Source of the DNA: Meira nashicola
Lineage: Eukaryota; Basidiomycota; Exobasidiomycetes; Exobasidiales; Brachybasidiaceae
Assembly: GCA_001600355.1 (NCBI GenBank)
Contig: BCJU01000001.1
Location: 1,075,178 to 1,139,177 of the forward strand
DNA: 64,000 bases
Reading direction: 5' to 3'
In this document: positions 1 through 64,000 of the stretch, one piece after another
How positions within the stretch are numbered: the stretch's first letter is position 1
Layout: every line of letters begins with the position of its first letter
Notes under the pieces: model-generated
The model's input: only the letters and a program-made list of their open reading frames with translations
What the model was told of the DNA's origin: nothing
Database searches by the model: none
Made by a program: the position numbers and the translations under genes

Positions 1-2287
1 CGTTACTCTTTGTATCCTTTAACTCACGTTCAAGCTCTTCAACTTTCTTTTGAAGGTCTTCTGAAGGCTTCACATCATTAGCTTTCTTCTCAGCTAGTGC
101 TAGATTAGCTTTCAACTCTTCATTATCTTTACGGAGCTTGTCAAACATTTCCGTCAATTCCGCTTGCGTCTGTTTGTTCGCTTCTTTTTGTTCTTTGTTA
201 TCCTCTTCAGCTTGATGCAATTCAGATTCTAGCTGTTGGATTTTGGCTTGAGCATCCTTCAAGGCTGCAGCTTGTTTATCATTGCTGGAGTTAGTACTCT
301 CCTTCGCTTTGGCAATCTCGGCTTCGAGCGTTTTGATTGTGCTTTGAGCTTTGGCTAATTGTTCGCTTTGTGCGCTTCCTGCAGAACTATGCTCCTTCTT
401 AAGAGCTTCTAATTGACTTTCCGTTGCTGCTACCTTTTCTTGTACGGCACTGAACTCTTTTGCATGCTTAGATGATGCCTCTTCCGCTTCCTTCCTTCTC
501 AAACCCAATTCCTTGTCCAATTTTTCGGCTTTAGCAGCTGCTTGTGAAATTGCATCATTATGTTCTTTCTCGGAAGCATCTAGACGTTGTTCAAGCAATC
601 GAATCTCTTCTTGCGCTGACTTTAATTCGGCCGCATCTTTGGAACCAGCACTAATTTTCGATGTAGCGGTTTTCAATTCGATCTCAAGAGCTGTGATCTT
701 ACTTTGAGCGGCAGTAAGAGCTTCTTGTTCTTTGGCTGTAGATTCACCCTGTGCCTTTTGCAACGAATTCAACTTCTCCTCGGCATCCTCAGCAGCTTTT
801 TGAGCAGCGGCCAATGCACTGGCTTGCTTTGCGTCACCCTCGCTGGATGCTTTCTTGGATGTGGTTAATTGCTCTTGCAAGCTTTTAATCAAAGATTGGG
901 CTTCTGCTAATTCTGCGGCAGTCTTACCGTTAGTTGCTTCTGAACTTTTTGCTGCGTCTTCAAGTCCTTTGCGTGTTGTTGCATGTTCTGCTTTCACCTT
1001 CTCTAGCTCAGCTTGGAGTGCAGTGGCCTCGTCTGCTTTGCTTTGCAATGCTGCTGCAGTCTTTGCATTTTCTTCTTCGATTGATGAACCTTGAGAAGCT
1101 TGTTGTGCTTTCAAGCTTTCCAATTCATCAGACTTTGCCTTAACAGCCAAATCTTTCTGTTTGACATCATCAAGAGCTTTTGCCAATTCAGCTTCCACCT
1201 CTTTAACGCTGCTTTGCAGATCACCCAAAGCGGTAGCATGCTTTGAGCCAGCTTCGCCCGCTTGTTTCTGAGAGGCTTCAAGTTGAGATTCAAGGTCTTT
1301 AATCTTGACCTGGGTTTCGGCAAGGTCCTCTGAAGCTTTGTTCGATGCATCTTGACTCTCCTTAAGACCGCTGATTTCTACTTCCAATTCAGCAATTCTT
1401 GCTTGTGCCTTTGATAAATCTTCATTAGATGATGTTTTTTCGCCTTCAGTAAGTTTGACGTTGGCTAATTGTTCTTCCAGCTCTTTGATCTTCTCTTGCG
1501 CTTCTACCAATTTCTCTCCCGCACCATCTTCCGTTGTCTCTTCGCCATTTGTTGTTTTTTCTCCGGCACTCTTACCCTTTTCAATCTCTGCATCTTTCTC
1601 TTGATTTGCCTTTTCCGCTTCTTCCAGCTTTTGCTTTGTTTCCTCTAATTCAGCTTTGAGTTTCTTATTACGTTCTTGCAAATCTACTGCAGTGATTGGC
1701 TTCCTAATTCCACCTGCACTTGCGCCATTTGTACCAGTTGTCGAGGCTGAAGAAGGTGAGCGAACGGAAGATCCGGTTGCTGTACTTGTTCTTGGAGTTG
1801 CTACAACACCTGCTCTAGCAGGAGTGCTCGCTGCAACAGAAGTACGGGGACGTGGAGTTGCTCCTGTGGCTGAGGAAACGGAAGAGCGTAAATTGGAGGT
1901 AGCACTGGCGCCTGTTGGGCTTCTTACACCTGCTGTTGTTGGACTTCTGACAGTTGCAGTAGTTGCTTTTGTAGGTGTAGCACCAGGTCGTACAGTTGTG
2001 GCTGTACGAGTGGTGGCAGTCACTCCGCTAGCAGGGCGAACGCCAGGTCGGGTTGCAGAAGTTGTACCAGGAGCTGCGGTTCGAGCTGTAGCAGTTGTAC
2101 CTGGCGTGACGGATGTCCTAGCAGCCGTAGGACGAACAGCTGCTGCTCCTGTTGTGGTCGTTCTGGCTGTTGTTCCAGCTGCTGTTGTTCGAGCAGCAGT
2201 ACCCGCAGCTGGTCTTGCCGTCGTTGCAGTTGTGCCTGCAGCCGGACGAGGCCGAACTACGGGACGAGGTGAGGATGTTGATGACAT
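1..2287 (-). CDS. Large coiled-coil protein with Thr/Ala/Pro/Arg-rich N-terminus (3' end beyond window)
   Basis: An open frame runs without a stop from an ATG at 2287 to the window edge (762 codons seen), so the C-terminus is missing. Residues 1 to about 200 are low complexity, rich in T, A, P, G, R and S, with repeated TTAR/AAGT/VRSP-like patches. From about residue 205 onward the chain is almost entirely heptad-like, with repeating L/I/A at a/d positions and E, K, Q, S around them, predicting a very long coiled coil. No catalytic motif is visible. The layout recalls filamentous scaffold, tether or cytoskeleton-linked proteins, but coiled coils match each other spuriously, so I assign no function. 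The opposite strand also carries open frames, an artefact of the biased composition. No intron was needed in the part seen. Confidence 0.85.
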   Translation of the reverse strand, partial: MSSTSSPRPVVRPRPAAGTTATTARPAAGTAARTTAAGTTARTTTTGAAAVRPTAARTSVTPGTTATARTAAPGTTSATRPGVRPASGVTATTRTATTVRPGATPTKATTATVRSPTTAGVRSPTGASATSNLRSSVSSATGATPRPRTSVAASTPARAGVVATPRTSTATGSSVRSPSSASTTGTNGASAGGIRKPITAVDLQERNKKLKAELEETKQKLEEAEKANQEKDAEIEKGKSAGEKTTNGEETTEDGAGEKLVEAQEKIKELEEQLANVKLTEGEKTSSNEDLSKAQARIAELEVEISGLKESQDASNKASEDLAETQVKIKDLESQLEASQKQAGEAGSKHATALGDLQSSVKEVEAELAKALDDVKQKDLAVKAKSDELESLKAQQASQGSSIEEENAKTAAALQSKADEATALQAELEKVKAEHATTRKGLEDAAKSSEATNGKTAAELAEAQSLIKSLQEQLTTSKKASSEGDAKQASALAAAQKAAEDAEEKLNSLQKAQGESTAKEQEALTAAQSKITALEIELKTATSKISAGSKDAAELKSAQEEIRLLEQRLDASEKEHNDAISQAAAKAEKLDKELGLRRKEAEEASSKHAKEFSAVQEKVAATESQLEALKKEHSSAGSAQSEQLAKAQSTIKTLEAEIAKAKESTNSSNDKQAAALKDAQAKIQQLESELHQAEEDNKEQKEANKQTQAELTEMFDKLRKDNEELKANLALAEKKANDVKPSEDLQKKVEELERELKDTKSN

Positions 2288-2757
2288 TATAGAATCGAAA
2301 AGTCAATTTAAAAACGAGACTATGCAATAGAGCAATTCGACCCAAAAAGATGTCTTAAAAATAAGAAATCTTTCTATGTCGGCTCAGATGATGGTGAAAA
2401 AGAGAGATAACAATGATTGACAGCACGAACAAACTGAAGGCCAACAATGTCCATTAATGCGGTGACCTTTGGCGCAAAAGCAAGAAAAGAAGAGTGCTTT
2501 TGCGCCCAGCAAGTCTTAAATTTCAATCACATCTTCCTTTTTCTCTCAACACGTTTTAAGTGTGCTCTAGTGCCATCACACGACTAGATTCTTTAGCGCT
2601 TAATTAAGACCAACACTTTGGTATGGGCACGCTGCCGTTTTTTCAATCGTTCGAAGAAGCTTTTTAGCATTTCAGGCCTCATTCATGCTCAACATTTGGC
2701 GGCAATATGGGGAAGCAATATAATATAGCATACTTTTATACGATATGAGATGTCGTA
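2288..2757. other. Intergenic region upstream of the coiled-coil gene
   Basis: About 470 bases between the coiled-coil gene start and the stop of the next minus-strand gene. It should hold the promoter of the former and the 3' UTR of the latter. I see no convincing small gene or RNA in it. Confidence 0.6.
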
Positions 2758-3252
2758 TTACCGCTTTGAATCGTATATGTTACTGCCTGTCTTGTCTGCC
2801 ATAGCTTTGAACTAAGAAGGAGAGGAAGCATATAGTATGATCAGCTCCGAAGACGAATAGCATATATTTTTATTCATTTGTGCACTCACCTCCAACAGAT
2901 CCATGTTTGCAATTCGACAATTACATGAAACTTCAATGACATCTTTTGGTGCAACGCGTAATTCGTTTCTCTTTCCATCTGATTTCACTTCAACGATCAA
3001 AATGCCATTCTGTTTTCCGTCTGCGATTGCCAAAACGGATGGATTTCCTGCATGCTTTAATAAAGAATCAATAGAAGTATCTTTTGGAACCTCTTTTGCC
3101 GGTACGATTTCATTGTATAAAGGTGATTCTTCTCTTGGTCCTTCTCCACTCTCGATTTCATCAATGTATGACGTACTTCTTATCTCTTTCAAAAGTTCTT
3201 CAAGTTCGGATGAAGAGAGTCCTAAATTGTATAAAGTTACAGGAGGATCCAT
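2758..3252 (-). CDS. Small protein of unknown function, two exons
   Basis: Exon 1 is 3252-2890 and exon 2 is 2811-2758, joined over a 78-nt intron (2889-2812) with a perfect GTGAGT donor, a CTGAT-like branch site and a pyrimidine-rich CTTCTTAG acceptor. The join is phase 0 and gives 138 residues ending in DSKR. Without splicing, the frame would stop inside the acceptor TAG. The ATG at 3252 (protein begins MDPP) is preferred; an in-frame ATG at 3402 would add 50 residues that do not look conserved. The N-terminal half is acidic (SSSELEELLKEI), and the C-terminal half has a compact hydrophobic pattern (ILIVEV, RVAPKDVIEV). I do not recognise the family. It is divergently transcribed from the DUF1295 gene. 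Confidence 0.65.
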
Positions 3253-3575
3253 TTTTCGAGTAAATATGATGATGGTGTTTTCGTTCGGAGAAGGAGTGGA
3301 TGATGCATGTATGCCAATTCTAATTGAAGAACAGGTGTGGAGTCTGAGGAACGTGTCTTGCGAGCGAGAAAGGCCGTGCGCAAGTTCAACTTCCTCCCGC
3401 ACCGCTGCTATTCAAATTGTTGAATGCGGGCGCCCGCCATTTTCACAATTACTGAAAAGCTTACATAAAATGCCGTTATTTCTCCACACTGCATAGATTA
3501 GGTACGTTGAATAGCTGACAATGTATGCATCCGCTCGAGCTCGTTTCTCACTACCAACACAACGTATTTGTCAAG

Positions 3576-4571
3576 ATGACGATCAGTGTTGGATTATTGA
3601 AAACTTTGGCTTTTGCCTTTGTAGGTCAATTGATTCCAGCATCCGTATTTATACCTTTGCAAACGGAAAAGTATTATGATTTATGTGGATCGTTGGGATT
3701 CTTAAGTACTACTTTGTTCTCTCTTTATCGATCACCTTTTCGACCAACACTTTCAAATCAATCAGGATCAGATGCAGCAAGTACAGCATTTGGATTTATT
3801 CGATCAAAATTATCAAATTTATTAATTAATATTTCTTCGGCCAATAATGCTCATGATGTATATCAAACTGTCGATTCTTCTAATCTTTGGCTTCAACGTC
3901 ATCCACGTCAATGGATAGCATCTGCTTGTGTTATTTTTTGGGGTGCAAGATTAGGTTCTTTCTTATTTCAACGTATTCATAAACAAGGTCGTGATGCAAG
4001 ATTTGATAAAATTAAAACTAACCCGATCACATTCTCATTTGCTTGGTTCATGCAAGCCGTTTGGATTTCATTAACCGCCTTACCTGTTTATATGATAAAC
4101 GCTTTACCTGCCACTTTACAACCAGATTTGAGTGCAAGAGATGTTATTGCTCTTACGATTTGGTCTTCTGGTTTATTATTTGAAATAGTTGCTGATCGTC
4201 AAAAATCTCAATGGAGAAAAGCAAAAGAAGAAAAGAAACATGAAGAACAATTCATTTCAACTGGCGTTTGGAGTTGGAGTAGACATCCAAATTATTTCGG
4301 TGAGATTACATTATGGACAGGATTAGCTTCTTTAGCTTCCTTTACATTTTCACATCAACCCGTTCGTACTTATTTTGGAGATACATATGCAAACCTTGCC
4401 ATACTTGCACCCATCTTGAGTCCTTTATTCGAATACGCTCTCATTCGTTACTTATCAGGCGTGCCAATCTTGGAGAGAAATATGGACAAAAAGATGAAGG
4501 GCGATAAAAAGTATGCGAAATACAAGGCAAACGTGCCATGCTTTGTACCTTTTATCGGAAGTAAGGATTAG
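3576..4571 (+). CDS. DUF1295 / steroid 5-alpha-reductase-like membrane protein
   Basis: A multi-pass membrane protein of 331 residues. The C-terminal half carries the DUF1295 signature: a helix ending near DRQK, then GVWSWSRHPNYFGEI (typical SRHPNYFGE motif), further hydrophobic helices and the terminal GVPILE...KYAKYKANVPCFVPF segment. The superfamily includes steroid 5-alpha-reductases and isoprenylcysteine methyltransferases, where the R-HPNY region binds NADPH or SAM. The substrate of fungal DUF1295 proteins is not established, so only a membrane oxidoreductase-like role is inferred. The chosen ATG at 3576 (MTISVGLLK) starts directly before the first membrane helix; an in-frame ATG at 3525 would add 17 residues. 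No intron. Confidence 0.85.
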   Translation: MTISVGLLKTLAFAFVGQLIPASVFIPLQTEKYYDLCGSLGFLSTTLFSLYRSPFRPTLSNQSGSDAASTAFGFIRSKLSNLLINISSANNAHDVYQTVDSSNLWLQRHPRQWIASACVIFWGARLGSFLFQRIHKQGRDARFDKIKTNPITFSFAWFMQAVWISLTALPVYMINALPATLQPDLSARDVIALTIWSSGLLFEIVADRQKSQWRKAKEEKKHEEQFISTGVWSWSRHPNYFGEITLWTGLASLASFTFSHQPVRTYFGDTYANLAILAPILSPLFEYALIRYLSGVPILERNMDKKMKGDKKYAKYKANVPCFVPFIGSKD

Positions 4572-5061
4572 ATTGTGTATATACCATAATCTTATTGTTG
4601 TATTATAGATGCAATGCAAACATCTTTATCATTCACGGCACTTGACACTCATAAGTTAAATTGAAAATTGTAGTAGATTGCAAATTATATGACATACGAT
4701 GATTATGAGGACAGATCTAGTACCAAAGGTATGAATGAAAAAAAGGGAAAGGAAAAGTATGTGCTTTGAATGATGATGATGAAAGTTTCGTTAGATAAAA
4801 AGAAGAAGGATAAAGAAGTGGATATTTTCCACAACCTGTCTTTGAAATTATTTGATGATGAAATCCATAGAGTACATTGATGAAAGAAAAAAAAATAAAA
4901 ATATTTTCCGCCATAATTTGAAACGATTGAAAAATAAAGAGATGTGCGAATACAACACGAAACGTAAAGAGAAAATGCTCCTCCATTTTTGATGATTTTA
5001 TTTGCCTTCCATTGGTTAGCGGGTATGTATGCTGAAAATTTTGAGAGTTGTACGAATGAGT
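4572..5061. other. Convergent 3' intergenic region
   Basis: About 490 bases between two converging stop codons (DUF1295 gene and cyclin). It is A-rich on the plus strand and presumably holds both 3' UTRs. The minus-strand open frame at 4717-4986 has no protein-like features and was not annotated. Confidence 0.6.
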
Positions 5062-6846
5062 TTAAGCGAGCATTAATCGGTTGTCTTGTTGACTTAATGA
5101 TAATGCACGACGATCATTGCGTGGTTGTAAATGTTGATCTGCGGTGGCTTTGACAACAGCTTTGTTTGCATTTGTTGAATTAACTTTTGCATTTGCATTG
5201 TTCTCTTTGACTTCTGTTGCTACCAAAGGGTCATGAAGAGAATTCAATGAAAGAGGTGTGACTGGCATATCACTCTCTTCATCTTCTTCATCACGAGAGT
5301 GATCTTCATCTTCGTCCTCATCATCATCATCTTCCCCATCTGTAGACATTTGACTTGGTGTAGAGATCATAGATGATGGTGTAGTAGAACGAGATCGCAT
5401 AGAGATATTGTCATCATCATTGCGTTCTTCATCATCTTCATCGTCATCTTGCATATCTTCTGCACTTCGACGAGGTGTGCTGAAGGATGAAGAAGAGGAA
5501 GATTTTGTCATGCCGACAGAGTTAGCAGATTGTGAAGATGTGGTAGCAGATGCAGTTGCAACAACTTGTGCACTTGCTGTAAAGCAAACAGCTGGCAATA
5601 AAGGTGAAACGTTTGCTTGTCCTAAAATGCTTCGTTGTGCATCACGTTGAGCAACAAAAGTAATGTACCATTGAACGATTGCTGTTGATGCACATCCGAA
5701 ATGGCTAAAGCTGTACTTTTTGACTAAAATTTCGCTTAATTCGTGAGCATGTTCGATCAAATAAGCATCAACAATTTGAGCAGCTTGAATGGCTTTTGGA
5801 GAAGCAACGGAGGTAAGAGCACGCTTATTTTGACCATTGTTGGCAATGATGCGTGCCAAAAGTAAACAGCCAGCAGTAAGATTGCTTGGTGTCAATCCGA
5901 TAAAGTCACGGGTGAATAAAGTCACTTCGAGCAAGAAACGTGCCATGTTAAGTGTTCTTGAGTCCAAATTGATAGAGTTAACCGTGAATAAAGCTTCATC
6001 TTCGGCGTCTTCTTTTGACATTGCACATGATAATCGTAACCATGCTTCTGGTGTTGGGAATCCAAGTGTCCATCCGATAGTGGATAAGACGTGACCTTCC
6101 ATTTGAACGAAAGCGGATTCATCATAAGCATTGCAACACATTTGTGCCAATTCAGATACGAGAGGAACTTTGTCCTTTGCATCTTCGAATTTAGCAGCGA
6201 TCAAAAGTGCTGCACAACCAACCAATTGATAGTGACGTTTGTAAACGATTCTCTTTGATACGTAACGATCAACGATGTTCATGGTCAAGAATAATGTCTC
6301 TGATCGAAGACGGAATGTTTGATGAATTTCAACGATAAAGTCAACCAAATAAGGACGCATGTACCAGCGCAATTCTGGTTGAGCGTCCATCAAATCAACG
6401 CAAGCTGTCGTCTCTTCTTCCATAAAGTGCATATGTTTCAATACCTCATCGTGGTATTCGGGTTCATCGATGTATGAACGTCCGCCTTGTTGAACTTCTG
6501 AGCGAAGAGAATCACTGTGTACCTTTTTGGCATTTGATTTATTATCTGAAGAAGAACCATTGTTGCTGTTCATTCCAGAGTTTGTGTTGACTAATAATCG
6601 CTTTGAAGCTGCATTTGCTGCTGCTGCGATTGCTGCTTGTTTCTTTGAAAGGGGTGAAGAGGAACGTTGTGCTGAAGAGGTAGTTTTTGAAGTGCTTGTA
6701 CTACTGGAAGAGGAGGATGTAGAGTTAAAAACATTTTGACCGTGAGAAGAAGTTGAGGAAGAAGATCCTGAAGAACTTGCACGATTACGTCCGTAAAACG
6801 AGTTACGACGAGCGTTTGAATTTGATGCTGAAGGTACGGCTGGCAT
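5062..6846 (-). CDS. CLN1: G1-type cyclin (Cln/B-type cyclin box protein)
   Basis: A 594-residue single-exon protein. Residues 1-120 are Ser-rich and disordered. The cyclin N-box spans about 130-260, with EYHDEVLKHMHFMEEE, MRPYLVDFIVEIH (MR..L..W/F.vEvh-type core), LFLTMNIVDRYVS and LVGCAALLIAAKFED. A cyclin C domain follows to about 420. The tail has acidic PEST-like stretches (long D/E runs mixed with S/T and P), typical of unstable G1 cyclins destroyed through SCF. The box would bind a Cdc28/Cdk1-type kinase to drive START. The symbol is by similarity to basidiomycete Cln1; another B-type-like G1 cyclin is possible. Its upstream region is unusually long, 6.5 kb to the next gene. Confidence 0.85.
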   Translation of the reverse strand: MPAVPSASNSNARRNSFYGRNRASSSGSSSSTSSHGQNVFNSTSSSSSSTSTSKTTSSAQRSSSPLSKKQAAIAAAANAASKRLLVNTNSGMNSNNGSSSDNKSNAKKVHSDSLRSEVQQGGRSYIDEPEYHDEVLKHMHFMEEETTACVDLMDAQPELRWYMRPYLVDFIVEIHQTFRLRSETLFLTMNIVDRYVSKRIVYKRHYQLVGCAALLIAAKFEDAKDKVPLVSELAQMCCNAYDESAFVQMEGHVLSTIGWTLGFPTPEAWLRLSCAMSKEDAEDEALFTVNSINLDSRTLNMARFLLEVTLFTRDFIGLTPSNLTAGCLLLARIIANNGQNKRALTSVASPKAIQAAQIVDAYLIEHAHELSEILVKKYSFSHFGCASTAIVQWYITFVAQRDAQRSILGQANVSPLLPAVCFTASAQVVATASATTSSQSANSVGMTKSSSSSSFSTPRRSAEDMQDDDEDDEERNDDDNISMRSRSTTPSSMISTPSQMSTDGEDDDDEDEDEDHSRDEEDEESDMPVTPLSLNSLHDPLVATEVKENNANAKVNSTNANKAVVKATADQHLQPRNDRRALSLSQQDNRLMLA

Positions 6847-7376
6847 AATGAAAGATTGTTGTTGTAATAGTGGAAATCTCTGTTGGATCGAAATCGTTTC
6901 AGGTGTATGAAAGAAAAATGAATGTGAATGAAAGTCGATTAAACGTGTTGAGTTAAAAATGAATGTGATAACGTTGATGGTTGATGATCGATAGCGTAAG
7001 AAAACGAAAGTGAGTTTTATATCGATGAAGAATCAATATAGTTAGTATGTGTGGGGGAAAGGGGGAAATGATAGAGAGGTCAAGTCGATGCAATGATGGT
7101 GATGGATAGAAGAAAGGAAAGAAATATTCGTTAGCCAACAAGATTCACTTGGTTTATGTATATCTGGTTCAAATGTATGGAAAGTATTGTCCATACCTTC
7201 CAGTCGTACAAGGTCACAGGAGTATCAACCCTGTCGATCTTGACGTTTCGCTCTAGACAAATGATTGGCTTGAGAGCCTAATCGATTTGTTCCATACAAT
7301 CAACAGTAGGGATATGCAGGTAAGGCATAGTGGCACTGGTTCAGGTATGTGCGTTTGGTATGTGAACACATTTTGT

Positions 7377-7382
7377 ACGCGT
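7377..7382. promoter_or_regulatory. ACGCGT (MCB-like) box upstream of G1 cyclin
   Basis: A palindromic ACGCGT 531 bases upstream of the cyclin start. ACGCGT is the MluI cell-cycle box bound by fungal MBF (Swi6/Mbp1-type) factors at G1/S genes. Function here is inferred from the target gene and from clustering with three further copies. Confidence 0.4.
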
Positions 7383-8529
7383 GTATGTATGTATGCGTGG
7401 GCGTAATGAAAATGTGATATTCCATACGTACGCATATTCCAGTGGCACGTACAGTATGTCCATCAATTGTAGCATAAAGAATGTGAGCCAAAATACGTAC
7501 CTCTGTTCAAATGAATGATCCGGCGGGAAAGCAGTCTGCCTGTTGAGATGCTTTGCTTCGATTCCAACAATTGGTTTGCGGCTCCGGTTGTTCAAAAAAG
7601 GTAAAAGAGCTGCAAGAAGTGCGAATAATGAAATGATAAAAATGTATGCAGTAGGGTATGTACGTCAATGACGTTATGGTAGCCCTTGTATGATTGAATG
7701 TGCTAACTTGATTGCAAAAATGCCTTGTGTTGTAAAAATGTCCGCTCTTGCCTACAGATAGAAGCTAGTATCTGTCCACTGTCGATATGTCCGAGGCAGG
7801 AAGTAAAATAGTGTTCTTTTGCCTATTTGTGTGGCTTCCAAATGACCGGCAGAAGATCAAGAGTTGTGCAATGGGATAGAGGCAAGGGGGATAAGATGCC
7901 TGCGGTGATCTAGTTGTGGTAGTTATTGGGATCTGCAAACGCAAATGATCGGTCAAATTTTTGATGTGCAATTGGTGCAAGCTTTATACTACGCCACACG
8001 TCCAGATCTGGAGGCATGCAGATCATTATTTCGAGAGGGAGGAGGGATAATGTCAGTAAAAAGTATTGATCAATGATGTATCATCTGTGCCTGCCTCAAC
8101 CCCTGAGAATTGAAATCAAAACAAAAACATCATTCTCTAAAGTCACATACTCACACCTTTTTGATATCGTTTGTCCATCCGATGAACAAAAGAAGGGCAA
8201 TCGTCCTGCATGTCCGTAGGATATTTCGGTATGCATGGCGATTGAATGTATGCAAGCAATGAAAGGCGAGAAGTGCATGGTGAATGATATGACCAAACCA
8301 TTGGTCCATTGCGGCGTATTTTCGGTTAATTCAACCAGTAGCAGTCAAAAGGGGGGTGGCAGGATCGATGACCAAAAGAGGTAAACGCGCGGGGGATAAT
8401 TGAATGCATGCCAAGATGTGTATTGAGGCAGAATTGCAGTTCATTTTTGCAGAAATTCCAGGTACGCAAATGCATGCCATTCCAAGCATTATACCATTTT
8501 TTTATTTGTCAAAGGCGAAACACAAGTCA

Positions 8530-8543
8530 ACGCGTCAACGCGT
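8530..8543. promoter_or_regulatory. Tandem pair of ACGCGT (MCB-like) boxes
   Basis: Two ACGCGT hexamers at 8530-8535 and 8538-8543, separated by CA, about 1.69 kb upstream of the cyclin start. Closely spaced MCB pairs are typical of strong MBF targets. An isolated hexamer means little, but two within 14 bases in AT-rich DNA is unlikely by chance. Confidence 0.5.
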
Positions 8544-8913
8544 TATGAAAGTGTTGAAGTGTTGGTTTGGATTGTTTTTTGGAATGTGCAAAGCACCAGT
8601 GTGTAAAGCAAGGGGTAAGGGAGAAACGCGGATAATTTGTTAAAAGGCGCAACCAATCCATAATCATATCGAAGAAGAATTGTGCAGGGGGTTCCAATAG
8701 TGGCGCAGAAGATACGCATACGAAATGATCGTCAGAGCAGGGAAAAGGGGAAAACAATAGAAAGAGAAGGGGGAAAGATAGAAGAGTTAGTAAGCATATG
8801 TTGTTTCTCAAAAAATGTCATGCGACAGTGTCAAAAAAGTACCATACGCCGCGGTGTACTGAATTAGCGCCCTTTTTTTCAATTACCCGGCCGACGAATT
8901 CTGTAAAAGCAGC

Positions 8914-8919
8914 ACGCGT
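8914..8919. promoter_or_regulatory. ACGCGT (MCB-like) box, distal
   Basis: The fourth ACGCGT box in the cyclin upstream region, about 2.07 kb from the start codon and 370 bases from the tandem pair. Confidence 0.35.
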
Positions 8920-11900
8920 ACATTCAAATACATAGCAAATATTCTTCAAATTGAAGTATTGATGCTATCCATTGGAATATCTCGAGAATGTGAGTTGAAT
9001 TGAATGTTGAGAGAGAATGCAAGGGCAGAAGAATATAGTGTACGGTTTGGCATCAAAAGTGCATTAATGACCAATTGATACAGCCTGTGTTGAGAGAATT
9101 GCATTTGACAGCACGTGTTGATGGAATGGTTGAGTGACTTTTGGGTCGACACAGTTTCCAATTCCACTTCTCAATCACCATCTTGTTCGGATCAGGGATG
9201 CCAAAGCTGTGTAAGATGCTTTTGAACAAGTGCAATAAATTCATTCCTCCAACGTGGATCTCAACCATTCTTGCTGATTGACTGCAATCTTCTCTCTTTC
9301 GATCTCGATGACGAATCTTTTCATGACTGCGATACTTACGATAATGATGATAATAAATAGTGATTTGTTCGTTCGTAAAAGATGAAATCGTAACTCGCTT
9401 GGAGATGATCGTACGTCGAAGAAGCTGAGTAGAATCCTGTTGGTTGTCGAAATCGTTTACCACCAGTTGATGTGATTATATGCTGTCCTCGTCGGTTGAA
9501 AGTTGAATGTCCGTCCGTTTCGTTAGTGGTTCGTCTTGAAAGGAAGAGATGAAGGCAATGGACAAAAGATGAAAGTGATAAGGATGAGATTGAATGGTAA
9601 AGATAGTATTGCGAAAGATGATACAATGCCAAAAAAGTTGCAAGTGGTATTCCTGCCGCTAGCCTACTGTCTGTGCGGCTGATAAGCTGTGCAAGGAAAA
9701 AAGAAAATTGTTCTCGTCCGTTTGTGATCGACAAGGTTTTTTTTTTTTCTTTCTACGCCCTGAACTGCAAAGTCACATACGCCTGAAATGATTTCATGCA
9801 GCACAATTCATGCTAATTTCCTGTCGTGCGGCCGGACAAAAAAAAAAGGAAGAAAGCTTTAGTGGCTAATGCGTATGTATGTACGTGGATGTCAATCACC
9901 CTTTTAGTTCCATCATGATATGCAACTCATTCTATGCATCTATAGTCAAAGATCATGATCGAATGCAAAATAAATGGCAAAATTGTGATAAATTTGCGTA
10001 CTCCAAAGATGTGTAAATACACCCAGATGCACAATTGTACATCCTATCCCGAAGCGCCCTTCAAAAAGGCAAAAATCCAGATCATTTTGTTCATTGACCC
10101 AGTCCCTTGGTGGAGTAGCGGGAAGTAAGCGTAATACCGTATTGTAACGGCAAACGAAGATGAAAAAAAAGGCTTAGAGTCTGTGCGTGTATGCATCAAT
10201 ACTCGGCATCCTTTCTTCATAGGAAAGAAATTTTGTAGATGTGCTTATAGGATGCATACATACAGATAAAATTATTTTCTCCTTCCCGTTTCGCCTCGGC
10301 GCAGTACGTTATCCTACATACATGTGCATGCATCTCCAGATTGAACACACATACAAAAATTAGAGCAAGCTTTGTCATGTTTTTCTTCATCAAATGATTT
10401 TGTGAAAGCGCGGCTCAAACAACACGTTCTTGGCAAAGAAACAGAGAGAGAACTACTCTAATAGGTAATTGATTATCGGAAAAAGAAGAAACGTCATTAA
10501 TGATTTAGCATTTTATGAGTTCTCTAGTGTGTGCGTCTCATGTTTACAACCACACGTCGCGTGCATATGACCTGCAGATTTGTGCATGATATATGCAAAC
10601 AACCTGCGTCTCCTCTTCCCTCTTTCCCATCCATATATTTCCACTATCACGCAATCATAAAGTAGATATGAATGTTTACTTTCTTTTTTTGCAAAAGTAT
10701 GAAATTGTGGAGAAGTATACTTTATGATTTGGCCAAAAAGCAGTGGCTTTCTTTCAATTCTTCCAAAAGAGGTCTGTGTAAAAGAAATGCTCCGATCCCG
10801 TGTGATGATGTCTGTGCATTTGCTTCGGTCTATAAATTAAATATCTTTCTTTCTTCGGTATTTGACAATCTAAATTAATTAAACTTCCGACCAATCAATT
10901 CAATCAACAAGCCTTTAAGCCACTTTGAGTGGATTTTAGGAGACTTTTGAAAGATTATTGCATTACTAGCCCGTCATTTCATTCACAGCCATGCCTTATG
11001 TAGGTATGTAGCATTCGCCAAGGTGAGAAAGGCTAAAGAAAACAAAGGTAGGGTTTTATGTGATTTATGCAAGACTGCTTTGCATCCCGATTCTACACTA
11101 CTTGATGAAGAGAAGGAAGAAAAAACAGGTTATTGCAGATCTCACTTGCATAAACGCACACTCACATGCATGCAATCTCTTAACATTTGTTTATCCAGCT
11201 TTTTTAGTTTGCTTTTAGTATGAAATACCCAAGCTAGTTAGGTATCTGACGCGCCTAAAATTTAGTGCTTTGTGCAAACAAAAGTCCTCTTTTAATCACA
11301 TCCGCACTTTTGACGTGCCCTTTTTATTTATAGATTGATTTGCGGTTCCCCTTTGTTTTCATTATAATGATAGTCGGAAATATATCAAATTCTTAGCATA
11401 AATTAATTTTCGGATAAATACTGTCCAGGCCACTAAAGATTCCCTTTCGTGACTACCTTTTCGATCATCTGCCTTAATGATCCTTACTAAAAAATCACAA
11501 AAAGGGGGCGGTGTAAGCATTCAATACAAAAACCTTCTTGTATTGCTTACCCTACATAGATGAGTGTGAAGTTCTTCTCTAAACAGTTGCAGCATTTCAA
11601 TTCTTCTTCGGTTACCGAAACTTCACCGCAAAGGCGGGAGCGACGCTTTCGCGGGCCACTAGCATGGGTTGTATTCAATCACATCACAACAAATGTTCCA
11701 ATGCGTGTGATTTTATCGAAAATGATCTGCAATGCATATACGTAGTCTATGTAGGTAAAATACGCTATCTAAAACCAAACAAACAATGAACGCACAGCGT
11801 AGTAAAATTATTTCTTTCCTTCAGTCTAAGAGCACATTTCTCTATAAGCACACTGCACCGCGCTGCGCTGCGCATGGAATTATCACATCCCTCCGGCAAA

Positions 11901-13425
11901 AACGGCGCCAAAATTTCGAAGGAGGTCCGTGTCAATTTCCAAAAGTATGGATTTTGAGAATATACATACGGTGATTAAGGTTGATAAAACGCCGATACGC
12001 CTTTCTTCACATTACGCCGAAAAATGCAGGGACTAAAGTTCGGCTTTCTCTTGATCGAATACATACATATTCATGATCGATTGCGTTTATGTCCAGCACA
12101 GCTTTCATCATGTAAATTCGATCATACTCTTGATACAACACAAGTACTGAAAGATCGTATCAGGGGCGCGGGCGTAATAATCACCTCTGATGTACATATG
12201 ATCGAAATTCTATGTACCTTCCATCTTTAAAGAAATTCAGACCCTTGTTCAGCTAAGCTAATGCGGCAGGCATGAAAGGGTCACATGTGCTGGACTTGAT
12301 TATTTTTCATTTGTGCCTGCATTTGAGGCGTAATTGATTGTGTGTGGGCATGATGTGCTATTTACAAACAAAGCCCATTACTAGCCCGACTGAAAACATT
12401 GGATTTAACGTATTGGATAGTATGAAAAGTCAGTATGATATTGATGTAAAGACGATGTTTTGAAAACTTTTAAATAAAGCTTCTTCATACAACAATAAGG
12501 AACAAAGTGGTATCTTAAGATTATGTAATTGATTCTTTATTTGTATAGCATCCAGAAAAGTGCTTGTGATCTTAGTGTGAGGTGACTTAAAACTGCTGTA
12601 CCTGCATTTTTGCGTGAGCGTGACTAAATTGTCATTCTTCGAAAAAGCACATGCACAATATTATGTCATCGTGTCGTATCACAAATTAAACTCGGCTACT
12701 TACCAAAAGGAAAGAAGCTATTAAAATCTTCGCGTATAAATAAGTGTTGCTTAGGGAAATGTGACGCATGTTTGTGGCTTTATTAAAATAGCGAACAAGT
12801 GAAACAAGGCACAAAATCACGCAAATAAAGATTATTATTTTTGGTTCACGCTAAATTCTTCTCTTTTACCTCGGTTCCGCATCAAATGTTTCATTCCCGT
12901 ATTCCATTAATAGCCCCTCGGGTACTAAAGCTTTATGCGAAATACCTTTTTGTCAACCGAAAAGATGCAGCAGCAGTTGCATCACACCTTTTCAATCTCT
13001 TCACATACCTACATACGGCATATGCAAAAAGAGTCTAGACCGTAAAATATGCCAATCTGTTTCACTTTTAGTTTCGATAAGTGAGGATCGGGTAAACATG
13101 TATAGATGGCATATCCAATTCGGAAAAAGAGGTCAAGAACTTTTCTTCTTTTCTGGATTTTTCGATTTGAACAATTTGATTTCTATTAGTGATTGCAAAT
13201 GCGTACATGAGTTATGCGTATTAGCGAGACAATTGATGGAGTAAAGTACGATGAAGGAGATAAGGTAAAGAAAGAGAGGGAAAAAGAAGTGAGGTAAAAA
13301 TGTTGATGAAAGATGAAGCATGCTTTAATGCTGAATTATTGGGTCTTGCAATATATGTACTGTAGACTTGATATGATATAATTACATTTTATCTGAAAAT
13401 GCGATGCAATTATTATGCAAATTGC

Positions 13426-16400
13426 TCAAATGATACGAATACTCCAAGCCATTGGATCATATGGACTGCGAGCTGTGTTGCCCATTAATGGATTCGCTCC
13501 ATACTCTGCCAAAAGCCAATGGCCAGAAGGGAAAGATACGCCTTGTGCGACACGAACAAATACGATTGGTAATTTGATCAAAGATGTTCCTTCGGCTTTC
13601 AATTGTTGAATTACTCTATCATCATGTGAATTGGCATGAAATTCTATGTGCAAATTCATCAATTCTTCCATTCCCGGTAATTTGATCGTGACGTCAGACA
13701 TATGTGGCCCAGCAGAAGAAGCATGTGTTTGCAATGGCTCCGAATGTCCTAACCAAACTTCATGAGCTGCTTTTTTGGAAAATGCATGAACGGCAGAAAC
13801 GGTGTTAGGAATTGATCTTGTTGCATCTAAGTCATCTGCATAGAGATAATCGTGAATCGTTGCTGCCAATGAGTGAGATCGTGAATCATAAGACGGAAGA
13901 GCAGCAAAGCATGGATATGGCGTGATTGGCAAAGGGCCTAGAGGTATGTGATGGCTCTTTTGATCAGATTGCACTTTGGGCTTGATATTTAATCGTCCTT
14001 TATCATCAACAGCGTCAGGAGGGGTTGCGTTTGCTTCGATATAAGATACTTCCGTACACGAAATTGTTACAATTGTCCAACAGAATTGATCCTCCAACAA
14101 ATCAATTTGATTTTGATTATTGACCTGTGACGAACTATTCACTAGAGCAGGTGGTCTTGCGAATCCTACAGGAGCAGGTTGAGATTGTAAAGAGTGAATG
14201 TAGTCGTGCATTGCACCCATTGATGGATTGGAGGCGTTTGTAGGAGAAGAAGTACTTTGCAAACTTCGAGTTGGGCTATTGCCCTTGTAATCACCTTTTG
14301 GCACGGTAGGGCTTGCTTGAGGTTCTAGTAATTCGATAGGCAAACCTAGTTGACCTTGTCTTACAGCATGCGAGCGAGATCGTAGACGTGCTTGTGATCT
14401 TGCAATGGCTGCCATGCTTGATTCATTTTCCGCATTCTCGTTCACCGTAGAGCAAAGATATGATCGAGCTGAAGATAGATCGCACTTTACGATATCAGGT
14501 GAATCTTGACTGGGTAAAGGTGTGATATGCATCAATGTAACTTTTTGCATCTGAATCACAGGGCCGCCAGCGATTGTGGCGATCTCAGGATTGGCACTAT
14601 CGAATTGACCAGTAAGCTGTGATTGCACATTACCGGATTCTTGACCTCCTGAATCGGTCAGAGATGAAAGGCTAGGCATTCCTGATGCTGTCTCTCTTAT
14701 CGAATGCTTTGAAGATGAAAGTTTGTCATTCATTGACGCATTCTCACCGCGTGAGCCACCGAACAAGATCTGACGAGCCTCTTCTCGATGCTTTGATGTG
14801 ATTTGAAATCTTGCCAAGTGCCCTGCTTTACTGCCAAAAAAGCCAGATAATTCAACTTTTCCTTTATCCACCTTGCAAATCAACATCGGATCAGAACATA
14901 ATTTAGTGTTCACATCACGCAAGCAAACGATGCTGCCGTACGTTATTCCCCAATCGTCAGTTTGATATCCTTTCGAGTTAGCTCTAGCGATTGCCGGATC
15001 ATTCACAGGACGTGCAAGTAGTTCGATTGAGAAACCCTCCCAGCCATCTTGTCGTGCGACAAGCCTACGTGCAACTTCGACTTGAGCAACATCTTCGATA
15101 GCACCTGTTTCTACGCCTAAATACTTTGTTCGTACTGTTTGTGAATTCAATCGATTATAAAGACAAACGACAGAGCCACTTGCAATAGCAGGAGAAGCAG
15201 CTCGAGTTCGAACAGATTTCCGAGCAGGTTTTGAAATCACATTGATAGGAGCCGAATGAAAGGTAGACCATGCATTGAATGGTAATTGAAAAGGACCTGA
15301 AGTATCTTGTGAATTACGCAAGCCTGCTTTTGTCTCTTCACCTGGCAAATCTGCCCTGAGAAGATTGACTTGTAATCGGAAAACTTTATTTGTTGTATCT
15401 GAAACACTCCCTACATGTAATTTACCAAACTTTGCTTCGCCATTCAAATCAAGAAGAGCCGATTCTTCTCCACCTCCTGTTGCCGTTATAGCAGAACCTG
15501 ATGATCCTACCTTAGCATGCAAGCTATGTCCACCGCTGCCGCCGCCGCCGCTTGAAAAAGCTTGAGCTCCTGCAGAAATCATTCCAACGCTTGGAGTGAC
15601 TGAATCGCCCGAGATGACTCGCATGCTAATCCATTTGCAAGGACGAAGGGGACCATTAATTTTTACCGAAGGAGGTGGACAAAGAAAACGTTTTTCACTT
15701 CCATAACTCTTTTGGGCGATATTGGCGTACATGCATCGAATCGTAGTCACATTACTTGCCACAGGAGGCCAGTATGAAGAGGCAGTTCGAAGATGTATGC
15801 GAGCATCCCATACGCTTTGTTTGACCTGTCTTCGCTTATCTGGCATAGGAGTAAAAGACCAACGATTTTGCTCTTGCGTAACTCTTGAACTCATTTCTGC
15901 ATTCCATTGCATAGGATCGACAACCAGCGTCGTATTTTCGTTATTTTTTCTTGGGTATTGTGGATTGCTTCCTTCACTCGATTGTCTCTTTTCTACTGGA
16001 GATCGAACAGTATACGATGCGACAGGCTCTGTAGAGCGAGTAGAGCGACTTCCATGCGAGGAATCAGTATGTGACCGATGATGTTCTATGCCTCGATGAT
16101 AATTTTGCTGATCGAAAGAAGATTGATGAGCGTAAGATCTTGATGTGAATGGCGCATTTCCAACTTGATCCGTGTTCATTCGCTCGCCTTCACTTTGCGA
16201 ACCACTCAAAATATAAGCCGACCTAGGTGAAGCGGAAGAACGACCAGGACCAAAGTGACGTAAAGTATTGTCAATTGGATGAGCTCTATGATCTGATTGG
16301 CTGTACAAATTTGTTGGAATATTTTCGGATTGCGGCCGCATGAATGAATCTTCACCAGGATTTCTTTGAGGATTACCAGAGCTGGGATTGAAAGTCACCC

Positions 16401-18090
16401 CAGGCATAGATTGTCGTGCACTACTGAAGGTCTCGAGAGGCTGAAAAGATGGTCGTTGAAAGTCCATTCTACTCTGATTGTCACGAGAAAACAATTCCAT
16501 ATCGGAATGCATCGATCTTGAAAGTGGCATAGAGCTTCTTTGCGGGAAATCTGACAAACGTGGAGAACTTCGCGCCCTATATGCTGATTCCAACGCTGAT
16601 CCTTGTAATGGCTCTTGAACAGATGACGTCCTTCGCTTCCTTGTTCTACGTTCGATATTACTATTTACTGGACTCGAAGAACGTCCTTCAATGATAGAAT
16701 GTATGCTCATAGGACTATTGACAATAGTTGGCGTTTGTGGATCGGGACTTCTTGCTGCACGCATCAGAGAAGACATAAAGGAAGCAGTTCGACCTGGTTG
16801 CTGTGTGTTCTGATCTGGCGGTGAAGACAGCTTTGCCATGGGTAAAGAAGGTCTTGATCTATTGTTGGATTCGCCTTCATTGTTACGCGTCATTTGATCA
16901 CTGCGAATCTCACTCACACTACTCGAAGAACCAAAAGAGCTCCGCTTCCTTTGATCGCTGGAGTGTGAACTGTTTTGCTTTTGTCTAAAGGATGAAGTTG
17001 AATCCTCTTCATCGTTTGTTGGATCTTCCCTCGTAGCCATATCACTAACTTTTGATGTGGAAGTTTGGTCAAAAAGAGGAATTTGCCTTCTGGCAAACTT
17101 TGAAGCGGGTGAATGATTGACCTTAAATTGAGAAAATTCCGAGCGATTTTCCCTATGGAAAAGGTTAAAATCTTGTTGGCTTTGGCGCTCATACTGACTG
17201 TAAGACTGATGAGGCGGTGAGTGAAATCGAAATGAATCCGTCGCACGATCGTTTATATTGCGCACAGTCTCATTTCTCCCAATATCATCCAGCGTTTCGC
17301 TAAACTTTTTACGATCATCCCGGCTTTTGTTCGTGTATAATTTCGTTTCAAGAAGCGATCGTTTATTCTCCGACCGTGCTTGAAAATGTTCATTTGCCAC
17401 GTCTTCAGTTAAATTATTCTTATTTTCATAATCTTGTCTCTGGATAGCTTGATTACTCTGTCGTCGTATTTGTTTGTATGGATCCGCTTCATCGCGGTCA
17501 CCGCTCAAATTTCCGCCTTGAAGTATCCTTTCATCCTGCACTGCCGCTGTTTGTGAATCTTTGTTCGTATCAAAAATTTCGTCCGAATTATTTAGCCTTT
17601 TACTTTCGATTTGATCGGCAAGCTTTACCCTATTATCATCATCTTTTCGCGGCTCCGAAAATTTGGTCTGAAAAGACGAGTCATTTGTATACGTACTCCG
17701 CTCTTCATCTGCGCCGCTAATTTGTCGCATATATTGACCTTGATGATGAACAGAAGATGAAGAAGGTGAAAGTTTAGCTAATCGTTCATAAGGTAAAGGT
17801 GGCGTAAATGGATGATCGTCGTGTTCATCTGATTGATGTCGTTGTACCAAGGAAGAAGATGACGCAAGTGGCTTGGTAAAAGAGCTTCCAAGATTACGCT
17901 GATTATTATTACCTGACCCATCAGTCACATCTTGTCCTTGATATTTCGGAACTGATTGCTGAGAAGTTGATGAATAATAGGATTGAGCTGAAGCGCCCAC
18001 ATCGCTCATCTCGCTTGGCGGTGACGCTTGTTGCTTCATCATGCATGCATTTACAGCAAGCATATACCACTCAAACAGACGAATCCACAA
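13426..18090 (-). CDS. CSL-family (CBF1/Su(H)/LAG-1) transcription factor
   Basis: A 1554-residue single-exon DNA-binding protein. Residues 1 to about 760 are disordered (S, R, Q, N-rich). The LAG1-type DNA-binding domain begins near 765 and contains the hallmark QKSYGSEKRFLCPPP. The beta-trefoil part includes INVISKPARKS (the FISKPSKK-like motif) around 950 and runs to about 1130. C-terminal TIG-like segments (ITPLP near 1180, FCWTIVTISCTEVSYIEA near 1340) finish the protein. Glycine/serine and other low-complexity insertions split the core, as in fungal CSL proteins. The family binds GTGGGAA-like DNA; fungi have no Notch, and the yeast homologues Cbf11/Cbf12 act in adhesion, cell cycle and lipid metabolism. 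The long N-terminus resembles the Cbf12-like class. Downstream ATGs such as the one preceding KQQASPP could be the true start. Confidence 0.93.
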   Translation of the reverse strand: MWIRLFEWYMLAVNACMMKQQASPPSEMSDVGASAQSYYSSTSQQSVPKYQGQDVTDGSGNNNQRNLGSSFTKPLASSSSLVQRHQSDEHDDHPFTPPLPYERLAKLSPSSSSVHHQGQYMRQISGADEERSTYTNDSSFQTKFSEPRKDDDNRVKLADQIESKRLNNSDEIFDTNKDSQTAAVQDERILQGGNLSGDRDEADPYKQIRRQSNQAIQRQDYENKNNLTEDVANEHFQARSENKRSLLETKLYTNKSRDDRKKFSETLDDIGRNETVRNINDRATDSFRFHSPPHQSYSQYERQSQQDFNLFHRENRSEFSQFKVNHSPASKFARRQIPLFDQTSTSKVSDMATREDPTNDEEDSTSSFRQKQNSSHSSDQRKRSSFGSSSSVSEIRSDQMTRNNEGESNNRSRPSLPMAKLSSPPDQNTQQPGRTASFMSSLMRAARSPDPQTPTIVNSPMSIHSIIEGRSSSPVNSNIERRTRKRRTSSVQEPLQGSALESAYRARSSPRLSDFPQRSSMPLSRSMHSDMELFSRDNQSRMDFQRPSFQPLETFSSARQSMPGVTFNPSSGNPQRNPGEDSFMRPQSENIPTNLYSQSDHRAHPIDNTLRHFGPGRSSASPRSAYILSGSQSEGERMNTDQVGNAPFTSRSYAHQSSFDQQNYHRGIEHHRSHTDSSHGSRSTRSTEPVASYTVRSPVEKRQSSEGSNPQYPRKNNENTTLVVDPMQWNAEMSSRVTQEQNRWSFTPMPDKRRQVKQSVWDARIHLRTASSYWPPVASNVTTIRCMYANIAQKSYGSEKRFLCPPPSVKINGPLRPCKWISMRVISGDSVTPSVGMISAGAQAFSSGGGGSGGHSLHAKVGSSGSAITATGGGEESALLDLNGEAKFGKLHVGSVSDTTNKVFRLQVNLLRADLPGEETKAGLRNSQDTSGPFQLPFNAWSTFHSAPINVISKPARKSVRTRAASPAIASGSVVCLYNRLNSQTVRTKYLGVETGAIEDVAQVEVARRLVARQDGWEGFSIELLARPVNDPAIARANSKGYQTDDWGITYGSIVCLRDVNTKLCSDPMLICKVDKGKVELSGFFGSKAGHLARFQITSKHREEARQILFGGSRGENASMNDKLSSSKHSIRETASGMPSLSSLTDSGGQESGNVQSQLTGQFDSANPEIATIAGGPVIQMQKVTLMHITPLPSQDSPDIVKCDLSSARSYLCSTVNENAENESSMAAIARSQARLRSRSHAVRQGQLGLPIELLEPQASPTVPKGDYKGNSPTRSLQSTSSPTNASNPSMGAMHDYIHSLQSQPAPVGFARPPALVNSSSQVNNQNQIDLLEDQFCWTIVTISCTEVSYIEANATPPDAVDDKGRLNIKPKVQSDQKSHHIPLGPLPITPYPCFAALPSYDSRSHSLAATIHDYLYADDLDATRSIPNTVSAVHAFSKKAAHEVWLGHSEPLQTHASSAGPHMSDVTIKLPGMEELMNLHIEFHANSHDDRVIQQLKAEGTSLIKLPIVFVRVAQGVSFPSGHWLLAEYGANPLMGNTARSPYDPMAWSIRII

Positions 18091-20978
18091 GAATTTTCTC
18101 CTTCTTTTTCTTCTTCTTTCGGTAAAATCTTCCTAATTGGTAGCATTCATCGTACCAACTCCAATCAGAGTAAATGCTCTTTGACTAGTCTTGTATGCAT
18201 ATACGATGGTATTCCGCTGTAGAAGCTTTTGAATAATTTCTTCCAATGGTAAACTTTACCAAAAATAAAGCTTGTAGCGATCTGAGCTTCGATCGAAAAG
18301 AGCCGTGCTTGAATGAATGATGATGAAAGATGGGATCCAAGCGTATGAAATGTGAAAAGAAGTGAGGAGTGTATGTGATTATCTTCAATGACAAGTTCGG
18401 GCGAGAGTCGGTCAATCACATTAAAATCGAGATCATCGGAGCAAAACCGCTAAGAAAAAAGAAGCAGCAACTGCATAAAAACACACTTTATCTGAACCCC
18501 ATCCGTGCCCGATGTTTTTAAGCCAGCAAATCAGCGGCAATCAAATCAACCTAACTGATTGGTGTAAATGCGGGAGAAAGTACATTTCTTGGTTCCCTAG
18601 TGGGATTCGGTCATGCTTCTATGGAGTAAACAAAAAAAGACATAAATCCGTTTCATTCGCCGAATCAAACGACATTTTCGGTACGAGAACATGAGCATCT
18701 GCGTGGGCAAATATATGAGACATTAAACTGCATAAAGCAAGCCATGATGCTATTCTTCTCTTCAGTGGCATTTCCGGGTCTGGGCTGACACGTAGATAGT
18801 AGTTTCTTTCTTTCGTGTGAAAAGAGAGCAAGATCAAGGGTAGCTGCCATTCCATTTATTTTTTGTTAAAAGCATCCCACGCCTCAGATGCACATTTTCA
18901 GTATATGTAGAGTGACCTGATGCATGTGCAAGGTCCTCTTTGGAAGCCTGTCATCCACACATTGACTATAGGATTGCTATCTTTCCCTTTCATTGTTGAA
19001 AAAGGATATTCATTCGTCTTAAAAGCCCAGCGCAGGCACGAAAGCCAAGCGGGAGAGGACTTAAAAGAACAATGGTTTCGTGCAGCGCGCCACAGGCATT
19101 TTTTTTTTTTGTTTAATAGCGTATTTCTTCTCTTTCATGCACATCAATGAAGGCTACCCCAGCTGTGTATCATAATCATTTTCAATTTATGTTCGATTTT
19201 TATTTGCGCTTTTTTTTTCTCCGAACTAGGATAGTGTACAAGTTAAAAGAAGTATCGTACGTATCAAAACTTCTAGTTTGGGAACAGAAGTTTGATTCCC
19301 CGTTTTAACACTAACGATAGAAATAAAGATAGATTGGCGCTTAATCATTAAACACCTTCATTATGCCAGTAAAATTACAATATTCTCCGTGGACTTAACA
19401 AGCCTGCATTAGGACAGCGTCGGATTATGTAGGAGAGTTAAATGCTTATTTTGTCGGGGAATCAATCTTTGACGTGACGGATAAGCGTGCAGACCGGATC
19501 AAATTGTATGTATGTAGAACATTTCGGCTGAGAATCTACCCGATAATAATCATAAGCTCTTCAGAATGTACATTTAATCTTTTCAGACCGAATAAGAAGA
19601 TATGATCGATAAAAACGATGCAAGTTATTCCTATTACACAATAGAAGCTGCAGATTGTGTATTGTTCGAATATGTTCTAATATTAATGCAAATTTACTAT
19701 TTTAGAGAATTCGAAAAGGGTGCGGCCAAAAAAATAGACTAAACTAACGGGCTAAAGTTTACATTGATATTGCAAAACATATCATTTAGTTGCGTGCTTC
19801 CATATTTCCGTATCGTTATCTCTTGCATTTCCGTCGAATATCTATTGATTCTAAATTGACATATGCATCCCTAACACGGGTACTTAAAGTTCTTAAAAGA
19901 ATTTTTCGGTGAGAAATATGCAAGATTTGTAATATTGTTTTCTATGCAAGATAAAGTTGTTATTGCTTCGGATTGTGCTAAACGTGTTGTAATTTTCCAA
20001 GCGTGTTGGATTGAATGGTGTGCTTATGTAATCTGCTAGTTCAAGTCACAGTCCATCTCTATGTTTCTCGTTCGTCATTAAATGTGAATTGATATTGATT
20101 ACTTTCGCATGCTGGTTGCTTCGATTTAAAGTGTCTCTTCATGATTATGAATCTTGAAATCTCAAATTCTTTCGCCTTGGGCATAATTACTGAACTTATA
20201 GCTTTTTTGACATATATTGCTGTTTATATCGTTTTGTGAATGCGTTACATTATTAAAGTCTGACTGGAATGTTGGCAGGCCCAGTCATGATGAGACACTC
20301 TTATGTACCTTTTTAAACACGAATATACTCTTTTCGAATCATCATAATTTACGATTTAAACGTCGCAGATTAAATTTTACAGAATAAATAATATATTCTT
20401 CAAATATTGATTAAATATTGTTCAGCATGAAGAACGCAAGGGATAACATCAGATCGGACAAGAGCATAGATATAGAAAGCCAACTTCATGACACTAACAA
20501 TGTGTCCTTTCTTGAACTGTAAAAAGGCACCTAAAAAAACGAATTTGATTTTCAGAATGTTATATAAAAATCAAGTCTTTTTTCATTTTCACAGCAAAAG
20601 ACCTAACAACTCCTAAGGAAAACACAAAGGACATATAAGTATCGATTGAAAAGCATCGTGTACTGAATAATGTCAGCAACATACCGATTAGACGAATTAG
20701 ACAATGATGCATCACCATGAATTTGCCGGGAAAGTTTATATCGGGAGATGGCCATGCGTGGCTTAGCGCAGCGCAGCGCTTTGACTGTACAAAGGCATTT
20801 TCGGTACATAGTCTAGTCTAGTCTACACGCGTGGAGTGTGAATTGTATTGCAACGCGACTTTGCAGAGTTTACCCTAGCGCATCCCAACGTGTTCTTCAG
20901 AAGGAAAGGCCATCATCATCCATCATTGCGTTACACAGTATGGTATTGAGGCAGCATGGACAACCAAATCCAGAAAAT
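18091..20978. other. Long gene-free region between divergent CSL and PIG-T genes
   Basis: About 2.9 kb between the CSL start (minus) and the PIG-T start (plus). Only short, unconvincing open frames occur. There are poly-T runs near 19100 and 19210, a GC-rich AGCGCAGCGCAGCGC patch near 20765, a triple TAGTC repeat near 20812 and an ACGCGT at 20827. It is divergent promoter DNA; most of it probably serves the CSL gene, because housekeeping promoters elsewhere in the window are short. Confidence 0.55.
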
Positions 20979-22790
20979 ATGATGTCCCTTCCAAGGCTGA
21001 ACAGATCGATCGCTTTACTGCTTTTGGTTTGCTTAAGCAACTGTGCATTAACGTTCTCATCCTTCACGTCAAAATCGATATTTGATGAATCACTCACAAT
21101 TCGACCTTTACAAGATGGAAGGGTTCATACTGTGTTCAAATTCGATCTAGAGTCACCCTTGAACATAAGCGAAGAAACAGAAAAAGATGTCGAGAATAAT
21201 TTACCAATCTATTCATTCGTTCCACGATCTTTAATTCATCTTGCACAAAGTAGCAATGCAGATGAAATACACCTTGCTATAAATGCAGGCAGATGGGATT
21301 ATACAAAATGGGGAATTCCAAACGAAGAAGAAATGGTTGGAATAGGTGCAGAAGTAAAGGCAAAGTTAAAGAACGATCATTTTCTTGCATCATCCGATCC
21401 TGCACATCTCAATAATCAATCAGCCATACCCGAAGCAGCATTGAAGAATTGGAGAACATTAACAGCAAATATGGCAGGCTTATTCTGTGCATCATTAGAC
21501 GCTTTGGATGAAAAATTGACAGTTGTACCATTCAAGAAGGAGTCAGGGTCGAGTGAATACGTCAGCCTGCATGCAATGCTCTCTTCAGAAGCTATATGCA
21601 CGGAAAATCTATCGACTCTACTCAAATTGTTACCATGCAAAACAATGGCAGGATTGGCAAGTTTACTCAAACCACATAAATTCTTTTACTCTGACTTTCA
21701 TGGAATGACGTTGCATCTCCGTCGTTCGCATGGTCAATGGAAGGTTCGCATCAATGTTCAAGCTGTCTTTTCGCCGGCTATAGCCGCAAGCGTGAAAGGC
21801 AAGCGTGATTGGTCATTGGAAAAGCTATTTGGTACAACGCTCAAGCAATCTTGCCCTTTGGTACGTCACAGTTCGATTAAGGTACTCACACCTAAACAGC
21901 AATTACCGCAAAAGAATGATGAAAGTGAAGACGCAGAGTTCCGCGTCTGGCCGATCGTCATGACACCATCAGAATCGCAAGATATTGATGACGATGAAAG
22001 TTTATCAGATGTGGACAAGCTTTTGTCTAAAGCGAAAAGATTCGCCGTACAATTACGCAAGCGTGGATCATATACATTTGATACTCGATTTTCCAACGAT
22101 CTCAATGTCGAGATGACATGGCCACTTGAGCAATATTTCGCATACCCTATCGCTTATCCTGCACAAAAGTTAACCACTTCTCGTATCTTCTCTGGATATG
22201 GACAGGAAAGCGGAATGGTTCAGCTTACCATCACAAATCTAGAACAAGCAAAAGAAAGAAGGATCAAATACACAGAAATCTTGCCATGGTTTATCAAAGT
22301 ATACCTTCATACGATGCAAGAGCAGATATCAGAAGAGGTTAACGATAAGGATGATCAGATTGTTTTATTCTCCGATGATTTGGATTTGCCCGCAATTCAA
22401 TCGTTCAACTATACTCCTTCATTACCAAGAGCAAGACCGATGCATCTAGAGGTAGATTTGCGTGTTCCACCCTTGAGTACGGTACGCCTTACGTTCGAAT
22501 ATGATAAAGCGTTTTTGCGATATGCAGAACATCCTCCAGATGCTCATCGTGGTTTCGATATTCCACCTGCAATTCTAACTATGGAAGATGGCACTCAACT
22601 TTACACTGAACCTGCTCTGGTCGAAGTAGCAGTTCCCGATTTCAGCATGCCGTACAATGTGATCATATTTACATCAACACTGATCGCCCTTTGTGCTGGC
22701 TCAACATTGAACAATCTTATTCGAAGGTATACTGACGTGATCGAGGTCACGCCTGCAAGTAACATCCAAACCAAAAAGAAGGCTCTGTAA
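20979..22790 (+). CDS. GPI16: GPI transamidase component PIG-T/Gpi16
   Basis: An ER membrane subunit of the GPI transamidase, which cleaves C-terminal signals and attaches GPI anchors. From the ATG at 20979 the protein has 603 residues and opens with a signal peptide (basic start, then SIALLLLVCLSNCAL). It continues with the PIG-T signature ESLTIRPLQDGRVHTVFKFD and SFVPRSLIHL. The lumenal domain contains the R-x-GY-type segment (IFSGYGQESG), and a single membrane helix (VIIFTSTLIALCAG) lies near the C-terminus. In-frame ATGs at 20838 and 20940 would place about 47 or 13 residues before the signal peptide, so 20979 is preferred. No intron. The stop faces the WD40 gene stop 116 bases away. Confidence 0.9.
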   Translation: MMSLPRLNRSIALLLLVCLSNCALTFSSFTSKSIFDESLTIRPLQDGRVHTVFKFDLESPLNISEETEKDVENNLPIYSFVPRSLIHLAQSSNADEIHLAINAGRWDYTKWGIPNEEEMVGIGAEVKAKLKNDHFLASSDPAHLNNQSAIPEAALKNWRTLTANMAGLFCASLDALDEKLTVVPFKKESGSSEYVSLHAMLSSEAICTENLSTLLKLLPCKTMAGLASLLKPHKFFYSDFHGMTLHLRRSHGQWKVRINVQAVFSPAIAASVKGKRDWSLEKLFGTTLKQSCPLVRHSSIKVLTPKQQLPQKNDESEDAEFRVWPIVMTPSESQDIDDDESLSDVDKLLSKAKRFAVQLRKRGSYTFDTRFSNDLNVEMTWPLEQYFAYPIAYPAQKLTTSRIFSGYGQESGMVQLTITNLEQAKERRIKYTEILPWFIKVYLHTMQEQISEEVNDKDDQIVLFSDDLDLPAIQSFNYTPSLPRARPMHLEVDLRVPPLSTVRLTFEYDKAFLRYAEHPPDAHRGFDIPPAILTMEDGTQLYTEPALVEVAVPDFSMPYNVIIFTSTLIALCAGSTLNNLIRRYTDVIEVTPASNIQTKKKAL

Positions 22791-22906
22791 ACTCTTTGAT
22801 TTGATCTTATTATACATCTTGTAATTATAGCCAAGCATACATAGTACATGAAAATAGAAATGGCACGATTGCCAGGAGAACATGCCTTTTTTGAGCCTGA
22901 TACCTC

Positions 22907-24055
22907 TTATCTCGACTTGAGATGCCATACTTTGATACATGGATCCCTATCGAGACTTGCAGAAGCGATAATTGGTTTAGAAGGATGCGCCGCAATGCAC
23001 AATACGACATCACGATGACTTTGCAGTGTATGTTCGACATGCTTGCTTTGCAAATCCCACAAGTACACCTTTTGATCTTCACTTCCTGCAACGACAAAAC
23101 ATGGAAGTTGTGAATTTGAGCCATTGACACTGTTTGTATCTTTGCTTGTGTTGTACGTGTCCCAAGCAGTGAATGCAGATTTAAGAGCAAACTTTGCGCT
23201 TTGATGACCGACGTAGGTTTTAAGAACACGACCGTTTGCCATATCCCAAAGTCGTATAGAATTATCCAAAGAAGTTGCAAGTAGTTGAAATCCATTTGGC
23301 GAAAAGACAACATGACCTATCGGCATCGCTTCACCATGTACTAAAGTCTTTAAACATTGACCTGTGAATGCATCCCATAATCTTATTAAACCATCATAAC
23401 TGCAACTTGCTAAAATTGAACCATCTCGATTAAATGCAACTCCTGTTACAGCTTCCGAATGAGCAGCGATCGTACGATGACAGCGTTTTTTCTGTAAATC
23501 CCACATTCGAACGCTTTCATCGAAACTTCCTGAAACGGCCAAAGTTACGTTTGGATTAAAAGAAACACAAAAAATGAAAGATGTATGCCCTTCAAATTCA
23601 CATAATAATTCCAATCTTTTTGCATGCCATACTCGTACTAATTTATCGTCACCTCCGCAAACGATATATTTTCCATCAGAACTCCAAGCTACATCACTTA
23701 TCCCTTGTCTTTGCGTGGAGGAAGGTGAATCTGTTTGATCATGAGCATCCAAGGTTGCTCGTAAGGATCCAGTTGCAAGTGACCATATCTTTAATAATCC
23801 ATCTGCACCACTTGAAACGATTTCAGTTCCATCTGGAGAAATTGCAAGAGAAGAAACGCTCTTTTTATGACCTTGCAAGGTAAAGATTAAAGAACATGAA
23901 GTAGATTTCGTGTCTTCACTTGCTTGTCTTTCGATGGGTTGTTTATCTGATGCTTTGATCTGTTCACCGTTCTGTGTCGATTCAAAAGTCACTGAAGCAG
24001 ATGACTCCGCCTTGTTCGCACTGATATCCACCTCTTCATCCACCTCCATACTCAT
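22907..24055 (-). CDS. WD40-repeat protein, WDR5/Swd3-like
   Basis: A 382-residue single-exon beta-propeller. After an acidic N-terminus of about 50 residues come seven WD repeats: SLAISPDGTEIVSSGADGLLKIWS, then DVAWSSDGKYIVCGGDDKLVRVW, CVSFNPNVTLAVSGSFDESVRMWD, GVAFNRDGSILASCSYDGLIRLWD, HVVFSPNGFQLLATSLDNSIRLWD, FVVAGSEDQKVYLWD and CIAAHPSKPIIASASLD...IKVWH. Repeat order and length closely resemble WDR5/Swd3, the propeller subunit of COMPASS (Set1 H3K4 methyltransferase). The insertion before repeat 6 (about 20 residues, polar) is not standard. Other WD40 scaffolds cannot be excluded. Confidence 0.82.
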   Translation of the reverse strand: MSMEVDEEVDISANKAESSASVTFESTQNGEQIKASDKQPIERQASEDTKSTSCSLIFTLQGHKKSVSSLAISPDGTEIVSSGADGLLKIWSLATGSLRATLDAHDQTDSPSSTQRQGISDVAWSSDGKYIVCGGDDKLVRVWHAKRLELLCEFEGHTSFIFCVSFNPNVTLAVSGSFDESVRMWDLQKKRCHRTIAAHSEAVTGVAFNRDGSILASCSYDGLIRLWDAFTGQCLKTLVHGEAMPIGHVVFSPNGFQLLATSLDNSIRLWDMANGRVLKTYVGHQSAKFALKSAFTAWDTYNTSKDTNSVNGSNSQLPCFVVAGSEDQKVYLWDLQSKHVEHTLQSHRDVVLCIAAHPSKPIIASASLDRDPCIKVWHLKSR

Positions 24056-24267
24056 CTTGTCGTCATTTTAGGTATACGTGATTACGATTGTATGCATAAT
24101 TTAGGAACAACACAACTTCAGGTTGTATTTATTAAACAGGAAGAATCAAACGCGACGCGAATTTAGTCCGTTTTCCGCTTCTGCCTCCATTCACATTCAA
24201 TTGTACACACAAATATATATTCCACCCCACATTAGCTGATTTGGCCCGGTAACTTTTCGCTTGCTCT

Positions 24268-25263
24268 ATGCCGGTTACAGAGTTGCAACATAACCATCAA
24301 CCTCTCCCAATTGAAATCATGACGATTAAGAAAGGAACACAATCTTTACCGGATGGAACGACTATTCGATATGAAATCCACGGAAGTGAACATTCTTCTA
24401 CTGTTCCGATCGTTTTGATCAATGGCTGGACTAGTACAAAAGAAGATTTTCAACCATTAACAAGTGAATTAGCAAAGAAGAGAACTGTTTTGGTATATGA
24501 TCGACGTGGAATCGGAGAATCTAGATTAGCAAAGAGAAAGGATGACGAAGAAGAACCAGATCATACGCTTGATTTAGAGGCAAATGATGTTTTGGATTTG
24601 TTGAGTGCACTTGGCGGACAATTTCTCAAAGTGAATATCCTGGGATGGTCAATGGGAGGGCATATATTACAAGCATTGATGTTATTACCCGAAGTAAAAG
24701 TTCAAAAAGAAGGAATTGAAGTGAAAGGTGTACATGTTCAAAAAGCAATCTTAGCTTCAACTATGCCAAAATTACCAAAAGGAGATTTAAAGCAAAGTGA
24801 CTTACAACATTTCCTTTCACAAGCAGGAACGAATCCTAAATGGAAAGATGAATTAACAGAATTTTTAATGTCTTATCAATACGACGAAAATTGGATGAAA
24901 GAGAAAGGAAATAAGCCAACATTTGAAGAACGTGTAAAAGTTTCACTAACGACAAGAAGACCACAAAGTATCATTGGTTCACAAATGTTGGCAATTCAAG
25001 GACGTGATACGAGAGAAGAATTACACAAAATTTCCGAATCATTACCTGTTCTTATCATACATGGAAAATTGGATAGAATGGTGAAATATAGCGAAAGTGA
25101 TTCTTTTACAAAGAGTATCAAAAGTGCAAAACGATTGGATATGCAACCAAACAATGATCAATTCGGTCACTTTTGGTTCGATTATTTCGGAAAAGAATTT
25201 TGGGCCAATAAAATTGAAAATTATCTTCAAAACGGTCATTCATCCACCAAATCAAAGCTGTAA
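24268..25263 (+). CDS. Alpha/beta-hydrolase fold protein
   Basis: A 331-residue single-exon protein with the canonical fold: PIVLINGWTSTKEDF near residue 47 (oxyanion region), VYDRRGIGES, the nucleophile elbow GWSMGG near 126-131 (Ser nucleophile), acid LIIHGKLDRM near 266 (Asp) and His in FGHFWF near 300. The substrate is unknown; relatives include esterases, lipases and epoxide hydrolases. No signal peptide is evident, so it is probably cytosolic. The stop codon lies only 21 bases from the stop of the converging G-patch gene, so the two 3' UTRs must overlap. Confidence 0.88.
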   Translation: MPVTELQHNHQPLPIEIMTIKKGTQSLPDGTTIRYEIHGSEHSSTVPIVLINGWTSTKEDFQPLTSELAKKRTVLVYDRRGIGESRLAKRKDDEEEPDHTLDLEANDVLDLLSALGGQFLKVNILGWSMGGHILQALMLLPEVKVQKEGIEVKGVHVQKAILASTMPKLPKGDLKQSDLQHFLSQAGTNPKWKDELTEFLMSYQYDENWMKEKGNKPTFEERVKVSLTTRRPQSIIGSQMLAIQGRDTREELHKISESLPVLIIHGKLDRMVKYSESDSFTKSIKSAKRLDMQPNNDQFGHFWFDYFGKEFWANKIENYLQNGHSSTKSKL

Positions 25264-25284
25264 TAATACACTTTTTTGCATTTC

Positions 25285-27000
25285 TTATTCATTGTACCTT
25301 TCTTGCATTCGAGCTGATCTTTGATATGCTGCATCGCCCTGAATGAACTTTGTTTGTCTTTTTGAATATTCTTCCACTGTAGGTACAAGTTTGTTATTTC
25401 CTATGCTACCAATCCCAGCACCAGGAGTGTAAACATGCGTTATAATCGGATCTGTTCTCCCTTCTCCGTCCATTCCTAATCCTTTGCCTGAACTCCATCC
25501 CATCTTTGCCAATAATGCTCCACCGATACTTGTTTCGTCCAGCTTAGCGGGTCTTGCATCTTCGGATTCGGGAATGGTTTTAGCTATCAAATCGCTTGAG
25601 TATGGTCGCTTTTTAGCCATTGCTTTCGCTTTTGCAATCGCCTCTGTACCAAACACAATTCGTCTTTCTGCTGCTCGATCACGATATTCCATACTACTGT
25701 CTACCGATGGCTCATTATCCGAGTCTTTTCTATCCAAGGTGACACTCTGCAAGGGTGCGAAACCTGCCTTTCTCATACCTGTAGATGGGGCGGATGCTAT
25801 ACCTTCCGCTGCAGCAGTAGATGTGATCTTTCGCTTTCGTCCTTCTAAACAGCGTTCTTCATCCTGTAGGTTTTTCTTGTGTAATTCAGATTCAACAGAA
25901 TGCCTTCTAAGAACTTCTAACGATTTGAACTGTCTTTGACATAATAGACATGCTTTCTTCTCCTCATCCAGATAATTAAAATCTTCCGCTTTTTGCATGA
26001 CATTTGAAGGGTCATTGCTAGGAAGTTGAAGTTCTGGTACTGCATGCAATTCCGTTGCATCGCTTCGCTGCAATTCTTCCTGTTGAGCGTTCCATCTGCT
26101 TATATGTGAAGCAGCTTTCTTTGCGTACGATAGAGGATTCGCAGATGTGATCTTACGATGATCTCTCGATACGCTGTCTGGTAAAGTGAGCTGTTGATTA
26201 TTAACTTTATCTTCTCCTGATGTTGTTTTGACAGGTTCAAAAGTTGCAGGTGAAGACCATTCATCCAGTAAAACTCCCTCTTCTGAAAAGCGTTGCCGTA
26301 AACCCTCTGAAAGGGATATTTTGTGTCCTTGTGAAATAAAGCTAAAGACTTGATTAGTGACAAATTTAGCTTCGATATCTTTCGCATGAATTTTGATCTC
26401 ATTAGCCAAAGCTTTCGCAACGTCTGTATCTTGACATGCAACAAGTGCAAGCCATCTTCCATTTTTCGAAGCTGTGATAACGCCTTTAATACGATTTTGG
26501 ACTTGTGATGAGCTCGGCAAAGATTGCAGAAAGACGAACAACTCTTTACTCGCACTCAAAGGTCTACAATAATCGTCCAAAAGGAGCAAGGTATCTGTTC
26601 TTGAATTACGAGCGAATTCTTGAAATTCCTTGGAAAGATGCCAACGTGGTTGTGAGTTCTTTGAAGAAGATGGTGCAGAGCGCCGAGATGGACCTTTTGA
26701 GCCAGAATCCTCTTCATTTTGCCAATGTTTTCCTCTATTTGACGGATTAGTGGGTTTTGCTTCCCTATAATCCTGATGATGTTTTTGTTGCATTTCTGGA
26801 TCACCATAGCCGTATTGCGGCCATTGTTGGTGTCCACGTGTCAAACTTTCTCTGTGATACGTATCATACTGTTTTGAATGGCCACTTTCAGGCTCTTGGT
26901 CGTACCATTCATAGGGTCTCGGTGCCGATCTCCTTCGTTCTCCATCTTGTCTATGGTCTGGAGGTGGACCATTGAACCATCTGTCATGATTGGGTGACAT
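25285..27000 (-). CDS. RBM5/RBM10-like G-patch and zinc-finger splicing factor
   Basis: A 571-residue single-exon protein. The N-terminus is rich in R, D, G, H, Q and P (disordered, RNA-binding style). A C2H2 finger occurs near residues 345-370 (CLLCQRQFKSLEVLRRHS...H). It is followed by YRDRAAERRIVFG, the diagnostic linker of RBM5/RBM10 proteins, and a C-terminal G-patch (GALLAKMGWSSGKGLG...GIGS) near 495-540. G-patches activate DEAH helicases such as Prp43 or Prp2. The recognisable RRM and OCRE domains of animal RBM5 are not obvious, so this is a reduced family member. It is likely a nuclear spliceosome-associated protein. Confidence 0.85.
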   Translation of the reverse strand: MSPNHDRWFNGPPPDHRQDGERRRSAPRPYEWYDQEPESGHSKQYDTYHRESLTRGHQQWPQYGYGDPEMQQKHHQDYREAKPTNPSNRGKHWQNEEDSGSKGPSRRSAPSSSKNSQPRWHLSKEFQEFARNSRTDTLLLLDDYCRPLSASKELFVFLQSLPSSSQVQNRIKGVITASKNGRWLALVACQDTDVAKALANEIKIHAKDIEAKFVTNQVFSFISQGHKISLSEGLRQRFSEEGVLLDEWSSPATFEPVKTTSGEDKVNNQQLTLPDSVSRDHRKITSANPLSYAKKAASHISRWNAQQEELQRSDATELHAVPELQLPSNDPSNVMQKAEDFNYLDEEKKACLLCQRQFKSLEVLRRHSVESELHKKNLQDEERCLEGRKRKITSTAAAEGIASAPSTGMRKAGFAPLQSVTLDRKDSDNEPSVDSSMEYRDRAAERRIVFGTEAIAKAKAMAKKRPYSSDLIAKTIPESEDARPAKLDETSIGGALLAKMGWSSGKGLGMDGEGRTDPIITHVYTPGAGIGSIGNNKLVPTVEEYSKRQTKFIQGDAAYQRSARMQERYNE

Positions 27001-28114
27001 ATTCTACATGAGGAAGAATCAATTGAGGTTCAAAGTTAGTCAAATACTTCTTTGTGCTTTACAGCATGAGGAAATTCAAAAATTGCCTCTAGTAGATTGG
27101 GACATTATTCATAGCTTATACGGACATTTCAACCAAATTTATGAACCGAATCAAGCATTCACTATGAATGCAAGAGGAAAAGAGTAAGCAATCTGGTCAT
27201 CTGCTGAGAGTCCATTCTTCCCATTCAAGGACAGCTTACGATGGTAGTAGAAAGATTCAAGGATTGATGCGCTTTTGCCAATGTGTTCAAATTATCATCA
27301 CCTTTCCTTTTGCTATGCGAGAGCGATAAGAAAAAAGACTGAATAAGCAAAACGCATTCATTAAATATCAGAATGATGAAAAGGCGCCTTTATTGACGCC
27401 ATATGTAGCTGGCTTTCATACTTGAATGATTGTAGACCGCCAATGACGGTGTGATATGAAGGTAGCGGGCTGATGGTAATGATGATACTGTGTTGTAGCC
27501 AGAACAACACAAGTGTTAATTAGACAATATGCATTGCACGTGAGCAATACGCTGCTCGGAACACGGGTAGAATGTTTTGGAAGGAATGGAAAGAGCTACT
27601 TTTAACGGAAGGCGCGTCTACCTAGAAGTCTCTAGATCACGCCCGCGTAGACCGATTATTCATACATTCAAAAGGTGGCAATACAGAAATTTTAAGTGTC
27701 GTTCGAGAGAGATTTTTTTTTGGATGCATACGCAAGCAAATAAATTCGGCCCTAAGCAGTAGCAGCATCAAAACGGTCAAGGAAAACACCGCTCGTGTGC
27801 CTGGTTTTTTGATTGAATTAGAAATGTTAAACACATACGGATGTTAAAAATTTTAAGAATCATTAACTTCAATCATCATATCACTCAAAAAGGTGAAAGG
27901 TGAAATTATCAAAAAAAAGGAGGTTTGAAGCAAAATAGACGTTGACCATCAACGACCAATATCCTCATCATACAGACAAGGGGAATAAGCCTGATTTCAA
28001 TTTAAAAGGCATTGATTGATACGCACGACATCGTCAGCTACAGACGATTTTAACGATATAAAAAGTTCCGTAAAAGGCTCGGAAGGCCAAGTCACACATA
28101 CATAAATATTCAAA
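27001..28114. other. Divergent intergenic region, G-patch gene to DnaJ gene
   Basis: About 1.1 kb between divergent starts. A TATA-like TATAAAAAG lies at 28057, 58 bases before the DnaJ ATG. No other gene, tRNA or repeat is recognised; open frames at 26990-27187 and 27577-27762 look random. Confidence 0.55.
28057..28065 (+). promoter_or_regulatory. TATA box of the DnaJ gene
   Basis: TATAAAAAG, 58 bases upstream of the start codon, similar in spacing to TATA boxes of other strongly inducible genes in this window (71-95 bases). Confidence 0.5.
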
Positions 28115-29353
28115 ATGGTAAAGGAAACCAAATTCTACGATTTGCTCGGTGTCTCAACCGAAGCATCAGAGAGTGAACTTAAAAAAGCTTACCGCAAGAA
28201 AGCCTTAGCTTTACATCCTGACAAAGGTGGTGATCCAGAACAATTCAAAGAAGTCACAGCAGCTTATGAAACACTAGCCGATTCACAAAAGCGTGATATG
28301 TATGACCGATTTGGTGAAGCAGGTTTGAGCGAAGGTGGAATGGGTGGTGGCATGGATCCTCAAGATCTCTTCTCACAATTGTTCGGTGGTGGTGGAGGCG
28401 GCTTCTTCGGAGGCGGCGGTGGTGGCAGACCACGAGGACCTCGTAAAGGTAAAGATTTGCCTCATCGTGTCAAGGTCACTTTGGAAGAATTATATACTGG
28501 AAAAGTGACAAAATTAGCATTGCAAAAGCACGTTTTATGTAGCAAATGTGATGGTCGCGGTGGAAAAGAAGGATCTGTAAAATCTTGTCAAGGTTGCAAT
28601 GGTCAAGGTATCAAGGTAATCTTGAGACAATTAGGTCCAATGGTACAACAAATGCAACAAACATGTACCGATTGTCAAGGTACCGGAGAGCAAATTCCAG
28701 CAAAAGATCGTTGCAAGCAATGCAGCGGTAAGAAGATCATTCAAGAACGTCAAGTGCTAGAAGCACGCATTGAGATTGGTATGCAAGATGGTCAACAGAT
28801 TGTATTCAAAGAAGCAGCAGATCAAGCACCAAATACCATTCCGGGAGATGTGATTATTATTGTGGATGAACAACCTCATCCTCGTTTCAAGAGAAGAAAG
28901 AATGATTTGATCACAGATATTCATATCGATCTTTTGACTGCTCTTGGTGGAGGTAAGGTTAACATTGAACATGTTGGTAAGCACTTTCTGAGCATTGATA
29001 TCCCTCAAGGTGAAGTTGTCAAGAATGGCGCAATCAAAGTTTTACGTGGTCAAGGTATGCCATCTTATCGTCATCACGAGATGGGAGATTTGTTCATCAA
29101 CATTCATGTCGATTTCCCTGATGAGATCCCAATTGATAAAATCCCATTACTTGAACAAGCTCTACCGCCACGCAAAAAGCCTATTGCTATCACAAATGAT
29201 GAAGATGTAGAAGATGTTCATATGGAAGATATTTCTGAACGTGAAGCTCATCAAGGAAGATCGCAAGCAAACGGTGCTGGAGCAGGACAGATGGATGAAG
29301 ATGAAGATGAAGAAGCTGGAGGCGGTCCTGGCGTGCAATGTGCACAAGCTTGA
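28115..29353 (+). CDS. YDJ1: Type I Hsp40/DnaJ co-chaperone, Ydj1-like, with CaaX tail
   Basis: A 412-residue single-exon co-chaperone. The J-domain spans 5-70 with HPDKGGDP (HPD triad that stimulates Hsp70 ATPase). A G/F region rich in GGGG/FFGG follows to about 110. Four zinc-finger motifs lie near 145-215 (CSKCDGRG, CQGCNGQG, CTDCQGTG, CKQCSGKK; the last is degenerate, as is usual in the family). Two beta-barrel substrate-binding domains and a dimerisation region follow. The C-terminus is acidic and ends GVQCAQA, so the last four residues CAQA form a farnesylation-type CaaX box, as in Ydj1. That would tether part of the protein to ER and other membranes. It partners with cytosolic Hsp70 in folding and mitochondrial import. 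Confidence 0.95.
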   Translation: MVKETKFYDLLGVSTEASESELKKAYRKKALALHPDKGGDPEQFKEVTAAYETLADSQKRDMYDRFGEAGLSEGGMGGGMDPQDLFSQLFGGGGGGFFGGGGGGRPRGPRKGKDLPHRVKVTLEELYTGKVTKLALQKHVLCSKCDGRGGKEGSVKSCQGCNGQGIKVILRQLGPMVQQMQQTCTDCQGTGEQIPAKDRCKQCSGKKIIQERQVLEARIEIGMQDGQQIVFKEAADQAPNTIPGDVIIIVDEQPHPRFKRRKNDLITDIHIDLLTALGGGKVNIEHVGKHFLSIDIPQGEVVKNGAIKVLRGQGMPSYRHHEMGDLFINIHVDFPDEIPIDKIPLLEQALPPRKKPIAITNDEDVEDVHMEDISEREAHQGRSQANGAGAGQMDEDEDEEAGGGPGVQCAQA

Positions 29354-29782
29354 TCGTATTTCAATTACATACACACTACATTTCTTATCATCATTGAGCA
29401 CCCTTAGAAACATGCAATTTCATTATTAACGTTTTCATCTCATCATTCATGTTTAGACTTTATAGACTCCCAGAGTAGTATTCTAGTTCGTGTAGGGCTT
29501 AGCCTTCTTTCAATAAATGTACATCTCAATGATTTCGTTTTAAATGATTTCACAGTCTTTTGTGTCTCGATTAAAAATGCAGCCAAATTCATCAACGGAA
29601 ACATAAATGTTACTATTGTTGTGATTCTTATAATATGGAAACATTTTTTCAAGTGATGAAAGATCGCATTTGACGTCTCGAAGACCACAACTTCGGTCAT
29701 ATGTACATCTACTCTAGATTACCTGTGCTACATGTTTGACTTCAACGGCAAGAAGTCCAAATTTGTCGTTCAATTTCACCAC
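29354..29782. other. Convergent 3' region between DnaJ and SAR1
   Basis: About 430 bases between two stop codons, AT-rich, presumably both 3' UTRs. Nothing else is recognised. Confidence 0.6.
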
Positions 29783-30429
29783 TTAGATGTATTGAGATAG
29801 CCAACGGAAGCCTTCACCGTAACCTTGACGCATAACGACGGAGCACATGAAGATTTCAATAGGTCGGATATCTGTAAGAAGGGGTGTACAAGAATGTGTC
29901 AGCGAGGGAAGAGAAAAATTACGACTATGTTACAATACGCATACGTACCTTTCAATGGAACTTTTCCTTTTCCTGTTGTTTGATAAAGACCAATAGCACC
30001 ACGCAAATCTTCTTCACTAACAGCACGAGGTGCATCAATTTTATTACCCAAGATCAAGAAAGGAACTTTGCTCAATTCTTCAATGCTTAAAAGGCGATCT
30101 AATTCTTCGCGTGATTCAGAAAAGCGTTCATGATCTTGTGAATCAACCATAAAGATAATTCCATCAACTTCTGGGAAATAATCTTTCCACAATCTACGTG
30201 CTTGTGCGTGACCTCCTAAATCGTACGTTGTAAATTTAACAGATCCGATTGCCAATTCTTCTGAAGTAGGATGTAATGTTGGCTGTAAAGTTGCTAAACG
30301 ATCATTTTTTAACATGTGTAAAAGTGTCGTCTTTCCTGCGTTATCCAAACCTAAGAATAAAATCTTTGCATTCTTGTGTGCTAGACCAAGAGAGGCTAGC
30401 ACATCCCAAAACCAGTTGACCATCCACAT
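29783..30429 (-). CDS. SAR1: Small GTPase Sar1 (COPII coat initiator), two exons
   Basis: Exon 1 is 30429-29949 and exon 2 is 29871-29783, split by a 77-nt intron (29948-29872; GTACGT donor, TTCTTACAG acceptor) in phase 1. The spliced product has 189 residues, the family's normal length. It shows the amphipathic N-terminus ([12 protein letters not shown]), P-loop GLDNAGKTT, the switch I region with QPTLHPT, DLGGH with the catalytic histidine, NKID and the C-terminal [16 protein letters not shown] typical of Sar1. It recruits Sec23/24 to ER exit sites. Without splicing, the frame would end in unrelated hydrophobic residues. The position after GGH is Ala (GGHAQARR), a variable site. Confidence 0.96.
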
Positions 30430-31037
30430 ATTTGCGTGTGTATATATGTATATGTATGAGGGAGGTAGTGTTGGCGGCTGTAGAAAGGCGTTCTTTCAAT
30501 ATTCTACAGTAATCAAATTTGTCGTGCAATAAGTTCGTAACAAGAGAATTACCAATCACGTACGATCCTAATGAACAAGCGAATTGTAGGTGATTGCAAG
30601 AGCTGAAAGGATTGAGTTTAGAAAAGTTTAATTTTCTAGAAATCTCCTCCTATGCATTACACCAAACACTACGAGGAAAGAAGCATCAGCCAGATTACGC
30701 AGCTCAGGCGTAGCAGCCCCACTATAAACTTCTCGTTCAAATTTGGCTACACGTACATTTCCTCAATGCAAGGGTTATTGGCCTTATTCAGTACGCGTAC
30801 AAAATCATCTGACCGAGTCTAGTCTAAGCCCTCTTCGCTTGTTTAGCCTTCCGATAAGGTGGCAATTTTGAAAGGTCTATCCTTCGTCCTCACGAATCTC
30901 ATGCACGTGTAAAATCTTGACGGAAGTCGGGGAATAATTTACATGAACAGTGCGAATATGATTATGCCTCCACGAACATTACAGTAATTGAAATGTTGCT
31001 TTGATTATCATCATCAACTATACCAAATGACAAAACA
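30430..31037. other. Divergent intergenic region SAR1 to DUF255 gene
   Basis: About 610 bases of divergent promoter DNA with an ACGCGT at 30793. No other gene was recognised. Confidence 0.55.
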
Positions 31038-33533
31038 ATGTCAATAGCTCGATATTTGGGCAGCAGAATTATTAGAACAACAGCAAATTTTCGATATATT
31101 TCACCACTCGCATACACTCATTTAACACCTATCGTGTCTACATCGTACCCTAGAACTTATTCTACATCTAAGATCAACAAAATGGCACCGACAAATCAAG
31201 GTGTACGACCTATGGAATATACCAATGCACTCATTCACTCTACATCGCCTTATCTCTTACAACATGCTCATAATCCAGTCGATTGGCAACCATGGTCACA
31301 AGCAGCACTCGATCAAGCAAAAAAAGAAGGAAAGATGATATTTTTGAGTTCAGGTTATAGTGCTTGTCATTGGTGTCATGTTATGGCACATGAATCTTTC
31401 GAAAATATAAGCATTGCAAAGATGTTAAATGAAAGCTTTGTCTGTGTTAAAGTTGACAGAGAAGAAAGACCAGATGTTGATGCTGCATATATGACATTCG
31501 TTCAAGCAACTTCTGGAAGGGGTGGTTGGCCAATGAGTGTTTTCTTGACAAATGAAGGTGAACCTTTGTTTGGTGGAACGTACTTTCCGCCTCCTATGTT
31601 CAAAGAATTGATCGATCGTTTGACAAGTTTATGGGAAGAAGATCGTCAAAGATGCCTTTCAAGTGCAAGGGATATCAGTCAACAATTACGTCAAGTCGCT
31701 TCAGCTGGTGTTGCAGGAACAGATTGGTCCGATTTACCGCCATTAAATGTGACTGCAAAGACACTAAAACATTGGCTTCTTTCTTTTGATCAAGAGAACG
31801 GAGGATTTGGAAACGCTCCAAAATTTCCTTCACCACCGAACACGTTTTACTTTTTACATCGTATTGCTGCGGAAATCATTGGAAAGAGTACGCCAAGCTC
31901 GGCTTTATCAGAGATTGGAATTGGTTCTGATTCTGCTTCAAAGGCTATAGAATCTTCAGCTTTTACATTGGCAAGAATTGCAAGAGGCGGTATCTCTGAT
32001 CCATTAGCAGGCGGAATTGCACGTTATAGCGTTGATGAAGAATGGCGAGTTCCTCATTTTGAAAAGATGCTTTACGATCAAGGTCAACTTCTAACTTCAT
32101 TCTCAGAAGCATTACAATTATGTTTGGCTTCATCTGAATCTAAATTACAACAATATACACACGAATTTCGACAAACAATAACTGGTATCATTGAATATTT
32201 GGAACGATATATGACTAGTAAAGACGGATCGATATATGCTGCTGAAGATGCAGACAGTTTACCTACCCCAGAATCCGAACATGCTAAAGAGGGGGCTTTC
32301 TATGTTTGGGATTCAGTAGAGATTGAAAATGTTTTGGGTGGAAAGGACAGCAAAGCGTGTCAACTTGTGTCTTCACATTTTGGTATCAGGTTGGAAGGTA
32401 ATATCCCCGCCGAAAGCGATCCACATGGTGAATTAGTAGGAAAGAATGTACTTCACGCATCTACAACGCTTTTATCAACCGCTGAAAAGCTTGAGATTGC
32501 GGAAGAAGAAGCAAAGACGTTGTGGAATACGAGTAAACAAAAACTTCTTGCCTATCGCGATCAACGTCCTAGACCGTTATGCGATGATAAAATTATTACT
32601 GCTTGGAATGGTTTGGCTATCAGTGGATTAGCAAAAGCATCTCAAGTACTTGGAAAAGATAGTGAGATAGGCAAAAAAGCATTGAAATTGGCAAATGACT
32701 CTTCTGCATTTTTGTGGAACACGATGTGGAATAAAGAAAAACATCAATTCTTACGTAGCTATCGTGATGGCGTTCAAGGTCCTCTTGGATTTGATGTGGA
32801 TTATGCATTTGTAATTCAAGGATTGTTGGATTTATATGAAGTTACATTTGACACAAAATATATCGAACAAGCTTTACAAGTTCAAGCTGCACAAGATTCT
32901 CTATTTTGGGATGATGAAGGTGGTCCAGGAGGATATTTAATTTCATCGAAACAGAGTGATGGTAACATCCTTGGACGTCAAAGAGGCGATCAAGAAGGTG
33001 CAGAACCAACGAGTACAAGTGTTTCGGCACATAACCTGTTGCGATTGCAATCCTTAATTTCCAATTTGGATCAAGAATTAGCAAAAAGGAGCGAAGTTCA
33101 AGGCAGACAAGCTTCAAGTTTGAGTAGTCATGATCGTATCGCACAATGTATCACTTCAGGAGGCGCAATCTTGGAACGAGCACCTCATGCATTGGGCACC
33201 CGAATCACAGCTTTATTACGTGCAAAATTGGGTTCACAACAAGTGATCATTGTTGGTCCAAGTGGTGACAAAAATACAATAGAATTGCTTAATGTCTTTT
33301 CCACCACATTCTTACCTCGGGCTTCAGTAATTCATATCGATACAACTGAAGGCAAAGAAGGCGCTCAGAAGCAACTTGGTCAATCATTTATTGTTGGTAA
33401 TGATGCCGTTCGAGAAGTGTTGGAAGATCCAAAATTGCTCACTCGCGGCAGTTATGCGACCGTTTGTCAAGACTTTGCATGTGGATTACCCATCACAACT
33501 TCAGAAGAATTGTTGAAGCAATTACAAAAATAG
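31038..33533 (+). CDS. DUF255/thioredoxin-like protein (SPATA20/YyaL family)
   Basis: An 831-residue single-exon protein. Residues 1-45 are basic and hydroxylated without acids ([17 protein letters not shown]), an evident mitochondrial presequence. The conserved core starts with [21 protein letters not shown], and the thioredoxin-like site is SACHWCHVM near 108-116. Then come [16 protein letters not shown] and [10 protein letters not shown]...GGTYFPP, followed by an (alpha/alpha)6 barrel with HFEKMLYDQ and [13 protein letters not shown]. The biochemical activity of this family is not settled; it is called spermatogenesis-associated protein 20 in animals. An in-frame ATG at residue 49 with a good context (ACAAAATGG) would yield a form lacking the presequence. 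Confidence 0.92.
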
Positions 33534-33774
33534 CAGCATAATTATTTTACTTTCACTACTGTATCATATCTTTCTACTAGGAAATTCGCATGTCATCATT
33601 TAGATCATAAAAAGTCATAAAACTATTGAAGTCGAAAGAGATACGTGTAATTCTACATCAAGCAGAACTATAAACAACAACAGAGGATGCAAGGAAAAAG
33701 TGGGTAACCGTGATGAAAGGGGGGTATAATAATGGTACATCAAAAAAAGTTAAAAGGCAAACGGCAAAACATTA

Positions 33775-36669
33775 CTAATCATCTTCACCAACAACACGTT
33801 GGTGTAAACTACTTGCAACGACCAAAACGGGTAAAGTGCATTTTCCCACTCCACAAACAGCCAAAGCAGCTTGGCCGACAATCTTACTCATTTCACCATC
33901 GATTAAACGCGATTCAGTCGTATTTGTAGAAGAAGAAGATGCACTTGCAGCAGAAGCATCATGTTTTCGTAATAAAGCTCTTAATTCATCACGATGAGTG
34001 ATCGTTGGCAAACGACGATTACGACCTAACAAGATCAAACTTGCAGGAGGTAAATCATCTGATTCGATTTCATTTTGCGTTTCTTTTGGTTCATCTGTAG
34101 ATTTACTTTGACCAATCGAACCGATAAGGTGTGCTAATGGAGTTGGTGTAATCTTTTCAAATACGCGCAAACGACGACCAAGATCTTGATCCGTTTGACA
34201 TGCTTTCAAGATTGCTTCAATAGCAATATCATCTTGTAATTGTGCTTGCAAAGGGTTCAAGTTGGAATTAGGATACATCGTATCATGTACAGATAGATTT
34301 CCATAAACAGCACTTGCAGCTTGAGTTTTGTGCACGGTGTCCACATTTTGCATCGTCATCGGAGGGGAGTTAAGATTGTTGCCTGTAAGATCTGCGTCCG
34401 ATTTACGATAACGATAAATAGTAGCATAAACATCTTCGTTCACCTTGCACCATTCTCGCAAAAGTTCAAGTGCACATCTATCATCTGGACCACCCATGAA
34501 AGCAAAAACGACGTGTTGACCCCATCCGACTGTAGAACGTTGTCCAGAGATTTGTTGTCCACCTGAAGATCGTTCTAATAACATTCCTACATGGCATGGA
34601 CTTGTTTGTATCACTTTACGGACAAATGCTGCTTGATAGTACCTTGCAACACTGGAAACATCAGACGATCCGGCGCCGAAAAATCTTTCAACAGGGCCGC
34701 GTAATGAACCGGATTCATTTTGATCACTTCCCAATAAACCAGTCGAAGGTAAAGTCCAAGGAAGAACTACTAAATCAGATTTAGTATTTTGTGCTCGAGT
34801 GACGACTGTACTGCTAAATTCATCGATAGGAACGACTTGCATTGCTGCTTGAATGGGAAGTCTGTTCAATCTGACAAAAGCGCGGAAGACGTTAATGAGA
34901 GGATCAGCTTGAACTGTTTCATCATGTTCAGCAACTTTCATCACTGCTGAAGTACGTTCGGTTAATTCCATCAATCGAAGAGCGTCGACTGAAGCAGGTG
35001 CTTTGGGTATAATAGTTCTTGATGATTGACCATCTAGCAAAACCGGAACGTTGTCTTCATGACTGCTTTCAGAAGTTCCACTTTCATCGCCCTTTTCTGT
35101 GCTTGCATTGTTCCTTCTTCTGGCATTGTTTACCGAAGATGATTGTGGATTGCGCAAATGTAAATCGCTTGAGGGTCTCAAGACTTGCACGACATTCAAA
35201 AGACCTGGAAGGTCATCAAATCGATCAAGAACAAAGAGATACTTCTTTGCCAAAGATTTCGACTTGATCGGATCTGATTGTTCTCCGTCTTCATCATCTC
35301 CTTGACGGCGTTTATCATCCTTTTTCTTAAAGTCATCTTCAGTGAAGAATGTGTGGAAGCGCTTGGGATACACTAACATGGTCAAAGGCGTTGTTAGACA
35401 AGTGGAAACGATTGCCATCACCACAAACATACTGAAAACACGTGTGTCCAAGATGCCAGCACTTAGACCCAAGTTCAACACAATCAATTCGACAAGACCT
35501 TTGCAAGACATCAATGTTCCAACGGCAGCCGATTCGCGATTGTTGAAACCTGTTAAACGAGCAGCAGCAGCGCATGCGATAAATTTGGAAAAGAATGCAA
35601 TCAAGCAAATGGCGATGACGTAACCCCATACCAAACCGGTATCCAAAGTGCTTAAATTTGTACGTAAACCAGACAAGGCGAAATAAAGCGGTAAAAAGAT
35701 GATTGAAACCATATCTTCAAGCTTTTCGGTTAATGCGACTGCGAAACCACCTTCGTGAGGAATGATTAAACCAACCAAAAATGCTCCAAAGATTGCATGA
35801 ACACCGATACAATCGGTCAAAAAGGATGAAGTAAAGACGAGCAAGATTGTAAGGGTCATCATTAGATGCGTTGGGCCTCTTGAGAGTGAGCCATCACGCC
35901 TTGCAAGCCAAATGAAGCATGGTCGAACAAGGAAGAATAGTAATAAAGTCCAAGCGACAACGACTAGGAAAATGTATAAAGCGGCAAGACCGGAAGATGC
36001 ATTGACGAGAGCGATAGCCAAAGCCAACAGAATCCAACCCACAACATCATTTCCAACACCTGCTGCCAATACTACAACACCAACTTTTGTCTTCATCAAC
36101 TTCATATCCAATACAATTCTTGCTAAGACCGGCAAAGCAGTAATTGCCATTGCGACACCTGTGAAAAGGATGAAATGACCTAGTGATACTCTTGATTTGT
36201 CGATAAAATCATTGTAAATGCCCACAGAAACGGCGGATCCAAGACCGAAAGGGATGAGTAAACCGGATAAACTGATCGTAGATGCAGCGACGCCACATTT
36301 TCGAATGATGCGTGTATCGATTTCCAATCCAACTAAGAAAAGGAATAATACCAAACCAAGATTGGCGACCAAATTGAAATAAGGAATTGAAGCGACGGGA
36401 AAGATGTGATTTGTAAAGCCAGGAATACGTCCAAAGACTGTTGGACCTAACAAGATACCACCAATCACTTCAGCAATAACGGAAGGTTGTTTAATTTTAG
36501 CCAAAAAGTAAGCTAAAATTCGAGTGAAAATGATTACTATAGAAGCTTGAATGATGAATAATCGAATTGGATCACTTGTACTGACTTTTGTCGGATCTGC
36601 TCCGGAGATGATCGATCCATCTGCTGCTGCTCGAGTAACGAGAGAGATGATGGGAAATGTGTTGACCAT
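33775..36669 (-). CDS. KHA1: Kha1-like K+/H+ antiporter (CPA2 family)
   Basis: A 964-residue single-exon membrane protein. Residues 35-440 contain about 12 membrane helices of the Na+/H+ exchanger fold: KQPSVIAEVIGGILLGPTVFGR, LVLFLFLVGLEID (family hallmark), the unwound-helix region AAGVGNDVVGWILLALA (ND pair at the ion site) and GVHAIFGAFLVGLIIPHE. Residues about 450-964 form a large cytosolic tail with low-complexity linkers and a C-terminal domain resembling regulatory nucleotide-binding-like domains of CPA2 proteins. Fungal Kha1 acts in Golgi or endomembrane K+ and pH balance. It converges with the DUF255 gene, 241 bases between stops. Confidence 0.92.
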   Translation of the reverse strand: MVNTFPIISLVTRAAADGSIISGADPTKVSTSDPIRLFIIQASIVIIFTRILAYFLAKIKQPSVIAEVIGGILLGPTVFGRIPGFTNHIFPVASIPYFNLVANLGLVLFLFLVGLEIDTRIIRKCGVAASTISLSGLLIPFGLGSAVSVGIYNDFIDKSRVSLGHFILFTGVAMAITALPVLARIVLDMKLMKTKVGVVVLAAGVGNDVVGWILLALAIALVNASSGLAALYIFLVVVAWTLLLFFLVRPCFIWLARRDGSLSRGPTHLMMTLTILLVFTSSFLTDCIGVHAIFGAFLVGLIIPHEGGFAVALTEKLEDMVSIIFLPLYFALSGLRTNLSTLDTGLVWGYVIAICLIAFFSKFIACAAAARLTGFNNRESAAVGTLMSCKGLVELIVLNLGLSAGILDTRVFSMFVVMAIVSTCLTTPLTMLVYPKRFHTFFTEDDFKKKDDKRRQGDDEDGEQSDPIKSKSLAKKYLFVLDRFDDLPGLLNVVQVLRPSSDLHLRNPQSSSVNNARRRNNASTEKGDESGTSESSHEDNVPVLLDGQSSRTIIPKAPASVDALRLMELTERTSAVMKVAEHDETVQADPLINVFRAFVRLNRLPIQAAMQVVPIDEFSSTVVTRAQNTKSDLVVLPWTLPSTGLLGSDQNESGSLRGPVERFFGAGSSDVSSVARYYQAAFVRKVIQTSPCHVGMLLERSSGGQQISGQRSTVGWGQHVVFAFMGGPDDRCALELLREWCKVNEDVYATIYRYRKSDADLTGNNLNSPPMTMQNVDTVHKTQAASAVYGNLSVHDTMYPNSNLNPLQAQLQDDIAIEAILKACQTDQDLGRRLRVFEKITPTPLAHLIGSIGQSKSTDEPKETQNEIESDDLPPASLILLGRNRRLPTITHRDELRALLRKHDASAASASSSSTNTTESRLIDGEMSKIVGQAALAVCGVGKCTLPVLVVASSLHQRVVGEDD

Positions 36670-37368
36670 TTTGAAGGAAAAAAAAGGAAGGAAGATTAGG
36701 GGATTGATGAACGACGACCTTCAAAAGGGAAGATGGTGAAAGACATGAAAGCAAAGATTGAGCAATGGGGAATCCCTTTTATGGGAATCGTAACCGTTAG
36801 GGGGAGTTAGAGATAGGTATCACAAAAGACAAAAAGCAGTCAGGATCCATGCATGCACTCGACACAATCGCGCAGTACTCGGGATTTGCTACCTTGTCCT
36901 GTTTCACTGCATACGGAAAATATGACTCTGTACCTTTTGGGTTTTTTTTGACGCGACGGACTGTGCTTGTGTAAGAGTTAAAAAGTGTGCAAGGGGAGGA
37001 GGCAAAATGCCAAGAGAAAGAGCGTGTTTAAATCTTAAAAACAAGGTGGCTTACGTCCACTGATCTTTAAAAAAAGGGCAATTTATGTCCAGGAACACAA
37101 GTGACTTTAATAGATTTTGGACCCCTCAATTCTAGACTTCATGCACCCTTTGTCAAGTGATTAAAGCTTTCAATTTAAAGGTCAGAATAGGGGTACGCAC
37201 ATATGTACATACTGTAGCTATCACTTTCATAATCATATCACTTGACCTTAACTGCAAGGAACAAAGCTAGACACAATAATATGTGTGGGGAATAATTGCG
37301 ATTGAGACTAAATGAGCGTTATAATATACATAAAATCAAATAAATGCAAGAGAAAGGACGTATGTACA
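36670..37368. other. Intergenic region, antiporter promoter and aquaporin 3' side
   Basis: About 700 bases between the antiporter start and the aquaporin stop (both minus strand). AT-rich, no gene, RNA or repeat recognised. Confidence 0.55.
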
Positions 37369-38310
37369 TTATAAAGCAGTCTTTACCGCTTTTTTACCAC
37401 CATTAAATATTCTTTTATGTACTGGAGTTAAAACGGTTGTTTCTTTTTCACTATCGATCGCTAAAACTGCACGATTATATTCAAAAGCTTTTAAAACTTC
37501 AAAATATAAAACTGCAAGCATTGAACCGAATAAAGGAGCGATCCAAAAGATCCAATGAATTCCGGGAAAATTACCTGAAACAACTGCAGGACCAAAAGCT
37601 CTTGCTGGATTAACTGCACAACCTGTCCACGGTAAAAGGAAAAGATGAATTGCAAATAATGCTAATCCAATTCCTATTGGCGCTAAAAATGTTGCTCTAT
37701 GCTTTTCGACTGCTAATAAAAGTACTGTAAAAACCAAGATTGAAGTTCCAATAGCTTCTAAAAAGAAACCTTGAGCTATACTAACTCCCGTAAGATCATT
37801 ATTTACAAGATCTACGCCTGAGCTTGATCCTCCTTTACTTGGAGTTAAAGCGAGAACTAAAGCAGCAGCAAGTATACCACCAACGATTTGTGCAAAAAAT
37901 AAAATAATTGCACGAACAGCAGTCAAAACACCTACTAACCATAAAGCAAAAGTGATTGCAGGATTAAATAAACCTCCTGTTATACGAAAGAATATCCAAG
38001 CTGTAACTATTAAACTTAATCCAAAAGAAGTTGCAATTGTAAGTATTGTACTATTATCCAAAGATGCTTCTGCTCCTTGTTGTGCTGCTGTTCTTCCTAA
38101 ATTTGCCGTCTTTGCTGCTCCTTCTGCTAAGAATAAAAACATAGCCGTACCAAGAAGTTCACCAACTGCCGTAGAAACGTGTAAACCTAAAGTAGATTTA
38201 CGTTCGTGCGTTGGTGACCCTTGAGCCTCTTCATCGTGACTAGCAGCTGGTTCTAACATGACGACTTCAAGATCAAGGTTATACGGAGAAGTTATTCTTT
38301 CTGGCTCCAC
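37369..38310 (-). CDS. Aquaporin (MIP family)
   Basis: A 313-residue single-exon channel with six membrane helices. The two half-helix signatures are GLFNPAITFAL (first NPA) and CAVNPARAFGPAVVSG (second NPA, with the selectivity-filter Arg). The NPARAFGP context, without the Asp found after NPAR in most glycerol facilitators, points to an orthodox water-type channel rather than a glycerol facilitator. The usual His before the first NPA is Leu. The N-terminus (about 45 residues) is acidic and cytosolic; the C-terminus is short and basic. Localisation in the plasma membrane is assumed from the family. Confidence 0.92.
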   Translation of the reverse strand: MEPERITSPYNLDLEVVMLEPAASHDEEAQGSPTHERKSTLGLHVSTAVGELLGTAMFLFLAEGAAKTANLGRTAAQQGAEASLDNSTILTIATSFGLSLIVTAWIFFRITGGLFNPAITFALWLVGVLTAVRAIILFFAQIVGGILAAALVLALTPSKGGSSSGVDLVNNDLTGVSIAQGFFLEAIGTSILVFTVLLLAVEKHRATFLAPIGIGLALFAIHLFLLPWTGCAVNPARAFGPAVVSGNFPGIHWIFWIAPLFGSMLAVLYFEVLKAFEYNRAVLAIDSEKETTVLTPVHKRIFNGGKKAVKTAL

Positions 38311-38853
38311 TTTATAAATTTGGTTTATATATATATCATTTCAACTCAAAGTAGGGTATTGCATATACAAATTTTTATCCTCCCCACACCTTCGTCATTT
38401 CAAAGCCATCCTGACGTAAGAAGTGAATCGTTAGACAGGCAACTCTGAGTGAAAAGGTGAAAATACAAACGACTTGCCCCTTATTTTATTCAAATCTTCT
38501 ACGACTATGCAGTGCAGGCCTAGATTCTTTATCTTTATTATTATTATTATTTTATCGCGATCCTCCACGCTTCGTGCATTTTTATTTTTATTTTATTTTT
38601 ATTTTTTCAGCCACTATGATATCATTGAACCCCTTCCACTTTTGCTTATGAAATCGTGAATATTTGTGAACTATTACTGAAAGTGAGCGTATGAGAAAGG
38701 TATATGGTCTAGGTGTACATGAGTTGTGTTCCTTCACAGCATCTACATTTCATTTAACAAAGGAGCCCGCCCTACTTTGAAACCTCAGAAGGCAATCAGA
38801 AAGTACGTTAGAACGTTCATATAGGCAAATCCGCTCCCTTCCTCTATGTGCTA
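38311..38853. other. Aquaporin upstream region
   Basis: About 540 bases. Contains a short ATT/TTA microsatellite (near 38535) and T-rich runs up to 38610. No gene was recognised before the tRNA. Confidence 0.5.
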
Positions 38854-38967
38854 GGCGTCTTACTCAAGTGGTTACGAGGTGAGTCTAGAAAATGATTCTA
38901 CACCGATTACGGTGGGTCTTCAAACTCATGGGCTTTGCCCGCGTAGGTTCAAATCCTGCAGACGTCG
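38854..38967 (+). tRNA. tRNA-Ser (anticodon AGA) with a 32-nt intron
   Basis: A full cloverleaf can be drawn. Acceptor stem GGCGTCT (38854-38860) pairs with AGACGTC (38960-38966) with one G-U, and the discriminator is G (38967), as in serine tRNAs. The D-stem is CTC/GAG with loop AAGTGGTTAC. The anticodon stem TGAGT (38880-38884) pairs with ACTCA (38924-38928). The anticodon AGA is at 38887-38889. The intron is 38891-38922, after position 37, and carries a TTCTA stretch complementary to the anticodon loop. The long variable arm TGGGCTTTGCCCG is the type II arm of Ser tRNAs, and the T-arm is GTAGG-TTCAAAT-CCTGC (B box GGTTCAAATCC). A T-run from about 38983 can terminate Pol III. The mature length would be 82 nt. 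Confidence 0.95.
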
Positions 38968-39479
38968 AGAATCTTTCACGCCTTTATTTTTTTTCTTTTC
39001 TTACCTCACGCGTTGTGAAAGGTGAAATGAAAACACTTTTTTATTCTTCTTATCAGACGACCGGATGTACTATACTTGAATATCTATGAAATCGATTATG
39101 GTTCATTTCCTAGTTTTTGAGGCCTTCGCTCTAATCTTGATATTATTAGTATAAAAGTGGAATTTGAGTTATCAAAACTACACCAGCACAGTACCATAAT
39201 TATTTCCTACGCACTTCACAATCATGAAGGGGAAGCACTTTGTCCAATTGGGATTCGATAGCACTCTGTTCCATTCTCATCACCTGTTTGTACTTAGCGC
39301 AAAAGAACCAACGCATGAAGCATCTTAATCAAGCAATAGTCATGTACTTTTATTATTTTGAAAAGCAATGACAGTCGCAACGTTTTTCAGGCCATCGTCT
39401 CTAGAGCTACTTTTTTTTTATCGGATTAAGATTTGATTTATTAATACAATGTGATAATTAATCCTATGCCAAATGATGC
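38968..39479. other. Intergenic region after the tRNA
   Basis: About 510 bases. It starts with the Pol III T-run and includes an ACGCGT at 39008 and a poly-T near 39412. No further gene was recognised. Confidence 0.5.
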
Positions 39480-40178
39480 TTATTGCGATTTGACAAAGTT
39501 GCTTGCTTTAATATTAGCACGATTGGCTTTACGCAAATTTCTCTTTGCTTCCATCTCAGATACTTCTGGATCTTGGATAATAGCGGCAGCATTTGCAGCT
39601 AAAGCTTCTGCACTTCCTTTTGCTTCTGTAGTGATACCTTGAGATTGTTGTCCGGTAGCATTCATTCCACTTCCAGCAGAAGAACCTTTTTCCAATGCAA
39701 CTGTAGCTTGTTTTGCAGTTAAACGTTCTTTTGCTTTATGTGCAGCTCTTATTGCGCGTAAATTACGTTTTTCTGCCGCTCTTGCTTCACCTTTTGTCAT
39801 TCCTTCTGTTGATTCTAAAATTGCTCCTGTTACACTCTTTTTACCTTCTTCTAATATCGTCCATAACCATTTTGGATATTGTTCATCAGGAAGTGCAACG
39901 GGATCTGCTCGATCTTTAAAAATGTTTAAGCCGCTTAACGTTGTTCCTGGTGGACATGAAGAAACAATTGCAGATGTTTCTGGTCCACCAGCTGATTTTC
40001 CTTTTGATGTGCTTGCCTGTTGCTGTTGTTGTTGAGGTGAAGAAGGTTTATTGTTCACTGAAGAAGATGAATTAAATGATCTACTTTGTAAGACGGTAAA
40101 AGCAGGCGATTGAATTGACGATCTTGATGATGACCTGCTCGCAGTACGAGCTGCTTGCGTGGATATTCTGGCAATCAT
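39480..40178 (-). CDS. Mitochondrial ribosomal protein mL54 (yeast Mrpl37 family)
   Basis: A 232-residue single-exon protein. Residues 1-40 form a basic, Ser/Arg-rich presequence (MIARISTQAARTASRSSSR...SRSFNSSS) for mitochondrial import, followed by a Q run. The family core is CPPGTTLSGLNIFKDRADPVALPDEQYPKWLW near residues 75-107, characteristic of mL54. The C-terminal part is a charged helix with ETEA/KRNLRKANRANIK-like patterns. It is a structural part of the large mitoribosomal subunit. The chain is longer than yeast Mrpl37 because of the presequence and an Ala/Gly/Gln-rich insert. Confidence 0.87.
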   Translation of the reverse strand: MIARISTQAARTASRSSSRSSIQSPAFTVLQSRSFNSSSSVNNKPSSPQQQQQQASTSKGKSAGGPETSAIVSSCPPGTTLSGLNIFKDRADPVALPDEQYPKWLWTILEEGKKSVTGAILESTEGMTKGEARAAEKRNLRAIRAAHKAKERLTAKQATVALEKGSSAGSGMNATGQQSQGITTEAKGSAEALAANAAAIIQDPEVSEMEAKRNLRKANRANIKASNFVKSQ

Positions 40179-40474
40179 TGAGTAATCTACGCTGAATATA
40201 TGATGATGGTCATATTTTCAAAAGAGCATACATTCAAAAGCACTTGTTCCAACCATACGCTACGCCTGCAGACAAAAAATATCAAAAGCGCGTCACGTGA
40301 GATAAGCTTCATCCTCAATTCATCTTCAACTATTCGACATTTTTGTGATGGCAATGAGAGGAAATCTAGTGGTAAATGTAACAATAAATGATATCTCTTA
40401 TGTACTTGTACAAATAGTGTATCGATCGCAATAATGTGATAGGTGCATCTCCTTCTAAATAAAGAGTATTAAAA

Positions 40475-41082
40475 TCATAGATCGAAATCATCATCATCAT
40501 CGTCCAAGGTCTTCTTACGTGTGTACTAAGAAAAGGTACAAAGTGTCAGGAAATTGGAATTTACAATCATCGAACATTCTTTGATAACTCACTGTGATCT
40601 TTCCAGCACCTCCTCCAGATGAATTGCCTCCACCTTGTCCTTGTCCTTCAACTTGATCTAACAATCCGATCAATTGCTGTTCTGTAATCTTTTGACGTAC
40701 TTGACCTGATTGTGCCATTCTGATTATGAGATCTTGAATTGCTCTTGCTTTACTTGGTTTAACTAAAGATATCCGGGATACTGTATGCATGATGTTATAA
40801 TTAAGAGTCAATTATAATATAATAGTAATTCAATAATCATTCATACTCACATCTTTCCCTTGCTTCAGTGTCCAATATTGTACTTAATGCTTGTCTTTTC
40901 ATTTCATCTTGTGCTTCTGCATCTTCTTGTTCTTTTCCACTTCTACCTTGTACACCTGCTTGTCCTAAAGATCCACCACCGAATCCACTTGAAGGACTGC
41001 CTTCACCACCACCACCACCACCACGAGATTGCAATTCTGCCATACGTGCACGTCTGATCGCTTCTAATTCTGGATCGTCCAT
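40475..41082 (-). CDS. PDCD5/TFAR19-like protein, three exons
   Basis: Exons 41082-40851, 40780-40593 and 40525-40475, with introns of 70 and 67 nt (GTGAGT donors, CATACAG and TTCTTAG acceptors). Joined, they encode 156 residues. It starts MDDPELEAIRRARMAELQ (typical of PDCD5), then a G/S/E-rich insert (about 20-50) and the conserved three-helix core RERLSRISLVKPSKARAIQDLIIRMAQSGQ and ITEQQLIGLLDQ. The acidic tail is LDDDDDDFDL. PDCD5-type proteins bind nucleic acid and, in animals, the CCT chaperonin; the fungal role is not well defined. The Gly-rich insert is longer than usual. The third exon is only 17 codons including the stop. Confidence 0.93.
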
Positions 41083-41357
41083 TTTGTGTTTGCTCTTTAA
41101 TGGGAAAGATGTGTTGGTAGTGATCGTATGACTGTGAAATGAAAGTGTCAATCTCTGTTCTTTAATTAGCGTATTCTGGTTAAAAGTGCTGCTCACTCAA
41201 TTGCAATACATGCATAGACGCGTAGAGAAGGCAAAACACAGTTGTAGGAATGTGATTGACAGTACGAATTAGAATATATTCAATGTGAGAAAGATGATGA
41301 AAAGAATATATAAAGATGAAAAAAGCATAAAGATGCCTTGTTGTATTAGTGTAAACA

Positions 41358-41820
41358 TTAATCGAAATAATAATTGCTTACAACATTGTATGGTTCAACG
41401 GTTTGTTTAAGGCGTTCCAGTCTCTCCCTTTGAGACGGACTAGTTGGATGAGTAGGAGAAGTAGAATATTGTGAACCTGAATGGATATCCATCATTGACA
41501 CATGATTCAAATCTATTCCTGTTCTTACATGCAATTTTAAATCATGATGACCGGGTGCATCGATAGCTTTACGTTTAATACCTTGACTACCACTTTGATG
41601 GAATTGATTTTGAACGGCAATTTGACCACCACCACGTTTATATATTCTAATTTCGTTTCCATAAGAATATTTGATGTAGGAGCGCAATAAATAAATTCCA
41701 TACTTAACAATGTATTCAAGATCCAAGCTGTAAGAAATGATTGAGTAAGATGAAACATTATTCGAGTTACCTTATGGAAGAAGATATGGTGAAGAGCTCA
41801 GCTTGCTCAATTAAGAGATT
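41358..41820 (-). CDS. Unresolved spliced gene, C-terminal part visible
   Basis: A protein-like frame of about 120 codons ends at the stop at 41358 (tail YNVVSNYYFD). It contains YIVKYGIYLLRSYIKYSYGNE and a KRGGGQIAVQNQF stretch, then S/T/P-rich sequence. It has no ATG of its own near the 5' end. A plausible intron (41770-41728, 43 nt; GTAACT donor, TTTCTTACAG acceptor) joins it in frame to an upstream stretch reading NLLIEQAELFTISSSIS, but a stop lies just before that (within TATAAAA near 41832) and no start codon is seen. A further 5' exon, or a decayed start, is needed. A late GTAAGC could also be a donor that changes the C-terminus. Family not recognised. Confidence 0.35.
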
Positions 41821-42079
41821 TCTTTGATTTTATAGCCACTTTGTTGTTGATGGACAGGATATTGTAAACAACTTATGCCCCATAAATGGCTATGCATGTG
41901 GCACCAACATCAAATATTCTCTCAAGCCCCAATATACTTAAAAATGCACACATATCCCCGTTTGATATATCAGCATGAGATCTTTATAAATAAAATATAA
42001 AACTATACAAATAATCTAATGAATTCTAAGAAGTATACTTAAATGAACATTCTCGTCTGTTGCATATGCCATTTTATTA

Positions 42080-42526
42080 TTATTTCAACCTGGTATAACC
42101 TCTTGAACTTGAAGCTTCAGCACCTGTTCTACCTCTGAAAACTTTTGGTTGAGATGCCATTGAGTTGAAAAAAGATTTACTTTTTGAAAATACTTTATTG
42201 AATCGAGCTTTATTTGCTTCTGAAATTGAAATTCCAGGTACACAACCTTTACATCTAAGCGGGCTACTATTACCACCACTACCGATAACCTCAAAACTTG
42301 CTGATGATGTACTTGCATGATGTGGCGGAGACTCAACAACAGAAATTTCATGATTCGCATTTTTATTTGCACCAACTTCTGCCCTTTTCCATGTTGTGAG
42401 GGTGGTTGAGTTAGGTTTATCCGATTCAATCTTTACGAGTAAAGGGTTGTCGATTAAGGTATTGACACTGGCAGATAATGTTAATGAAAACAGATTGAAA
42501 GATAAAATAATCAAGATTAAAATCAT
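42080..42526 (-). CDS. Small secreted protein (candidate), no known family
   Basis: A 148-residue single-exon protein. The N-terminus is a strong signal peptide (MILILIILSFNLFSLTLSAS, cleavage probably after SAS or nearby). The mature part is polar, rich in S, N and K, with only two cysteines (CKGC) and a basic C-terminal region. A Lys-Arg (TTWKRAEV) near residue 47 could be a Kex2-type processing site. There are no membrane helices beyond the signal and no GPI-like C-terminus. Small secreted fungal proteins of this kind include wall proteins and effectors; the sequence does not decide. It may be lineage-specific. Confidence 0.6.
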   Translation of the reverse strand: MILILIILSFNLFSLTLSASVNTLIDNPLLVKIESDKPNSTTLTTWKRAEVGANKNANHEISVVESPPHHASTSSASFEVIGSGGNSSPLRCKGCVPGISISEANKARFNKVFSKSKSFFNSMASQPKVFRGRTGAEASSSRGYTRLK

Positions 42527-43090
42527 TCTTAGATTAATAATGAAGAAGTTACTGATGAAAAGGTAAAGCAGGAGTAAATCTTTATCATATCGAGACTTTT
42601 AACAGGGAATATTCAATGACATTGCGTACCCTGCTGTCTTGAACTTTTGCAAGCCCCGAGATAATGATAATCTGATAATCAAGACAAATCATCCGACGCT
42701 CTATATGAAGATAAGACATTTCATAGGAATCATATAAAGAGCTATCCTCCTTTAAATCAATCCAAAATCTTTACAGCAGACAAGGATAGAATGTGCTTCC
42801 TTCCCGAATCCCTTATCTAGCAGCAGCCTTTGAACATTTTCACTCTGCGTGCGCCTGCGCGTAATGAATCTTTTGGTCAACGTCTTCCGACCTGTACAAA
42901 AAAAAAGGAAGAAAGAGGCGGCGCTAAGAGGGAGGCTTGCGTCTGTCAAACTCACGTGTATTTTTTTTCCTCATATGAACAGTGCTTTCCTAAGAAGAAT
43001 AGTTTACGTCTAGAGTCCAATTTTCGTGATTGCACATTGATCACATTTACCATCTCATTTCCACACTTTACCAATCAGCGCCCGAGCAAG
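42527..43090. other. Divergent intergenic region upstream of uS8m
   Basis: About 560 bases between the secreted-protein gene and the uS8m start. A longer frame upstream of 43091 is open but non-conserved. No other feature was recognised. Confidence 0.5.
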
Positions 43091-43675
43091 ATGGTAGTTC
43101 ACAGTTTGTTGAATATAATACAAAATGGAGCTCGTGCAAGATTACGTAGCGTTCCATTACCTTATACGAATGCATCTATCGGAATAGCGACAATTTTATT
43201 AGATCATGGATTCATTCATTCATTTACAAGAGGAACACGTAATGGACCTTCACCAGCAAACTTTTTACAAGCAAATGTTGGATCAAAAAGATTATGGATT
43301 GATTTGAAATACGGGAATGATGATCGTGCAGTTTTAGCACATGCAAAAACAATCAGTAAACCAAGTAGAAAGATTAATTTAAATTGTTCGGAACTTTTAC
43401 GTTTAGTTACAGGAAGAAGAGCGCAATTCATTAATCCTTTAGGTCTTGGAGAAATTGCAATAGTTCGTTGTGAAGTAAAAGAAGCTAAAGAAACAGAAGA
43501 AAGTCCAATAATACAAAAAGTAGTAGAATCAACTCAACAAACAATTGGAGAGAATTCTTCACAGACAACAACAAAATCAAACAAGACGAAGTTCAGAAGC
43601 GTGGAGAAATTCGTAGAAGCACGCGAAGCTGTTGGACGAGGTTGGGGAGGAGAAGTGATAGCAAGGGTTGGTTGA
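43091..43675 (+). CDS. Mitochondrial small-subunit ribosomal protein uS8m
   Basis: A 194-residue single-exon protein beginning MVVHSLLNIIQNGARARL. It shows the uS8 fold signatures ASIGIATILLDHGFIHSFTRG, WIDLKY, the TISKPSRKINLNCSELLRLVTGR segment (S-x-P-x-R of uS8) and a C-terminal LGLGEIAIVRCEV strand. A polar extension of about 50 residues follows and ends GGEVIARVG. It binds the central domain of the small-subunit rRNA. The open frame continues upstream to 42830, but the ATG at 43091 gives the expected family N-terminus, so the earlier start was rejected. Confidence 0.93.
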   Translation: MVVHSLLNIIQNGARARLRSVPLPYTNASIGIATILLDHGFIHSFTRGTRNGPSPANFLQANVGSKRLWIDLKYGNDDRAVLAHAKTISKPSRKINLNCSELLRLVTGRRAQFINPLGLGEIAIVRCEVKEAKETEESPIIQKVVESTQQTIGENSSQTTTKSNKTKFRSVEKFVEAREAVGRGWGGEVIARVG

Positions 43676-43792
43676 TCTCGCGCAATCAGAAATAAAAAGT
43701 ATCCAACAGCATGTATGTATTTGTACAATTAATCATTGAAATCTTACAGTGTGTGCTACGAAAGATGTGATTATCATTGATCATTATTCACC

Positions 43793-44659
43793 TCATGCAC
43801 CTCGAAGAGCATTGAATAACTCTTCTACCTCCCAAGCATGATGCCAGTATCGAACGTCACATTGCACTCCTCCTTCCGCTTTGATTCTTCTTTCTAATCC
43901 ATATCCTTTTCTTACAAGAGCGACATCATTCTTTCCCAATCTCAAAACAGGGCAAAAGTCATTCGATCCATCTCCTAAATAAATCAAACGATCGTAAGCC
44001 TCTCTTCCTTCATGTCTTTCCAAATATGCTTCTAATTCGTCTCCTTTACACATATTTGCACTACATCCAACCTTGCATGTATGTTGAGGTCCATCAGGCG
44101 AAACACGTCTGCGTAAATTTAACAATCCATTTGCTTCTACTGTGGCAGGATTGGTAACGATTTCAGTGAATAAGTCAAATGTGGGTGGGTATAATCCATT
44201 TGCCTAAAGTGATCATGTCGGACGACAGGTAAAGTCAGTATATGAGTCATAAAAAAGGATCCATCATATCAATTGTTATTACAAAATACTCACCTCCAAA
44301 ACTGTTTGTAGATAAACAGAGTTACTGTTAGATAACAAAAATGCTTCTGTTTTAGGTGATTGAGCACTCTTCAAAGCTTTTACACCACGAATCATTGCAG
44401 GATGTAAATAAAGTTTCTTTTGTGCTTCAATGATTTGTTGAGCATCTATACCTTGACCATGCAACTCCTTTAAAAGCATAGAACACATATCTGTAAATTG
44501 CATCGAACCTGATTCACCAATATCTTGAAATTTTCTTCGAAGTGGAAGTGAAAGACATTCGAATGTCCATCTATCCGTATCTGCATCTGCGAATGATTCA
44601 TCGAAATCACTAATGAGTAATTGCCTCTTTACAGGCGCAAAAGGAGCGGGAGCTGGCAT
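43793..44659 (-). CDS. HAD-superfamily phosphatase, PHOSPHO-type, two exons
   Basis: Exon 1 is 44659-44294 and exon 2 is 44203-43793; the 90-nt intron has GTGAGT and CTTTAG ends in phase 0. The 258-residue product opens with LLISDFDESFADADTDRW (DxDxS nucleophile motif I, close to the N-terminus). It has the motif II-like LLSNSNSVYLQTVLEANGL and the motif III/IV region LIYLGDGSNDFCP (GDGxND Mg2+-binding). The order and spacing match PHOSPHO1/2-like phosphatases (phosphocholine, phosphoethanolamine or pyridoxal phosphate), including a cysteine-bearing insert (CKVGCSANMCKG). The exact substrate is unknown. The ATG at 44659 is preferred; the upstream in-frame hydrophobic stretch looks like untranslated sequence. 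Confidence 0.9.
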
Positions 44660-45266
44660 GTTTTGAATGATTTGTAAAAAGGAAAAAGGACAGAATGATG
44701 TTAGCAAGAGAAGAAAGAGGTTTGACAATGCCCACGTTTTATGTATGTACCTTTATGCATGCTTAATATTTCAGTTTGGATCTTCTTTTTTTTTTTTTTC
44801 TCATTCCACTGCCGTTCAGTCCTCAAGTCCTGCACACGCCCGAATTCCATTCGACATCTTCTAGTCTACAGAATCAGAGTCTGTATCCACTACGCGCCTG
44901 CAAGACTTAAAATTAAAGCCTGACGCTTCTTCTTGCTTTGTTCGCTTCCAATTTAAGGAGCCCATTGAACCATCATCATTATGACATGCCGAGAAAGGTT
45001 TGCCGGATATTGAATGCAGACTAAGCCTACTCTATCATTCAAGTATGAGTGTATGCGTTACAATATGACCATTGACGTCTTGAAATGCGAATTTTACCGT
45101 ATATAAAAAGTGCAAGCGTATAAAAATCTGGGGTAAGGCTAATTCATTTATGCGCGTCTTAAACAACTCCACCACCATCTTTACATTTCAATCACAGTCT
45201 GCTTCTGGTCTGCTTGATATTATGCATTCATGATGATCAGCTATATTGAATGAAGTTTATAGGACC
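44660..45266. other. Divergent region between HAD gene and cluster regulator
   Basis: About 600 bases. It contains TATA-like TATAAAAAG (45102) and TATAAAAA (45119) upstream of the regulator. An AATATCCGG box on the minus strand at 45003-45011 matches boxes in the promoters of the catabolic genes. Confidence 0.55.
45003..45011 (-). promoter_or_regulatory. AATATCCGG box upstream of the Zn2Cys6 regulator
   Basis: The 9-mer AATATCCGG on the minus strand, 256 bases before the regulator start. The same 9-mer is at 52517 and (minus strand) 56710-56718. CGG triplets are the usual half-sites of Zn2Cys6 factors, so autoregulation is a reasonable inference. Confidence 0.4.
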
Positions 45267-47591
45267 ATGTCTGCTAGAATGAATCATGCTTCAACACGAC
45301 GACTGAATCCTTCTCAGCCTTCCTCAGATAGGTATATGCGAAACTCAAACAACTTGATAATTTCAGACGACATACCGACAACCGAAGATGATACGGAAAG
45401 GCCATCTAAACGAACAAAGCATACTACTAATAAACTTGCTTGCGTTCGTTGTCGAAATTTAAAAGCACGATGTGAAATGCAAATTCCTACAAATGGAAAA
45501 TGTATACGTTGTACTCGTTTATCATTTGATTGTGTTTGGGTGGAAAGTCAAAAACGTGGACGTAGATCGAAAAACGCGAGGTACGTAAAATGTGTTTATT
45601 GGAATTAACGAGTAGTAGCTAAAAATTACCATCCTTTTCCGCCTTACATCAAGTCTTCAATCCGATCATAACACCGATGAAAATGGTGTAGAAGACTCTC
45701 AGGATCGGGACAGATCTCAAGATACTGCCGAAAAGTTTACTTCGACTTCTCCAACGAGAGAAAATCCAGAGAGCGTGCCCTCTATTGGCTTAAGAACGTC
45801 GCCTCGTGCATCCTTTCAGACAACACATTTACCTGCACCTCAGCAAAACATTTCACAAAGAGGCATAATGAACGACGAATCTCCACTTGATCCCAGTCCT
45901 CACAGCACGTCTCAACGATCCTATACTTTTCAAGATTCAATACGGGAGGGTATCAGCCCACAGTCGGCTTTGCCAAGTCTTTCGATGATGGACCTTGCTC
46001 AAGCAAAAGAAAAGGCACTACAGGATCTCAATTCGGCTCCTAGGTCAAATTTGACAGAGCCAAGGCAAGTAAATCTCGACACTGTACCTGAAGCAGATCC
46101 GATTGATATGCATGTACTCAGCGAATTAGATGCTCGTCAATTATTCGATCACTATCATAAGAGTATGAATGGTTTTATCATCCTTCTCGATCCATTTCTT
46201 CATACGGTTGATTACGTTAGAAGAACGTCACCAACTTTATTCTCTACAATCCTTGCCGTTTCTGCGAAATTTATTCGACCACAACTGTACGACTCGTTAC
46301 TCATGCATGCAAAACAACTCGTAGGCAGAGGAATTATTGATGGAAAAGTTTCGATTGGACTTGTACAAAGTTTACTTATTCAAGTATACTGGAAAAAGCC
46401 AGATGATGCAAGTGCTTGGCTACGTGTTGGCGAAGCGATTCGAATGGGTTATCAATTACACTTACATCGTCATAGAACGGAACCATTACCAAAGGACGAA
46501 TATGAAGCTCGTTTGATTTTAGACAGAGAACGGACTTGGATAGATTTATGCGCATTCGATCAAACATTCTTTCTTCAGAGCGCAGAAGAGGAGGATGGAT
46601 TTCATCAAACATGTATGGTGCCTTTCTTTAAAATAAATGTGAAAGATTGGCTAAAAGAAACAAAACAGTACGGAGTAAAAGATGATTTAGAGCAAGGGGC
46701 AAATTTTGAATGGATAAAGATGCAAAGATTAAGTAGGGATATTCCTCGTGCAAAACCAGGAAATGCCCGTGCCCTTGGTCAGCATATTCGGGGTACTCTA
46801 GAAGCAGCTTATTTTCAATACATTGATCCGAGCTCTCCTGATGCATTCGAAATCGAAAGTCGACCCTGGATCCGGGTAAAGTATTGGCTTGCTGCTGCTT
46901 CTCTAGCTGTTTCTAGAGCTTTGTTGATGGCTATCGGTATTGAAGGTCATTTATTGGCCGATTGGGTGGTTGCATCGACCCTATTTGTTGATGCATTAGA
47001 AGTTGTTGCAAAACATGGATATATACAATATTGGCAAGATACACTTGGGATAACTTTATATTCGATGGGCGAATTTAGTGTAAAAATTTTCAATGATGTT
47101 CATCCTGCAACGCAAAAGTCTATCGTAGGTTGGCTCGAAAGAATTTATCAAGCTTGTGAACTTTGTGCGGATGGACAAACGGAATCAACTGCTGCTTTCA
47201 TTTCACGTTTCTTTCAACTTTGCTTGCGTGCTGTTTGTTCTCCGTCTCTACCTAATGTTCCCGAAACAACTTCTGTCAATAACACTCAAAGCACGGATCT
47301 TTTACAAAATGTATCATTAAATCAGGTGAGTGATACTTATACAAGTCTTAAAGGTGTTTCATCTATTGACCAGGTTATATATAGTCTCTTCCTTGGCTCC
47401 ATGGATCCCAAACACCCTCAAACCTATTTCATGATGCTTCTTATTGGTGAGTAGTATCTTATTTCTATACATTTCAGAAAGGGACAACTAATAAAGCTTC
47501 TATTATAAATATTAGGGAAGGTATTTTTCCAGGTGTCGCAACAGATTGGGGCTGGCTCTTGCAATCTCTCGAAAATCAAATCACTAATTAA
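45267..47591 (+). CDS. Zn2Cys6 (GAL4-type) transcription factor of the aromatic cluster
   Basis: Three exons: 45267-45580, 45654-47446 and 47533-47591. The introns are 73 and 86 nt; the second ends TTTTTCCAG and restores the tail VATDWGWLLQSLENQITN. The product has 721 residues. The zinc cluster at 59-89 reads CVRCRNLKARC...CIRCTRLSFDC (CX2CX6CX9CX2CX6C) and is flanked by basic residues. A fungal-specific TF domain (PF04082-like) follows at about 270-520 (LFDHYHKSMNGFIILLDPF, RVGEAIRMGYQLHLHR). It stands at the edge of the catabolic cluster and reads into it, so it is probably the pathway regulator; inducer unknown. The first intron's acceptor is AAG rather than CAG/TAG, so that junction deserves RNA support. 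Confidence 0.9.
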
Positions 47592-47854
47592 TATTGCTGT
47601 ATACTGAATACATATATCTAGAGTAAGAGAAGAATTATTGGATCAGGATTGACTTTCACAGTGCCTTTTATTTCAACCACCGGGTTGTTAGCGTGGGGAG
47701 AAACGGTGTGCCGTGTGTCTGTATGCCTTGACCGGAGTTTTTTTTTTATATCTACACTATTTAAAAAAGTTCCCCCACTCTTATTAATAAATATCCGTGT
47801 CGCTGTTTATGGTACGGTGTAATTTGTGGGGTAACGAAATTCTCCGGTTCAATG

Positions 47855-47866
47855 GCTTGCTTAGCG
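47855..47866 (+). promoter_or_regulatory. Shared 12-nt promoter element, copy 1
   Basis: GCTTGCTTAGCG, identical to 51570-51581 in the divergent SDR/EthD promoter. It lies 32 bases before the TATA box. Confidence 0.45.
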
Positions 47867-47886
47867 CCGACTCTGATTATGGTTAA

Positions 47887-47895
47887 TATAAAAGG
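47887..47895 (+). promoter_or_regulatory. TATA box of the tandem dehydratase gene
   Basis: TATAAAAGG, 80 bases before the start codon; the EthD gene has the same sequence at almost the same distance. Confidence 0.6.
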
Positions 47896-47966
47896 ACAAA
47901 CGATGATTTACCTATTTACCTATTTTGAAAAGGTCAATATCTGGATATACAATTTCACAATCAAAA

Positions 47967-50301
47967 ATGATGACTACTCTTCCACAAGCTGTTCCGTTTG
48001 GCATTTGTACACGTTCACTCGGTCGTTCTGCTGGCGGTCATTATATTCTGGATATTTTAGACGAATGTGCTAAAAATGGAATGTGGACGATCGAAGTTGC
48101 ATACGAATGTTTAGAAGTGGGTAAAAAAATATGAACTGTAAATTCGAGGGCTAGTACTTAACTTATTTTTTTTCCCCTTAATACCAGGGTTATGCTAAAA
48201 CTTTGAAAGGTTATGATGATCTGAAAGATGCAATTCGTCAAGTTGCTCGTTTGAGTAGTGAACGTGCACGATCATTAGGTCTAGTATTAACGGTATTAGA
48301 CGCATTTGAAAATTATGAAGGTTTAATTGATCGTTCAAAGCATCAAGAGCGCTTTGAAGAATTTCAATTTTGGATAGAAATTTGTGGTATAATGGGAATC
48401 GAATATATTCAAATTCCAGCTTCGTTCGATCCTACAAAATTACTTTCTAACGATCAAGATTTGATTATTAAAGATTTACGTAAAGTAGCTGATGCTGGAA
48501 ATTCCGTTATTCCGCCTATAAAGGTAGGTAAACAGGAAGATTTTCTTTCCTTATTTGTTTTACTAAACAGAACTCCTTAATTTTTTTTTTAGATTGCATA
48601 TGAGCCTTTAGGATGGAGTACTTTTGTTAAAACGTGGGAACAAGGATTGGAGATTGTCAAGAAAGTGAACAGACCGAATTTTGGACTTTGTCTGGACACT
48701 TTTCATATCGCTTCAAGATTATCACACAGTCCAGAAACTAAAGATGGATTACGTGAAGGAGGAAGTGTTGCTCTGAGGGAATCGCTTGAGGTGAGTTTTT
48801 ATTTAATAAAACGTTGCTTGATTCTTTAAACTTATACATCAGATTATATTCTTTTTATAATTAGCGTTTACATAAAGTAGATCGAAACGATATTTTTATA
48901 TATCAACTTTCAGACGGTGCTTTTCCACAATTAGACTTTAAAGGAGATGGAATCGATCCACTCTTTGCTTGGAGTAAACACGGTAGACCATTTCCTGGAG
49001 AAGGTTATTTTCCCGTCATGGAAATTTCACAAGCAATTTTTGCAACAGGATTTCGGGGACCTACAATTGTCGAAACATTTGAAGATGAAGGATTTAATCC
49101 AAGAAAGAGTCTTTTAGCAGAACGTGCAAATCGTGCTATAGGATCATGGGTACAACTTAGCAAATCACTTGGCCTTGCACCTTTTTATCCTCCTACACCA
49201 AAAGGTCAAAATAAACTTGGAACGTGTACGGTAAACATTGGAGATTATAAACACTTTTCATTAGAGGATAAACTTTATGCTTGTGCTTCTGTTGGTCATC
49301 AAGCAATCGATTTATACGAAGATGACTTTTTACATTATCTATCACTCATTCAAGGATCAAATAAACAAAATCTATGGGAACCAAATCTTATTCATCTTGC
49401 AGCAGCTAAAAAGATTGGTGATTTATGTGCTTCTCTTGGAATGCAAATTATTTGTTTTCAACCTTTAATCGATGTTGAAGGTTTAACAAAAGAAAAAGAT
49501 AGACAAGATACTATCGAAAAGGTGAAAGCATACTTTCCATACATGCGTGCTCTCCGCACAAATATAACATATATTACCACAAATCGATCTTATAATTTTG
49601 AAGAAAATACAGGAGATATAAAAACCATTGCCTCCGATTTAGCTTTATTCGCTGATCTAGCTGCGGAATATTCACGCCGTGATAATGGACCTTTACTTAA
49701 AATTGGATATGAGCCACTCTCGTGGGGATCTCGGATCAATACATTTGACAAAGCATGGGAAGCAATTCAATTAGCAGATCGTCAAAATCTTGGTATTGTA
49801 CTTGATACGTTTAATCTTCTTGCAGTGGAGTACGCTGATCCGTACAACTCAAACGGTCACGGTCGAATACATGATACACAAGAGCATTCCTTACACTTAA
49901 TTCGTAATCGACTTGCTCAACTTGTTAAAACAATTCCGGGTGACAAGATTTATGTAGTTCAAGTTGCAGATGCAAAATTAGTAGATCCAAAAATTCTCAA
50001 AACTCCAACTCCATCTGACGCAAAATGGACATCAGATCATGAACCTAAATATCGTCAATGGTCAACTTCTTATCGACTTTTCCCAAATGAACATTCTCTT
50101 GGTGGTTATTTACCCGTTAATGAATGTCTTGCTGCAATTTTAGCAACAGGTTATCAAGGCACTTTAACTTTAGAAATCTTTAATGATTCTATTCATGTTA
50201 ATCAGCCAGAAGTTGTAGCAAATCATGCTAAACGATCAATGATTGGAATTGAATCTTGCGTTGCAGAAGCAAAACAAATTAAAAATATGTACAAGAATTA
50301 A
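47967..50301 (+). CDS. Tandem-domain dehydroshikimate-dehydratase / sugar-isomerase-like protein
   Basis: Four exons (47967-48116, 48188-48523, 48593-48790, 48865-50301) join in frame to 706 residues. Two AP-endonuclease-2/xylose-isomerase-like TIM barrels follow each other, each resembling fungal 3-dehydroshikimate dehydratase (Qa-4/QutC). Barrel 1 (about 10-325) has YEPLGW (E166), CLDTFH (D197), YQLSDG (Q242) and VETFED (E298). Barrel 2 (about 348-700) has YEPLSW (E511), VLDTFN (D542), VQVADA (Q594) and LEIFND (E665). These match the divalent-metal ligand positions of the family, so both sites look active. Family enzymes dehydrate or isomerise cyclic ketones, for example DHS to protocatechuate or inosose dehydration (IolE). 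Known fungal enzymes are usually single-barrel, about 350 residues, so the fusion is unusual. The true substrate is unknown. Confidence 0.9.
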
Positions 50302-50345
50302 AATCAAATGATATTTCAGAGATTATCTATAAAGAAGGACTACTT

Positions 50346-51435
50346 TTAAGCCACAATATAACCAGCATCCATGGCAAAATCTGTGCCGTTACAATAATCG
50401 GAAGCGTCCGAACAAAGGAATAAAACTGCTGAGCCTACTTCATCAACTCTACCGAAACGTGGCCAAGGTGTTTGAGCTCTATAATTAATGCATTTAGTAG
50501 GATCGGAGCTGTTAAAAAAAGATAAACTATGTAAGCACTGATAAAAGATTTTAAAAGATAAGAAAACAACTCACAGTTCCTTTGCGTTTAAAGCTGTAGC
50601 AATTATACCGGGTGAAACGGTAATACACTTTATTCCTTCACGACCATAATCAACTGCAAGTGACCTATTAAGAGCTACAAGAGCTCCTTTTGTGGTACAA
50701 TAAGGCGCTTTATCTGGTGCACCATGATGAGCTGCATTTGAAGAAATTGTAATAATTGTTCCTCTTGTACTTCCTTCACGAGCTTCTTGAGATAACATTG
50801 TTGGCATAACTGCTTTTACACCTAAAAATACTGCTGTAAGATTGATGTTCATAATCAAATTCCATTGTGCTAAACTGCATTCATGAAGAGGTCCAACTTT
50901 GCCTAAAATACCTGCATTGTTGACCAGACTAATTAAAAGAAAGAAGAAGATCAGTAAAAATGTTTTTCTTTATAACATTTTTGCTAAGGAACTTACATAT
51001 CGATTCGCCCATTGATAGCCATAGCAGCTTCAACAGCACATTCCCACGTTTCTTCTCTTGAGACATCGCCTTGAACGAATGCAGAATGTACATTGTATAC
51101 TTCTCGAACGTGGTCAATTGTAAGAGCTTCGTGTTTAATTGTACCCTGTTAAAGTTAAATGAATATATGTAATTGTTAGTATATATATAGACCATATAAA
51201 ACTTTATAAAACTCACATTTACAGGTCCAGGAAGTAAGTCAACTCCAACAACTAGTTTTAAAGATAAAGGATAAATATTAATATTCTTATATTTCTACAA
51301 AGGTAAACGCGCTATAGCATACTCACTGTTTACCCCAGCTTGTGCTAAAGATATTGCAATCGCTCGACCATTACCTGTTGATGAGCCTGTAACGATGGCA
51401 GTTCTTCCACTTAGATCATAAGGTGCCTTCATCAT
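50346..51435 (-). CDS. Short-chain dehydrogenase/reductase (SDR), five exons
   Basis: Exons 51435-51327, 51251-51217, 51145-50997, 50928-50575 and 50508-50346 join in frame to 269 residues, the classical SDR length. Seen: TGSSTGNG at 16-23 (TGxxxGxG cofactor loop), NNAG at 101-104, Ser in TISSNAA (about 160) and YCTTK at 174-178 (catalytic Tyr and Lys). The C-terminus GTDFAMDAGYIVA is typical of the family. An Asp (GVDLLPG) after the second strand suggests NAD(H) rather than NADP(H). It is divergent from the EthD gene over 286 bases, implying co-regulation. It probably oxidises a secondary alcohol of the pathway substrate; this is an inference from context. Confidence 0.93.
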
Positions 51436-51721
51436 GTTAGCATAAAATTGATTTGGAGAAAAGAGAAGAGAGACTATAATAAGAAGCTTATTATAAATGC
51501 TTTCTACAATATCATTTACCCCACGCCGAAGCATAATAATCTGGAGAAATTATCCGTGTTGGAAATAAAGCTTGCTTAGCGTAATTTCTTAAATTTCCGT
51601 ATATACTTCTTCCGACTCCGGCTAAGGCTAATATCGTACTAGAAGGAAGATATAAAAGGAAGGTGTTGATTAAGGTCTTATTTTAAATTTATTTCTCAAT
51701 CACTAAAACAAGAAAGGAAAA
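51436..51721. promoter_or_regulatory. Divergent SDR/EthD promoter
   Basis: 286 bases. It contains AAATTATCCGTGTT (51547-51560), the 12-nt GCTTGCTTAGCG (51570-51581), TTTCCGTATA (51594-51603, repeated at 52503-52512) and GACTCCGG (about 51614). A TATA box TATAAAAGG (51651-51659) lies 71 bases before the EthD start. Confidence 0.6.
51570..51581 (+). promoter_or_regulatory. Shared 12-nt promoter element, copy 2
   Basis: GCTTGCTTAGCG, identical to 47855-47866. It sits 18 bases after an ATCCGTGT box and about 80 bases before the TATA box. Confidence 0.45.
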
Positions 51722-52239
51722 ATGACTTTTACCGTTCTTATCACAGTTTGGCGTAAACCTGGAATGACGATGAAGGAATTTTATGATCATTACGAGAATG
51801 TACATATGCCTTTAATTCGTGATTTAGCAGGTGACAAGATTCCAATAAGTCATAATCGATTATACGTAGAACGTAATGGACCTAATCTAGAAGAACGTAT
51901 GGTTCAACCTTCAGAATGCGGAGATGGAATTGATTATGATGCAGTAGCAGAATTAAACTTTAAGGATGAAGAACACAATTTAGCTTATTGGAAAATACTT
52001 TATCGTCCAGAAGCTCAAGGTAGATTAACTGAAGATGAATATAAATTCATGGATCGTTCAAAACTTCGTATCGTTTCTATGTACAAAAAGGAACTGATGA
52101 TTCGAAAGTGAGTAATTTATAATTAGATAATGTTGAAGAGACACTAACCGTTCACCTTTATCTTTTTTTTAGCGACTTCCATTCTGGAACAGATAGCGTA
52201 CAAGAATATCCCTTCCTCCCACACGGAAAATTTGCTTGA
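51722..52239 (+). CDS. EthD-type dimeric alpha+beta barrel protein
   Basis: Exons 51722-52107 and 52173-52239, split by a 65-nt intron (GTGAGT...TTTTTTAG) in phase 2, give 150 residues. The N-terminal strand VLITVWRKPGMTMKEFYDHYENVHMPLIRDL is the EthD/ferredoxin-like signature (KPG-x(3,6)-F-x(2)-HY...H-x-P). Proteins of this fold act as small isomerases, decarboxylases, ring-modifying enzymes or electron-transfer helpers in aromatic pathways. Which one applies here cannot be read from sequence. The conserved His residues (DHYENVH) could be catalytic. It shares a promoter with the SDR and sits between it and the transporter. Confidence 0.9.
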
Positions 52240-52515
52240 GATATTAATAATTATATATCGATATGTATGTATCAAAAAAAATAATAAATTCTTTCTTCAT
52301 TATTTATCATTCGTGAGATTATTAAGCTATAAATATTCCGACTGACATCTACATCAATGCGAGCGAGACATAAGGCATGAAGACACCACACTCTCTCAGA
52401 TTGTGTATTATTAAAAAATACTGTATTTTAGAAGGTAATTCAATCTCTACACCAAAGGCACACCTACACCACTACCATATTTTCCGGTGTAAGATTATTT
52501 TATTTCCGTATAGAA

Positions 52516-52525
52516 AAATATCCGG
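52516..52525 (+). promoter_or_regulatory. AAATATCCGG box
   Basis: The 10-mer also occurs inverted at 56710-56719, and its last nine bases occur inverted at 45003-45011. Candidate half-site of the cluster's Zn2Cys6 factor. Confidence 0.45.
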
Positions 52526-52663
52526 TTCTGTTAAGCGAAGCCAATATATAATCTATACTTAAGATATATAACTAGAAAATAATTTTACCGCTTAAAGTGA
52601 TTTTATGCCTACATGCCGCGGTGGCGCAGCGCCTTGTCTAAAATTTAATTATCCGGTTCTGTT
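52520..52663 (+). repeat. Direct repeat ATCCGGTTCTGTT, 131 bases apart
   Basis: Identical 13-mers at 52520-52532 and 52651-52663, both within AT-rich flanks (AAAAAT and TTTAATT). Probably paired regulatory sites. Confidence 0.5.
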
Positions 52664-52923
52664 CCTAGCAAGACATTGACGGGGCCCCGCATTTTAAGCC
52701 TGCCGTTTTATTTTCAGGTTAGACTTTCACTGATCTCTCGCGCGTATTTCTGCTCTTATCGTCCGTCCGTTCGTCATCTTTAAATCTGACCAAATCGACA
52801 CAATCTGTTTGATTTTGTATATATATATAAGAATCTGTATAACAATTTCAGGATGTAATATTTCGTTTATCCTTTCTCATTTTCATTCATCAAACTTATT
52901 CCCCACCCTTTTTTAAACACAAT

Positions 52924-54753
52924 ATGTCGTTCGAAAGTGTCACAAAAGACATGAAAGATTCAATCAATATACAAACTACGGACCGTGTCGAATCTTTGGC
53001 AGGTGATCATATAAATGTTGCCGGTATTCGTGATGATTTAATTATTGCCGATGGTGAAAAAGATGTGAGTAACATTTGTCTTATATAATTATACTTATTT
53101 TTATTGACTTTCAATTTATTCTCAGATCAATAAATTCGTTTGGTATTTATCAACTGTAGCTGGTATTTCTGGTTTTCTTTGTGAGTTTTTCTTAGGCGTT
53201 ATTATGAGGTCAATTAATACTTATACATCTCTTCATCATCTTAGATGGTTGGGATACGGCTGTCGTTGGTGGTGCATTGGCAAATATTGGAGATGCACTT
53301 GGCCATGAACTGAATTCAGTCGAAACAGAATGGGCTGTTGCTTCACTTTCTGCAGGTGGTATTCTTGGAACTTTGATTGGAGGTTCACTTTCTGATAAGA
53401 TCGGTCGAAAAGCCGTTCTAATGATCGGTGACGTCTTATTCATTTTAGGTGGAATTTTAATTTGCTCTTCTTTTTCACTCATTCAATTTATCGTTGGTAG
53501 AATTTTAATGGGAGGAGGAGCAGGAATTGCAACTGTCGTTTGTGCAGTTTACCTTGGAGAAGTTGCACCTAGTATGCATAGAGGTAAAATCGTTGCCGTT
53601 CAAAGTGTAATGATTACTGCCGGTCAACTTTGCGCTTATGCAGTAAGTGCTGGATTGGAAAATATTTTTAATGGTTGGAGAATTTTATTCGCTTTAAGTT
53701 TACCTTTTGCGATTGGTCAAGGAATTGGAATGCATTGGTTACCTGAAACGCCTAGATTTGCAGTTTTAATTGGTAGAAATGAAAATGCACAAAAAACACT
53801 TGAATCAATTTATCCAAAAGCAACTCAAGATCAATTAGATAAAAAGTTACATGCAATTCAAGCTGCGACTGAAATTTCAGTTTCACTTAAAGCTACTCAT
53901 CCTACCTTTATTGGACGTATTTTTGCCGTTTGTACGACACCTACTTATTTACGTTGCGTTACTTGTGCAGCTGTAGTATTTTTAGGACAACAATTATCCG
54001 GTTGGAATTCATTTTTATATTATTCAAGTACTCTTTTTGGCGCTGCTGGTTTCACAAATACTTCAGCTGTTGGTATTTTGGTTGCAGGTATAAATTGTAT
54101 CTTTACAATCCTTTCAATGTTTACTATGGATCGTATAGGACGTCGTAGAATATTTTTAATTGGTGTTCCAATTATGACTATTGCTCTTGCTATTGCTGCA
54201 GTTGCATTTCATTATATGACTCTAACCACAAATGGTCAATTATTAGACGGTCAAGATTATCCACAAAAATGGGTTGGATTAATGCTTGGAATGATGTGCT
54301 TCTTTATTGTTGGTTATGCACCTTCTTTAGGAACGATTGCATATACTACAATCGAACTTATTCCGCTAGAAGTACGTGGAATTGGTTCTGCTATTGCAGT
54401 TGCTTTTCAATGGGCAGGAAATCTTATTATCAGCTCTACCTTTCTCACAATGCTTAAATCGATGGGCGCAGCTGGAACTTATGGTTTATTTTCTGGTCTT
54501 TGTTTTTTAACGTTTATCTTTATCTTTTTCTGTTATCCTGGTAAGTTGGCTGCTAGGTACTTTATTTATCTCGTTTATATTTTACTAATCTTTTTTATCC
54601 ACTTCTTATACTTTTTTAGAATCTGCTGGACTAACATTAGAAGAGACTGGAACGCTCTTTATTGATGGATTCGGAGTCAGAAAAGCCGATCAAATTCGAA
54701 AAGCTAAAAGGACAAAGAACGACTTAGAATCCAGAAATATGTCAGAATTATGA
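52924..54753 (+). CDS. MFS sugar/cyclitol transporter, inositol-transporter-like
   Basis: Four exons (52924-53064, 53126-53180, 53245-54540, 54620-54753) join in frame to 541 residues. A 12-helix sugar-porter protein: GWDTAVVGGAL in helix 1, GGSLSDKIGRK between helices 2 and 3, RILMGGGAGI and LPETPRF after helix 6, MDRIGRR in the second half and PESAGLTLEETG after helix 12. The segment TAGQLCAYAVSAGLENIFNGWRI resembles the fungal Itr1/Itr2 myo-inositol permeases more than hexose or quinate permeases, though I could not run a comparison. It is a plasma-membrane proton symporter by family. Within the cluster it likely imports the pathway substrate. Confidence 0.92.
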
Positions 54754-54823
54754 TTAAATTTTATAGTGAACAGTGAATTGTATTGATCGGATTTGTTATA
54801 GTAATTTACGATTTTAAAACTTA

Positions 54824-56442
54824 TTATTGAAGACTAGCATAATAATTTGCCAAAGATTTTTGTTTTTGCTCTTCCGCTTGTGCTGTCGTTAAAAGTACGT
54901 AATCTTTTTTTAAATGCCAAAAAGGACCATTCTTAAATCCGAGAGCTGTAGCTTTGCTTCGGTCTGTAACGAGAATTGGCTCTACGATGAGTGAAGTTTT
55001 TACACCAAATACAGCATCACTGAGAGTAGAAGAGTTAGCTATAGTTTAGCAGAAGAAGCGAGATTTATCACTCACGATTTAAGATATGGGTCTCCTTTGA
55101 AATATAAGGCAGTAATCAAAGTTTCGTATCCTTCACAATAGAACATCCTAGATGGGTTAAATAAATACTTAAAGTTAGCAACTCTATAAGATAAGCCATA
55201 AATGAACACTTACATGTGCAAATGTGCTGGACGAAAAACGTGACGGTTCAAAGATTTGAGTAAAGCACCAACTGGTCCATCATTTGGGATTGGATATGGA
55301 GTCGGTAAGATTGCACGGTACTGCAAAGGCAAAGGCAAATATTAGTCATCTTAAAGAAGCTATTTAATTTCCTAACAGAACTCACAGAATAATAGCCCTG
55401 CTCATCCGAAATAAGCCTTCCACGGCAATCTGCTTCACTTCTTCCTTCATATTGTGTATCGTATCTTTACGAACAAAAAAAACGCCTGTCAACAAATCAA
55501 ACATTATTGTGATTATTTTCATATAAACTCACTTTCCTTCATCATCCGTTTCCCATGTTTCAATTTTACAGTTAGGAATCGGATTTCCATCGATATCGAT
55601 TATACGACCTTCACACCACATATACTCTCCCTTGCCTTCTGAAGCGATCGAATCTCCAGCTTTAATCTTTAAACAAGAATAAATTAAAATGTTAGCAAAA
55701 TATATACTCCTTATAAAGTCGTTTATAAATACTAACCTCTTTTGCATCCTCTGTAAAGAAAGGACCTAAAACTGTTCCTTCAGTTGCTGAAGCTGTTACA
55801 GGATGATTCATTGAATCAACCAAAGCTGAAACACCAAGAATATCCGAAAGAAGAATAAACTCTTGACGAATGTCGGAGCAGATTTTACCCGTTGAAGTCA
55901 AAAATTGGATTGCGGTCCTGATTTTAGTGTCATATAAAGTAAGTTAGGAGAATTGATTATATCATTCAAATAGGTTACTCACATCCACTCTTCTGTTGTA
56001 AGTCCAACTTCTCGTGTAAAATCGTGCAAGTGGGTTACAAGCTTTTCGAATAAAAATTTTTGTCTGTAGAGAAAGGAAAATAAGCTTTGGACAACTGCAT
56101 AAAAATGTTTTAAAATATCTCTTACTTTAATTACCTTTTATCTTTGCAGAGAGAATTGATTGCAATTACATTTTCAGTAATCGAAGCTGGACTCATGTCC
56201 ATAAGGTTCGGAAGGAGGTCCTATCAAGGGGAAAATAATTACAATCATTGTCTTTTAATATTTCACTTTTCCTTTCCAGTAAGAGGAACACACTTACAAG
56301 GTCTACATTCGGTGCTCCGGATTTTATTGCGTCTAAAACGGCTTTTCCTACCTAAATATAGAAGAAAGTTATATTAAGAAACATTATACGAAAAATATAA
56401 AATCATCTTACATACCTTTTTCGATGATCTTTCTTCGCTCAT
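54824..56442 (-). CDS. Intradiol ring-cleavage dioxygenase, hydroxyquinol 1,2-dioxygenase type, ten exons
   Basis: Exons: 56442-56416, 56351-56298, 56220-56135, 56063-55983, 55917-55737, 55666-55533, 55464-55386, 55320-55214, 55147-55076, 55019-54824. They join in frame to 338 residues. The N-terminal helical linker domain (about 1-115) mediates dimerisation; the catalytic beta-sandwich includes EGTVLGPFFTEDA, WETDDEGKYDTQY, PTPYPIPNDGPVG and FRPAHLHM. The non-haem Fe(III) ligands are predicted as Y189, Y223, H247 and H249, with spacing of 24 and 2 between the last three as in the family. It cleaves hydroxyquinol or catechol between the hydroxyls. The adjacent maleylacetate reductase argues for hydroxyquinol. 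Nine introns in 1.6 kb is the highest density in the window. Confidence 0.95.
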
Positions 56443-56856
56443 TGTGGATTTGTAAAGTTATATTTAGATATTCTGAAAGTGGTGGCTAGAAGGTAGATTG
56501 ATGATATCAACTCTTCTTCCTAATTTTATTCATATCATTACCCCACCTTGATATTCTCTCGAACCTGCATATAGTACTTATGCTTATACGGAGAATTGCG
56601 TGGCGCACATTATCACTCGACTTTTTTCATAAATTGAGCCGAGTAAGAATCCTATGTGCGTGTGCAGCGCGTCAGTCGGAAATAAACAAGAATCAATATA
56701 TTCTTGCAGCCGGATATTTTCAACAACGTGGGGAAAAAGTTCTTCTCCGGTCCAGTTCGTAAATATCGGAGAAGTTTAATATATAATCTAGAGGTGTTGT
56801 AGAATGATATACCATAATTACGCCTTCCAACCTCTACCCTTATTTAGGCTACCGCT
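56443..56856. promoter_or_regulatory. Divergent dioxygenase / maleylacetate reductase promoter
   Basis: 414 bases. Elements: AAATATCCGG on the minus strand (56710-56719), an 8-bp perfect inverted repeat CTTCTCCG (56742-56749) and CGGAGAAG (56767-56774) with a 17-base spacer, and the TATA block AATATATAATCTA (56778-56790), 79 bases before the reductase start. Confidence 0.6.
56742..56774. repeat. Inverted repeat CTTCTCCG-N17-CGGAGAAG
   Basis: Perfect 8-bp arms carrying CCG and CGG ends facing inward over 17 bases, directly upstream of the TATA block. This CCG-spacer-CGG geometry is that of a dimeric Zn2Cys6 binding site. Confidence 0.55.
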
Positions 56857-58432
56857 ATGGAACCTTTCGTTTATAATGCTCTTCCAGCTCGTGTGATATT
56901 CGGTTGGGATACTTCAGAAAAGGTGTCAGAAGAAGTTTTACGACTTGGTTGTGTAAGTCAATGTTTGTTTGTCATAGATTTTATATATTGAAACTAAATT
57001 CATATTCTTTATAGAAACGAGCATTGGTTTTGACTACTTCACAACAAGTTGAATCTGGTCAGAAAGTTTTGAAAGATCTGGTATGTAAGATTAGAAGGAC
57101 TTTAAAGGGAAACATGCTAATATATCTTTAATATTCATTTATGATTAGGGAGAACTTGGAGTCGGAATTTATAGCAATGCAACGATGCATACTCCTATAA
57201 ATGTTACTTTAGACGCTTATAAAGTAGCAACGGAGTTACAAGCTGATATTTGTGTACGTATCCTCGGATTGATAGTCTAGTAGTGATACAATCTTACCCG
57301 AACTCTTTATCTCTCTTTAGGTGGCCGTTGGAGGAGGTTCAACAATTGGACTCGGAAAAGCGCTCGCTTTATATTCCTCAAATCAAAATAGCAAGATCAA
57401 ACAAATTGCCATCCCAACAACGTGTAAGTTATTACACTATTAGAATATTTCTTGTTTTTTCTACCCCTTAGCGAGAATACTGATACCTTTCTTTATAGAT
57501 GCAGGATCAGAAGCCACTCCTATAATCGGTCAAACTGATATTGATAATGAAGGAAAGACGGTTAAAACAACTCAAAAGACACTAAATGTGTTACCAGAGG
57601 TTATAATTTATGATATCAACTTAACACTTACCCTTCCTACTCAAATGACGGTGAGTTTAAATAATTTTTTATCATTTCATAATCTTATCTTTTACTGATC
57701 TGTTTTCCTTTTTTAGATCACTTCAAGTTTAAATGCAATCGCACATGCTGTTGAAGCTTTATGGTCGCCTGAAGCAAATCCTATTATTTCAAATTTAGCT
57801 ATTCAAGGTATAAGATCGATCAGTCAAAGTTTTCAATCAATCAATAAAAATCCTAAAGATCGAAATGGTAGAAGTAATGCACTTTTTGGAGCATGGAGTT
57901 GTGGTACTTGTTTAGGAGCAGTAGGAATGAGCTTACATCATAAATTAGTGAGTACATTTATCGTGATACAGTTCTAGAATAGTTTTAAAATTAATAAAAA
58001 CAAAATCCTTCCTTTTCTTTAAAAAGTGTCATACTCTCGGAGGAACATTTGCTATGCCACATGCCGAAACACATGCAGTGATCTTACCTCATGCAATTGC
58101 ATATAATGCTCCTTTCGCAGTCAGTCAAGTTGAGGAAATAAAAAATGCATTGAATTTGCAAGATGAAATTTCAGCAGCTCAAAGTCTTTTTGATATTCTA
58201 AAAAGTTACAATATACCTTACAGCCTCAAACAATTGGGATTCAAGCAAGAAGATTTACGAAAAGCAGCCGAGATTGCTGTAAAGTCACCTTAGTAAGTTT
58301 TTGTATTGAAAAAATATGCTTCTTTTCATCTCTCTAACATACTTTTCCAGTCCAAATCCCGCCCCTCTAGAAGAGGAGAAAATATTCCAGCTTCTCTCCA
58401 ATGCTTACCATGGTAATCGCCCAGAAATCTAA
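56857..58432 (+). CDS. Maleylacetate reductase (iron-containing ADH family), eight exons
   Basis: Exons 56857-56952, 57015-57080, 57149-57253, 57321-57423, 57499-57650, 57717-57947, 58027-58292 and 58351-58432 join in frame to 366 residues, the usual family length. Seen: N-terminal FVYNALPARVIFG, VAVGGGSTIGLGKA at 90-103 (dinucleotide site), IPTTYAGSEATPI, SLHHKLCHTLGG at 247-257 and MPHAETHAVILPH at 261-273 (His-rich site in the family's metal/active-site region). It reduces maleylacetate, the ring-cleavage product of hydroxyquinol, to 3-oxoadipate with NAD(P)H. It is divergent from the dioxygenase, so both are likely induced together. One acceptor (before exon 7) is AAAAAG rather than YAG. 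Confidence 0.95.
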
Positions 58433-58537
58433 TCTACTTTAACTCAATTGTCTCTGCCTTACGCTTTCTTTAACAATTATGATCTTTAAGTGCTAAGAAA
58501 AATGCATTATTCAAAATTGTGCAAGAGATGCGAACAA

Positions 58538-59626
58538 TTAATCTTCACGAGAGAGAGTGTGACGTTTGGATGGTTTGTTGTTGCTCAAACGTTGAAGGGT
58601 TTGTTGGAATTGTGGTTTTGCCTTTGTGAAAGCGGAAGTAGGTGCATCATAATCGACAGAGTAAATGCTAACAGTGGCAGAACAATTGTCCTTGTTAATT
58701 GCATCTTGTTCACCGGTTAAATTGCAATCACCGTTATAGCATTGATTCAAACCAGGTGAAACGATGTTTTGATAAGTTGGTAAACCGTTTGAACCGATAA
58801 CAATCTTGTCAACATATGCTCCTCCAGTCAAACGAGTCAATTGCCAATTTGGATGAGGGCATGCTTTTGAATCAGCGACATTCTTGCCAAAGTTGACATT
58901 ACCTCCGATACCGTATGGGATGATTGGATCAGCATTTTGATCCAAAGCGTATGTCAAAGCGGAAACCAAGTTAGCAGTATAAGTACCCAAGATAACACCT
59001 TCATCGGATGGGTTGTTCCAATCAACAACGTGGTAATCACGTGGGTTTGTAGAAGCACTGAATGCGATACCTGGAATTCCACGTTCGGTAGAAATGTAAG
59101 AAGCACCGATTGTACCACTCAAAGTGTATAAGAATGGACCCAAATTTGTACCTTCATTTGGTCCAGAAACTGTCAATTGAGGTGCTTTTCCGTCAAAGTC
59201 TTTGAAGCCAGGAACGACTTGATCTAAACCGTACAAGACTGAACCACCTGGAGTAGCATTAACGTAAGTGATACCTGCATCAAATGGTTCAGCACCATGA
59301 TAAGGAGCACCGGCTGGAACAGAGTTATCACGACCAGGAGTTGTTAAAGTTGGAACACCTGGCAAAACGACTGTACCACCTTTACCTGATTGATTAACGA
59401 CAGGAGCGACCATTAAAACTTTATGTCCTGCAGTCTTGAGTGCGTAATAAGTTGAACGAATGTTTGATGATGCCCATGAATCATCATTTGATAATAAAAT
59501 ACGTAAGGGGAATTTGGGCTTGATCACATTCTTGAATCCTGGAGCGTTTGTGTGATCATCGGAAGAAGCTGCGAAAGCACTAACGCTTGCAGTTGCAAGA
59601 ACGGCAAGTGTAGAAAAGAAACGCAT
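58538..59626 (-). CDS. Secreted SurE-like acid phosphatase
   Basis: A 362-residue single-exon protein. A signal peptide (MRFFSTLAVLATASVSAFA) precedes the SurE domain. The domain shows ILLSNDDSWASSNIRSTYYAL (metal-binding DD pair of the SurE site, normally TNDDG), APVVNQSGKGG (loop with the catalytic N-x-SG) and VSGPNEGTNLGPFLYTLSGTIGA (GPN-G-N motif). Relatives include secreted acid phosphatases and 5'/3'-nucleotidase-like proteins in fungi. Cysteines in the C-terminal part (CPHPNW, QCYNGDC, NC) suggest disulphides. The C-terminus KPSKRHTLSRED contains a KR site. The ATG at 59626 is chosen because it starts the signal peptide; a longer frame to 59785 is open but crosses the TATA box. Confidence 0.88.
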   Translation of the reverse strand: MRFFSTLAVLATASVSAFAASSDDHTNAPGFKNVIKPKFPLRILLSNDDSWASSNIRSTYYALKTAGHKVLMVAPVVNQSGKGGTVVLPGVPTLTTPGRDNSVPAGAPYHGAEPFDAGITYVNATPGGSVLYGLDQVVPGFKDFDGKAPQLTVSGPNEGTNLGPFLYTLSGTIGASYISTERGIPGIAFSASTNPRDYHVVDWNNPSDEGVILGTYTANLVSALTYALDQNADPIIPYGIGGNVNFGKNVADSKACPHPNWQLTRLTGGAYVDKIVIGSNGLPTYQNIVSPGLNQCYNGDCNLTGEQDAINKDNCSATVSIYSVDYDAPTSAFTKAKPQFQQTLQRLSNNKPSKRHTLSRED

Positions 59627-60623
59627 CGTTATCGAATCGAAAGGGGCGTGGAAGGGTAATGCAAACAATTGTTCGATGAGTATGTGGGGATTGTAAAAAA
59701 AGATTGTCGAAAAGATGATCCTTTTATACGATGTGCTTGCCCCTTTCACTATAACTGCATACGAACGCCTCCTTTCCAGGTACATAAATGAATAACGGGT
59801 GGGTACTCATACATACCACACCGCGCATTCATTTGGTCATCACTCCGTACCTGCGCCGGGCCTTGACAATTAATCATTCACCGACGATTGCTTAGAGGCC
59901 ACGTTCACTTGCTCATCATTCAAAGATGTACATATGTATAAAATCAGTTGATGACCAATTTTTGATAGGCAATTTGATAAGATATACAGATTATCTGCCT
60001 TTTCATTCATGCACTTGTCATTGAAGTCCACATGTAATCTAGCATGCTCGTTGTTCAGACGTGCATATGGGACTTCACTTTGTTCGAAAGGATTCTTCTT
60101 TTTTTCGCGTTTAAAGCGTACACACGCACGCTATTCTAAACAAATCACGCTAAAAAGTGAAACACATGGACGTGCAGCATCAAAATTCGCCGTCTTGTCC
60201 AAATTAGTGGAAGATCACCACTCTTGGCAGCAAGATATAGCCTAAAATCACTCTTGCAAGAAAATAGTACTTTACATCTAGGTATAATCGCCTGTAAATT
60301 CGAATTGATATAAACTCTCCACGTTCATGAAGATGTCTGGAGTACAATTACAGGATTCGCAATCTTTTTTCGCCATCCTACGGTTCGTACGTACAAAGTC
60401 CGCCCGCCGGTTTGCCAAGACAAGAGTTGCATAAAGTTGAAAAGTGTATGTAGTGGAATTCAAAATTGATGGGAAAAGAGGAACAAATTTAGCGTATTTT
60501 ACAAAAATTAACCCAGTGTTCCTACTTTCTCATTTTTTGGATCTTCTTTTTGCTTTGCATGAGCGAACGTGTCGCTTTAGCCAACTCCATCATCAAATAT
60601 TCTATTCTAGAATATTATCCGCT
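59627..60623. other. Intergenic region upstream of the SurE gene
   Basis: About 1 kb between the SurE-like start and the MSH5 stop, both on the minus strand. It contains a TATA box for the former; short open frames at 60009 and 60444 show no protein features. Confidence 0.5.
59721..59728 (-). promoter_or_regulatory. TATA box of the SurE-like gene
   Basis: TATAAAAG on the minus strand, 95 bases before the start at 59626. Confidence 0.5.
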
Positions 60624-63600
60624 TCACGTGCTCGCCATACTTGTGGATAACATTGACTCTGTCGGCGGATCAGTTGAGGTGGTATGAATCATCTTGGGCA
60701 CGTTCAAAATTCGCTGTAATTTCACTGCAGGGTCCAAGAATGCCATCTCTCCTTCGTCCGCCGTTCGTTGTCGATCAGCATCAATATTCCAAGCAATGAA
60801 AGCTCGTAGAACTTGCTCTTTCTGTCGTAATGTATAAGGATTTGTTTGTCCATTTCGACCTTCTCGCTGACCTGCTTCTGAGAAGTCCATCTCTACTAAA
60901 TCTTCAATAATGCTCAATTCCAACGATTTTAAATCGTGATTTTGTGATTTTTTAGCCACATGTTTTGCACGTTCGATCACGTCGTGACGAATTCCGCAGA
61001 TTTTTGCGCATTGAGCAGCATGCGAATGCAGCTCGAGCCCAGAACGAAGCTTGTACAAAAAGACGATGCTTTGTCCGGCGTCTCCATCTTCGTCATCATC
61101 CCCTCCTTTTTTGCTATCGGAGCTTGAATCGAGTAAGATTTGCATGTGTGCTGGTGTGATTGGCAACGAAGGTCCCGATAAATTCTCATGAAAGAATTCG
61201 TGAAAGTGAGTTGCAGCAATTGTACGAGGACATCCTTCACCTCTTCGTAGAAGATGTCGAATTGTGGCTGCAAAAAGTGCAACTCCATCAATTGCTAAAG
61301 TGCCTTTGCACATCTCATCGAACAACAAAAGCGAGCGAGATGTTGAGTGATTCAATGCATTGGCAACCTGTTCCATATCCGTTTGAAAACTTCCCTTGTT
61401 CGAATTTACAGATTCATCGACTTGCATTCGAGTGAAGATTTTATCGACCAATCCAATTCGAGCAGAATCGGCAGGCACAAAACAACCAATGTGAGCCATG
61501 ATCACGATTAAAGCCAATTGTTTCAAATAGGTCGATTTTCCACATGCATTGGCTCCGGTGATAATCATAATACTATTACCATCATGATCAGGTTCATGTG
61601 CTACCGTTTCACCCTCTTGAACGCCTTTGCCTCCAACCAAAACGCAGTCATTCGGAACAAATGTGTCCACAATCAACTCTTGCAAAGGATGCCGCCCATT
61701 CTTTATCTTGAAGACAGGTTCGCTCACCAAATCAGGGCGAACGTAGCCATTTTGCGTTGCAACAGCTGCGAAGGCTAAGAGACACTCCAATTCGGCAATT
61801 ATATCACCACAAGCAGTCAAAGTAGGCACACGTTGTACAATTGCTGATTGCAGCTCTGCGACAATTTCGATTTCTCTGCCAGAAATTAAAGAATGCAAGT
61901 CTCCAATGTTTGTATCCAGCTCTCTCGTAAAGTCACTCTTGAAGAAAGCTTTGACTTCACTACCGTATTGATATGTCCAACCTTGCTCTTTGCCTGCCAT
62001 AACGGTGGTCTGATCAACTGCGAAGCCATCTTTTCGGTGTAAAGATGTGACGAAGCCAATCTGAGGATAGTATTCCGTTGCTACATCGTACATCTCCACA
62101 AATTCCATCTCCAAGCCGGTCACGAACCCTTGAGTGATGTTCTCTAGAATTCCAGGAAGATTGGTATATGTCTGACGGTACTTATCCAATTCGGCATCTA
62201 GACCGCGTCTTACAATGATTCGTTGTGCAAAACTACTTTCTTGCCAATCAATTATTGCATCAATTGTTTCATGAACGAATGTCAGAACTTCGTGATCAAG
62301 TTCTGTGACTACTTTTTCAAAGATTAAAATCGCTTCCTTTGATGGAAAAGCTTGACAAGAAAGTCCAATTTGAATGGCATTTCTACCAAATTCAGTGATA
62401 CCCTTCCAAGTATTGACAGTGGCTTTGTCGCTTATCAGTGAGGAACTCAATGCATATATGTTCTTGATCCCCTTAACATACTTGCCTAAACCTTCTATAC
62501 TTGATGCAAGGTGTGGTTTGGTAAAAAGCTGAACAGCGTTCAAGCGCGAATTGATCAAATCGATGTTTATACTGGGGAATGTAAGCCACTGGGACATAAT
62601 TTGTTTCGCTGGTCTGGAAAGTCCGGCGCTCAACAAAGAAAAGAGTGAAAATCCTTCCTTCGTACGCGCAGAATAGACCGAAGCATGTCTTTCACGGTCA
62701 AAGATTCCAAGAGCTCCAGCAGTTTGGCTATCGAGAGTCATCGTATCCGCAATTCCGTATATCTCCAATGCTAGAATGACATTCTCCTTTTCTTGCTCAT
62801 TGCTGTTTGTTCGTTGAATATGTGACATGATAGCACCTGCACAAGCACAAGAGAGCGGGCATACATCCAGCAAAGATGACGCCAATTGTGGAGACTGGCT
62901 GTCTTTGGTAGTTTGATTAGAATTTTTGTGCACCACAGGAATGTTCAATTCTTGCGTCACATGTTTGCAAAAAAGGGAGTTAAAATCATCATTTGCACGA
63001 ATTTGCAAAGTGTACGGAATCCGAGGTGCTACCGAGAAGTCCAGGTTAGTAATATACTGTGAGCCTTTATTTTACCTGCATATACTCACCCTGTTTCTCC
63101 AAATTATCTTTCAATTCCTTGTCAGATCGTACGTTGAGAATTACAAGTTCTGGGTTATGTTTTTGCAACACTGTAACAAATCATTTGTCATTGTTCTGCA
63201 GCATATATGCTCCTTTGTTACTACTCACGCATTGATACAACATCCAACGAATGTGTACGTGTGCTAAGTTCCTCATCATCGCTTTCTGTCGCATCATTGG
63301 TCAAAGAAGTTTCTTCACTCATATCTGCGTCTGAAATAAAAACCATACGCTCAGCAACTCTATTTGTAGAGACGGGCAAATGCAAGTCTTCCACGAGATT
63401 CATCTTGCAACTTTCCGGATCGTACACCGCGCAGCCCAACATCCCATTATATGCACAAAAAGCCATTACAGATTGAAATCCGGAGTTGATCACATCAGAA
63501 GATGAGACAGGATTGTTAAAACTTTCAGTTGTCCCTTCCTCATTTTGCTGGGCTGAATTTGAAGTGCCGGCACCTTGAATGCTGCTGCGCGGACCTCTTT

Positions 63601-63733
63601 TTGAAAATGAACTTGTTGACTGGGAAGTTTGAAATGGGTCACGCCTTGGTGTCTACAGAATAAAGATGATCAGTGAAGGAGAAAAGGAATTGATGAAAAA
63701 CAAAAAGGAACTCACAAAACGTGTTCGAGGCAT
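60624..63733 (-). CDS. MSH5: Meiotic MutS homologue MSH5, four exons
   Basis: Exons 63733-63716, 63652-63229, 63170-63090 and 63028-60624 join in frame to 975 residues. The last intron has a perfect TACTAAC branch site. MutS core II and III (lever and clamp) occupy about 240-600, and the ATPase lies near 600-800: Walker A ITGANACGKSTYLKQ (about 663-677), AHIGCFVPADSARIGLVDKIFTRM (MSH5-type signature) and Walker B LLLFDEMCKGT (about 740-750), then AATHFHEFF. There is no mismatch-recognition domain I, as expected for MSH5. With MSH4 it forms the clamp that stabilises crossover intermediates in meiosis. The normally near-invariant DEFGKGT reads DEMCKGT. The N-terminal ~150 residues are polar and acidic. 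Confidence 0.93.
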
Positions 63734-64000
63734 GTTTGCAAATACTTCACAGAAAGCTTATTGTTGTGATGGAAGGTTGGAGCATATAATTGAAACGCTT
63801 CAATCATTCGGAAGATTATAATAAATTATAAATGGCGTGCCCTGGCATCTTAGGCCTGTATGACGTACTCTTTTCAAGTGAATTCCTGCTCAGCTCATTT
63901 CCGCCGGCCAGGCCCCACTAAGATTCCGCTTCTTAATGTTGTGTATAGAACATGTGCATAAATCCGCATTTAAAGAACTGTAAACAGGAAATTACCCGTA
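63734..64000. other. Upstream of MSH5, window edge
   Basis: 267 bases, AT-rich with a GC patch (GCCGGCCAGGCC near 63903). Nothing else was recognised. Confidence 0.5.

Follow-up and report, generated by a model that had tools for sequence, protein, structure and literature searches.

A cluster of seven adjoining spliced genes in Meira nashicola may encode a dedicated catabolic route from a cyclitol to hydroxyquinol that does not involve a monooxygenase. This is plausible, and we give it an even chance. The cluster occupies positions 45267-58432 of the DNA analysed (the window, 64,000 nucleotides of contig BCJU01000001.1). Its splice sites are predicted from sequence alone; after GT-AG splicing all seven genes are intact, with no internal stop, and Pfam places 7/7 in the expected family, so that the contiguous and intact cluster described in an earlier sequence-only reading was borne out. 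When the window is divided into 32 bins of 2 kb, GC content is lowest in the five that span 48001-58000 (0.343-0.355, with 0.364-0.449 in the others), and their coincidence with the cluster marks it as distinct as a unit. The first gene (45267-47591, plus strand; 721 aa, 3 exons) encodes a Zn2Cys6 transcription factor (Zn_clus, 3.1e-7), which from its position is likely to be the cluster regulator.

The last two genes can be placed by family in the hydroxyquinol branch, an assignment supported by their closest matches. The intradiol dioxygenase (54824-56442, minus strand; 338 aa, 10 exons) matches the PDB entries 8r2v (4.1e-109, generally named), 8r2w, named hydroxyquinol 1,2-dioxygenase (9.2e-100), and 1tmx (7.9e-70). 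Hydroxyquinol enzymes are far ahead of catechol or protocatechuate enzymes, with the catechol enzymes at 3e-33 or weaker. The Fe-ADH (56857-58432, plus strand; 366 aa, 8 exons) matches the named maleylacetate reductases 3hl0 (2.7e-99) and 3w5s (1.6e-98), as well as the generally named 3jzd (5.3e-106) and 3iv7 (8.2e-75); everything else is at 3.6e-35 or weaker. The earlier claim that this pair forms the hydroxyquinol end therefore holds at the level of family, with named enzymes as the closest matches. The same pair serves the branch that reaches hydroxyquinol through a flavin monooxygenase (from nitrophenols, resorcinol or protocatechuate), whereas the window has no linked monooxygenase and a front end that would be of the polyol type.

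The two-barrel protein (47967-50301, plus strand; 706 aa, 4 exons) carries two AP_endonuc_2 TIM barrels. Its earlier description as dehydratase-like was right in kind, but the top NCBIfam model for both barrels is the 3-dehydroshikimate dehydratase (DSD) QuiC (3.9e-22 and 4.6e-38), both matches lying far below a cut-off that applies to the two-domain protein as a whole. Neither barrel has a match with an inosose dehydratase (IolE) model at E <= 0.01 in NCBIfam, a library that presumably includes one. In Foldseek, 5hmq ranks first (2.9e-16), and the first IolE structure, 9zmv, is at rank 39 of the 50 matches listed (1.2e-7). An inosose-dehydratase origin of the barrels is not supported by these two results. 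What the protein shares with IolE and IolI of inositol catabolism is the superfamily and the idea of keto-cyclitol dehydration; unlike there, the proposed product here is aromatic.

In the QuiC numbering taken from an excerpt of PMC7442255, the metal ligands E134, D165, Q191 and E239, together with S206 and R210, are present in both barrels in all 11 sequences, a likeness to the known DSDs (Qa-4, QuiC/QsuB, AsbF) that extends to the TIM barrel itself. The window protein differs from them in having two barrels per chain, in the change at position 64 and, in barrel 2, in the change at position 168. In the known two-domain DSD class (QuiC, QsuB), the second domain is HPPD-like, according to the same excerpt (PMC7442255), whereas here it is a second barrel. 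The two barrels are unlike each other at position 64 (Glu/Ile) and position 168 (His/Asn), H168 being kept in barrel 1 only. Since each of these residues is invariant in 11/11 sequences, it is likely that the two barrels catalyse two distinct reactions. It had been proposed that they remove two waters: separately conserved metal sites suit two successive steps, but the closest enzymes use a carboxylated ring. Both barrels are nearest to DSDs, whose substrate bears a carboxylate, and this counts against the cyclitol route. The loss of QuiC R64 from both barrels was considered as proof of a non-carboxylated substrate and rejected, because the DSD-like P0018 also has no Arg there (it has Trp). 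Other DSD-like proteins vary at both positions; position 168 is Asn in a DSD-like single-barrel protein encoded on C2. An improbable alternative is that barrel 2 alone dehydrates, its substrate being prepared by barrel 1 acting as an IolI- or ketose-epimerase-like isomerase or epimerase. The other elimination would then occur in the EthD protein or spontaneously, and the route would still be free of a monooxygenase.

That the cluster has no flavin monooxygenase, as the first reading stated, is confirmed. PF01494 has at least 17 matches in the genome, searched exon by exon with 19 of 32 candidates scored, and none of them falls in the window; nor was a monooxygenase domain found at E <= 1e-5 in twenty other long window ORFs (scanned from 135 aa upwards, ORF 13429-18132 excepted). 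Elsewhere in this genome, a quinate locus (C1:6219333-6228914) carries dehydroquinase II and shikimate/quinate dehydrogenases together with a dioxygenase and a reductase of its own, which are about 49% and 42% identical, respectively, to those of the window. The locus resembles the window in its intradiol dioxygenase and its maleylacetate-reductase-like gene, and in a sugar-porter ORF that lies at a distance of about 7 kb. The step from protocatechuate to hydroxyquinol requires a monooxygenase, and no match for a linked flavin monooxygenase (FPMO) was found at the quinate locus either. Thus, a missing linked monooxygenase is weak evidence and not diagnostic, and it was rejected as proof of a monooxygenase-free route.

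The earlier remark on the absence of dehydroquinase and quinate dehydrogenase holds for the window but not for the genome, where all matches with dehydroquinase (PF01220) and the shikimate-dehydrogenase family (PF08501) lie outside the window. That the quinate locus is equipped with a separate dioxygenase and reductase argues against quinate as the window substrate. The window cluster has a Zn2Cys6 regulator and a DSD-type barrel in common with the fungal quinate (qa/qut) cluster; it differs in having no match with the two families just named and in having an SDR, an EthD protein, two fused barrels and diverged paralogues of the dioxygenase and reductase.

A shikimate-type route is nevertheless to be weighed, although we consider it rather unlikely. 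The SDR would make 3-dehydroshikimate by oxidation of shikimate or a related compound, the barrel protein would convert it to protocatechuate, and an unlinked decarboxylating flavin hydroxylase would yield hydroxyquinol for the cluster dioxygenase and reductase to finish. The DSD-like character of both barrels is in keeping with this, and a candidate hydroxylase is found at C20:9800-10891, with the best PDB match to 8gsm ('4-hydroxybenzoate decarboxylase') and the second to 8x38 ('Decarboxylative Vanillate 1-Hydroxylase'), and with a copy of similar appearance at C11:82043-83137. A precedent is PhyA of A. niger, which converts protocatechuate to hydroxyquinol, according to an excerpt of PMC12388069. 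Against it, the genome already has the quinate locus and the single-barrel DSD-like protein on C2, the window has neither a dehydroquinase nor a shikimate-dehydrogenase-family match, and one dehydration does not need a second, differently conserved barrel. Glu or Ile in place of QuiC Arg64 also speaks against it, with the reservation already made for P0018.

Between the barrel protein and the dioxygenase lie three genes: the SDR (50346-51435, minus strand; 269 aa, 5 exons), the EthD-family protein (51722-52239, plus strand; 150 aa, 2 exons) and the MFS transporter (52924-54753, plus strand; 541 aa, 4 exons). The EthD protein has both the EthD domain and the dimeric alpha+beta barrel fold. The transporter can be placed only more broadly than the earlier label inositol-type, since only the general families Sugar_tr, MFS_1 and SP porter pass their cut-offs. 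In other fungi, the neighbourhood of the barrel protein, SDR and EthD was read from locus-tag numbers and from contigs matched by equal size, rather than from DNA. By locus tag, the barrel protein lies close to the SDR in 4/10 named species, and in some other fungi all three have adjoining locus tags or common contigs. Rhodotorula toruloides has the three proteins, with the EthD from another strain; the Meira EthD and SDR are not among the matches listed. In red yeasts, most members of the tandem-barrel family bear the annotation 'xylose isomerase-like' or 'hypothetical'. The neighbourhood of the barrel protein, SDR and EthD bears on a further alternative, which we regard as very improbable: that the substrate is aromatic (resorcinol or another phenol) and is converted to hydroxyquinol by an unlinked phenol-hydroxylase-like enzyme, with the barrel protein, SDR and EthD on a side task. 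The genome does encode a phenol-hydroxylase-like protein (C2:2870513-2871721; 1foh, 3.9e-76), but an aromatic substrate would leave both the neighbourhood and the sugar-porter carrier unexplained.

In the cyclitol route, a cyclitol-type alicyclic polyol would enter through the MFS carrier, and the SDR would convert one of its ring alcohols to a ketone. The two barrels, metal-dependent and unlike each other, might then perform one elimination each, or one might eliminate and the other isomerise. The EthD protein, as a late dehydratase or tautomerase, might complete the formation of hydroxyquinol by tautomerisation or by removal of the last water. Ring opening by the dioxygenase would give maleylacetate, and the reductase would give 3-oxoadipate, with no need for an aromatic monooxygenase. 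We infer the order of steps, the substrate and the roles of the SDR, EthD protein and carrier. Quercitol, put forward earlier as a balanced substrate, is balanced by formula but is only one of several. Any inositol minus three waters is C6H6O3, redox-neutral overall, so that inositols are balanced as well as quercitol. MIOX had no match in this genome, a negative that carries no weight because its control had none either. In the literature, nothing was found that connects inosose or rhizopine to hydroxyquinol, quercitol or deoxy-scyllo-inosose appears in none of the matches listed, and EthD/CTB10 gave no match.

The sequence-only reading had also called for a search of other genomes for the same gene set. 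Bacterial loci with a barrel, dioxygenase and reductase but no FPMO were found, FPMO absence meaning no phmmer match (E <= 1e-5 or 1e-8) with three flavin monooxygenases of this fungus. Their barrels are 18-24% identical to the fungal ones, and the loci are therefore parallel systems and not orthologues. In 15 Mesorhizobium/Bradyrhizobium loci (L080, L089, L094, L160-L171), the barrel, SDR, YciI and reductase are present in 15/15 and the dioxygenase in 14/15, the exception, L163, being cut by a contig end; no FPMO match was found in any of them. Most have sugar-type ABC uptake, and some add a zinc dehydrogenase, CoA transferase and thiolase. These loci differ from the window in their single barrel, in YciI in place of EthD and in ABC in place of MFS transport. 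When Mesorhizobium-group loci were chosen by the TIM barrel alone (n=16), the dioxygenase was present in 11, the reductase and YciI in 12 each, and FPMO in none at E <= 1e-8; the barrel loci L172-L175 (50-59 kb each) had no dioxygenase, reductase or YciI match.

Among 80 dioxygenase loci, a YciI/EthD-like ORF (E <= 1e-4) accompanies 15/42 without FPMO and 1/38 with FPMO (Fisher 1.7e-4); at E <= 1e-8 the counts are 14/42 and 1/38. Matches are weaker (about 1e-8 to 1e-13) at three of the 15 YciI loci (L058, L059, L105). These bacterial loci are akin to one another, and three of them supplied queries: L089, L094 and L167 were the source of those for zinc dehydrogenase, Gfo/Idh, YciI and the barrel, and L089 and L094 are among the 42. 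Pfam found no two-component monooxygenase in 40 ORFs of L089, L094, L103 and L167.

Among NCBIfam models, and in each case below the curated cut-off, the L089 and L094 binding proteins fit rhizopine binding protein best, three zinc dehydrogenases from L094 and L103 fit scyllo-inosose 3-dehydrogenase best, and the L103 Gfo/Idh protein fits inositol 2-dehydrogenase best. For the L103 zinc dehydrogenases, L-threonine 3-dehydrogenase is close behind (148 vs 154 and 156 vs 167 bits). The L103 binding protein and the L089 Gfo/Idh protein match no NCBIfam model at E <= 1e-20, and D-allose is the best model for the L066 binding protein. Fungi and rhizobia may each have built a monooxygenase-free route from cyclitol to hydroxyquinol, the fungus with two fused, unlike DSD-type barrels and the rhizobia with a single barrel, inositol-type dehydrogenases and a rhizopine-type transporter; this we propose tentatively, at a little under an even chance.

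The claim of cyclitol aromatisation without a monooxygenase thus survives in part. The hydroxyquinol end, the two metal sites, the separate quinate locus and the FPMO-free bacterial clusters with their polyol-type uptake and dehydrogenases favour it, but the missing linked monooxygenase is not diagnostic and an unlinked candidate hydroxylase of the decarboxylating type exists. If it is true, aromatic ring cleavage can begin from an ordinary ring-shaped sugar alcohol, joining cyclitol and aromatic catabolism, and plain plant cyclitols would feed the 3-oxoadipate pathway. The tandem-barrel family and the bacterial hydroxyquinol operons without a flavin-monooxygenase match would gain a function, and oxygen-free enzymatic production of hydroxyquinol from cyclitols would suggest itself.

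Among the dioxygenase loci, 37 of the 80 gave no match for either FPMO or barrel, 25 of them with a reductase and 12 without; these were read through query matches, L103 also through Pfam and NCBIfam, and two L066 proteins through NCBIfam. Near L094 there is a further barrel (L142:3752-4684), beyond what by eye is a methyl-accepting-chemotaxis-like gene, and it was left out of the counts.

The seven genes at 45267-58432 are intact, as the sequence-only reading held: GT-AG splicing gives seven uninterrupted proteins with the Pfam families expected of a Zn2Cys6 factor, a two-barrel protein, an SDR, an EthD protein, a sugar-porter MFS carrier, an intradiol dioxygenase and an Fe-ADH. The genes flanking the cluster are ordinary: Put_Phosphatase to its left, SurE and MutS-type to its right. 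Together, hydroxyquinol dioxygenase and maleylacetate reductase convert hydroxyquinol to 3-oxoadipate. For the window dioxygenase, the named hydroxyquinol dioxygenases 8r2w (9.2e-100) and 1tmx (7.9e-70) score far better than catechol or protocatechuate enzymes; the matches of the Fe-ADH are maleylacetate reductases. By family, these matches place the two genes firmly in the hydroxyquinol branch proposed earlier. All parts of the cluster are known families; for a tandem protein of 3-dehydroshikimate dehydratase (DSD) type with an SDR and EthD ahead of a hydroxyquinol branch, no description was found in the open-access literature searched. We class it as a cluster for hydroxyquinol catabolism whose front end is new.

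Quinate, previously named along with shikimate as the main alternative to a cyclitol substrate, seems to have its own locus in this genome (17.88 Mb in 20 contigs). The locus, at C1:6219333-6228914, combines dehydroquinase II and two shikimate/quinate-dehydrogenase-family genes with a Zn2Cys6 factor, an intradiol dioxygenase and a gene like that of maleylacetate reductase; a DSD-like barrel is also there, in pieces. The dioxygenases of the two loci are about 49% identical and the reductases about 42%; the barrel piece falls under the Pfam cut-off, yet matches the window barrels by tblastn (3.6e-11). The existence of a separate quinate locus argues for a different substrate in the window. Within the quinate locus, one quinate-dehydrogenase frame (C1:6219333-6221639) seems to continue into the first strand of a DSD barrel as a fused gene, whose barrel part has an in-frame stop in this assembly, reflecting either a pseudogene or a base error. 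Beside its maleylacetate reductase are two small ORF pieces, SnoaL/NTF2-type by eye (C1:6229263-6229895); a Pfam scan of one gave zero matches. Elsewhere, a single-barrel DSD-like ORF (C2:252292-253551) is 34-36% identical to the DSD QuiC.

The lack of a linked monooxygenase had been taken to favour a route from cyclitol to hydroxyquinol by oxidation and water losses. This absence cannot carry the argument, because the quinate locus also has no flavin monooxygenase (FPMO) match though the step from protocatechuate to hydroxyquinol requires a hydroxylase, and unlinked candidates exist. In Aspergillus niger, PhyA is the hydroxylase for this step (PMC12388069, PMC10406623). The candidates in this genome are a flavin hydroxylase of the decarboxylating type at C20:9800-10891 (best PDB match 8gsm, an entry named '4-hydroxybenzoate decarboxylase'), a copy of similar appearance at C11:82043-83137 and, on C2, a gene resembling phenol hydroxylases; of the C20 and C11 copies, comparison with solved structures covered the former. 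At another aromatic locus (C3:112349-117950), a flavin monooxygenase accompanies a dioxygenase and an ORF that looks lactonase-like by eye.

Scanning GTDB contigs with a hydroxyquinol-dioxygenase alignment gave at least 80 bacterial loci, of which 80 were kept. By phmmer match to three of this fungus's flavin monooxygenases, 38 of these have an FPMO-like ORF and 42 have none. Figures for these loci overstate, since the loci are mutually related and some are query sources: a YciI/EthD-like ORF occurs at E <= 1e-4 in 15/42 loci without FPMO vs 1/38 with it (Fisher p 1.7e-4) and at 1e-8 in 14/42 vs 1/38, a relative of the L094 zinc dehydrogenase in 12/42 vs 3/38, and a relative of the L089 Gfo/Idh protein in 9/42 vs 1/38. 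Seven of the 80 have a barrel ORF akin to QuiC or to the fungal barrels. Three of these seven, all without FPMO, are L080 (Mesorhizobium ventifaucium), L089 (M. muleiense) and L094 (Bradyrhizobium iriomotense), which combine a sugar-type ABC uptake system with a zinc dehydrogenase, SDRs, YciI, dioxygenase, maleylacetate reductase, the barrel and a CoA transferase, L094 additionally having a thiolase; of the remaining four, L084 and L117 have an FPMO match, and L119 and L128 have none. A second type of FPMO-free hydroxyquinol locus (L057, L066, L096, L099, L103, L104, L128) has zinc dehydrogenases (IolM-like where tested, in L103), a Gfo/Idh protein and YciI.

The barrel of the L080/L089/L094 type, searched at E <= 1e-40, is present in 18 of 146 genomes of L089's genus (L080 and L089 included); around L094 it was found in 1/297 of an order sample and 1/391 of a family sample, each time in L094's own genome. 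Sixteen new neighbourhoods selected by the barrel alone contain an SDR in 16/16, maleylacetate reductase in 12/16 and YciI in 12/16, and the dioxygenase in seven within the first stretch (up to 20 kb) and in four more within the adjoining one. L163 is truncated by its contig end; in L172-L175, dioxygenase, reductase and YciI are all absent within 50-59 kb. Together with L180-L187, the latter are related Mesorhizobium-group loci that, besides the barrel, encode SDRs, ABC uptake and dehydrogenases of the zinc and Gfo/Idh types. Looking in other genomes for the gene set without a monooxygenase, as had been proposed, yields a parallel in bacteria, with an FPMO match in 0/16 barrel-selected neighbourhoods. 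Identity between the bacterial and the fungal barrels is only 18-24%. The likeness is one of a set of functions, not of descent. The bacteria have YciI where the fungus has EthD; both are small dimeric alpha+beta barrel families.

No monooxygenase family was found by Pfam in 40 ORFs of L089, L094, L103 and L167. Below curated cut-offs, the best NCBIfam models are rhizopine binding protein for the binding proteins of L094 (9.1e-76) and L089 (6.1e-77), scyllo-inosose 3-dehydrogenase IolM in L094 (1.8e-51) and L103 (5.7e-45 and 3.8e-49, with the L-threonine 3-dehydrogenase model close behind), and inositol 2-dehydrogenase in L103 (3.3e-34). The best model for the L066 binding protein is D-allose; at E <= 1e-20 there were zero matches for the L103 binding protein, the L089 Gfo/Idh protein and one L066 ORF.

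In fungi, 7994 candidates were scored for the barrel, and the best 120 of 395 matches include near-full-length two-barrel proteins from ten species: Meira, three Rhodosporidiobolus, three Rhodotorula, Leucosporidium, Meredithblackwellia and Pseudohyphozyma. A word-based search gave 11 EthD relatives from 13 candidates. Linkage counts cover the barrel protein, SDR and EthD, with adjacent locus-tag numbers taken as adjacent genes. The tags, given for SDR, EthD and barrel protein in turn, place all three inside a span of five genes in R. ruineniae (008705, 008706, 008708) and in R. microsporus (007850, 007852, 007854). For R. toruloides (004767, 004769) and for R. poonsookiae (006543, 006544) the close pair is SDR plus barrel protein; for R. 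lusitaniae (005840, 005841) it is SDR plus EthD. Identical contig sizes suggest that two or three of these genes share a contig in Leucosporidium (700,482) and Meredithblackwellia (2,403,475), and likewise in two metagenome contigs (31,039 and 9,788). Barrel protein and SDR are thus near neighbours by locus tags in four of the ten named species and on the same contig only in two more; among the listed matches, no partner is linked to the barrel protein in Meira, R. kratochvilovae, R. araucariae or Pseudohyphozyma. The two-barrel protein of Pseudohyphozyma bogoriensis is annotated with a fused N-terminal PF04199 (Cyclase) domain; the fusion is real, or two neighbours were merged.

The five 2-kb bins at 48001-58000 have the lowest GC of the window's 32 bins, forming a low-GC island, and the two-barrel protein is patchily distributed between Meira and red yeasts (60-72% identity). 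Together, these features hint that the cluster was perhaps horizontally transferred. The Meira miltonrushii two-barrel protein is 84% identical to that of the window. One protein attributed to the fern Adiantum nelumboides shows 100% identity to the window SDR (50346-51435) over 61% of its length, so the fern assembly probably holds this fungus or a near twin.
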